The notes: generated from the sequence alone by a model not told the origin. Positions 1 to 41,987 are shown, counted from the first letter of the stretch. The stretch is DNA of 41,987 bases from a virus (IMGVR_UViG_3300022935_000046:1-41987); one strand, 5' to 3'. Program-made: numbers and translations.

Positions 1-27
1 AAGGCATATGCGAATGCATATGCTTTT
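1..27 (+). terminator. Possible rho-independent terminator of an upstream rightward gene
   Basis: The palindromic octamer GCATATGC occurs twice (4-11 and 16-23) around a GAAT loop, with A-rich sequence before it and TTTT after it, so the + strand transcript could form an 8-11 bp hairpin followed by U residues. The stem is AU-rich and the U run short, so it would be weak. The gene it would serve lies outside the window. On the minus strand the hairpin is not followed by a T run, so it is a poorer terminator for the leftward genes. Confidence 0.35.
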
Positions 28-54
28 AGTATTATTCAGATTGTGAAGTCATAA

Positions 55-74
55 TTCGCCCGTTGCCGGGCGAA
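55..74. other. Perfect GC-rich hairpin, 8 bp stem
   Basis: TTCGCCCG and CGGGCGAA flank the loop TTGC, giving a perfect 8 bp stem that stands out in AT-rich surroundings. Neither strand has a clear T run directly after it, so it is not a textbook terminator. It lies downstream of the leftward early block and could be a transcript end or processing structure. Function not known. Confidence 0.5.
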
Positions 75-128
75 GGTAGCTTTTGAGCATTATTCGAGTC
101 GCTTCAGCCATCTTGTTAAAAGAGATTT

Positions 129-183
129 TAATGTTATTTCAATTTAACACTAAACAAATTAATGTTACTTTGACTTAACATTA
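129..183. repeat. Tandem pair of imperfect 24-bp inverted repeats
   Basis: Copies at 129-152 and 160-183 share 19 of 24 positions; all five differences are transitions. Each copy is itself an inverted repeat (TAATGTTA ... TAACATTA; the first copy has one change in the right arm). The spacer is 7 bp. This could be a protein-binding site or two adjacent RNA hairpins. No gene covers it. Confidence 0.6.
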
Positions 184-405
184 AGTGGAGGCGGTTGACC
201 TGTATCCCCCTACTCTAGCTTCGTCATATCAACGGAAGGCAGTTGTTCCCTAACAAGCGAAAACACTTACCCTGCGGTTGCTTTTTCTCAGAGCCGCAAT
301 CTTTCAAAGCCTATCGTATACTTCTTCACGTGAGCATTCCACACCACCGGCAACGAGCATAACCTCGGCTGGATCTTGGAGTTTTATTAGAGCTCAATAT
401 ATTGC
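184..405. other. Stretch without a recognised gene
   Basis: About 220 bases between the inverted repeats and the end of the GIY-YIG gene. It looks richer in G and C than its surroundings and holds several short complementary pairs (for example TTGTT-AGGG-AACAA read on the minus strand), so a structured RNA is possible. An 18-codon minus-strand ORF (360-304) has an ATG but poorly spaced Shine-Dalgarno sequence, and its frame stays open upstream to a TGA at 396-394. I found no tRNA cloverleaf, tmRNA signature or group I intron core by eye. Function unknown. Confidence 0.3.
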
Positions 406-831
406 CTATTTGTGTTCTAGTAGTGCCTGGCGTAGTTTATCTGATCCACCAACTCTTACATTGATGATGCCGTTGTAGTATTCGTCTGTTTCTAATACTC
501 GCCTGTCAAATTGTTCTCGTGCTTCAATGTAACTCATTTCTGCTCTGCTTTTGCAAAAGTAAAGTATTTCACGAGAAAAATTTTGTTCGCCTAAGTTTTT
601 TACATCTTCGTTCAGTCTATCTGAACTTCCCCAGTATTCACGCCAATCGCTTTCTTTGTAACCTCGACGTTTGTTCTTTTTGCCTTTGAGTGGTGGCTTG
701 GTAGTTTTGAATTTTGCTAACTTCTTGCCTACGTATTTTTGTTTTGTTTTTTTGTTTGTAATTAGATATACAAAGCCTTCGTATTCATCTGGTATTGATT
801 CTACTACTTTACCTTTGTATGTCCAACTCAT
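406..831 (-). CDS. GIY-YIG endonuclease, Seg-like
   Basis: This 141-residue protein carries a GIY-YIG nuclease domain over most of its length. The two signature tyrosines are visible as VYL (Y22) and YVG (Y33-G35), followed by the usual W-R-x-Y-W-G-S-S block (63-70), a candidate catalytic glutamate E103 in YIEARE, and N120. Such proteins cut DNA with one GIY-YIG active site. In T4-like phages they occur as free-standing Seg homing endonucleases or as small nucleases of unknown role. The ATG lies 3 bp past the stop of the 79-residue gene with no good Shine-Dalgarno sequence, so it is probably translated from the same leftward message. There is no recognisable DNA-binding C-terminal domain, so homing activity is uncertain. 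Confidence 0.8.
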   Translation of the reverse strand: MSWTYKGKVVESIPDEYEGFVYLITNKKTKQKYVGKKLAKFKTTKPPLKGKKNKRRGYKESDWREYWGSSDRLNEDVKNLGEQNFSREILYFCKSRAEMSYIEAREQFDRRVLETDEYYNGIINVRVGGSDKLRQALLEHK

Positions 832-834
832 ACA

Positions 835-1074
835 TTATATAAGCGGATATTTTCTTCTGCCTTGCCATTTTTGATCTTTACGAAAGCCTTCTAGTACTTC
901 ATTATAGTGAGCCATTATTTCGTCTTGCCTTGTTTTTGCCAGCCTCATTAGTTCTCGTAGTTCACGCCTTGCTGTGCGACTAGTATTCTTACTAGGCCGT
1001 GTTTCAAACTCCTCACTTGCTTTGAGGTAGTCCATAACTTTTTGCATCAACAAGTCGTGTGTATCGTCTGTCAT
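835..1074 (-). CDS. Small charged helical protein, unknown function
   Basis: This 79-residue protein is rich in Arg, Lys and Glu and looks fully alpha-helical. The middle (about 28-50) is strongly basic (TARRELRELMRLAKTR) and the C-terminus is basic too (KWQGRRKYP), which would suit nucleic acid or protein binding. I do not recognise the family. It starts with an ATGA overlap on the gp46 stop codon (4 bp shared), so its translation is probably coupled to gp46 and it may work with the gp46/47 nuclease, but this rests on position alone. Confidence 0.65.
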   Translation of the reverse strand: MTDDTHDLLMQKVMDYLKASEEFETRPSKNTSRTARRELRELMRLAKTRQDEIMAHYNEVLEGFRKDQKWQGRRKYPLI

Positions 1075-2849
1075 TCTACTATGTCAATATCGTTTTCATA
1101 TGAAGTAAAGCCATTCTCTTTGATAACTTTCATAACATGATTGACTCTACCAACTAGTTCGTCTTTGTGTGAGATAAGGAAAACATTTTTACTACGTTCT
1201 CTGCCCATCTTTTTAAGAGCAGCCAATGCATTTTCAACACCAGCTGTGTCCATACCTGAGTCGATAAGCTCGTCGATGAACAACAAGTTGATGCCTTGGT
1301 ACAATGATTCCCAAACATCTCTAAATGCCCAGCTCATGCCTAGTATTAGCCTGTTGCGTTCGCCTCGTGATAGGTTGTCAAAGTCTAAGTCTTGTCCAAG
1401 TTGTGTAATCTCAACAGAGAGATCATTTAAGAACTTGACCTGATGTGGTAAGCCTAGTTTGTCTAAATAATATGTTAGCCTGTTGTTCAAGTACGCTAAG
1501 TTTTGATCAATGATCTTTTTGCGAATGAACGAGTCTTTGTTTGTCAAAAGTTTAAGGAGAAACTCTTGATGTTCTTTGTGATTTGTTAAAGTATTAACCG
1601 AATTCCAATCAATTTCCTGTATTGCTGTGGTATTCAAATCATCAATCTGTGCCTGATAAGGATCTTCTTCTTGCGTTTTACTTATCAGTGCTTTGCGTAA
1701 ATTATCTACGTTGTTTCTGTGTTCGTATGCTTCTTTTGCACTTTCATAAAACGTGTTTGGACGTCCGTTTATGTGTCCAATTTCGGTTAAAAAGCCTATA
1801 GTTGCTTCAAGTTTGTCAGCGACTTCAGTTTGATAAGCAAGTGCATCGCTTAATTCTTTTTGTTTGCGGGTTTCAATTTCTTTTTTCTTGTCTGCATGAA
1901 GTTCTTGACCGCAAGTATAACAAATAGCGTCATCTAAATCTGTAATATCCTTCTGTGCTTTGTCAACACCTTTAGTTGCTCTTAATAATGCACTTTCAAG
2001 TGTTGCTTTTTCTTTATTCAAACTAGTTATACGATTATTAAGCTCAGTCCAATTAGTAAGTTTGTCATGTGCTTCTAATTCAGCTTCAATATCTAGTTTT
2101 TCCAGTTCTTCTATAGCAGTTTCAAGTTTTTTTACATCTTCTCTACGCTTTGCTTCCCAAGCACGTTGTCTACCCACAAGTGTTTCGATACTTTGTTGTA
2201 TTTTTTTGTTGCTTGCTTCAATAGCATTGATCTTTAGAGTTTCTTCTGTGATAAAATCTTTGGTCTGTTTAACTTTTTCTTTAAGTAGTTCTGCTTTTTC
2301 TGTAAGAATAGTAATGCCAAGTAGCTGTTCGATGATAGCACGTTGGTCATTTGCTCTCATGCTGAGGAAAGGTTCGGTATAAGTGTTAAGTGCAACAATA
2401 TGTTTGAACATATCGTGACTCATACCTAACAGTTCTGATATAGATTTTTGTGTTTCTCTACTATCACCTTGTGATTCATCTATGTTTGCATCAACTTGCT
2501 CGTGATTGTTGATGTAAAACTTGAGTACATTAGGTGATCTACCACGTTCAATGCGATAACTGTTACCGCCCTTGTCAAAATTAAGTGTAACCAACATGCC
2601 TTTGCTATTGGTTTTGTTAATTAGGTTGTTTCTTTTAATGTTGGTCAGTGCTTGACCATACAATGCATAACTCAATGCGTTGATAATAGTAGTCTTACCT
2701 GTACCGTTACGTGATCCAGTGTCGTCACCGCCTTGATCGAGGTTCTCACCAAGTACTAGAGTGAGTTGTTCTTTGTTAAAATCAACTGCTTGGGTAACAT
2801 TACCCACACTCATGAAGTTTTTTACGGTTAAGTCTCTAATTTTTATCAT
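1071..2849 (-). CDS. 46: gp46, recombination endonuclease ATPase subunit (Rad50-like)
   Basis: This is the phage counterpart of Rad50/SbcC, the ATPase that with gp47 resects DNA ends for recombination-dependent replication and, in T4, host DNA breakdown. Of 592 residues, the N-terminal ATPase half has a Walker A motif (GSRNGTGKTT, 45-54). Coiled-coil arms run from about 185 to 460, interrupted by a zinc hook CYTC (C310, C313). The C-terminal half has the ABC signature LSRGE (493-497), Walker B LLFIDE (522-527) and the switch histidine in ISHKDE (H561). Length is close to T4 gp46. The ATG overlaps the gp47 stop (ATGA), and its own stop overlaps the next gene in the same way, giving a tightly coupled leftward operon. 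All motifs needed for activity are present. Confidence 0.96.
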   Translation of the reverse strand: MIKIRDLTVKNFMSVGNVTQAVDFNKEQLTLVLGENLDQGGDDTGSRNGTGKTTIINALSYALYGQALTNIKRNNLINKTNSKGMLVTLNFDKGGNSYRIERGRSPNVLKFYINNHEQVDANIDESQGDSRETQKSISELLGMSHDMFKHIVALNTYTEPFLSMRANDQRAIIEQLLGITILTEKAELLKEKVKQTKDFITEETLKINAIEASNKKIQQSIETLVGRQRAWEAKRREDVKKLETAIEELEKLDIEAELEAHDKLTNWTELNNRITSLNKEKATLESALLRATKGVDKAQKDITDLDDAICYTCGQELHADKKKEIETRKQKELSDALAYQTEVADKLEATIGFLTEIGHINGRPNTFYESAKEAYEHRNNVDNLRKALISKTQEEDPYQAQIDDLNTTAIQEIDWNSVNTLTNHKEHQEFLLKLLTNKDSFIRKKIIDQNLAYLNNRLTYYLDKLGLPHQVKFLNDLSVEITQLGQDLDFDNLSRGERNRLILGMSWAFRDVWESLYQGINLLFIDELIDSGMDTAGVENALAALKKMGRERSKNVFLISHKDELVGRVNHVMKVIKENGFTSYENDIDIVE

Positions 2850-3859
2850 ACTAGCTCGTTATAAATGTCCAATAGCAGCTTTTTATTAAAACTGTCTGTG
2901 TCAATACTTTGAATCTCCTTGCTTACAATTTGATCGACACTCTCAAATTGTGTAATGTCAAGGTCTGTATTAATTTCTTCTAGTTGTTTCTGTGGAATAA
3001 GAGTAATTTCTCTACAACCGAAGCGTTCTATGAATGTTTCTTTGATAAAACTTGCTTCTTCGTAGCTGATGTCAATGTCCAAGTTAACTCTCAAGTACAT
3101 GTTTGGCTTGATAAGTGTGTCCTGTTCGTCAATCAACTGAGATAGCTTTACTGTACGGTACTTAGGACAGTCTTCCCAGTTAAGGTATTCTGGTTCTGCA
3201 TTGTTCTCACGGTCTAATATCATCATACCGCGGTCATCGTCCCAAGCATCTGCATAGTTGTGAGGAAAAGCATTACCGATGTAGTGGATCTTACCTTGCT
3301 TCTGACGCTTGTGGAAGTGTCCACTGAACACATACTCTTGGTTCTTGAAGTGTTCTGACTTTAGTTCACCATGATCGGGCATCTGTACCATAGCATTCAT
3401 ATAAAAGCTGGGCAGTTCAAAGTGTCCAAACAGGTATTTGGCCTGTATCTTCTCTATCCTACGCCATTCATCACCTACTAACCACGGAACCAGTGCTACA
3501 TCTTCGATAACTTGAATGCTATCTACCACTGTAATACCTGGAATGTGCTTTGCAAACTCAGTTGACTTTACATCACGCTTGTCTTTGTAGTACAAGTCGT
3601 GGTTACCAGCAAACATATAGAACTTTTCAAAGGATTCACCTAACTTCTCTAACAACTTGATAGTTGTATCCATGGTTGTAAGGTTAAGACTGTTCCTATT
3701 ATGGTGCCAGTCGCCGCAAAAGATGCCTGTCTCGCAATTATTTGCTTGTGCTTGTTCTATATACCAGTCGATATACTGTTCACAATCGTGATTGTGTACT
3801 CGTGAGTTACCCTTCATACCTAAGTGTATGTCAGTGAACACTGCTGCTTTCTTAAACAA
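2846..3859 (-). CDS. 47: gp47, recombination endonuclease nuclease subunit (Mre11-like)
   Basis: This 337-residue metallophosphoesterase is the nuclease partner of gp46 in end resection. The five-motif metal site is visible in order: DIH (D10, H12), GDWHH (D50), GNHD (N86, H87), GHFE (H146) and GHFHKR (H181, H183). The C-terminal part (about 230-337) would be the capping domain and Rad50-binding region. No ATG is available at the N-terminus: the frame opens at a TTG (3859-3857) preceded 6 nt upstream by GGAGA (3870-3866), which supports that start. A sigma70-like promoter (3911-3883) lies just upstream, overlapping the stop codon of the gp55-like gene, so gp47-gp46 can be transcribed on their own as well as by read-through. 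Confidence 0.95.
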   Translation of the reverse strand: MFKKAAVFTDIHLGMKGNSRVHNHDCEQYIDWYIEQAQANNCETGIFCGDWHHNRNSLNLTTMDTTIKLLEKLGESFEKFYMFAGNHDLYYKDKRDVKSTEFAKHIPGITVVDSIQVIEDVALVPWLVGDEWRRIEKIQAKYLFGHFELPSFYMNAMVQMPDHGELKSEHFKNQEYVFSGHFHKRQKQGKIHYIGNAFPHNYADAWDDDRGMMILDRENNAEPEYLNWEDCPKYRTVKLSQLIDEQDTLIKPNMYLRVNLDIDISYEEASFIKETFIERFGCREITLIPQKQLEEINTDLDITQFESVDQIVSKEIQSIDTDSFNKKLLLDIYNELV

Positions 3860-3865
3860 ATGATT

Positions 3866-3870
3866 TCTCC
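3866..3870 (-). promoter_or_regulatory. Ribosome binding site fixing the TTG start of gp47
   Basis: GGAGA read on the minus strand, 6 nt before the TTG codon at 3859-3857. It selects this TTG, since no in-frame ATG lies near the conserved N-terminus. Confidence 0.75.
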
Positions 3871-3882
3871 GTATTGAATACT

Positions 3883-3911
3883 ACTATAGCAAGAAAATCT
3901 AACAAAATCAA
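3883..3911 (-). promoter_or_regulatory. Sigma70-type promoter for gp47-gp46
   Basis: Read leftward: TTGATT (3911-3906), a 17-bp spacer, then TATAGT (3888-3883). The spacing is optimal and the -10 has five of six consensus bases. The -35 overlaps the TGA of the gp55-like gene. It should be used by unmodified host polymerase, consistent with early or middle expression of recombination genes. Confidence 0.65.
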
Positions 3912-4738
3912 CCTGATTTTTGTTCCTCTTGACGTTTTAGAGCAGCTTCCCACTCGCCTTGGTGTAGTCTTGTATAACTTGGATTGTAATTGTTCATTTC
4001 AAGTATGTCATCACGTATGTTTTGATTGCGTTTCTCTAGGTTAATAACACGCACAAAGCTATTAGTAACAGCAGCGGTATAATAAGCAAAGGGGTTATTG
4101 GATTTAGATTCATCAAATTGTAGTCCTATCTGTGAAAGTTGTAAGATTGCTTGACCTTTCATTTCATCTTTGTAAGTGTACCCGCGAACATTGCCTCTAG
4201 TAGCGTATCTGTCTACTAGTTTCAGCCACATCATTGCAAGTTTGTTGGTTGCTTTGCCATGATCCTTGCTAAAGTGTCCATTTTCCATACCACCTTGCCA
4301 ATGACTCTTACCTACGCACACAAGTTCGTCGTTATCATTGAATTTGAAATGTTGAAATGGAGGAAAATTTAGTTTTGTCTTGTGATCTGCGACAGTTTTA
4401 GGATTTTTCTTACGTCCTGGTTCCTCTGGAATGTGATCAAACATCATTACACGAAAAATTAAATCAGTTTTTTCAATTGTTCTGTAATCTACTTCAAAAT
4501 CAGCAAGTTTTACCTTTTTTCCATTGGCTTTTGCTTCATCATAAGCAGCTTGTCCTTGTTTTTTAGCCTTACCTCTTTTAGCTTCGGCTATTGTTCTAAT
4601 ATTAATTTTATCTATTGATGGTAATATAATATCATAATCGGCATACTCGGGCGAAACATAACTGCAAAATGTAGTTTTTGACTTGTGTATCTCGGCAAGC
4701 ATGTCTTTGTTGTTCAAATAGTTTACTTTTCTAGCCAA
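3908..4738 (-). CDS. 55: gp55-like sigma factor for late transcription
   Basis: In T4, gp55 replaces the host sigma factor on RNA polymerase and recognises the TATAAATA late promoter. The start of this 276-residue protein (RKVNYLNNKDM) resembles the start of T4 gp55 (YNYVNNKEL). The C-terminal part from about 164 to 245 reads like sigma region 2, with NPFAYYTAAVTNSF and VINLEKRNQNIRDD. Between them (about 21-145) is a lysine-rich segment with no obvious T4 counterpart. The C-terminus (EAALKRQEEQKSG) is charged and lacks the hydrophobic-acidic clamp-binding tail of T4 gp55 (SLDFLYE). The start is a TTG with a strong AAGGAG 6 nt upstream. The late promoters across this window fit its proposed job. 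It could instead be a divergent sigma of another class, but the position beside gp47 favours gp55. Confidence 0.82.
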   Translation of the reverse strand: MARKVNYLNNKDMLAEIHKSKTTFCSYVSPEYADYDIILPSIDKINIRTIAEAKRGKAKKQGQAAYDEAKANGKKVKLADFEVDYRTIEKTDLIFRVMMFDHIPEEPGRKKNPKTVADHKTKLNFPPFQHFKFNDNDELVCVGKSHWQGGMENGHFSKDHGKATNKLAMMWLKLVDRYATRGNVRGYTYKDEMKGQAILQLSQIGLQFDESKSNNPFAYYTAAVTNSFVRVINLEKRNQNIRDDILEMNNYNPSYTRLHQGEWEAALKRQEEQKSG

Positions 4739-4744
4739 TATAGA

Positions 4745-4750
4745 CTCCTT
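4745..4750 (-). promoter_or_regulatory. Ribosome binding site fixing the TTG start of the gp55-like gene
   Basis: AAGGAG read on the minus strand, 6 nt before TTG at 4738-4736. A perfect Shine-Dalgarno sequence at good spacing makes the TTG the likely start. Confidence 0.8.
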
Positions 4751-4757
4751 TTATAAT

Positions 4758-4786
4758 ATAATAAACTATGCACTTAATTTTGTCAA
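4758..4786 (-). promoter_or_regulatory. Strong sigma70-type promoter for the leftward early block
   Basis: Read leftward: perfect -35 TTGACA (4786-4781), a 17-bp spacer (4780-4764), and -10 TATTAT (4763-4758). It lies just upstream of the AAGGAG and TTG start of the gp55-like gene. It abuts the rightward late element at 4787-4793, so early and late transcription diverge from one short region. Confidence 0.8.
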
Positions 4787-4793
4787 CTAAATA
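4787..4793 (+). promoter_or_regulatory. Late promoter element for the gp48-gp5 module
   Basis: CTAAATA, one base from the ATAAATA core of T4-type late promoters, 17 nt before the ATG of the gp48-like gene and followed by TATAGGAGA (4797-4805), whose AGGAGA is the Shine-Dalgarno sequence. No sigma70-like -35 is needed at this class of promoter. Weaker match than the others in the window. Confidence 0.55.
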
Positions 4794-4810
4794 ATGTATA
4801 GGAGACATCA

Positions 4811-5644
4811 ATGGCAAATACATTTCAAACACCACCTAGAAGTACAGGAAGTGAATTATCGCAATTCGGAACTTCTGGCAGGTATACCAAACAATCCTAC
4901 AGTGATTTTACAGGCTCAAATGCTAATCTATTAATGAGTAGACATCGTGCAAGAAACATTCCTCCTGGGGGTGAACCTGTAAAACGTGAAGCAAAAGTTG
5001 CTGCTATGGCTCCATTAAATACAGATTTAGGTGAGGATTGGCGTGTAAAAATAAGCGTACCCGATCTTGCCACTTTTAGATCTAGTCCTTTGTTGTCTCC
5101 TTTAGCTGACACAGGATATAATGTTGTCTTTCCTATAGTTCCTACTATTGCTGTTCAATACATGGCCAATTATGACAGCATTGCACCCGTACATACTAAC
5201 TATACTTATCCTCAATATGTTAATAGTAGTGTAAACGAGATTGCAATTACAGGTGAATTTCCTGTTCAAAGCGAAGAAGAAGGACAGTATTGGTTAGCAG
5301 CAACACATTTCTTCCGTGCTGTAACAAAAATGTTCTACGGGGATAGCAGCAACAAAGGTGCTCCACCGCCTTTATGTAAATTAAATGGGTATGGAGACTT
5401 TGTTTTGAACAATGTTCCAGTAGTAATTACAAGTTTTGTTAGTGATTTACCTAATAACGTTGATTATATAAGGGTTCCTATTAATTCTCAGCAAGAAGGA
5501 TCCTATGCTCCGCAATATCAAATGGTTCCAACAAACAGTACAATAGCAATTACAGTACGTCCAACTTACAGTAGAGGTAGAATTGCAGAATTTAGCCTTG
5601 ATAAGTTTATAAATGGAGACTTAACAGATAAAGGATTTATCTAA
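4811..5644 (+). CDS. 48: Baseplate / tail-tube cap protein, gp48-like
   Basis: In T4, gp48 sits on the baseplate hub and with gp54 starts tail-tube polymerisation. This 277-residue protein has a disordered, Ser/Thr-rich N-terminus (1-65). It is followed by a beta-rich body with a segment typical of phage tube-initiation and baseplate proteins: a PPPLCKLNGYGDF stretch (about 186-198) and a following VPVVITSF strand. It is shorter than T4 gp48 (364 residues). It is the first gene of the rightward late block, directly ahead of gp53, as expected for gp48. ATG with AGGAGA upstream. A gp54 identity cannot be excluded, because the two T4 proteins are related in role. Confidence 0.65.
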   Translation: MANTFQTPPRSTGSELSQFGTSGRYTKQSYSDFTGSNANLLMSRHRARNIPPGGEPVKREAKVAAMAPLNTDLGEDWRVKISVPDLATFRSSPLLSPLADTGYNVVFPIVPTIAVQYMANYDSIAPVHTNYTYPQYVNSSVNEIAITGEFPVQSEEEGQYWLAATHFFRAVTKMFYGDSSNKGAPPPLCKLNGYGDFVLNNVPVVITSFVSDLPNNVDYIRVPINSQQEGSYAPQYQMVPTNSTIAITVRPTYSRGRIAEFSLDKFINGDLTDKGFI

Positions 5645-5946
5645 TGGCAAGTTATACTAAAACAAGTCCGTATGCAACTACCACTGTAACAGCAAGTGGC
5701 GAACTAGATTTACTTAAAATACGTCCTGTACCTGCAGATGACGACGATTTTCTTTATACAGTAGAAGCACAATACAACAATAGACCAGATCTATTAGCAT
5801 TTGACCTTTACGGTACACCTAAACTGTGGTGGGTCTTTGCACAACGTAATTTAGATGTATTGAAAGATCCTGTGTTTGATATGAAAGCAGGAACAAAAAT
5901 ATTTCTACCAAAACAAAGTTCTTTACAAAAGGCACTGGGTATCTAA
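5644..5946 (+). CDS. 53: gp53, baseplate wedge protein
   Basis: A small wedge protein (100 residues; T4 gp53 is about twice as long) that joins the wedges around the hub. The core LLAFDLYGTPKLWWVFAQRN (about 51-70) is the LysM-like fold seen in gp53: a YG-x-P-x-L-W-W-V block, here followed by a hydrophobic IFLP strand near the end. The ATG shares one base with the stop of the preceding gene (TAATG), and its own stop is joined to the next ATG in the same way, so the three genes are translationally coupled. Confidence 0.85.
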   Translation: MASYTKTSPYATTTVTASGELDLLKIRPVPADDDDFLYTVEAQYNNRPDLLAFDLYGTPKLWWVFAQRNLDVLKDPVFDMKAGTKIFLPKQSSLQKALGI

Positions 5947-8282
5947 TGGCTATAAAACCTAATATGTTGCATCAATTTGCAAGTTTCAATAATGTTTTTA
6001 CTTTGTCAGTATTAACAGTTGATGAAGTAAACATGCCTGATGAAACATACAGAGTAAGCGAGCCGTTACTGCAAATCTTTCGCAGTGGCGGTGGTGCAGA
6101 AAATAAAGTTACCACAGCATATGAAGATTTAATAGGAAAGAAACTAGAATATTTTATAGATGATGTTAGTATTGAAGGTTTGATGGTTCCAAACAGCAAA
6201 ACTCGTACTACAAACGCAACATATATTGAATTTTCTGTTACAGAACCTTACAGTATGGGTTTATTTTTGCAAACCTTGCAAATTGCAGCAACAACAGCAG
6301 GTTATACAAACTATTTACAAGCACCTTTCTTGCTTACAGTTGAATTTATTGGATATGATGACGACGGAGACATACTTGTAGTTGAAGACGGCCGCAATTT
6401 GAAAAGAATGTTTCCTTTGAAATTTACAAATGTAGAATTTGCAATAAATGACAAAGGATCAACTTATACTATTGAATGTATTCCTTGGAATGAACAAGCA
6501 TTTTTAGATAATGTTGAACAAACCAAAACAGATACAGCTATTAAAGGTAGCAGTGTTGTAGAAATCTTACAAAGTGGTGAACAAAGTCTAACAACTATTA
6601 TGAATGGCCGCTTTGAAGAACTAAGAAAAGCAAACAAACAAAACACAGCTGACGAAATTGTTATTAGCTTTCCAAATGATTTTGCAACCAGCTTAACTCC
6701 AGCACAAACTTTAAGTAACAATGATCAAGGAGCAACACAACCAGGTTCTTCTAATAGAAGAAAAGGTGGCGGATTATTTGGAAACATTGTAAAAGGAGCT
6801 GTAGGAGGAATTATCGGTGGCGCTCTAAGCGGAAATAAAAATATTGCGCAAAATGCACTAGGTGGAGCATTAGGTGGAGCATTTGGAGGCGGTTTTGGAG
6901 GCGGGTTCAGTGCAAGTATAGGCGGATTGCTTACCAGTTTTAAGGAAGGCGACATAAATGGACTATTCCAAGGTATTACAGGATTCTTAGGAGCACAAGC
7001 ACCACAAGATTTTGAAGCATTTATCAGTATGATTACTGGACAAGTGTTTACACGAAGCAATATCGGCGAAGGATTGTCAAGATTGTCTCAAGATGCAGGT
7101 AGTGTTAATGGTTTAGGTTCAAGCAGGATAATTGATGCTTTCCAAGACATGGGTCAAGCACCTATGGCACAAACTGGACAAGTGTATGACAGTAAAAACA
7201 AAGTTATGACTCGAGGTAAAAACGTTATCAGTCCAAATGAGCGTGTATTTTCATTTCCTAGTGGTGCTAAAGTAACAAGAATTATTGAAGAAGTAATGCT
7301 AACCAGTGATTGGGCAAAGAATGTTAAAGAAAGAGCACCAGATGAAAACGGAATGATTGAATGGTTTAAGATAATCAGCGAAGTTTACATTAAACCTGGA
7401 GCACAAACTGAACAATTGAATGGTAATCCTGCGCAAACATATCATTATAAAATTGTTCCTTATATGGTACATTCAAGCCATTTCCAAAAACCTACAGATC
7501 CAGGGCTAAATTACAATGCATTACAAGAAAAAGTTGTAAAAGAATACAATTACATATACACTGGTGAGAGCAAAGATATATTAAACTTTGATATTCAAAT
7601 AAACGCTGCATTCTTTACAGCAACTATGGCTGATTCAGGTCAAAACAATACCAGTTTCAAAACCGGTGGTACACAAATGAAAGTTACTCAAGAGAAAGAT
7701 GGGCAACTTACATTAAATGATCCTACAAGTGCTATTAGTAGCACAGGAGCAGTTCTTGCAGTTGATAAACTAAGAACAAGTTCACAAGGTGGCGGCGGAG
7801 CCGGCATTGACAACAATAAAATTAGAACTGCACGTATGTTCCACGACATAATTATTAACAGTGATGTAGATTTAGTAAGTTTAGAGCTAGAAATACTTGG
7901 TGACCCTTATTATGTGTTTGATAGCGGCATGGGCAACTATACTGCTAAAGATATTGATCAAAATGAAACTGAAAATGGTGATATAGAATATCAACGTGGT
8001 GAAACTGATATCTTAATTAATTTTAGAACACCTGTTGATTATAGTGAAGAAATAGGAACAATGGTTTTTCCTGAAGACACTGTACCTGTAGACGCATTTA
8101 GTGGATTATATAGAGTAACAAGTCTTGTAAACAACTTTAGTAACGGTAGATTTACGCAAAGACTTACACTTTTACGTAGACGCAATCAAGAACGTGATAT
8201 TAAACAGGTTGCAAGTCAGGATAAAGCAGTAAAAGTTACAGATGCAACACCTCAAGACGAAGTTTACAGCCCGTACGGATAA
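5946..8282 (+). CDS. Large structural protein, probable baseplate hub (gp27-like role)
   Basis: The 778-residue product sits between gp53 and gp5, where marine T4-like phages carry a large structural protein. Residues 1-250 look beta-rich and resemble hub domains. Residues about 271-325 are a low-complexity Gly/Ala/Phe stretch (repeats of LGGA and FGGG). The C-terminal third again looks hub-like and ends in a segment typical of gp27/gpD-class tail hubs (GLYRVTSLVNNFSNGRFTQ, about 720-738), followed by LTLLRRR. I infer that it forms the trimeric hub that holds the gp5 spike, since no separate gp27 gene is visible here. The glycine-rich insert is unusual for a hub and might be flexible or membrane-active. 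The family name is not certain; the structural role is. Confidence 0.6.
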   Translation: MAIKPNMLHQFASFNNVFTLSVLTVDEVNMPDETYRVSEPLLQIFRSGGGAENKVTTAYEDLIGKKLEYFIDDVSIEGLMVPNSKTRTTNATYIEFSVTEPYSMGLFLQTLQIAATTAGYTNYLQAPFLLTVEFIGYDDDGDILVVEDGRNLKRMFPLKFTNVEFAINDKGSTYTIECIPWNEQAFLDNVEQTKTDTAIKGSSVVEILQSGEQSLTTIMNGRFEELRKANKQNTADEIVISFPNDFATSLTPAQTLSNNDQGATQPGSSNRRKGGGLFGNIVKGAVGGIIGGALSGNKNIAQNALGGALGGAFGGGFGGGFSASIGGLLTSFKEGDINGLFQGITGFLGAQAPQDFEAFISMITGQVFTRSNIGEGLSRLSQDAGSVNGLGSSRIIDAFQDMGQAPMAQTGQVYDSKNKVMTRGKNVISPNERVFSFPSGAKVTRIIEEVMLTSDWAKNVKERAPDENGMIEWFKIISEVYIKPGAQTEQLNGNPAQTYHYKIVPYMVHSSHFQKPTDPGLNYNALQEKVVKEYNYIYTGESKDILNFDIQINAAFFTATMADSGQNNTSFKTGGTQMKVTQEKDGQLTLNDPTSAISSTGAVLAVDKLRTSSQGGGGAGIDNNKIRTARMFHDIIINSDVDLVSLELEILGDPYYVFDSGMGNYTAKDIDQNETENGDIEYQRGETDILINFRTPVDYSEEIGTMVFPEDTVPVDAFSGLYRVTSLVNNFSNGRFTQRLTLLRRRNQERDIKQVASQDKAVKVTDATPQDEVYSPYG

Positions 8283-8287
8283 AAACA

Positions 8288-9760
8288 ATGGTAGATACAA
8301 CAGGACAAACAGAACATCAACGCACAGCTGACCCAGGACCTCAAGAATCCAAAGCAGGTCCTTATCTTGCTCGTGTTATCAAACATTCCGATCCTTATTA
8401 TTTGGGCGGTTTAGAAGTTGAATTGTTAAAAACAACTGAAGCAGGTAATATAGGCGAAACACTAGGACAAACTGCTATAGTTTATTATGCTAGTCCGTTT
8501 TATGGCATTACACAAAGTGCCAATATTGGTAAAAATGACAAATACAGCGATACACAAAAAAGTTACGGATTTTGGGCTATACCTCCTGATCCAGGCAGTT
8601 TAGTTCTTGTTACATTTGTTGAAGGAACTAGAGAATTTGGTTATTGGTTTGCTTGTGTACCAGAAAAAGGTATGACTTTTATGTTACCTAGCGGACAACC
8701 TGCTACAGAACAGTTGACAGGTCCTGTTCCTAATGAATTAAAAGGAAAAAGATTACCTGCAGGTGAATATAATAAAACAATTACCAAACCACAAACTAAT
8801 AATGTTATAAAATACAAACGTCCTGTAAATGATGACTTTGTAAATCAATTATTAGAACAAGGGTTAGTCGAAGATGACATTAGAGGTATTACTTCAAGTA
8901 GCGCACAACGTGAATTTCCTAGTGCTGTTATAGGTCTTAGCTCACCTGGACCTGTAGACAAGCGTGGAGGCTCACCACAAGGTAAAATTGGTTTGAAAGA
9001 AAGCCAAGCAACTGTGCATACCAGTCGTTTGGGCAGCAGTAGTTTTGTTATTGATGACGGTGATGACAAATTAATACGTAAAGGTGCTCCACAAGACACA
9101 CCTTATGAATATATTAACAAAGAAGCAAGTGGCAAAGGCGGCGATGTAACTAGACCTCACAACGAATTAATACGTTTGCGCACTAGAACTGGCGCACAAA
9201 TATTGATGCACACCAGTGAAGATTTAATTTATATCAATAATAGTCGTGGAACTTGTTGGATTGAAATGTCTAGCAATGGTAAACTGGATGTTTATGCACA
9301 AGATAGCATAAGTTTTCACACAGAAGTCGATATGAATTTTGTTGCTGATAGAGATATTAACTTTGAAGCTGGCAGAAATATCAATATGATTGTTAATGAA
9401 AGTATTTTTCAAAGTGCAGGTGCAAATTTAGAAATAAAAGTTGGTGCTGATGGTAAAATACAAGCAGGCGGAACAATCAATAGTTTATCTGGTGACGATA
9501 CTTATATTACCGCTGGCGGCACTGCTTGGATTGATGGCGGCCCTGATGTACAACTTAATGGCGGCGGTGCTGCTACTGAAGCAATAAAGGCAAGTTTTCC
9601 ACAGCGTGTTCCACAACATGAACCTTGGAATGGACATGAAAACTGGAACCCACCTGAAACTGAACCAGAAAAAACAGAAGCAGTAACTACAGAAAGCCAA
9701 GATGTACATCCAGAAGATAGGACAGTGCAGACAGATAGAACTATTATGAATGACCTATAA
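8288..9760 (+). CDS. 5: gp5-like baseplate hub spike, without lysozyme domain
   Basis: In T4, gp5 is the central membrane-piercing spike. This 490-residue protein has an OB-fold at about 24-128 (GPYLARVIKHSDP ... GLEVEL ... YGFWAIPPDPGSLVLVTF ... GYWFACVP). A linker of about 100 residues follows, then a triple beta-helix/prism from about 246 to 425 made of short alternating strands (SISFHTEVDMNFVADRDINF, GRNINMIVN). The C-terminus has a VPQHEPWNGHENW motif and an acidic tail. T4 gp5 carries a lysozyme domain between OB-fold and helix; I see nothing of that size or sequence here. It starts 5 bp after the hub gene with no clear Shine-Dalgarno sequence, so it probably depends on re-initiation. 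Confidence 0.88.
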   Translation: MVDTTGQTEHQRTADPGPQESKAGPYLARVIKHSDPYYLGGLEVELLKTTEAGNIGETLGQTAIVYYASPFYGITQSANIGKNDKYSDTQKSYGFWAIPPDPGSLVLVTFVEGTREFGYWFACVPEKGMTFMLPSGQPATEQLTGPVPNELKGKRLPAGEYNKTITKPQTNNVIKYKRPVNDDFVNQLLEQGLVEDDIRGITSSSAQREFPSAVIGLSSPGPVDKRGGSPQGKIGLKESQATVHTSRLGSSSFVIDDGDDKLIRKGAPQDTPYEYINKEASGKGGDVTRPHNELIRLRTRTGAQILMHTSEDLIYINNSRGTCWIEMSSNGKLDVYAQDSISFHTEVDMNFVADRDINFEAGRNINMIVNESIFQSAGANLEIKVGADGKIQAGGTINSLSGDDTYITAGGTAWIDGGPDVQLNGGGAATEAIKASFPQRVPQHEPWNGHENWNPPETEPEKTEAVTTESQDVHPEDRTVQTDRTIMNDL

Positions 9761-9763
9761 ATA
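9756..9763 (+). promoter_or_regulatory. Late promoter TATAAATA (perfect T4 consensus)
   Basis: TATAAATA is an exact match to the T4 late promoter. It overlaps the TAA stop of gp5 (9758-9760) and lies 17 nt before the ATG of the 531-residue gene. It is followed by CATATAAGGAG, which supplies the Shine-Dalgarno sequence. Confidence 0.85.
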
Positions 9764-9780
9764 CATATAAGGAGAGGGTC

Positions 9781-11376
9781 ATGACTACAGCAGCTATTCC
9801 GTCTACTAGACCACGCAGTGCAGTTGAAGCACACAGGCAACTACTGGCTAGAGAACGTGAACAAAATGGTGATATTCCTAGTTTTGCACAAGATAGTGCA
9901 AGAACTTGGGCTGTCACAGAAAATGGTATTGGACAAGCAGGTGAAATTAATAGATTTGTATCTGGTGTGTTTAATAGCGCAAATTTAGGCGAAGCAACTA
10001 CTGCTTTAACCGGTGCAATACAAGATTTTGGCAGTGTTGACTTAATACGAGTTAATGGTATAGCAGGTGCAATAGAAGGTGCGTTTTCTGGAGGCCTTAG
10101 AGGTGCAATAGAAGGCGGTGTAACCAGTGCATTAAATGCAGCAATAGCACAAAGCGGTATTGCTGATCAGCTTAACAACATGGCTAGCCAATTAGGTGTG
10201 CAATTACCAGCAGTACCAGGAATTCCTGCATTAGGTGGTGCAAGTCCTAGCGGTGCAAGTGGAGGTGCAGCAGCAGCAGGAAGGGCAGGTGTAACACGAG
10301 CAGGTACACTACCAACAGATGCCCCTTCACCAGCGAGAACAAATATTCAAGATCCTACACAAGCAGATGTTGATATAACTGTTGATAGTTTTTTACAAGG
10401 TTTACAAGGTAGTTTAAGTAGTTTAGCGCAAGGTATTGGCGGTCTTTTAGGAGGTGCTATACAACAATTGCTAGGAAGTACAGCTTTAAGCGGTGCTTTA
10501 GGTGGACTTGTTAGCGGACTTAGTCAAGGTTTAAGTAATGCACTTGGAGGTTTGAGTAATGCATTAGGCCAAGCAGCGTCTGGATTATTGTCAGGCTTAG
10601 GAAATGCTATACAAAGTATACCCGGTGTTGGTCCAGCATTGAGCGGAATGACCAGTGCTATTGGAGATTTTGCAGGTAATTTGAGTGGTGCTTACAACAA
10701 TTTACCACCGATAGCAAAAGCTGGTGTAGATGGTGCTATTGCAGCAGTTGGCGCAAACGTAATCAACCGTGTAGGCATACCTGGCGTACCAAGAATACCA
10801 CCTGCTGCCGCAGGAATAGCCACAGCAGCTATTAGTTTTTCAGATAATCCTTCTGCACAATTGAGACAAATTGCAGAAAGAGCTAAAGAAGTACATCAAA
10901 GAACTTACAGTGAAACAAGAGATCCAACATTTAGTAATATTGCTAGTACAGCAAGCAGAGCAGCTAGAGAAATGGAAGGAAACGTACAAAGAAATGCTGA
11001 AGGTAACTTTGTATTAGTTAGAGATCCTGATCAAGCTCAAGCATCTGTTAACAATACAAAAGTTATTGAAAACAATGCTATAACACCTCCAGCAAATATG
11101 TTTGAAGATACGCTAAATGATGTACAATTACAAAGTTTTCAAACATATGAAAGAATAATAGATGGCAAATTTGCAGTTTATGGTTCAACTGGTCAAATCC
11201 TTGCAAATCTTACATATAGAGAATATGTTGAATTTGAAAAATTGGTTACTCCTGAAACAAGAAACTTTATTGTTCAAATAAGTGCAGCAGAAGCACAAAC
11301 AATACAAGACTTAGCAAATAGATTTTTAACGTTTTATCGTAGTAGTAAAAGTCGATATACCATGGATGGACTGTAA
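9781..11376 (+). CDS. Gly/Ala-rich structural protein of unknown function
   Basis: The 531-residue product is not one I recognise. The N-terminus (1-50) is charged and helical. From about 50 to 310 the sequence is dominated by Gly, Ala, Ser, Leu and Gln in hydrophobic repeats such as LGGLVSGLSQGLSNALGGLS. A stretch at 310-355 continues with Ala/Pro-rich sequence. The C-terminal 170 residues look like an ordinary soluble, mostly helical domain. The long weakly hydrophobic middle recalls tape-measure and hub-internal proteins. It heads its own late unit, and its placement between the spike gene and gp25 suggests a hub or tail-interior component. It could equally be an assembly factor. Confidence 0.6.
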   Translation: MTTAAIPSTRPRSAVEAHRQLLAREREQNGDIPSFAQDSARTWAVTENGIGQAGEINRFVSGVFNSANLGEATTALTGAIQDFGSVDLIRVNGIAGAIEGAFSGGLRGAIEGGVTSALNAAIAQSGIADQLNNMASQLGVQLPAVPGIPALGGASPSGASGGAAAAGRAGVTRAGTLPTDAPSPARTNIQDPTQADVDITVDSFLQGLQGSLSSLAQGIGGLLGGAIQQLLGSTALSGALGGLVSGLSQGLSNALGGLSNALGQAASGLLSGLGNAIQSIPGVGPALSGMTSAIGDFAGNLSGAYNNLPPIAKAGVDGAIAAVGANVINRVGIPGVPRIPPAAAGIATAAISFSDNPSAQLRQIAERAKEVHQRTYSETRDPTFSNIASTASRAAREMEGNVQRNAEGNFVLVRDPDQAQASVNNTKVIENNAITPPANMFEDTLNDVQLQSFQTYERIIDGKFAVYGSTGQILANLTYREYVEFEKLVTPETRNFIVQISAAEAQTIQDLANRFLTFYRSSKSRYTMDGL

Positions 11377-11388
11377 GGTAAATACGTT

Positions 11389-11832
11389 ATGGCTACTAAT
11401 GACAAACCCCTATATAAAAGCATTACGGTAAAAGCAGCAAATGACGATACCGGACCTGTGAGCAGTAAAAAATATAGAGGTATTAGCACTGTTGATGCAG
11501 ATCGTGGCAGTTATAATCTTTATGATATTTCGTTAATTAAGCAAGATATTGTTAATCATTTCCACATACGTCAAGGTGAAAAATTAGAAAATCCTACTTT
11601 TGGTACAATTATATGGGATATTTTGTTTGAACCACTTACTGATGGATTGAGAGATGCTATTATACAAAACGTAACTGATATTATTAACTATGATCCTAGA
11701 GTTAGTGTTGATAGTATAACAGTTGATACCTACGAAAGTGGTATACAAATTGATTGTTCTTTGACATATTTGCCTTATAGCATTAGTGAAACAATGCGAC
11801 TAAAATTCGATCAAAGTGCAGGATTAATTTAA
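11389..11832 (+). CDS. 25: gp25, baseplate wedge protein
   Basis: This 147-residue protein belongs to the gp25/GpW-related wedge family that clamps the sheath and the gp6 ring. The hallmark core is clear: HIRQGEKLENPTFGTIIWDI (about 58-77), followed by LFEPLTDGLRDAI and a C-terminal strand pair. Length is close to T4 gp25 (132). The family is often labelled lysozyme-like by similarity, but it is a structural protein. It sits 12 bp after the 531-residue gene, with AAGG overlapping that gene's stop as a modest Shine-Dalgarno sequence, and is followed by gp6 as in the conserved gp25-gp6 order. Confidence 0.92.
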   Translation: MATNDKPLYKSITVKAANDDTGPVSSKKYRGISTVDADRGSYNLYDISLIKQDIVNHFHIRQGEKLENPTFGTIIWDILFEPLTDGLRDAIIQNVTDIINYDPRVSVDSITVDTYESGIQIDCSLTYLPYSISETMRLKFDQSAGLI

Positions 11833-11852
11833 CTGCGCACTTTATTAAATCA

Positions 11853-11860
11853 CATAAATA
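11853..11860 (+). promoter_or_regulatory. Late promoter CATAAATA for gp6 and the gp7-like giant
   Basis: CATAAATA has the invariant ATAAATA core, 23 nt before the gp6 ATG, with GTGAGGA between as Shine-Dalgarno sequence. It stands in the only gap between gp25 and gp6 (51 bp), and no other promoter-like element was noticed before 29533, so it probably drives about 17.6 kb. Confidence 0.75.
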
Positions 11861-11883
11861 TTAAAAAGTGAGGACAGTGCAAC

Positions 11884-14800
11884 ATGTCAAGTACAGAACG
11901 TCAAAATAGACTTCTCTTAGCAGAAGATTGGAAAACAATATATCAGAGTTTCAAGTACGCTGATTTTCAAAGTTATGACTTTGATAATCTTAGACGTACA
12001 ATGATCAATTACATACGTCAAAATTATCCTGAGGATTTTAATGACTACATTGAAAGCAGTGAATATCTTGCACTGATCGACCTTATTGCTTTCCTTGGTC
12101 AAAACCTTGCTTTCCGTACTGACTTAAATGCACGTGAAAATTTTATTGAAGTTGCAGAACGCAGAGAGAGTATTTTGCGTCTTGCAAGACTAATAAGTTA
12201 CAATCCAAAAAGAAATCAAGCCGCAAACGGTTTGTTAAAAATTGAAAGTGTTAGCACAACAGAAGAAGTTATTGATAGTAATGGTAACAACTTGTCAAAT
12301 CAAAGTATTATTTGGAATGATGGTACTAACCCTAATTGGTATGAGCAGTTTATCAAAGTATTAAATGCGTCTTTGCCTGTTAACACTGCTTTTGGAAGAC
12401 CTATTAAAAAAGCATCTATTAACGGTGTTGTTACAGAACAATATAGATTCAACGGTACAAATACAGATATTCCTAGTTTTACTTTTAGTAAACAGATTAA
12501 CAGTGTAAGCACTGCGTTTGAAATTGTAAGTACAGGTATTGACACAGATACAAATACACTAGTAGAAGAAGATCCTCTACCAGGTAATAAAATGGCATTT
12601 GTTTATAGAGATAACGGCCAAGGCGCAGGATCAAGCAACAGTGGTTTCTTTATGCATTTTAGACAAGGGTCTCTAAAAAACAATGTTTTTGATATAACAA
12701 ACAATGCGCCAAATACAGTAGTTAACATTGATACTGATAATATCAATAATTCAGACGTATGGCTGTATAAACTTGATAAACAAAACAATGAAGAATCACT
12801 GTGGACTAGAGTAGATTCTGTTGAAGGTAACAATATAATTTACAACAGCGTATCAAAAGGTATACGTGACATTTATGCTGTACAAACAAGAATTGAAGAT
12901 AGAATTAGTTTGATATTCAGCGATGGTGTTTTTGGTAATATTCCAAAAGGCAAATTCAAAGTTTATTATAGAACAAGCAAAAACCTAGATTATAGAATTA
13001 ATCCATCTGATTTGATTGGTATCAATGTACAAATACCTTACATTGACAGATCTAACAAACAACAAACATTGAACTTAGTCCTTGAACTAAAAAGTGTTGT
13101 TGAAAATTCTAGTGTAAGTGAAAGCAACGAAAGTATTAAGAGTACTGCTCCAAGCACATATTACACACAAAATAGATTAATCACAGGTGAAGATTATAAT
13201 ATCGGTACACTAGGTGTAAACCAACAGATTATTAAAACCAAAGCTATCAATAGAACCAGCAGTGGTATTAGTAGATATTATGATTTACGTGATGCTACAG
13301 GAAAATATAGCAATACTTTGATGTATGGTTCAGATGGTGTAGTATTTGCTGAAGAATATCAAGATTTAGATAGTTTTGAATTTATTACAAAAACTGATAT
13401 TGAAGCAGCAATTAACAATTTAATTGTACCAAAAATTAAAACAGCAAGTGTAAAGAATTTTTACTATGAAAAATTTCCTCGAAAAACCAGTATTGCTAAT
13501 CTAAACATTACTTGGAATCAAACTACATCAGGAACAAACATTACAACTGGTTATTTTACTGATTTGTACAGTTTGCCTGTAACTGTAAGCTCGTTTACAC
13601 AGGGTTTACCCAAGTATATTGAACCAGAAGCATTGATTAAATTTACACCTCCTTCAGGATATTGTTTTGACAAAGACAATAAACTAAAAGAAGGTTCTCC
13701 TACTGCCTCCGGAGATAAGGAATATATTTGGAGTAAAGTAATCAGTGTTGTTGAAGGTGGTACTGAAATTGATGGTACAACTGGTTTAGGACCTATTACA
13801 TTTAATGATTATATTCCGTCAACTGTACAAGTTGCTGAAATTATTTCTCCTATTGTAGGTGCATTAACAAATGATGTAACTGTACAACTTGTAGACCAAG
13901 TATTTGCTTATAAAACTTTTGGTTTGCGTTATGATGTTGATTTACGTCAATGGAAATTGATATTGAATACAAACCTAAATGCATCAGCAGACTTTAGTTT
14001 AGGTAAGCAAGGTGATAACACTAATCAACAGTTGGATGCTAGTTGGTTGATGCTATTCGAAACCAATGGTGAAAAATATACAGTAACAACACGTTCTTAC
14101 CGTTATGTTTTTGAAAGTGATGATGAAATACGTTTTTATCATGATAGCACTGATAGAATATACGACAGCAAAACAGGAAAAATTGTAAAAGACACAATTA
14201 CAATTTTAAGCAACAACAATCAACCTGATAGTCTTAATGCTTTTACACAAGACTGGACATGGCAAGTTGTAAAAGAATATAGAGATGTTGACGGTTATGT
14301 TGACAATAAAAAATTAGAAGTTGGATTCTTTGACAGCGACGATGATGGTGTTATTGATAATCCTGATGTATTTAGAAGGGTGGTTGAGCCTACAGTGTCT
14401 CCAACTACAAAATACATATTTGCAAAAAAATATACTCGTAATGGTACAGAAGTATATGATTATGTTGATGCAGAATCTGAAAACATTGTAGTGCCTGCAC
14501 TTGGAGATCCAAATGCTATTACAACTTATGCAGATGGTACAATAATTTACAATTATAAAAAAGATATTTTTTATACCGTAGACTTAACAGCAAATCAATT
14601 TGTGTTAAACACTAATTACAAAGTTTATACAGGTAGAGATAAAATACGCTTTGGATATAGTCATGCTGCAAACGAAAATCGCAGAATTGATCCAAGCAGC
14701 AGTAATATAATGGACGTTTATATGTTAACAAAAACATATGATACAAATTATAGAAAATATTTAAGCGGAGAATTAACTGAAGTAGTTTTACCTCCGAGTA

Positions 14801-15342
14801 GTGACAGCCTGTTCCAAAGTTACGGTGCAGATATAACACAAATTAAAAGTATCAGTGATGAAGTAATTTATCATCCTGTAAAATACAAACCACTTTTTGG
14901 TAGTAAAGCGAGTAACAATTTGCAAGCAGTATTTAAGATTGTAAAAAATCCTGGTAGAGTTGTAAATGACAATGATATTAAAGCAAGAGTAATTGATGCA
15001 GTGAACGAATTCTTTGCATTAGAAAACTGGGATTTTGGAGAAACATTTTATTTTAGCGAATTAGCAGCCTATATTGTTAAACAAGTTTCACCTGATTTAA
15101 GCAGTATTGTACTTGTTCCTAGACAAGAATCACAAAGTTTTGGTAGCATGTATGAAATAAAAAGTGAAAATGACGAAATCTTTATCAGTGCTGCAACAGT
15201 TGAAGATGTAGAAATTATTGATGCAATTACAGCAAATAGACTTAAAGCAACAGGTAATGTTGTAACAAGCGATGAAGTATTAAACACAGGTGTACAAAGC
15301 AGTGAAGAAGCAAGCACAATTATTATTGGAGGCGATTATTAA
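11884..15342 (+). CDS. 6: gp6, baseplate wedge protein
   Basis: gp6 forms the ring that ties baseplate wedges together. The N-terminal 130 residues are characteristic: YADFQSYDFDNLRRTMINYI, ESSEYLALIDLIAFLGQNLA and the run into ARLISYNPKR. These match the baseplate_J/gp6 pattern of helices followed by N-P-K/R. At 1152 residues it is much longer than T4 gp6 (660); the additional sequence lies in the middle and looks beta-rich. The C-terminal region (about 1020-1100: VVNDNDIKARVIDAVNEFFA ... FYFSELAAYIVKQVSPDLSS) is also typical. Its stop is fused to the next ATG (TAATG), with GGAGG (15328-15332) inside its last codons serving the giant gene. Confidence 0.93.
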   Translation: MSSTERQNRLLLAEDWKTIYQSFKYADFQSYDFDNLRRTMINYIRQNYPEDFNDYIESSEYLALIDLIAFLGQNLAFRTDLNARENFIEVAERRESILRLARLISYNPKRNQAANGLLKIESVSTTEEVIDSNGNNLSNQSIIWNDGTNPNWYEQFIKVLNASLPVNTAFGRPIKKASINGVVTEQYRFNGTNTDIPSFTFSKQINSVSTAFEIVSTGIDTDTNTLVEEDPLPGNKMAFVYRDNGQGAGSSNSGFFMHFRQGSLKNNVFDITNNAPNTVVNIDTDNINNSDVWLYKLDKQNNEESLWTRVDSVEGNNIIYNSVSKGIRDIYAVQTRIEDRISLIFSDGVFGNIPKGKFKVYYRTSKNLDYRINPSDLIGINVQIPYIDRSNKQQTLNLVLELKSVVENSSVSESNESIKSTAPSTYYTQNRLITGEDYNIGTLGVNQQIIKTKAINRTSSGISRYYDLRDATGKYSNTLMYGSDGVVFAEEYQDLDSFEFITKTDIEAAINNLIVPKIKTASVKNFYYEKFPRKTSIANLNITWNQTTSGTNITTGYFTDLYSLPVTVSSFTQGLPKYIEPEALIKFTPPSGYCFDKDNKLKEGSPTASGDKEYIWSKVISVVEGGTEIDGTTGLGPITFNDYIPSTVQVAEIISPIVGALTNDVTVQLVDQVFAYKTFGLRYDVDLRQWKLILNTNLNASADFSLGKQGDNTNQQLDASWLMLFETNGEKYTVTTRSYRYVFESDDEIRFYHDSTDRIYDSKTGKIVKDTITILSNNNQPDSLNAFTQDWTWQVVKEYRDVDGYVDNKKLEVGFFDSDDDGVIDNPDVFRRVVEPTVSPTTKYIFAKKYTRNGTEVYDYVDAESENIVVPALGDPNAITTYADGTIIYNYKKDIFYTVDLTANQFVLNTNYKVYTGRDKIRFGYSHAANENRRIDPSSSNIMDVYMLTKTYDTNYRKYLSGELTEVVLPPSSDSLFQSYGADITQIKSISDEVIYHPVKYKPLFGSKASNNLQAVFKIVKNPGRVVNDNDIKARVIDAVNEFFALENWDFGETFYFSELAAYIVKQVSPDLSSIVLVPRQESQSFGSMYEIKSENDEIFISAATVEDVEIIDAITANRLKATGNVVTSDEVLNTGVQSSEEASTIIIGGDY

Positions 15343-18300
15343 TGGCATATAACGACGAGCAGAACGAATATCCTTTGCCAGCCGGTGATTCAAAGAATCC
15401 TTCTAGTGCTAACTTTTTGCCTCGATACTTTAGAACTGAAGCTAACAAAAAGTTTTTAGGAAGTACATTAGATCAAGTTACAACACCCGGTGTTGTAGAA
15501 AAAATCAATGCTTTTGCCGGACGTAGAGAAGCAAAGGCTGTAAAATCTACAGATACATATCTTGCAGATGTTAGCACAAATAGAGAAAATTATCAGTTAG
15601 AACCTGCTGTTGTAATCAAAGACAATATAGGCAATGTAGAGTTTTACAAAGACTACAATGACTACATTGGTCAACTTACTGCGTTTAGATCAACTACAAA
15701 AGATCACAGTAAATTAAACAGCCAAGAATTTTATGCATGGGATCCACATATAAACTTTGACAAGTTTACCAACTTCCGTGAATATTACTGGTTAGCAAAT
15801 GGTCCACAAGAAATTCCTGTTAGAGGACAAAGTTTAGAAGTCCGTAGCACATATACAATTTCAACGGTTGTAGATGATGATAATACTGCTTATGTTTTTA
15901 CACCAAACGGATTTTCAAGAAACCCGTCTTTGAAACTTTACAGAGGACAAACATATAGATTTGAAATTGACACTCCGGGCCATCCAATTGGTATAGCAAT
16001 CAGTAGAGCGTTTCAGCCTGGTTTAGATAATGTAGACAGTAGTTTAATAACAACACTATTTGAAGACGGTGTTGAAATAACTCCTAATGATACAGACACT
16101 CTTAAAGAAAGAGAATATGCTATTAAAGAAGGATTTGTTGAAAAAGGTGTTCTTGAATTTACAGTTCCAATGAACGCACCTGAAACACTTTACTACATTT
16201 CACAAAATAATATCAACACCAGTGGTGTTTTCAACATATACGACATTGAAGAAAACAGTGAAATAAATGTTGAAGATGAAATACTTGGTAAAAAAACTTA
16301 CAGAACTAGCGATGGCTGGGATTTTTCAAATGGTATGAAAGTTTATTTCCAAGGTAATGTTACACCAGCCTCTTATGACAATGGATTGTTCTATGTTGAA
16401 GGTGTAGGTGAAGCAATCAAACTTGTGCCGTTGACAGATCTTGCAGTGCCTGCTATTTTTACACAAGACACGCTTGTACCTTTTGATACCAACGGATTTG
16501 ATAGAGTACCGTTTGGTGATGCAAAAAGTTTTGCCGGTACAAAAGATTATATCTGTATGAACCGTGCAGATGAAAGTAGGAATGGCTGGGCTAGATATAA
16601 CCGTTGGTTCCACAAAGATGTAATTGAAGAATCAGCAAGAATTAACAATCAAGAAACAGGGTTAGATGAATCTCTCAGAGCAAAACGTCCTATTATTGAA
16701 TTTGAAGCAAATTTACGTTTGTACAATCACGGTTCAACTGCAAAAACTTATGTTGATCTAGTTGATACATTTACTTCTGATGTTTTTAGTAACATCGAAG
16801 GACAAAGTGGATACAACATTGATGGTATTGATCTTGTTGAAGGTATGAGAGTACTTTTCACAGCTGATCCAGATCCTCTTGTAAATGGTAAAATTTATGA
16901 AGTAACATTTATTCTTCACACAAATACAACACAGATTAGTTTGGTTGAAACAGAAGACACTGATCCTGAACTAGATCAAACTGTGCTTGTAAAAGATGGT
17001 AATAAAAATGCTGGCAGAATGTTTTGGTACAATGGAACAGAATGGAAAATTGCACAGGATAAAACTGCTCTAAATCAAGCACCAAGATTTGATTTGTTTG
17101 ACAACAGTGGCTACAGTATAGGTGATGAAGACTACTATCCTTCTAATAATTTTGAAGGTAATAGATTGTTTGCTTATAGAGTAGGCACCGGTGCAAACGA
17201 TTCTGAATTAGGATTTCCTCTAGCATATAAAAATATAAACAACGTAGGTGATATTGTATTTGATTTTCCTCTACTTACACAATCATATGAGTATGAACAA
17301 AATAACGTTGTATACACTCAACCTAGCGATGAACTTTTCCTAAAGAAAAACAAAAGCAACGGTGTGTACTATGTTAATGCATGGACAAAAGCAAACGAAT
17401 TAAGCAGCCAGTATGTTATTAGAAAATACACAGGCGATGACATAGTAAATCGTTTTCCAATTGATGTTTACAATAACAGTGCAAATCTAACAGATCTTGT
17501 ATGCAAAGTATATGTTAACAATCAATTCAAAATACAAGGAGTTGATTGGAATTTTGTAGATGATAACAATGTACGCAAAATAAATCTTGTTCAAGAGTTG
17601 AGTGCAGAAGATGTTTGTATTATTAAAACAAAAAGCAGTGCTGACAAAACTTCTGTTGGACATTATGAAATACCTTACAATCTTGAAAGAAATCCTCTTA
17701 ATAATAATATTACAGAGTTTACACTTGGCCAAGTTAATGACCATGTAGAAGGATTGATTGCAGAAGTACCAGCATTTAATGGTAAACAACCAGGCCGCGG
17801 AAATTTAAGAGACTTAGGCGAAGTTGCAAAATATGGTAGAAAATTTGTACAACACAGTGGACCTATTAATTTGCCATTGTATCATCTTACCGATAAAAAT
17901 GCAAATATTGTAAAAGCAGTAAGATTTGCAAAAACTGAATATAGTAAATTCAAAAGAGAATTTTTATCAGTAGCCAAAGCAAGTACGTTTGTAGGCCCTG
18001 TAAAAGAGCATGTTGATTTGTTATTACAAGAATTAACAAAAAACAAAACAAAAACCATGCCATTTTACAGTACAGATATGATTGGATTCGGTGGTGCAAA
18101 GTTATTAGAATATACTGTGCTTGATAATAGAAATAGATATTATGCTCTTTCTAAAGTTTTTAATATTAGACAATTAACCAAAAAAGCAGTTTACGTTTAC
18201 CTAAACGATGCACAATTAACATATGGTACTGATTATACGTTTACAGAAAACGGATTTATTGATATTACAGCCGCAAATGAAAATGGCGATGTTATTAAAA

Positions 18301-21300
18301 TCTACGAGTACGAAAATACTGAAGGAAGTTTTTTACCTCCTACACCTACAAAACTAGGTATGTATCCTGCCTATGAGCCTGAATTACAAACTGATAATAG
18401 TTATTCAACTACTACAAAAGTAATTAGAGGACACGACGGTAGTTTAAGTGTTGCATACAACGACTACAGAGATGATCTTTTACTGGAATTAGAAAAAAGA
18501 ATTTACAACAACTTAAAAGTTGTATATGATGAAAATGTTTTCAATATTCATGATTATATCGAAGGCATATATCGTAATTCAAACGTTCCAAAAGAAAGCA
18601 TGGACAGAATCCTTATAAGTGATTTTGTTGCATGGTTGCCATTGGTAGGAAACCCTGATTATACTACAAATGAATTTGTGACTCAAGGTGATGGATTTAC
18701 ATACAATTATTCACGCAGCATTAGCGCAACTGGTGAAAAATTACCAGGGTATTGGAGAGCTGTGTACAAGCAAGCATATGATACAGATCGTCCACATATG
18801 ACACCGTGGGAAATGCTTGGATTTAGTGTCAAACCAACTTGGTGGGAAACACAATATGGTCCAGCTCCTTACACCAGTGATAACTTGATTATGTGGAAAG
18901 ACTTAGAACTAGGCTTAGTAAAAGAACCTGGAAAAGCAGCATATGTTAAAAAGAAATATGTGCGCCCACAATTAACAAAACATTTGCCAGTAAATCAATT
19001 TGGCCAACTTGTTGACCCATTAGCCAGTGGTTTTGCAAAAGAATTCAGCTACGCTATGATGAGAAACGATGGCTTTAAGTTTGGCGACGAAGCACCTATT
19101 GAAACTGCTTGGAGACGCAGCAGTGATTATGCATTTAGCCTTCTGGTTGCAATGATAATCAACAGACCAGCACAAGTATTTGCAATTGGTTTTGATAGAT
19201 CAAGAACATCAAGAAACATTGCTGGCAATTATGTATACAATGGTAAAAAAGCAATTAGAGCAAAAGATTTAATTTTTCCTAAAACAAAAACCAACGGAAA
19301 AGTAAATCAAACTCTTGGTTTAATAAATTATATTGAAAATTATTTGCAAACAAATATTACTGCAAATTATGAAAAATATATTGACAGATTAAAAACAATA
19401 AACTCACAAATAGGTTTGAAACTAGGCGGGTTTGCAGACAAGAGCAAACTAAAACTTGTTTTAGATAGTAGAACACCGTTGAATCAAGGTAATGTATTTG
19501 TACCTCAAGAAAATTATCAAATTTTCTTAAACACTAGTAGTGCTCAAGAAATAGTTTCTTACAGTGGTGTGATTATAGAAAAAATTGGTCGTGGATATAA
19601 GATTTCAGGATACGACAAAGAAGATCCGTATTTTGAATATTACAAGCCAATAGAAAGTGCAAACGACATTGGTATTAATGTTGGTGGTATCAGTGATAGC
19701 TTCCTTGATTGGGATGAAAATAAACAAGTTGTTGCAGGTAAAATTGTAAAATACAGCAATAGATTCTATAGAGCAAATGAAAACCATATCACAGGTGCAG
19801 AGTTTGATTCAACACTATATAGTGCTCTAAAAGAATTACCTATTGCTGGCGGTGCTAATGCAGTTCTTAGACGTAGATTTGAAAGCGTTAAATCAACAAT
19901 TGATTATGGTACTATATTAACAAAGTCTCAAGAGGTTGTTGACTTTTTACTAGGCTACGAACAATCTTTACTTGAGCTAGGATTTAGCTTTGAATACAAC
20001 AACCGTGAAACTGAAACTATTGAAGATTTTAGATTAGCAACCAAAGAATTCTTATTCTGGACAACACAGAACTGGGCTGCAAACAGTGTGATTGTTTTAA
20101 GTCCTGGTGCAAACACTGTTGAATTTAACAGAGATTATTTTGTAGTTGACGATGTGTTTGATAACTTTTACGGTTTAGATGTGTTAAAAGCAGATACAGG
20201 CAAATTGAGAACCAGCTACACAAATATTATTAGAGATAACACAAATAGATTTGGCATTGCTCCAAAGAATAATGCTGAAGGTATTTTCTTTATTAAACTA
20301 CCATTAGTACAAAAGGAACATGTTGTATTGATTGACAATACAACTGTTTTCAATGACACAATTTATGATCCTGAACCAGGCTATAGACAAGAACGCATAA
20401 AAGTAGTTGGTTATAGAACTGACGATTGGAACGGTAGTCTAAATATTCCCGGCTTTACATATGATGAAGCATTGGTTACTGAATGGGAATCATGGAAAGA
20501 TTATTACATCGGAGAACTAGTAAAATACAAGCAATTTTATTACACTGCTGTTGTAACCCACAGCGGCACTGAAGAATTTAACTTTAGTAATTGGAACGTA
20601 TTATCAGAGCGTCCAAAAAGCAGCTTAAAACCAAACTGGGATTACAGAGCAAATCAGTTTACCGATTTTTATGACTTAGACACTGATAATTTTGACAGTG
20701 AACAACAGCGTTTAGCACAGCACTTGATTGGTTATCAAAAACGTCAATATTTAGAAAATATAATCAATGACGATGTAAGTCAATATAAATTCTATCAAGG
20801 CATGATTCAAGATAAGGGTACAAAAAATGCTCTTACAAAGTTGTTTGACAAATTAGGTAGTGCTGATAAAGACAGTTTAGAATTTTTTGAAGAATGGGCA
20901 ATACGCACCGGACAATACGGTGCTACAGATGCATTTGACGAAGTTGAATATCAACTAGATGAAAAGCAATTTAGGATTGAGCCTCAAACAGTTGAATTGG
21001 TCAACACAGTTGACAATACTAGAACTGATCTAGTGTATCAATATCCTAAAGCAAAAGTATATCTAAAAAATAACGACTATGATCATGCACCATTTCCTGT
21101 TGCTGATAATTTAGAAGAATATACCAAAACAGCAGGATACGTTGCTCTTGATCAAGTAAACTTCATTGCACGTTCATTAAAAGATGTGCTATCTTTCAAC
21201 ATAAACAGTATTGATCTAAACAAGTACATTTGGGTACCTGAAGTACAACAATCATGGAGTGTTTACAAACACATTCAATCTCCTGTAAGAATTGTTAGAA

Positions 21301-24300
21301 TAGACAAAACAGATATTGGATTTACAGCAACTTTTGATAGAGCTGTTCCTTTTAGCGTCGGCGAAATTATTGGTATTAACAATGTTAACGACGATGTTAA
21401 CGGATTTTGGACTGCTAGAGATGTAAGTTTGAATGTTGTTGAATTTTATTCAAACAAAGACATTGGAGAAGAAGGCATTGATTTAAGTGATAGTACACTT
21501 GGTATAGTATCACAATTAAATGGTCGTAGACTAAACAATATCACTGATATTAATTCACTGTTAATTGATTATGATGTTACTGAAAATGATCGCCTATGGT
21601 TAGACGATAACGGTACTGGCAAAAGCGAAGTAATTGATAATGCTAGAATATTTAATCTACAAGCAGAAATTCCAAATGAAGAAGGATTAGTAGATGTAGG
21701 TTATGGTACTAGTTTTGCAGCAAGTGGTAGCAATCAAGTGTTGGCAGTAGGTATGCCTGGTGCAGGATTAAATGGTCGTGTTGCTGTATATACTAGATTA
21801 AGTGAATCATTAGAATACACATTATTACAAACTTTAGAAATTGATGGTATTAAAACACAAGCAATTGAAAGTATAATAAATTCAAATCCTGGTGTAATTA
21901 CTACACCTATTGCACACGGAATTAGAGAAGGCGAAAAAATATTAATTTCAAATGCAACTGGTATTACTGCTCTTAACGACAATTATTATTATGCAAAACC
22001 AACAACTACAACTGCATTTGAAATTTACACAGATAAAGCGTTAACTAATCCTGTAGATACTACAGCATTAGGCACACACGATGTAAACAGTGGTACTTTA
22101 ACTGTTGGTACACTTTATGATATAGGTTCAGGTTTTGGTACTAGTGTTGACGTAACTGAAAACGGACAATACATTATTGTTGGTGCACCTAATGCAAGTG
22201 ATGTTCGCAGCAAATATGTTGGCGAATATGATGGTACTGCAAGCTACTTACAATATGATATTGTATCTGACAGAGGTACATTATGGCAAGCACTAAGAGA
22301 TACTCCTGCTGGTGTAGCAGATAGTACAATCAGTACTTTGTCACAGGATTGGGAGTTAGTAGATGTATTAACTGCTGACCAATCAGCATATTTAAGTAAT
22401 CTACAAAACCAAGGTGTTATACATGTCTACAAAAAAGATGTTACAGCTTATAAACTAGAAGCAACAATTTTATCACCTGTTGCTAGATCAGGAGAGCAGT
22501 TTGGTATTGCAATCAAGTCTGCATTTACTAGCGATTTAGTACACAAGTTTTATGTGAGAAGTTTAGCAGATAATGGTAGAATATATTTCTTAGAAAACAG
22601 TCTTGCTAATGTAAACATTTTCAACTATTCAAGAGATCCAAATTACAAAGGTACATTTGATCCTCTAAAAACATACTATGAAGGTGAAATAGTATTTGCA
22701 GGATATATTTTATACAAAGCAACAACAAATGTATTTGGAAGTAGTGGAATACTACCTGGTGTTGACAGCGAGTGGCAACAACTTGATCAATATATTGACT
22801 ATGTTGGTTTTGTACCTAATCTTGGTGATGTAACAGAAACAGAAAGTGACAGTGTAGGTTTAGGCACAGCATCTGATATTGGTAAAAGTTTTGATGTATC
22901 AAAAGATGGTAATGTGATAGCTATTGCTGGTTATTTAGATGCAACAGGAATCAATCGTGTTAGTGTATACAGATTCAACAACAACGACGGACGTTATGTT
23001 TACGAATCTAACATTGACGGCGATGTAGCAGCAGAAGACGATTTTGCTTATTCATTGGCAGTATCAGATGATGGAAAAGACATTGCAATAGGTGCTATTG
23101 GCGCTGACTTTACAGGTCTAAACAATGGTAAAGTATATCTTTATAGATACAATTTTGACAGCGAAAATCCTTTGTTTGAATTGCAACAAGAATTGTATTC
23201 TCCAAAAGGACAGCAAAATGAATACTTTGGTTACAGCTTAGATTTTAGCAAAAACAAACTTGCAATAATGAGCACCAACGGTGATAATATTGCAGAAATG
23301 ACATTTGATTCAAATCTAACACAATTTGATAATAGTGCAACTGCATTTAGAGATCGTGTTGTAGATAACGGTCAAGTTTACATTTTTGAAAACTACAACG
23401 ATACTTGGATTTATGCAGAAAAAATGAGATATCTAAGAGATACTTCAAAAGCTCTATTCCCAAGTGTGAAAATAGTTGATAACCACATTATTGTTGGACA
23501 ACCTGGCAGTATGTTTACTAATAGTCTTGGCCTAGATACAAACGTTGGATTTGTTGTAGATTTTAGAGCACAGAAAAATACTAATGCTTGGACTTCAAAT
23601 AGTTTGATACAAGATTATGTTGATTTATCACAGATTAAAAATGTATTCTTGTACGACAAAACAAACGGCGATCTTGTAACATACTTGGATTATATTGATC
23701 CTGTACAAGGTAAAATCGCAGGACCTGCAGAGCAAGAACTAAGTTTCAAGTTGTATTATGATCCTGCTGTGTATAATATTGGCAGCACAAATACAGGAAA
23801 CAAAACACCTTGGGACAGTAGATATGTTGGAAAGCTATGGTGGGACCTAAGCACAATCAAATGGTTTAATACAAGACAGCGTGGCCTTGAATATAAAACT
23901 AACAATTGGAATACTCCGCTACCAAGTTTTGAAGTAGACGTTTACGAATGGGTTGAAAGCGACTTACTACCGAGCGAATGGGATGATATTGCAGATACAG
24001 TAGAAGGCCTAGCAGATGGTGTTAGTGGAACAACCAAATACAATGACGACAGTTATGTTGTTGCAGATGTGTATGATGCAGTAACAGGAACCTTCTCAAA
24101 CAAATATTATTATTGGGTAAAGAACAAAAGAACCCTTCCGGCAGTTGACACACGAAGCATTAGTGCATATGATGTAACATTGCTTATTCAAGATCCTGCA
24201 GGTCAAGGATACAGATTTGTAGCATTCTATGAAAACAACAAGTTTGGACTTTACAACGTAAGAAATCTTATCAAAGATGAAAATATAATTCTGCATGTTG

Positions 24301-27300
24301 AATGGAAAAAGTTTGAAACTGAAAATAATATTCACAGTGAATATCAGCTTCTAACTGAAGGCGTTGCTACAAGCAAGCCTAATGCAGATATAGTGCAAAA
24401 ATGGATTGACAGTTTAGTAGGATATGACAAAAACAGTAATCAGCTACCAGACATTGATATTAGCATACCTCGTAGGTATGGTGTTCTAAATACTCCAAAT
24501 CAAAGTATGTTTATCAATAGAACTGAGGCTCTAAAGCAAGTAGTTGAAAGAGTCAATGGTGTTCTTGCAGATAACTTAATTGTAGATGATTTTAGTTTAA
24601 GTGGTTTACAAAAAGCAGACCCAATGCCTAGCATTTACAGCAATGATTACGATGTTAAAATTGCAAGCGAAAATCTTTTAAGATTTGTTCCTGTTGCTAG
24701 AATTGAAACTGCTACACTTACACCTACAATTATTGATGGAAGAATTAAAAGTGTAACTATCACAAATCCAGGTAGAGGATATGTTGATCCTAGTTATACA
24801 GAAGGCAGTGTGCGCAAAGGACCTACTGTAGATATTAGAGGCACAGGTACAGGTGCAAAAATACAACTTTACATCAATAACCTAGGACAAGTTACAAGTG
24901 CAGTAGTAGAAAAAGAAGGTAAAAATTACAGTGATAACACACTGTTAATTGTAAGAAGATTTACAGTGCTTGTTGAAAATGATAGCAACATTGGCGGATT
25001 CTGGGCATTGTATAATTACACACCGGAGCAAAAAGAATGGAGTGTAGAAAGAATACAATCGTATGATACTACATTATATTGGCAATATACAGACTGGTAT
25101 GCAGAAGGGTATGATGAAACTACTGCTATCAATCATCTAGTACCTGGAAGTTATGCATTAGAAGCAACCAACGATTTAATTGGCGAAGTGGTAAAGATTG
25201 AAAACATTGGATCTGGTGGTTGGTTACTACTAGAAAAAATTGACAACTTACCAGAAGTAGATTATACTGTAAATTATAAAACTATTGGTAGACAAAATGG
25301 TACAATTCAATTATCAAAATTATTGTATCAAAATCAAACCAGTGGCTTTGATAATCAAGTATTTGATGCATACTTGTATGATAGAGAACCTGTAAACGAA
25401 ATACGCAACATTATGTTGGCTTTACAAAATCAAATTTTTGTAGACCAACTAGAAGTTGAGTGGAACAAACTGTTCTTTGCAAGTATTAGATATGCATTAA
25501 GTGAACAAGTTAATATTGATTGGGTATTCAAAACAAGTTTTGTAAAAGCAAAACACAATGTTGGCGAACTACAACAAAAAATTACATTCAAAAATGATAA
25601 CCTTCCTAATTATGAAGATTATGTAAACGAAGTAAAACCTTACAAAACTAAAGTTAGAGAATACGTAAGCAGTTATCAAAAAACAGAGCCGACACAAACC
25701 AGTGTAACTGACTTTGATTTGCAGCCACGTTATGATGAAGTAGAAGGACGTATTGTTGCCGAAAGAACAAGTGTGTTCAATAGCGAAGTACAAACTTACA
25801 GTCCTTTTGTTGAAACGTATCCTCAAAAGCATTGGTTAGATAATGTTGGTTTTGAAATAACTGAATTTAAGATTTATGATGGCGGCACAGGTTGGACTGA
25901 TGGTCCAAATGTAACTGTAAGCGGTGGCGGAGGTCCTACATTAAAAGGTAGAGCTACACTTGCTGGAGATGTTGTAAACTTTATTGATGTTGATGTAAAA
26001 GGTGCAAAATATATTACAGCACCTACTGTAACTTTTGACGGTACACAATCTGAAGAAGGTACACCAGCAAGAGCATATGCTATTATTGGTAATAGCAAAG
26101 CAAAAGCAACACATATGCTAATGAAGTTTGATCGTGTATCAGGAAATCTTGTTTTCACTGATTTACATGTTCCAACTGAAACATTTACAGGAAACGGTGC
26201 GTCAACTGATTTTGTATTGAAATGGCCAATTGACACAAGAGTTTCAAAAATCAAAGTAACAGTAGACGGAGTTGAAAGTTTAAGCAGTGAGTTTACACCT
26301 AGCAACAAAGAAGATACAAGCACAGGGTATACTAGAAAATTAGGTGTTATTAGTTTTGCAGAACCTCCTGCAACAGGTGCTGTTGTTATTGTAGATTATT
26401 ATAGAAATGCAAGTATGTTGACAGCAGCAGATAGAATTACCTATTTCTATAAGCCAACAGACGGCATGCCAGGTAACGATCTTGCACAAGTAATGGATGG
26501 CATTGATTACGGTGGAGTTCAAATAGATACAATTTCATTTGGTAATACTCTAGGGTTTGATACTGATGGATTTGGTGTAAACAGTTTTGACACATACGAC
26601 AGTGCATTTGATGATGAAATATTTGTATTAGATGGTAGTACAAATGTGCTTGATCTTGCTACTCCTCTTGAAGCAAACGTTACATACAACATTTACTTCA
26701 AGAGTGTTGCTGCACCTAAGAGCGAAAGTCCAATTAGACTAGACAGCGATAGTTGGCCAACAGCAGATGAAAAATTACCATTTGCTGTAATGGGTCCAAT
26801 AAACGGCGACGGTATTACAACTAGTATTGTTTTAAGTGATATACTTGAGGAATATAACATTCTTGATGATATTCCTTATGTTGCCAACCAAGCCGGTGAC
26901 ACTATTATTATTAGAAAAGAATCTAGTGATGGTACAACTACTCCAGACTTTACTAATTTTGATGTAGAACTACGTGGTGGCGATTTTGCGCTATCAACTG
27001 CTACTGGAGTTCAAGCAGGTGATATTACAGTTGACGGTGATGGATTTGTTACACCAACTACAAGTAAAGGACCTGAGGAACAGGTACCTGGCCAATTAGT
27101 TGATGCACTAGATATTACAGTGTACAACAGAGTTCAAGATGGACAGGGTGTTATAACTGTACACAACTTTACAACCGACGATGCTACACTCGAGTATGCA
27201 CTAAGCGGAACAGCAAAGTCGCAATCAAATGTAATTGCAAAACTAGATTATGAAATACTAGATCCATCGTTGTACACAATTGATTGGAAAACAAACACAT

Positions 27301-29537
27301 TCCAATTTGCTGATAGTACACCTTTAGTTGCAAATAAAAATCTAAACATTATATTAATTGATAATAATGGTCTTGATGTAATAGACAGCGATCGTATTGT
27401 TGCTATTGATCAATCAACAAGATTGCATACAGATATCAAGTACGATACAAATTATAGTTTGTTTGTTACAAGAAACGGAAATGTTGAACTAGCAACACCT
27501 CTAAATGTTAATGGTAACTTGTTTATAGAGCTTACAACAAAAAGCCAAATAGGCGATATTTTTGATTACACAGTTTATAATAGTACAACACCTGATTTTA
27601 GTCAAATAGTTGTTGATGAATCTTTTGTTCCTGATGGTGTAAAAAATTATCATATATTTAGAACAGGTGCTAACCCACAAGCAGAAGTTCTCCTTCCATA
27701 TAATAGAGAACCTTTAGCAAATAATATTGTTGTACAAGTTAACAATAAAATATTAAATCCGGGTTATAGGAAGAAAATTATTATAGGTACTGATAGAAGT
27801 TATGAAATTGACAAATGGCAATTTGAAATTTTATCTCGTGTTTATCAACAAGATATAATTGTGTATCTAAATGGAGATTATTTGTCACCTAATTATTGGA
27901 ACTTTGATCCTGTTAATGGACGAATAGATTTAACTTCAACGGTTGTTGGCAAAGAAGGTGATGTTTTAGAAGTACATATTATACGTGATGCTGAATATTC
28001 ATTTACTGACACAGTCATAGAAATGACTGTAACAAGTCCAGCGTGGAGCAACGGTATTCCAGTAGGCGACGAAATATTATTTGCCTTAACAGATGATAGC
28101 ACAACTGTCAGAGGAATAGTAAAAGAAAAAACTGTAAATGGTAATGATGTAACTCTTAAGTTGTATGGTTATGAGCGTGATGCTATTGAAATGATAACAA
28201 AAGATGATACACCAAAAAGTGTTACAGCTATTGCTACATATGGTGATGACAGCACATACGAAACTGTAGAATTAACAAGTGTAAGTTTTGCACAAGGTGA
28301 AACATTGAATTTTGCTACACCACCTGCTGCTAGACATGCAGTAAAAATTTACACATTCTCAAATCACGATATAAACGGTTTTGAAAGAGAAAGTTTCAAT
28401 GTTGTATTTTCAACTACACATGCTCCAGAAGGAACTGATGCATATCTTGATAGAAACCTATTAACAAAAGGTTATATTGCATTGAGCAAACCTGCAATTA
28501 GTTCTAACTATGTGTGGGTAATTAAAAATGGCAGATTACTAAGTGCAGAAGTAGATTACACACTGTCTGCAGATAATTCAGCTGTGCAACTAGCAAGACG
28601 TGTAAACAAAAACAGCACTATAGAAGTAATACATTTTGCAGGTGCAGTAAGTACACCAAAATATGGATTTAGAATATTCAAAGACATGCTGAATAGATAT
28701 CACTTCAAGCGTTTGAATAATGCAAATACATATAGATTACAGCAGCCTCTAAATTATTACGATACACAGATTTTATTAGAAAATGCAGACGGTATTACTA
28801 TTCCTGATCGTAATAGAAATCAGCCAGGTATTATTTGGATTGACAAAGAACGTATAGAATATTATTCTGTAGAAAACGCTACATTGTCTCAGTTACGTAG
28901 AGGAACACTTGGTACTGGTATAAAAACAGTACACGATAAAGGTTCTACAGTAATTGGTCAAGGTCCTGAAGAAACAATACCGTATAAAGAAAATACACAA
29001 GTTGTTGATTTAACAGATTTTGCAGACGGAAGTACTGGTGAAATTTTACTAGAAAATGATCTATATGCAGCAGCAAATGCATATGTAGACAAACTGTCTG
29101 CAACATTAAGTGCGTTTGAAATTGAAACATTAGTTGATCATATTGCTTCAAGTATGATTGATATATTTATTGGAGGTAGACGTTTAAGAAAAGAACTTCC
29201 ATTAGAAACAAATAACAAACTAAAAGACAGAAACTATTACAAGTTTAATGCAACAATAGATCAAGATTCTCCAGCAGGTGATGAAATAGTACCACCTGAA
29301 TTTACAACTGAAAATGTGTTTATAAATGGCGAGTCAAAAACACTATTGATATTAAATATTCAAGATGATACACATCCTGATAATATTCCATTGTTTGGAG
29401 AAAAAATTACGCTTGTAAGAAAAACTGGACAAATTTGGAATGATGTAGTTGAAGGAAATACTACATTATCGCTTAGTGAAAGTCAAAACAAGATCGCAAG
29501 ATTTATAAGAGAGAAAACAATATCGCTACCACGATAA
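15342..29537 (+). CDS. Giant gp7-position baseplate protein with FG-GAP and binding-like modules
   Basis: One uninterrupted frame of 4731 codons stands where T4 has gene 7 (1032 residues), coupled to gp6 by TAATG. Visible modules: a YRGQTYRFEIDTPGHP strand (about 190-220); a Trp-rich block PGYWRAVYKQAYDTDRPHMT...WW...YGPAPY (about 1136-1190), familiar from marine T4-like structural proteins; four short Y-x-x-G-x-x-V-x-Y-type segments resembling carbohydrate-binding modules (about 1455-1490, 1714-1760, 2295-2340, 2435-2484); FG-GAP/integrin-like propeller repeats (about 2115-2730); two glycine-rich loops of the GRGY/GTGW type (about 3137-3195, 3506-3570); several copies of a V-x-V-N-G beta-sandwich module; and near the C-terminus WIDKERIEYY ... 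LSQLRRGTLGTG (about 4480-4525). I infer a gp7-like wedge protein enlarged with surface-binding domains. Identity as gp7 rests on position; coding integrity is certain. Confidence 0.75.
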   Translation: MAYNDEQNEYPLPAGDSKNPSSANFLPRYFRTEANKKFLGSTLDQVTTPGVVEKINAFAGRREAKAVKSTDTYLADVSTNRENYQLEPAVVIKDNIGNVEFYKDYNDYIGQLTAFRSTTKDHSKLNSQEFYAWDPHINFDKFTNFREYYWLANGPQEIPVRGQSLEVRSTYTISTVVDDDNTAYVFTPNGFSRNPSLKLYRGQTYRFEIDTPGHPIGIAISRAFQPGLDNVDSSLITTLFEDGVEITPNDTDTLKEREYAIKEGFVEKGVLEFTVPMNAPETLYYISQNNINTSGVFNIYDIEENSEINVEDEILGKKTYRTSDGWDFSNGMKVYFQGNVTPASYDNGLFYVEGVGEAIKLVPLTDLAVPAIFTQDTLVPFDTNGFDRVPFGDAKSFAGTKDYICMNRADESRNGWARYNRWFHKDVIEESARINNQETGLDESLRAKRPIIEFEANLRLYNHGSTAKTYVDLVDTFTSDVFSNIEGQSGYNIDGIDLVEGMRVLFTADPDPLVNGKIYEVTFILHTNTTQISLVETEDTDPELDQTVLVKDGNKNAGRMFWYNGTEWKIAQDKTALNQAPRFDLFDNSGYSIGDEDYYPSNNFEGNRLFAYRVGTGANDSELGFPLAYKNINNVGDIVFDFPLLTQSYEYEQNNVVYTQPSDELFLKKNKSNGVYYVNAWTKANELSSQYVIRKYTGDDIVNRFPIDVYNNSANLTDLVCKVYVNNQFKIQGVDWNFVDDNNVRKINLVQELSAEDVCIIKTKSSADKTSVGHYEIPYNLERNPLNNNITEFTLGQVNDHVEGLIAEVPAFNGKQPGRGNLRDLGEVAKYGRKFVQHSGPINLPLYHLTDKNANIVKAVRFAKTEYSKFKREFLSVAKASTFVGPVKEHVDLLLQELTKNKTKTMPFYSTDMIGFGGAKLLEYTVLDNRNRYYALSKVFNIRQLTKKAVYVYLNDAQLTYGTDYTFTENGFIDITAANENGDVIKIYEYENTEGSFLPPTPTKLGMYPAYEPELQTDNSYSTTTKVIRGHDGSLSVAYNDYRDDLLLELEKRIYNNLKVVYDENVFNIHDYIEGIYRNSNVPKESMDRILISDFVAWLPLVGNPDYTTNEFVTQGDGFTYNYSRSISATGEKLPGYWRAVYKQAYDTDRPHMTPWEMLGFSVKPTWWETQYGPAPYTSDNLIMWKDLELGLVKEPGKAAYVKKKYVRPQLTKHLPVNQFGQLVDPLASGFAKEFSYAMMRNDGFKFGDEAPIETAWRRSSDYAFSLLVAMIINRPAQVFAIGFDRSRTSRNIAGNYVYNGKKAIRAKDLIFPKTKTNGKVNQTLGLINYIENYLQTNITANYEKYIDRLKTINSQIGLKLGGFADKSKLKLVLDSRTPLNQGNVFVPQENYQIFLNTSSAQEIVSYSGVIIEKIGRGYKISGYDKEDPYFEYYKPIESANDIGINVGGISDSFLDWDENKQVVAGKIVKYSNRFYRANENHITGAEFDSTLYSALKELPIAGGANAVLRRRFESVKSTIDYGTILTKSQEVVDFLLGYEQSLLELGFSFEYNNRETETIEDFRLATKEFLFWTTQNWAANSVIVLSPGANTVEFNRDYFVVDDVFDNFYGLDVLKADTGKLRTSYTNIIRDNTNRFGIAPKNNAEGIFFIKLPLVQKEHVVLIDNTTVFNDTIYDPEPGYRQERIKVVGYRTDDWNGSLNIPGFTYDEALVTEWESWKDYYIGELVKYKQFYYTAVVTHSGTEEFNFSNWNVLSERPKSSLKPNWDYRANQFTDFYDLDTDNFDSEQQRLAQHLIGYQKRQYLENIINDDVSQYKFYQGMIQDKGTKNALTKLFDKLGSADKDSLEFFEEWAIRTGQYGATDAFDEVEYQLDEKQFRIEPQTVELVNTVDNTRTDLVYQYPKAKVYLKNNDYDHAPFPVADNLEEYTKTAGYVALDQVNFIARSLKDVLSFNINSIDLNKYIWVPEVQQSWSVYKHIQSPVRIVRIDKTDIGFTATFDRAVPFSVGEIIGINNVNDDVNGFWTARDVSLNVVEFYSNKDIGEEGIDLSDSTLGIVSQLNGRRLNNITDINSLLIDYDVTENDRLWLDDNGTGKSEVIDNARIFNLQAEIPNEEGLVDVGYGTSFAASGSNQVLAVGMPGAGLNGRVAVYTRLSESLEYTLLQTLEIDGIKTQAIESIINSNPGVITTPIAHGIREGEKILISNATGITALNDNYYYAKPTTTTAFEIYTDKALTNPVDTTALGTHDVNSGTLTVGTLYDIGSGFGTSVDVTENGQYIIVGAPNASDVRSKYVGEYDGTASYLQYDIVSDRGTLWQALRDTPAGVADSTISTLSQDWELVDVLTADQSAYLSNLQNQGVIHVYKKDVTAYKLEATILSPVARSGEQFGIAIKSAFTSDLVHKFYVRSLADNGRIYFLENSLANVNIFNYSRDPNYKGTFDPLKTYYEGEIVFAGYILYKATTNVFGSSGILPGVDSEWQQLDQYIDYVGFVPNLGDVTETESDSVGLGTASDIGKSFDVSKDGNVIAIAGYLDATGINRVSVYRFNNNDGRYVYESNIDGDVAAEDDFAYSLAVSDDGKDIAIGAIGADFTGLNNGKVYLYRYNFDSENPLFELQQELYSPKGQQNEYFGYSLDFSKNKLAIMSTNGDNIAEMTFDSNLTQFDNSATAFRDRVVDNGQVYIFENYNDTWIYAEKMRYLRDTSKALFPSVKIVDNHIIVGQPGSMFTNSLGLDTNVGFVVDFRAQKNTNAWTSNSLIQDYVDLSQIKNVFLYDKTNGDLVTYLDYIDPVQGKIAGPAEQELSFKLYYDPAVYNIGSTNTGNKTPWDSRYVGKLWWDLSTIKWFNTRQRGLEYKTNNWNTPLPSFEVDVYEWVESDLLPSEWDDIADTVEGLADGVSGTTKYNDDSYVVADVYDAVTGTFSNKYYYWVKNKRTLPAVDTRSISAYDVTLLIQDPAGQGYRFVAFYENNKFGLYNVRNLIKDENIILHVEWKKFETENNIHSEYQLLTEGVATSKPNADIVQKWIDSLVGYDKNSNQLPDIDISIPRRYGVLNTPNQSMFINRTEALKQVVERVNGVLADNLIVDDFSLSGLQKADPMPSIYSNDYDVKIASENLLRFVPVARIETATLTPTIIDGRIKSVTITNPGRGYVDPSYTEGSVRKGPTVDIRGTGTGAKIQLYINNLGQVTSAVVEKEGKNYSDNTLLIVRRFTVLVENDSNIGGFWALYNYTPEQKEWSVERIQSYDTTLYWQYTDWYAEGYDETTAINHLVPGSYALEATNDLIGEVVKIENIGSGGWLLLEKIDNLPEVDYTVNYKTIGRQNGTIQLSKLLYQNQTSGFDNQVFDAYLYDREPVNEIRNIMLALQNQIFVDQLEVEWNKLFFASIRYALSEQVNIDWVFKTSFVKAKHNVGELQQKITFKNDNLPNYEDYVNEVKPYKTKVREYVSSYQKTEPTQTSVTDFDLQPRYDEVEGRIVAERTSVFNSEVQTYSPFVETYPQKHWLDNVGFEITEFKIYDGGTGWTDGPNVTVSGGGGPTLKGRATLAGDVVNFIDVDVKGAKYITAPTVTFDGTQSEEGTPARAYAIIGNSKAKATHMLMKFDRVSGNLVFTDLHVPTETFTGNGASTDFVLKWPIDTRVSKIKVTVDGVESLSSEFTPSNKEDTSTGYTRKLGVISFAEPPATGAVVIVDYYRNASMLTAADRITYFYKPTDGMPGNDLAQVMDGIDYGGVQIDTISFGNTLGFDTDGFGVNSFDTYDSAFDDEIFVLDGSTNVLDLATPLEANVTYNIYFKSVAAPKSESPIRLDSDSWPTADEKLPFAVMGPINGDGITTSIVLSDILEEYNILDDIPYVANQAGDTIIIRKESSDGTTTPDFTNFDVELRGGDFALSTATGVQAGDITVDGDGFVTPTTSKGPEEQVPGQLVDALDITVYNRVQDGQGVITVHNFTTDDATLEYALSGTAKSQSNVIAKLDYEILDPSLYTIDWKTNTFQFADSTPLVANKNLNIILIDNNGLDVIDSDRIVAIDQSTRLHTDIKYDTNYSLFVTRNGNVELATPLNVNGNLFIELTTKSQIGDIFDYTVYNSTTPDFSQIVVDESFVPDGVKNYHIFRTGANPQAEVLLPYNREPLANNIVVQVNNKILNPGYRKKIIIGTDRSYEIDKWQFEILSRVYQQDIIVYLNGDYLSPNYWNFDPVNGRIDLTSTVVGKEGDVLEVHIIRDAEYSFTDTVIEMTVTSPAWSNGIPVGDEILFALTDDSTTVRGIVKEKTVNGNDVTLKLYGYERDAIEMITKDDTPKSVTAIATYGDDSTYETVELTSVSFAQGETLNFATPPAARHAVKIYTFSNHDINGFERESFNVVFSTTHAPEGTDAYLDRNLLTKGYIALSKPAISSNYVWVIKNGRLLSAEVDYTLSADNSAVQLARRVNKNSTIEVIHFAGAVSTPKYGFRIFKDMLNRYHFKRLNNANTYRLQQPLNYYDTQILLENADGITIPDRNRNQPGIIWIDKERIEYYSVENATLSQLRRGTLGTGIKTVHDKGSTVIGQGPEETIPYKENTQVVDLTDFADGSTGEILLENDLYAAANAYVDKLSATLSAFEIETLVDHIASSMIDIFIGGRRLRKELPLETNNKLKDRNYYKFNATIDQDSPAGDEIVPPEFTTENVFINGESKTLLILNIQDDTHPDNIPLFGEKITLVRKTGQIWNDVVEGNTTLSLSESQNKIARFIREKTISLPR

Positions 29538-29540
29538 ATA
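29533..29540 (+). promoter_or_regulatory. Late promoter GATAAATA for the first fibre module
   Basis: GATAAATA overlaps the TAA stop of the giant gene (29535-29537) and lies 18 nt before the next ATG. The following CAGTATAGGTGAG contains the Shine-Dalgarno sequence. Same layout as the promoters at 9756 and 35799. Confidence 0.8.
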
Positions 29541-29558
29541 CAGTATAGGTGAGATAAC

Positions 29559-30167
29559 ATGGAACAAAAAACTGATTACAGCGGCATACATGTCGAAGGA
29601 CACATAAAGATACACAACCCAGAATCTGGCGAAGTGTTTATCAATAAACGTAATGCTATTCATTATGAAAACATGAGTATTGCATTGGCTGAAAGTTTAG
29701 GCAATGCAGGTCAAGGTTTCATATATGAAATGGCCTTTGGCAATGGCGGCACTAGTGTTGATCCAACTGGTATAATTACATATCTCACACCTAACAGTAC
29801 AGGAACTAATGCAAGCCTATATAATCAAACCTATACTAAAGTAGTTGACGATCAAAGCGTAAACAACACAGATCCAACGAGAAACAAAATAGAAACAAGA
29901 CACCTAAGTGGTACAAACTATACTGATATACTTGTTTCTTGTTTGCTTGATTACGGAGAGCCTGACGGACAGGCAGCATACGACACTGCTGCAAATGCCG
30001 AAGATCAGTTTGTATTTGATGAGCTAGGTTTGAAAAGTTATTCTCCAACTGGAGATGGTAAACTGATTACACACGTTATTTTCCACCCTGTACAAAAATC
30101 ACTAAACAGATTAATACAAATTGATTATACAGTAAGAGTACAAAGTTTGAGTGGAGGTAATATTTAA
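29559..30167 (+). CDS. Structural protein of unknown function, marine T4-like type
   Basis: The 202-residue product begins with a distinctive block, HIKIHNPESGEVFINKRNAI followed by HYENM and FIYEMAFGNGG (about 15-70), which I associate with structural proteins of marine T4-like phages located between gp7-like and fibre genes. The rest looks beta-rich, ending in paired strands (LIQIDYTVRVQSLSGG). It may connect the baseplate rim to the fibres, in the position of T4 gp8-gp10, but no similarity to those is evident. First gene of a late unit; its stop is joined to the next ATG (TAATG), with GGAGG (30153-30157) before it. Confidence 0.65.
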   Translation: MEQKTDYSGIHVEGHIKIHNPESGEVFINKRNAIHYENMSIALAESLGNAGQGFIYEMAFGNGGTSVDPTGIITYLTPNSTGTNASLYNQTYTKVVDDQSVNNTDPTRNKIETRHLSGTNYTDILVSCLLDYGEPDGQAAYDTAANAEDQFVFDELGLKSYSPTGDGKLITHVIFHPVQKSLNRLIQIDYTVRVQSLSGGNI

Positions 30168-32287
30168 TGGCATATAATATTCCATTTACAGATTCAGCAA
30201 ACAAAGGCAATATTACTGTAGAAGATAATAGTATCAATACTGAAACAAGTTTACTATTACCTGGTAGAAATACAAATGATTACGGTACAAGTATTCTTAC
30301 AAACTTTTTACATTTGCTGGAAAATCATGCCGATGTTAATCCTCCTGCTAATCCAGTTGAAGGACAACTATGGTATGATACAACAAACGATGTAGATCAA
30401 TTAAAAATTTATGATGGTACTAACTGGGTTGCTGCCGGCGGCTTGAAAAAAAGCGGTGCAGAACCAGAAAGTATTAATAGTACAGTAGGTGACCTTTGGG
30501 TCGATACAAGCACAAGTCAGCTTTACCTTTACAGTGGTAGTGGTTGGATACTTGTTGGTCCTAGCTTTGCAACTGGTAACAAAACAGGTGCGTTAGCAGA
30601 ACAAATAGTTGATACAGCAGATATTACACGTGATGTAATAATTAATTATGTTAATAATATTCCTGTAAGTATTATGAGTGCTGTTGATTTTATACCAAAA
30701 GCAGTATTATCTGGATTTCCAAAAATATATGTTGGTACAACTTTAAGTACAAATGTTAGTGGAAATTTGGCAAATATTAAAGGTATTGTAGAACAAGCAG
30801 CTTATATACAAGAGAATCCAACACTAGCACAACCTTCGGGTACTGTTGCTGTTGCAACTCTTGCACGTAAAGATGCAGGCGGCGGAACCCAAGTATTTCA
30901 AAACAAAATCACAATGCCTAATGCTGGTCTTGAAATAGGAACAGTAAAAACTTTCAGTGCGTTAGTCGAAGGACAAAGTGGTATTTTAGAACTATCAGGT
31001 GCAGGCACAATGGACATAAGAACGCCTGTGAGTGCTAACCCTGTTGTAAGAATATCTAACGATGGTAACTTTGGTGTTAATACACTAAGTCCTGTAGAAA
31101 AATTTGATATGAAAGGTAACTTGAATATCGGCGTTGAAACAGGTGACGATGCTGCATTAGATACAAGCGGTAAATTAATAGTCAACAGTGAATTTGATAG
31201 TTTAGCACCAACTACAGGAGCCGCAGTAGTAAAAGGTGGTTTAGGAGTTGCAAAACAATTACAAGTTGGAGGTAGAGCAACTTTTGATGGTATAATTCAA
31301 ACCAACCAAGTTGGTACTGTTATGGAACCTGACACTGCAAACACAGGTATTATTGGTAGCACAGTAAATAGATATTCAGGAATTTACGCCAACACAGTAT
31401 ATGGTAATTTACAAGGTAATGTAAACGGTAACGTTACTGGTAATGTTACAGGTAGTTCGAGTAAACTTACTAGTCCGACTACATTTGCAATGACTGGAGA
31501 TGTTACCGCAAGTTCATTTACATTTGATGGACAAACAGGCGGCAGTACTAAAACATTTACAACTACTATAAATGATGACTTTATTAATACAAAACTTGAT
31601 GTAGCAGCACAATTAGGAAGACTAATTAGCACAGACGAAATAATTATATATAGACCTACTGCTGATGATGTTACTGTTGATCCTACAGGAACACTAGGTG
31701 TTTTCAAAACTACTATTGGTGATATTACAGCACAAATTTCTCAATTACCAATCGGAACAGTAATGATGTGGGCAGGTTTAGCAGCACCTACTGGATGGTT
31801 TATTTGTGACGGTTCAGAATATCCAATTTCGACATATGGTAATTTAGCAACCGCAATTGGGTGGAATGCAAGTGATCCAACAACTTGGTATTGGGGTAAT
31901 GCTAGTACAATTACTAATTTTGTTATACCTGACTTTAGAGGTCGCTTGCCAACCGGTATAGGAACACCCGGAGGAGCTAACAGAATTTCAAACGCTGCAA
32001 CAGGAACAATGGGCGGTGTATCAGGTGCAGATGAAGCTACACTTATTGCTTCAAACTTGCCAGATCACACACACGATTTATTAAGTAGCACAGGCGAACA
32101 GTTTTATGCAGTAACCAATGCATCTACAAGCGCACCTGAAACATTAACAGGCGGTGGCATTGATGGCGGTACAGGAAGTAGATTACCCAATAGCGGAACT
32201 ATAACTGGAGGATCATCTAACGATCCAATTGATATTACACCACCGTTTGCTGCTATTAACTTTATCATCTATCACGGGGTAACATAA
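30167..32287 (+). CDS. Fibre-like protein with C-terminal tail-collar domain
   Basis: A 706-residue baseplate-attached fibre. Residues about 25-132 form an adapter module with two W-[YV]-D motifs (QLWYDT 67-72, GDLWVDT 108-114) and GWILVGP, repeated in the next two proteins. The middle contains a fibre-like Asn/Gly/Val repeat (GNVNGNVTGNVTG, about 417-429). Residues about 528-706 are a phage tail-collar domain, as in T4 gp12 short tail fibres: PIGTVMMWAGLAAPTGWFIC, PDFRGRLPTG, the metal-binding-type H-T-H (H634, H636) and the closing FIIYHGVT. It probably contacts the host surface. Translation is coupled on both sides by TAATG. Confidence 0.85.
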   Translation: MAYNIPFTDSANKGNITVEDNSINTETSLLLPGRNTNDYGTSILTNFLHLLENHADVNPPANPVEGQLWYDTTNDVDQLKIYDGTNWVAAGGLKKSGAEPESINSTVGDLWVDTSTSQLYLYSGSGWILVGPSFATGNKTGALAEQIVDTADITRDVIINYVNNIPVSIMSAVDFIPKAVLSGFPKIYVGTTLSTNVSGNLANIKGIVEQAAYIQENPTLAQPSGTVAVATLARKDAGGGTQVFQNKITMPNAGLEIGTVKTFSALVEGQSGILELSGAGTMDIRTPVSANPVVRISNDGNFGVNTLSPVEKFDMKGNLNIGVETGDDAALDTSGKLIVNSEFDSLAPTTGAAVVKGGLGVAKQLQVGGRATFDGIIQTNQVGTVMEPDTANTGIIGSTVNRYSGIYANTVYGNLQGNVNGNVTGNVTGSSSKLTSPTTFAMTGDVTASSFTFDGQTGGSTKTFTTTINDDFINTKLDVAAQLGRLISTDEIIIYRPTADDVTVDPTGTLGVFKTTIGDITAQISQLPIGTVMMWAGLAAPTGWFICDGSEYPISTYGNLATAIGWNASDPTTWYWGNASTITNFVIPDFRGRLPTGIGTPGGANRISNAATGTMGGVSGADEATLIASNLPDHTHDLLSSTGEQFYAVTNASTSAPETLTGGGIDGGTGSRLPNSGTITGGSSNDPIDITPPFAAINFIIYHGVT

Positions 32288-34260
32288 TGAGTTATAAATT
32301 AAATAAAACAGACGGATCATTAGTTGTAGAACTTGTTGATGGTAGATTAGATACTACGACCACAGACATTGGATTGATAGGTAAAAACTATCAAGGATTT
32401 GGCGAAACAATAAATGAAAACTTTATTGCATTATTAGAAACATTTGCTAACACTGCACCGCCGAGCAAACCATTGAGAGGGCAACTGTGGTATGATACTG
32501 CTGAAGCAAGATTAAAAGTTTATGATGGCACAACATTTAGAAGCACAGATAGTACTGTGTTTTCTTCTACACAACCAACGAGTTTAGTAGAAGGCGATAT
32601 TTGGATTAATGGTAGCGAAAACAGAGTTTATTTCTTTGACGGTACCGACACAATATTGGTAGGGCCTAGTTATACAAAATCACAATTAAAATCAGGCACC
32701 GAAGTTGTAACAGTAAAAGATACTACTGGACAAAATAAAGTTATTGTAAAACTGTTTATCAACGGTAGTAATGTTGGACTTTGGTCAAAAGCAGCATTTA
32801 CTCCATTTCCGTCCATCACTGGTTATAATTCAATAAAAACTGGCTTTAACATCAATGCAAGTTTTAGTGATTTTGCATTTCATGGAAAAGCAGAAAGTGC
32901 TGAAAAACTTGTTACCTCTTTAGGCGAAGAGTTTACCAAAGATTCATTCTTAACTACATTGCCAGACGCAGCCGGCGGCAATCGTGTAACACAAGGTACA
33001 ATTACATTCAGCAACGATAATGGTATTTTTATTGGTGCAAACAATAGATTGAATATTAAAAAATCTGGTACAAAGACTTTATTCGACAACTTAGGTATTG
33101 ATAATGATTTTGAATTACAATTGAATAAAGATACTGGTACTGGTACTATTGCATACAGTGCTTTTAAGTTTGATACAGTTAACCAGCGTATGGGTATTTT
33201 TAATGATTCTCCAAATGCAATTGTTGAAGGCGGCAGTGACACACGTTCGTCGGGTGTAGTAATTGGTACCACTGCTAATCCAAAGAATTTAGTTGTAACA
33301 GGCGATATGCGAATAGATGGTGACCTTAGAGTAGGCACTGTTGTAAATGAAGAAATAGCAACACTTAGAGTTGCTGATAAAGTTATTGAACTTGCCACAC
33401 CAGATGATAGTTCGCTAGTAGACAGTTCAAGTGAATATATTGATGGTGCAGGTATTGTTATAAACACAAACCAAGGCAGTATTGATTGGGTATACAGAAA
33501 TGAAAATCATAACTGGACAACCGAAGTAAACATCAATATTGATAATCAAGTTGGAAAATACAAAATTGAAGATGAAACAGTTCTAACAAAGACTGGGTTA
33601 GGACCAAGTGTTGTAAACAGTAATCTTACAAGTATTGGTACACTTGTTGCAATTAATGTTGATGATATTAATATTGATAATAATGTTATTACAAGTAGCA
33701 ATCCAAACGGATTAGAATTCAATGTTTTGAATGATATTGCAATTAATCCAGGAACACTAAGCTATAGATATATTACAGGTGTTAAAAAACCTATCAGTGC
33801 GTTGAATGCTGCATACAGTGTTAACAACGAATCAGCAGACGATCTTGCCGCCACAAAAGGTTATGTTGACGAAGAAATATTAGGCAGAACACAATATCAC
33901 ACAGTGAATTGTACAGGTTTTGGTGCTGCTGGTTTTGGAGCAGCAGGTGATTTAGAAAGTGCATTAAAAGCATTATTACTTTCATGGATACCTACAACAA
34001 GTGTTACAGAAAACACAACAGTGAGAATACTTGCAGAATCACCAACTGCTACAACAGATCCAATTGATGTTAACAGTAGCATCAACAAGAGCTTCTTAGC
34101 TGTAGACAGTGCTGGTGTACAAAACGTAAGTGTAATTTCAGATATAAATATTAGTCCTGATCCTACAACAACTATTACGTTTGGAATGGATAGACATATA
34201 GTTGAATTTAGGATGCAGGCAAGCGATTGGGTTTGGGTGTCAACCGTAACATATCCATAA
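32287..34260 (+). CDS. Fibre-like protein, paralogue 2
   Basis: The 657-residue product repeats the adapter module of the preceding protein (LIGKNYQGFGETINENFIAL, QLWYDT, GDIWIN, ILVGPSY within 1-130). It then diverges: a central repeat region and a segment typical of phage fibres (GDLRVGTVVNEE ... LRVADKVIELA ... GAGIVINTNQG, about 343-395). The C-terminal domain has GFGAAGFGAAGDLESAL (about 541-557) and no collar motif. I infer a second fibre or fibre-connector of the same attachment class with a different tip. It ends its late unit; a late promoter follows. Confidence 0.75.
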   Translation: MSYKLNKTDGSLVVELVDGRLDTTTTDIGLIGKNYQGFGETINENFIALLETFANTAPPSKPLRGQLWYDTAEARLKVYDGTTFRSTDSTVFSSTQPTSLVEGDIWINGSENRVYFFDGTDTILVGPSYTKSQLKSGTEVVTVKDTTGQNKVIVKLFINGSNVGLWSKAAFTPFPSITGYNSIKTGFNINASFSDFAFHGKAESAEKLVTSLGEEFTKDSFLTTLPDAAGGNRVTQGTITFSNDNGIFIGANNRLNIKKSGTKTLFDNLGIDNDFELQLNKDTGTGTIAYSAFKFDTVNQRMGIFNDSPNAIVEGGSDTRSSGVVIGTTANPKNLVVTGDMRIDGDLRVGTVVNEEIATLRVADKVIELATPDDSSLVDSSSEYIDGAGIVINTNQGSIDWVYRNENHNWTTEVNINIDNQVGKYKIEDETVLTKTGLGPSVVNSNLTSIGTLVAINVDDINIDNNVITSSNPNGLEFNVLNDIAINPGTLSYRYITGVKKPISALNAAYSVNNESADDLAATKGYVDEEILGRTQYHTVNCTGFGAAGFGAAGDLESALKALLLSWIPTTSVTENTTVRILAESPTATTDPIDVNSSINKSFLAVDSAGVQNVSVISDINISPDPTTTITFGMDRHIVEFRMQASDWVWVSTVTYP

Positions 34261-34264
34261 TTAC

Positions 34265-34272
34265 GATAAATA
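34265..34272 (+). promoter_or_regulatory. Late promoter GATAAATA for fibre paralogue 3
   Basis: GATAAATA lies in the 34-bp gap after the stop at 34260, 22 nt before the ATG; GAGGAG (34284-34289) is a strong Shine-Dalgarno sequence. It separates the third fibre gene from the first two. Confidence 0.8.
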
Positions 34273-34294
34273 AGTGTAAGCACGAGGAGCGAAG

Positions 34295-35803
34295 ATGGCA
34301 TACATAATAAACACTTTTAACGGTAACCAACTCGTTGTAGTTGAAGACGGCACAGTTGACCAAACTACCGATATTAAACTTATTGGTAAAAACTACAGTG
34401 GTTACGGAGAAGCACAAAACGAAAACTTTTTGCATTTATTAGAGCATTTTGCAAATACAACAGCACCTGCTAAAGCAATTACAGGACAGGTTTGGTATGA
34501 TGCAGGTACTGCAAAACTTAAATTCTACACTGGTACAGCATGGAAAAATGCTGGTGGAGCAGAAGTTGCTGCAACAGAACCAGCAGGATTAAACGAAGGT
34601 GATTTGTGGTACAATACTACAAGCAGTCAGTTATATGCAAAAAATGCAGTTGGAGAATTTATTCTTGTTGGACCTCAAGCAGCAGGCGACGGTACAACAC
34701 AAATGCAAAGTGTTACAGTAGTAGACAACCTCAGTGCTAATAAATCTATTATTGTTGCATTAATTAACGATACTCCAGTGTATGTCATTAGCTCACAAGA
34801 ATTTACTTTAGGCTCAACACAACCTGCAGATGCTCCAGATTTAACTGGATTTACATTAATCCGCAGAGGCATAACATTAATTAACACAGACAGCACAACA
34901 GGTGTAACAACAGGTGCAGGTACAGCAGGCGAACCAGTTATTTGGGGTACTGCAAGTGATGCGTTAAAACTAAACGGACAACCTGCTAGTGATTTCTTAA
35001 CAGCAAGCACAGCAAACTTTACAAGTATTGCACGTTTTGCTGATGCAGGATTTACAGTTGGTAACAGCAACGATTTGTCAGTAAGTGTTGTTTCAGATAC
35101 AATTGGTCAAATACAAAACCAAATTGGTGATAGAATACTTATGGGTGCTACACGTAGTGGTGTTGGCGTTGGTAATATTATAAGCATACGAAATCAAGAT
35201 GCAGTTAATACAGGTATTTTCCCTGAGACAACATCTCTTTACAATTTAGGTAGTGCTTCATTAAAATGGTCAACTGTACACGCAGATACATTTAGTGGTG
35301 AGGCAACTTCGGCGGCTGCACTTGATGTTGCAGGCACAGCTCGTACAGCAAGCACATTAGGAACAGCAAACACTATTGCAGCTAGAGACAGCAGTGGTAA
35401 CTTGACAGCAGTAATTTTCAGTGGTACTGCAACAAAAGCACGTTACGCAGACTTAGCAGAAAAATACACAACAGATCAAGAATATCCAGTTGGCACTGTA
35501 ATGGCTATTGGTGGCGCATCAGTAACAGCCGAAGCAGTAGCAGCAAAAAGTTCAGATGTTGCTATAGGTGTTATCAGTGAAAATCCAGCATACTTAATGA
35601 ACTCTGATATTGATGGACAGGCTATTGCACTTAAAGGTCGTGTACCAGTAAGAATTAAAGAGCCAGTATCAAAAGGACAATCAGTTTATGCATGGGAAAA
35701 CGGAGTTGCTACTACAACTGCAACTAGAGCATTTGTAGGAGTAGCACTTGAAACAAATACCAATGCAGAGGAAAAACTTGTTGAGTGCATACTAAAAACA
35801 TAA
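34295..35803 (+). CDS. Fibre-like protein, paralogue 3, with a distinct C-terminal domain
   Basis: The 502-residue product has the same N-terminal adapter (LIGKNYSGYGEAQNENFLHL, QVWYDA, GDLWYN, ILVGPQ). The middle is Ala/Ser/Thr-rich. The C-terminal 120 residues (about 383-502) form a domain often seen at the end of phage fibres: KARYADLAEKY, YPVGTVMAIGG, IGVISENPAYLMN, ALKGRVPVRIKEPVSKGQ. This type resembles tail domains related to peptidase G2-like or intramolecular-chaperone modules; I see no certain catalytic residues. Transcribed alone from the late promoter at 34265. Confidence 0.75.
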   Translation: MAYIINTFNGNQLVVVEDGTVDQTTDIKLIGKNYSGYGEAQNENFLHLLEHFANTTAPAKAITGQVWYDAGTAKLKFYTGTAWKNAGGAEVAATEPAGLNEGDLWYNTTSSQLYAKNAVGEFILVGPQAAGDGTTQMQSVTVVDNLSANKSIIVALINDTPVYVISSQEFTLGSTQPADAPDLTGFTLIRRGITLINTDSTTGVTTGAGTAGEPVIWGTASDALKLNGQPASDFLTASTANFTSIARFADAGFTVGNSNDLSVSVVSDTIGQIQNQIGDRILMGATRSGVGVGNIISIRNQDAVNTGIFPETTSLYNLGSASLKWSTVHADTFSGEATSAAALDVAGTARTASTLGTANTIAARDSSGNLTAVIFSGTATKARYADLAEKYTTDQEYPVGTVMAIGGASVTAEAVAAKSSDVAIGVISENPAYLMNSDIDGQAIALKGRVPVRIKEPVSKGQSVYAWENGVATTTATRAFVGVALETNTNAEEKLVECILKT

Positions 35804-35806
35804 ATA
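35799..35806 (+). promoter_or_regulatory. Late promoter CATAAATA for the 322-residue gene
   Basis: CATAAATA overlaps the TAA stop of fibre paralogue 3 (35801-35803), 24 nt before the next ATG; TTAAGGA (35818-35824) is the Shine-Dalgarno sequence. Confidence 0.8.
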
Positions 35807-35830
35807 TACGTAGTTAATTAAGGAATTGTT

Positions 35831-36799
35831 ATGGCAGTAGGAGATATAATATCAGCCGCTAGGTACAACACTCTACAAGGTAGAATTGCAGCAATTTTAG
35901 GTGTAGGTAGTGGAGATAAAGGATATAACAACACAGTGTTGAGTAGTCCAGTACCAGTAGGCAATGAAGTTACTGCCGAGCATATGCAAAACTTAGCAGA
36001 CGATTATACAAAAATTTATGTACACCAAACAGGTAGTTTACCTGGTGGTTTAATTGGACAAGATGTTGTTACTCGTGTTAAATCATCAGAAACAGGATTA
36101 GTTTGGGATGACCTGTATGATGAATATGAAACAAACTTAACAACTGTAGAAACAAATAGGTTTGATACACATTATGATTATGTAGCAGTAGAATCTTCTA
36201 GTGCAAATTCTACACGTAGCACAGTTTGGGGTGGTAGTGCATTACCACAGAGTGTTATACATGAATTTACAGTAGATTTTGGTACAGCAAATGCACGTAG
36301 AGGATTTTTTAACGCAGGTGGCGAAATTAGATTTAGTGCTGCACTAACACATACTCTTGCAGTAAGTGATCCAGATTATCAAAAAACCGAAGACTGGAAA
36401 GCAATGCTTACAGCAATGCAAACAGTTATTTTCAATTATGATACCACAGAAAGTTATAACTTACAAGGTACACCAGAAGATGTTACTGACGATACTGTAA
36501 CGGGTGCTGGCACAGGTAGTGCTATTGGTAACCTTGACTTAACCAGTAGCTATCAAACCATTTATACAAAAACTGGTTCAGCTGCGTATGTTGACAACGA
36601 ATACACCATACAAGCTAAAGCAGAATCTAGTAGCAAAATTAGATTCTTAATTACGTTTGCTGATGATGCAAATGGAGCAGGTGGAGCAGACGAAAGAGTA
36701 AACGGAACCTTAGTTAGTTCAATAGCTCATATGAGAGCAGATAGCATGTCCTATGTATCAAATCCTGCTCCTGCATATTCTCTTATAACAGGTCTTTAA
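35831..36799 (+). CDS. Structural protein of unknown function, paralogue A
   Basis: The 322-residue product is not one I recognise. Its N-terminus (ISAARYNTLQGRIAAILG) looks like a short helical hairpin of a tail-associated protein. The middle has FFNAGGEIRFSAAL (about 158-171) followed by DWKAMLTAMQTVIF, and the C-terminus a KIRFLITFADD strand with an Asp/Gly-rich loop. The same three elements in the same order occur in the next gene, so the two are paralogues. Late promoter in front and position after the fibres point to a virion protein, perhaps a fibre tip or decoration. Confidence 0.65.
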   Translation: MAVGDIISAARYNTLQGRIAAILGVGSGDKGYNNTVLSSPVPVGNEVTAEHMQNLADDYTKIYVHQTGSLPGGLIGQDVVTRVKSSETGLVWDDLYDEYETNLTTVETNRFDTHYDYVAVESSSANSTRSTVWGGSALPQSVIHEFTVDFGTANARRGFFNAGGEIRFSAALTHTLAVSDPDYQKTEDWKAMLTAMQTVIFNYDTTESYNLQGTPEDVTDDTVTGAGTGSAIGNLDLTSSYQTIYTKTGSAAYVDNEYTIQAKAESSSKIRFLITFADDANGAGGADERVNGTLVSSIAHMRADSMSYVSNPAPAYSLITGL

Positions 36800-36827
36800 T
36801 TGACAAAAAATAAATTTAATGTATAAT
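36800..36827 (+). promoter_or_regulatory. Sigma70-type promoter in front of paralogue B
   Basis: TTGACA (36800-36805), a 16-bp spacer and TATAAT (36822-36827): both hexamers match the consensus exactly. It overlaps a late promoter element, so the gene may be transcribed both by the host-type holoenzyme and late in infection. Confidence 0.75.
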
Positions 36828-36832
36828 AAATA
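36825..36832 (+). promoter_or_regulatory. Late promoter AATAAATA for paralogue B
   Basis: AATAAATA shares bases with the -10 hexamer of the sigma70-type promoter. It is followed by CATTATACTGAGGAG, giving a Shine-Dalgarno sequence before the ATG at 36853. The surrounding AATGTAT ... ATACATT (36818-36836) is an inverted repeat that could also bind a regulator. Confidence 0.65.
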
Positions 36833-36852
36833 CATTATACTGAGGAGAAACT

Positions 36853-38001
36853 ATGTCTGCAACTGGACAGCCAATTACGGCGTTAGAATACAACAATATT
36901 AGAGGAAGTATTGCAGCCAAACTAGGCGATTTTAACACGTGGACTGAGCATGGTTTAGCAACAAGTACTACGTCAAGTGGATATGGTAGAAATTTTACTA
37001 GTAATTTAGTTGTAGGAGGAAGTACTCCTGGTGTTAGTGATACTGTAACTGAACAGCAACATTTTGATTTGTGGTTAGATTTACAAGCAGGTCATGTTCA
37101 TCAATTTGGTACTATGAATGCAACCATTTCTCCTACTGAATTTGAGGGTAAACTAACATATCCTGCTGATGTTGATATTCCTAATAGAGATTTAATTGCT
37201 TGGCCACATTATGTAGACTTGCAAACTACTGCCGCAGCAGTCAATGCATTTAATCATGCTACTACAGATTTTGACAGTAGCAGCTTTACAACTGGATTAC
37301 TTCGTACTTCAGGTGGTACAAGTTGTAGCAGTACTAGAAACGGATCTACTAATCCTTGGAGCACTACAATAACACACAGGGTTACAGTCAATTTTTTGAA
37401 TCACAATGATTTATTATACTTCTTGAGCGCAGGCGGCGAAATAAGATTTGATGCAAGTTTAACAGGCGGTACAAGTGGAACTGCAAATACCAAAGATTGG
37501 GACTGGTCACAAATATTAGCAGCTATGGGTACTATTCGTTTTGGGCGTGTTGCAGGTAACTGGCGTACAGAAGCAATTAGTCCAGGCACAGGTACAGGAA
37601 GTTTGTTATCTAGCATCAGTACAGGCACAACACCGACTACATTAATATTCCAAAAGCAAGGTGGTGTAACAACAGGTAATCCAAGTCCAGGAGATCCAGG
37701 TGGTACAACTATCTATGATAATAACAGCTACAAAATCTATGCAAGTACAAATGTAACATTTGCAAACGCAACTGCTTTGGTATTCCAAATTGAATTTGAT
37801 GATGCTGATACTGGTACAGGCGGCCAACAAGGTTATCCAGGTGAACCTGATGTGGGTGGTATTGACGAAAATGTAACAGGAAACGTTACAAGCAACGTTT
37901 ACACTTATACGCCAAGTAGTACCTTTGTATATGATAGTGTTACATATAGTGCTATTACACAAGCAGCACCAAATGGTGTTGTAAACTCTGCACTTGTTTA
38001 A
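36853..38001 (+). CDS. Structural protein of unknown function, paralogue B
   Basis: The 382-residue product is a longer relative of the preceding one: ITALEYNNIRGSIAAKLG at the N-terminus, FLSAGGEIRFDASL (about 189-202) with DWSQILAAMGTIRFG, and near the C-terminus VFQIEFDDAD followed by a Gly/Pro-rich loop. It has additional His/Trp-containing segments (HVHQFGTM, IAWPHYVDL). No enzyme motif seen. It is the last gene before the sigma70-driven cassette; its own 5' region carries both promoter types. Confidence 0.65.
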   Translation: MSATGQPITALEYNNIRGSIAAKLGDFNTWTEHGLATSTTSSGYGRNFTSNLVVGGSTPGVSDTVTEQQHFDLWLDLQAGHVHQFGTMNATISPTEFEGKLTYPADVDIPNRDLIAWPHYVDLQTTAAAVNAFNHATTDFDSSSFTTGLLRTSGGTSCSSTRNGSTNPWSTTITHRVTVNFLNHNDLLYFLSAGGEIRFDASLTGGTSGTANTKDWDWSQILAAMGTIRFGRVAGNWRTEAISPGTGTGSLLSSISTGTTPTTLIFQKQGGVTTGNPSPGDPGGTTIYDNNSYKIYASTNVTFANATALVFQIEFDDADTGTGGQQGYPGEPDVGGIDENVTGNVTSNVYTYTPSSTFVYDSVTYSAITQAAPNGVVNSALV

Positions 38002-38012
38002 TCAGTAATAAG

Positions 38013-38041
38013 TTGACTTTACCAAAAATTTATTATATACT
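38013..38041 (+). promoter_or_regulatory. Sigma70-type promoter for the glycosyltransferase / radical SAM cassette
   Basis: TTGACT (38013-38018), a 17-bp spacer and TATACT (38036-38041), followed by GGAG (38052-38055) before the ATG at 38064. No ATAAATA element is present in this gap, unlike the structural genes, so the cassette should be read by the host-type holoenzyme. Confidence 0.7.
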
Positions 38042-38063
38042 ATAGCTCTAATGGAGAATACGT

Positions 38064-38411
38064 ATGGACGAACGTTTATCAAAAGCACTTGATATTAGCA
38101 ATTATATGATTACACTTAACAATCAAAAAAGATTGTTAAAAGAACAATATGCAGAAAATTTAATTTACTATTACAACGGAGGACAGTTCTCCGTCACACA
38201 ACAACTTATAAGTTTTTGTCAAAGTCTTGTACAAAAAGAACAAGATGAAACTATCCTTATTGATGATAACAATATTCCAATTCAAGTAAATGATTTAGAA
38301 GATTTTACGAATTCAGTAATTTCACAATATTTTGAAGCAAGCAACAAATATTTTACTGAATACAATAAGTTAAAAACAAACAGATCAGTTGAAAGCATAA
38401 TGGATTTATGA
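38064..38411 (+). CDS. Small helical protein of unknown function
   Basis: The 115-residue product appears all-helical, with Gln/Asn- and Tyr-rich helices (LIYYYNGGQFSVTQQLISF, about 32-50) and a conserved-looking acidic loop ILIDDNNIPIQ. No motif I can name. It is the first gene after the sigma70-type promoter and its stop overlaps the next ATG (ATGA), so it probably works with the following glycosyltransferase-like protein, perhaps as a partner or adaptor. This is inference from coupling only. Confidence 0.6.
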   Translation: MDERLSKALDISNYMITLNNQKRLLKEQYAENLIYYYNGGQFSVTQQLISFCQSLVQKEQDETILIDDNNIPIQVNDLEDFTNSVISQYFEASNKYFTEYNKLKTNRSVESIMDL

Positions 38412-39250
38412 GTCAAGGTGTACTACTTTTTGCAAGTAACAATACAAAAATTAACTATGTAAAGCAAGCATATTTCCTTGCACTGCGTATTAGCAAGTAT
38501 ATGAACTTGCCCACAAGCCTTGTTACTGATGTTGATGTAAAATCTAAATTTCCAGATTACGTTGATGCATTTGATAACATAATTTTTGTTAACAATCTCA
38601 AACATCAATATGCAAATAAACGTTACAATGACGGAAGTGTATCCAACAGGATTTTGCCTTTTAACAACGGTAACAGAGCAGACGCTTATTTTTTAACACC
38701 ATACGATGAAACAATCGTAATGGACACAGATTATATTGTGTCAAACAACATACTAAACAACTGTTTTTGTGCAGCAAACGATCTTTTGTTGTACACAGAT
38801 GCAGTGCATTTAGGCATACACAACGGTACTCCTGAATTTGACAGAGTTAGTGATACTAGTGTAGATTTTTATTGGGCAACTGTTGTGTTTTTTAGAAAAT
38901 CTAAAATTAACGAAGTATTCTTTAATTTAGTAAAACACATACAAGAAAACTATATGCACTACAGAAGCATATACCAATTTAAGAGTAATGTGTATAGGAA
39001 TGATTTTGCTTTTAGTATTGCTGCACATATCATGAATGGATACCAGCAAGGCAACTTTATAGCAAAGTTACCCGGTAAACATTTTTACACAATTGATAAA
39101 GATGTATTACATAGTATCAAGGATGATGAAATTACCATGCTAATGGAAAAAGCAGGCAGACTTGGAGAGTATACTTTAGCAAAAACCAAAGGATTAAACA
39201 TACACGTTATGAACAAGTTTAGTTTGGAGAGAGCAATTGACAACCAATAA
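38408..39250 (+). CDS. Glycosyltransferase-like protein (GT-A type), copy 1
   Basis: The 280-residue product begins with a Rossmann-like strand-helix (GVLLFASNNTKINYVKQAYF, about 4-23). It has the sequence LTPYDETIVMDTDYIVSNN with a DTD motif (106-108), the metal- and nucleotide-sugar-binding DXD signature of GT-A glycosyltransferases. Later aromatic-rich segments (DFYWATVVFFRKS; LPGKHFYTIDKD) fit an acceptor side. The nearest known class by eye is GT8-like. The next gene has the same plan, so the two are paralogues. Substrate unknown: it could transfer sugar to phage fibres, to host glycans or to a small molecule. It overlaps the preceding gene by ATGA. Confidence 0.65.
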   Translation: MSQGVLLFASNNTKINYVKQAYFLALRISKYMNLPTSLVTDVDVKSKFPDYVDAFDNIIFVNNLKHQYANKRYNDGSVSNRILPFNNGNRADAYFLTPYDETIVMDTDYIVSNNILNNCFCAANDLLLYTDAVHLGIHNGTPEFDRVSDTSVDFYWATVVFFRKSKINEVFFNLVKHIQENYMHYRSIYQFKSNVYRNDFAFSIAAHIMNGYQQGNFIAKLPGKHFYTIDKDVLHSIKDDEITMLMEKAGRLGEYTLAKTKGLNIHVMNKFSLERAIDNQ

Positions 39251-40082
39251 TTTTACAATGCTTGCTCAAAACAGTGATTTTGATTATGTAAGACAAGCAT
39301 GTCTTGCTGCAATGAGTATACGTGCTACAAATGAAAATGCAAAAATTTGTTTAATTACAAATGATCCTGTGCCTTCACGTTATAAACAATTATTTGACGA
39401 TATTGTAGAAATACCTTGGGGAGACCATGCAGAAGATGAAGACTGGAAAATAAGTAATCGTTGGAAAATCTATCATGCTATTCCTTATGATGAAACTGTT
39501 GTACTTGATACAGATATGCTTGTGTTACAAGATCTAAACAGCTGGTTTGATTTTTTAAGAAATTATGATTTGTTTTATACTAGCAAAGTTTACACTTATA
39601 GAGGTGAAGTTGTAGATAAAACATTTTATCGTAAAGCATTTGCTGCATATGCTTTACCAAATCTTTATAGTGGAGTACACTATTTCAAAAAATCGGATCT
39701 AGCACATGAATTTTATACATGGCTAGAAATGATAACCAACAACTGGCAACTTTTTTACAAGCAATATGCAGGCGGCAAAACTTTTCAAAAAGTTTGCAGT
39801 ATGGATCTTAGTGCTGCTATTGCAGCAAAAATAATGAATATTGAAAACAAGATTACTAATCCTAATGTAATGTATCCTAGTTTTACACATATGAAACCTA
39901 AAATACAAAATTGGAATCAAAACTTTCAAGAAAGATGGCAGGATAGAGTTGGTGTGTATTTAGATGAAGATTTGCAATTAAAAATTGGCAACTATAAACA
40001 AAACGGTGTTTTTCATTATACTGAAAAAGATTTTGTAAGTAATCATATTATTTCAATTTACGAAAACTATTTAGGATTGTAA
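39237..40082 (+). CDS. Glycosyltransferase-like protein (GT-A type), copy 2
   Basis: A 281-residue paralogue of the previous product: MLAQNSDFDYVRQACLAAMS at the N-terminus and IPYDETVVLDTDMLVLQDL with a DTD motif (91-93). A LYSGVHYFKKSD segment (about 143-154) resembles the N/S-x-G-V-x-x-F element of GT8-type enzymes. Together these suggest a metal-dependent, retaining-type sugar transferase. The frame starts at a TTG inside the end of copy 1 (14 bp overlap), with GGAGAGA a few bases upstream; an ATG at codon 8 (39258) is the alternative. The spacing to the Shine-Dalgarno sequence favours the TTG. Confidence 0.7.
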   Translation: MTTNNFTMLAQNSDFDYVRQACLAAMSIRATNENAKICLITNDPVPSRYKQLFDDIVEIPWGDHAEDEDWKISNRWKIYHAIPYDETVVLDTDMLVLQDLNSWFDFLRNYDLFYTSKVYTYRGEVVDKTFYRKAFAAYALPNLYSGVHYFKKSDLAHEFYTWLEMITNNWQLFYKQYAGGKTFQKVCSMDLSAAIAAKIMNIENKITNPNVMYPSFTHMKPKIQNWNQNFQERWQDRVGVYLDEDLQLKIGNYKQNGVFHYTEKDFVSNHIISIYENYLGL

Positions 40083-40083
40083 T

Positions 40084-40629
40084 ATGCAAGTAGAAATTAT
40101 TACCAGCAGATATGTGCATTATGATGATAAAGGCGCTATAACAAAAATTTCAAGAGAAAAAGATGAAGATTCAGATGCTATTCAAGTTCCTTTTTCTAAA
40201 GTAAAGAAATTAATGGAAGGCAGAGAATCCTTAGTTGAATATATTGTTGAATGGGATTTCTTAGAAAAAAAGCATGTTCTCAAACACATGAGTGAATGGA
40301 GAACAGAGCAACTTAAAGATAACTTTTTATACGAAATTCAAAACGACGAAAACGCAGATGCTATAGTACAACAAGACAAACAAAACAAATGTTGGAGACT
40401 GGTATTGAGTGAAGAAGTACTTGAAGCAAAAGTAGATCCTACGAAGCAATTCTACAGCATTACAAAAAAGTATGATCCTAATGTGTTGTATAGATTAATT
40501 AGATTTGAAAAAGTTGGCGACGAATACATTGTTCCTTTTGAGTTAGATTTTGAAGTTGACAACCTTAATTTGTCAATATATACTGTAAGGAAGTTTTCTA
40601 CGTATTCATATGAGGTAATCGATGGCTAA
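40084..40629 (+). CDS. Unknown protein within the glycosyltransferase cassette
   Basis: The 181-residue product starts 1 bp after the previous stop. It has a beta-rich N-terminus (EIITSRYVHYDDKGAITKIS), a charged middle, and an FYSITKKYDPNVLYRLIRFE segment (about 122-141) followed by a VPFELDFEVDNLNLSIYTVR strand pair. No catalytic motif seen. It overlaps the next gene by 8 bp, so it belongs to the same message as the sugar-transfer genes. Role unknown. Confidence 0.55.
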   Translation: MQVEIITSRYVHYDDKGAITKISREKDEDSDAIQVPFSKVKKLMEGRESLVEYIVEWDFLEKKHVLKHMSEWRTEQLKDNFLYEIQNDENADAIVQQDKQNKCWRLVLSEEVLEAKVDPTKQFYSITKKYDPNVLYRLIRFEKVGDEYIVPFELDFEVDNLNLSIYTVRKFSTYSYEVIDG

Positions 40630-41545
40630 TACATTTCGTGTAGTTGACTATGATATTATATATCTTAGTTACGACGAACCAAATGCTGAAAAAAACTATG
40701 CAGATTTATGCACCAAGGTACCTTGGGCAAAACGTGTACACGGAGTAAAAGGCAGCGATAGCGCACACAAGGCTGCTGCTAAACAAAGCGATACAGATCG
40801 TTTTATCACTGTAGATGGTGATAACAGGGTAACTGATGATTTCTTAACACAAGTTATCAACTTTGATGAAAACGTAGATTTAACAAACAAAGTAATCAGT
40901 TGGACTGCAAAGAATATTATTAATGGACTTTCCTATGGTAATGGCGGATTGAAATGTTGGCCTAAAGCCCATGTATTAAACATGCGTACACACGAAAATG
41001 CAGATCCAAATAATCCACACGCTCAAGTAGATTTTTGTTGGGATACCGAATATGTTCAAATGAATGGAACATTTAGTAAAATTTACAACAATGCTACTCC
41101 GCATCAAGCATGGCGTGCTGGTTTCCGTGAAGGTGTTAAAATGGCACTGGACAGAGGTATGAGAGTAGGCATTGACGAGTTTCATAAAAATCATTGGAAA
41201 AATCTACATCGCTTGTATGTGTGGTTAATGGTTGGTGCAGATGTAGAAAATGGTCGTTGGGCTATTTACGGCGCTCGTGAAGGATTGTACAAAACAATGT
41301 GTACAGATTGGGACTTTGTAAATGTACGTGATTTTGACTGGCTTAATGAATATTGGGATAGCAAAGAAATTGACGAAGATAAAATGGAAGAAGATACAGT
41401 TGATCTTGGTTACAAGTTAATCGAAGAACTTGATTTGCCGATTGCAGCCGAGCCATTAAATGGTAATCAAAGTCTCTTCTTCAAAACAGTTTATCAGAAT
41501 CCTACTCGTGATAACAGCAAGCAATTTTTAGATAGAGAAACTTAA
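40622..41545 (+). CDS. Third glycosyltransferase-like protein (DGDN motif)
   Basis: This 307-residue protein opens with YDIIYLSYDEPNAEKNYADL (about 10-29), then WAKRVHGVKGSDSAHKAAA and RFITVDGDNRV (60-70). D65-G-D67 is the position of the DXD motif of GT-A enzymes, and the block resembles a group of phage and marine bacterial proteins labelled glycosyltransferase-like. A conserved-looking C-terminal half has HQAWRAGFREGVKM and a Trp-rich NGRWAIYGAREGLY. It differs clearly from the two upstream paralogues. GAGG precedes the ATG, and its stop is joined to the next ATG (TAATG). Donor and acceptor unknown. Confidence 0.6.
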   Translation: MANTFRVVDYDIIYLSYDEPNAEKNYADLCTKVPWAKRVHGVKGSDSAHKAAAKQSDTDRFITVDGDNRVTDDFLTQVINFDENVDLTNKVISWTAKNIINGLSYGNGGLKCWPKAHVLNMRTHENADPNNPHAQVDFCWDTEYVQMNGTFSKIYNNATPHQAWRAGFREGVKMALDRGMRVGIDEFHKNHWKNLHRLYVWLMVGADVENGRWAIYGAREGLYKTMCTDWDFVNVRDFDWLNEYWDSKEIDEDKMEEDTVDLGYKLIEELDLPIAAEPLNGNQSLFFKTVYQNPTRDNSKQFLDRET

Positions 41546-41987
41546 TGGAGCGTAGCGAAAGCGAAGAAATTAAACGCATTGATGAAATTACAAAAGAAAT
41601 TTCTCCTACGTTTTGTTTCGCAAAATGGTATCATGCCAACATATATTTCCAAACAGGTGAAACACATAGTTGTTATCACCCTGCTCCCCATAAGATTGAC
41701 ACAGCACCGTTATTAGAAAATCCAAGTGCAATACACAACACAGCACAAAAGAAACAAGAACGTGCTGCTATGATGCGTGGTGAACAACCTGCTGGTTGCA
41801 ACTACTGTTGGAAGATTGAAGCACTTGGCAAAGATTATGTTAGTGATAGAAAGCAACGTAACCAAACTATTTTCTTTAAGCATAGACTAAATGCTGTAAA
41901 AGAAGGCGGTGCAGAGTTTGATGTAAATCCAGAATATTTAGAAGTTTCATTTGGTAACGAGTGTAACTTTCGATGCGGATATTGTCA
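41545..41987 (+). CDS. Radical SAM protein, N-terminal part (cut by window end)
   Basis: The window contains the first 147 codons. Near the end is ECNFRCGYC, the CX3CX2C motif (C140, C144, C147) that binds the 4Fe-4S cluster of radical SAM enzymes. Upstream is a second cysteine-rich region, FCFAKWYH (C24), HSCYH (C43) and GCNYCWKIEALG (C85, C88), which resembles the extra-cluster region found before the SAM motif in phage and bacterial twitch/SPASM-type proteins. Such enzymes modify peptides, proteins, sugars or tRNA by radical chemistry. TAATG links it to the third glycosyltransferase-like gene, so it is probably part of the same pathway. The C-terminus and substrate are unseen. Confidence 0.85.
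   Translation, partial: MERSESEEIKRIDEITKEISPTFCFAKWYHANIYFQTGETHSCYHPAPHKIDTAPLLENPSAIHNTAQKKQERAAMMRGEQPAGCNYCWKIEALGKDYVSDRKQRNQTIFFKHRLNAVKEGGAEFDVNPEYLEVSFGNECNFRCGYC

Follow-up and report, generated by a model that had tools for sequence, protein, structure and literature searches.

Host recognition clusters (HRC) of pelagimyophages bring tail fibres, GT8 enzymes, and radical SAM cassettes together in one region (PMC7029224). These clusters are hypervariable and non-syntenic, lie between VrlC and gp14, and carry GT8 as their commonest glycosyltransferase (PMC7029224). Two further phage systems offer partial parallels. The marine T4-like genome TARA_ERS488813_N000010 has 12 radical SAM genes, which have been linked to Fe-S metabolism (PMC5332604). 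Mycobacteriophages glycosylate virion proteins, namely the capsid and tail tube (Freeman 2023, as cited in PMC12619734).

Here we analyse a cassette of glycosyltransferase-like and radical SAM genes in a virus that belongs to an uncultured, mostly marine lineage. The window, that is, the whole stretch of DNA analysed, is an entire linear IMG/VR fragment of 41,987 bases (IMGVR_UViG_3300022935_000046). It holds baseplate genes, a 4731-aa structural gene (15342-29537) upstream of the cassette, and fibre genes. Its minus strand encodes a gp46-like recombination protein, recognized by similarity to isolate phages, along with a gp47-like recombination protein and a gp55-like sigma factor, both assigned by eye. 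No tRNA was found in the window. The gp46 protein has its closest counterparts (44-49% identity) in large myoviruses that infect Sinorhizobium, Pseudomonas (PA5oct), and Agrobacterium, and cassette-bearing relatives lie on contigs of up to 382 kb. The window is a fragment of a T4-like large myovirus. Contigs of its relatives are binned as Neomarinimicrobiota, Rickettsiales, Neisseriaceae, Gammaproteobacteria, and Rhodobacteraceae; these may be misbinned phage contigs, and for that reason no host is assigned.

Six tightly packed plus-strand genes, P1-GT1-GT2-U4-GT3-RSAM, run from 38064 to the window's end, directly after the fibre genes. The latter, also on the plus strand, comprise F6 (34295-35803), a conserved fibre/baseplate-region protein; F8 (35831-36799), a fibre-like protein; and F7 (36853-38001), the last fibre gene before the cassette. 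P1 (38064-38411) encodes a soluble protein of 115 aa and overlaps GT1 (38408-39250) in ATGA; GT1 overlaps GT2 (39237-40082), which has a TTG start, by 14 bp; a 1 bp gap separates GT2 from U4 (40084-40629); U4 overlaps GT3 (40622-41545) by 8 bp; and GT3 meets RSAM (41545-41987) in TAATG. RSAM is cut by the window end after the first 147 of ~457 aa, the length of its orthologues. An earlier sequence-only reading had described this overlapping run of six genes (ATGA, TAATG, overlaps of 8-14 bp), and its coordinates and overlaps are confirmed. Over ~85 distinct loci the junction lengths recur: P1-GT1 is -4 in 69/85, U4-GT3 is -8 in 54/86, and GT3-RSAM is -1 in 45/81. A convergent gene on the other strand comes after RSAM in the nearest relatives, so that the cassette there consists of exactly six genes. 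Neither P1 nor U4 is matched convincingly in Pfam or, as a profile, in the PDB (for P1, no Pfam family and no PDB match below 0.01).

The order of the six genes is kept in most of ~150 related IMG/VR loci. Among loci fetched with GT2 or GT3 it is nearly always identical; because such a set is biased, loci were refetched with F6, the fibre-region protein upstream of the cassette, as an unbiased anchor, and those with at least 6 kb downstream were counted (n=58). The order P1-GT1-GT2-(U4)-GT3 is present in 56 of these 58 loci, 51 of which also have an RSAM match, and the remaining two break off within two giant fibre genes, short of the expected place of P1. That the genes travel together, a point on which the sequence-only reading had staked its proposal, is therefore borne out by all 56 informative F6-fetched loci (56/56) as well as by the cassette-fetched set. 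Across relatives, the stretch from F6 to P1 encodes 107 proteins, every one of them F7/F8-like. Gene order is also preserved in two of three divergent copies, which lie on contigs assigned to other bacteria and whose GT3 is 44-51% identical. The region downstream differs among relatives; the six genes are constant. As part of the joint best explanation, which we hold tentatively, a lineage-wide core operon would head the host-recognition region of these uncultured, mostly marine T4-like large myoviruses.

By its sequence, RSAM is assigned to the N-terminal twitch radical SAM enzymes. A full-length orthologue scores 300 bits against NF033640 (N_Twi_rSAM; cut-off 170) and covers the whole model, and all 30 RSAM members match; scoring used full-length orthologues, the window's copy being the first 147 aa. 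At its very end the window encodes CNFRCGYC, the CX3CX2C motif of RSAM, and both this motif and GGE are invariant (CX3CX2C over 202 distinct sequences). The earlier radical SAM call was right and is now sharpened to a family. Throughout the cassette, catalytic residues are invariant or nearly so (108-202 distinct sequences).

GT2 is, by profile and by predicted fold, a glycogenin/GT8-like glycosyltransferase. In a profile search with 42 sequences, glycogenin is matched at E 1e-4 across the half that binds the nucleotide sugar, and the DXD motifs coincide: the DTD aspartates D91 and D93, invariant in all 42, fall on the glycogenin DAD. The AlphaFold2 model (pLDDT 91.8) likewise retrieves glycogenin as its top Foldseek match (E 1e-7, probability 1.00, TM ~0.4-0.5), then LARGE1, GlyE, and UGGT. 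GT8 enzymes carry a C-terminal metal-phosphate motif, HxxGxxKPW, with His, Lys, and Trp. In GT2, H218 and K220 are invariant, and a P and the near-invariant W226 are close by, with a spacing unlike that of the motif in this form. GT2 is named GT8-like and not filed as a member because it falls below the Pfam GT8 cut-off. GT1 is its paralogue: hhalign relates the two at E 7e-24, and D106 and D108 of the GT1 DTD motif are invariant. The GT1 profile found nothing significant in the PDB. The proposal of two paralogous GT-A-like proteins with DTD motifs has thus gained a family likeness.

GT3 is among the most conserved cassette proteins (mean column identity 75%), and both aspartates of its DGD motif, D65 and D67, are invariant (43 sequences; 173 distinct hits). 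It has no sequence match in Pfam, and its profile found nothing significant in the PDB. Its model (pLDDT 78.5) has SunS, HddC, WrtF, and ppGalNAcT as best solved matches, all weak (best E 4e-4, TM ~0.3), and weakly resembles the Che8 glycosyltransferase. A clear structural relative lies within each of two proteins from uncultured phages, 804 and 1076 aa long (E ~1e-14). Moreover, a two-domain protein downstream in relatives has a GT3-like domain (38% identity); the family is present at 51 of 90 loci. GT3 is termed a probable GT-A-fold transferase on weak similarity: the DGD motif of the third GT-like (DGDN) protein stands, and its fold placement is weak. The view that the DXD proteins are glycosyltransferases likewise fares well for GT2 and its paralogue GT1, less so for GT3. 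At least one of them might put the GT-A fold to another use, such as nucleotidyl transfer, in an operon serving tail assembly or nucleotide metabolism. HddC, the second-best solved match of GT3, is a nucleotidyltransferase, and no Pfam glycosyltransferase family is above cut-off for the window's GT1, GT2, or GT3; against this, GT2 reaches glycogenin by two independent routes and has GT1 as its paralogue, and the other matches of GT3 are mostly GT-A glycosyltransferases. We regard such a role as very improbable.

Ahead of P1 lies a sigma-70-type promoter, TTGACT-17-TATACT, on the plus strand at 38013-38041. Its hexamers and spacer were given correctly by the sequence-only reading; what makes it credible is conservation across relatives and not the statistics of a single window. 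In the window alone, promoter-like sites are not above chance (36 versus 47 in shuffles; with stricter hexamers, 31 versus 24). Across relatives, a site of at least 10/12 precedes P1 in 65 of 69 distinct loci (94%), as compared with 6% of shuffles, and of the 66 sites found there, 64 have a spacer of 17 bases. A second such promoter, TTGACA-17-TATACT (40556-40584, plus strand), lies inside U4 upstream of GT3, mostly 63-67 bases from it; at the same threshold it is present in 75% of 73 loci versus 6% in shuffles. The codons at this site are strongly skewed: threonine is ACT in 77/86 (background 33%) and aspartate is GAC in 67/68 (background 28%), with P-values of 1e-27 and 2e-36 computed ignoring shared ancestry. 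Because this synonymous choice is far above background, coding constraint alone is insufficient to account for the site. The internal promoter would drive GT3-RSAM. The same test across relatives found no such conservation upstream of GT1, GT2, U4, or RSAM.

A third sigma-70-type promoter, TTGACA-16-TATAAT (36800-36827, plus strand), precedes F7; a promoter of at least 10/12 lies upstream of 63% of 51 F7-like genes versus 4% in shuffles. The last fibre gene and the cassette therefore have one promoter type in common. The baseplate genes of the window have no standout promoter signal. The promoters inside U4 and before F7 had both been missed by the sequence-only reading. That reading had also remarked on a missing late element. 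None is present at the cassette; the remark is a weak one, since the T4 late motif TATAAATA occurs only twice in the whole window versus six expected, which makes its absence here uninformative. For the same reason, TATAAATA was rejected as a late-promoter marker. Promoters of the sigma-70 type could be read by unmodified host RNA polymerase. From this layout we infer co-transcription of the cassette.

The cassette genes are under purifying selection, as judged from dN/dS of ~0.04-0.22 against close relatives (pairs with usable dS); between P1 and its nearest relative there are zero replacements. Over 61 loci, median identity to the window protein is 92% for the RSAM N-terminus, 79% for GT3, 70% for GT2, 69% for P1, 60% for GT1, and 39% for U4, the fastest-evolving of the six; for the fibres it is 54% (F6), 44% (F8), and 42% (F7). 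The enzymes thus stay fairly constant while the adjoining adhesins diversify. Like gene order, promoter conservation, the RSAM family, and the GT2 family likeness, the finding of purifying selection rests on sequence comparison.

What does the cassette modify? The leading reading, tentative as it is, is a glycan-type modification of the phage's own fibres in the cytosol. The cassette's place beside the fibres, the solubility of its enzymes, and their slow evolution speak for an acceptor that is cytosolic and changes little. A hydropathy scan found no membrane-segment-like stretch in the six proteins (maximum mean 1.1; RSAM as its first 147 aa). A fixed acceptor also fits better than fast-changing host surface glycans, given GT3 at 79% and RSAM at 92% versus fibres at 42-54%. 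The position of the cassette, always directly after fibre proteins, and the promoter type common to F7 fit this reading as well. In such a scheme, soluble enzymes (the paralogous GT8-like pair, the third probable GT-A transferase, and the twitch radical SAM enzyme) would act on fibre proteins in the cytoplasm ahead of assembly, drawing sugars from host nucleotide-sugar pools and placing them on residues of conserved fibre domains. RSAM would then alter the sugar or the peptide, in an order of steps that is conjectural, and P1 and U4 may be adaptor or chaperone-like partners. A conserved domain common to the fibres would be the simplest candidate acceptor. A more specific version, in which the GT8-like pair, the new GT-A-like family GT3, and RSAM successively build up an unusual modification of the receptor-binding proteins across a whole phage lineage, with the two halves under separate promoters, seems unlikely as it stands.

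The main rival to fibre modification is that the enzymes act on the host surface (LPS core, O-chain, or other glycan) during infection, for instance to block superinfection or to aid progeny release; fibre adjacency would then reflect one common recognition region. GT8 enzymes are typical of LPS synthesis, and host O-chain modification is the published reading of similar pelagimyophage GT8 genes (PMC7029224). In some relatives an epimerase and a UDP-glucose-6-dehydrogenase-like protein (the latter by eye) lie downstream. The sigma-70-type, host-type promoter could mean early expression, which would also suit action on the host. The published reading and the promoter type count against the fibre reading, as do the weak GT3 fold match and the want of a Pfam glycosyltransferase family at cut-off. 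The cassette, however, contains no membrane glycosyltransferase, flippase, or other membrane partner; GT3 and RSAM vary very little, given that they would have to track variable host glycans; and it is hard to see what a radical SAM enzyme would do in such a pathway. Action on the host surface is doubtful.

The neighbourhood also raises the question of whether the cassette, as part of a larger downstream region, makes a product that diffuses or resembles a cofactor, be it a sugar, a lipid, or a small peptide in modified form. Relatives' viral contigs contain 4-14 NF033640 matches each, mostly clustered near the cassette, and also AMP-binding, halogenase, and epimerase families; the downstream region is rich in radical SAM proteins, acyl-adenylating enzymes, desaturases, and halogenases. 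Mycofactocin is a precedent for pairing a radical SAM enzyme with sugar transfer (PMC7491314). Such a product is nevertheless distinctly improbable: the downstream genes vary while the six are constant, and in the nearest relatives the cassette stops at RSAM before the convergent gene. Nor does the cassette hold a precursor-peptide gene, its genes overlapping or abutting with no free short gene between them. Of the three targets first suggested (fibres, host glycans, or a modified peptide), the peptide is least likely because there is no room for a precursor gene. A RiPP-type radical SAM system was also considered and is disfavoured, as no precursor-peptide gene adjoins the maturase.

The isolate phage collection searched (50,697 records, with the cultured pelagimyophage HTVC008M included) contains no clear homologues of GT2, GT3, RSAM, or P1. 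A DNA search of the collection gave no match, as did tblastn with the RSAM fragment, GT3, a P1 orthologue, and the downstream GT3-like paralogue. GT2 gave one weak tblastn match, in an uncultured 484-kb phage, and full-length RSAM gave two weak Vibrio phage matches; HTVC008M was not retrieved with GT2, GT3, RSAM, or P1. Profiles of GT2 and GT3 found no match in Phosso, PA5oct, or Atu_ph07.

We know of no demonstrated substrate for the numerous radical SAM genes of marine T4-like phages. Here such a gene shares a fixed operon with three transferases and has the fibres as constant neighbours, which allows a concrete, testable proposal for both its substrate and its timing. Should the fibres prove to be the target, a widespread group of uncultured viruses would be modifying its adhesins covalently, with a bearing on host range and resistance. 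Moreover, GT3 represents a strongly conserved protein family that lacks a Pfam or PDB sequence match.

Each known relative shares part of this design. GT2 resembles glycogenin and GT8 enzymes in its predicted GT-A fold, its DXD, and its profile and fold matches, and differs in that the sequence match covers roughly the first 100 residues, identity is ~15%, and no Pfam family is at cut-off. The RSAM orthologue is far above the NF033640 cut-off and keeps CX3CX2C and GGE, but forms a subgroup fixed beside GT3. The proposed modification of virion proteins with glycans by the phage itself, and the weak match of the GT3 model to the Che8 glycosyltransferase, recall the mycobacteriophages, whose targets are capsid and tail tube. 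To our knowledge, no radical SAM partner takes part in mycobacteriophage virion glycosylation. TARA_ERS488813_N000010 has many radical SAM genes, as relatives here have many NF033640 matches, whereas the available part of its account (PMC5332604) describes no glycosyltransferase operon beside fibres. Sinorhizobium phage Phosso, an isolated relative by gp46 (49% identity), has radical SAM genes behind its tail genes, but no GT2 or GT3 homologue was found there and its radical SAM proteins are below the NF033640 cut-off.

The sequence-only reading could name no described system of this make-up; in fact, fibres already occur alongside GT8 enzymes and radical SAM cassettes in HRC (PMC7029224), and the present region has the same ingredients (fibres, glycosyltransferases, and a radical SAM gene) in a T4-like marine myovirus. 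The flanking gene gp14 was not found in the window. A search of the open-access literature found no description of the fixed six-gene operon, GT3, or the two promoters. The known part is thus the theme of fibres, GT8, and radical SAM, and the apparently undescribed part is the core and its promoters: where HRC are hypervariable and non-syntenic, the cassette here is a fixed core of six genes, with fixed junctions and promoters.

Some relatives that carry the cassette are rich in radical SAM genes. On four of their contigs (G001, G002, G005 and G009, which hold loci L055, L072, L241 and L155, respectively), matches of the NF033640 type, the N-terminal-twitch family to which RSAM belongs, number 12–14 per contig, and most form clusters no more than some tens of kb away from the cassette. 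Other genes lie 3' of the cassette in some relatives: a tryptophan-halogenase-like gene (L007, 11874–13370; L002, 11871–13382, the latter with a Pfam match at E 3e-77); a gene for a short AMP-binding enzyme (L034, 13373–14431; Pfam E 5e-19); and one for a desaturase-like membrane protein, recognized solely by eye (L082, 13281–14045).

In the window itself, an intragenic σ70-type promoter (40556–40584) lies within the 3' end of the gene for U4, the fastest-evolving cassette protein, and relatives conserve it at synonymous sites. Separately, the window sequence contains a candidate TTGACA-17-TATTAT site on the minus strand (4786–4758), shortly 5' of the run of gp55-like, gp47 and gp46 genes. A small GIY-YIG nuclease-like protein was noted by eye (406–831, minus strand), and a structural protein of 4731 residues is encoded at 15342–29537.

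In Sinorhizobium phage Phosso, a cultured distant relative (L160, locus 1–8015), the tail genes are followed immediately by several genes for radical SAM proteins and one for an oxidoreductase; no GT2 or GT3 homologues were found in this phage. Both Phosso and PA5oct have large genes at the position equivalent to that of the 4731-residue structural gene. A tryptophan-halogenase-like gene is also annotated in the cultured pelagimyophage HTVC008M.
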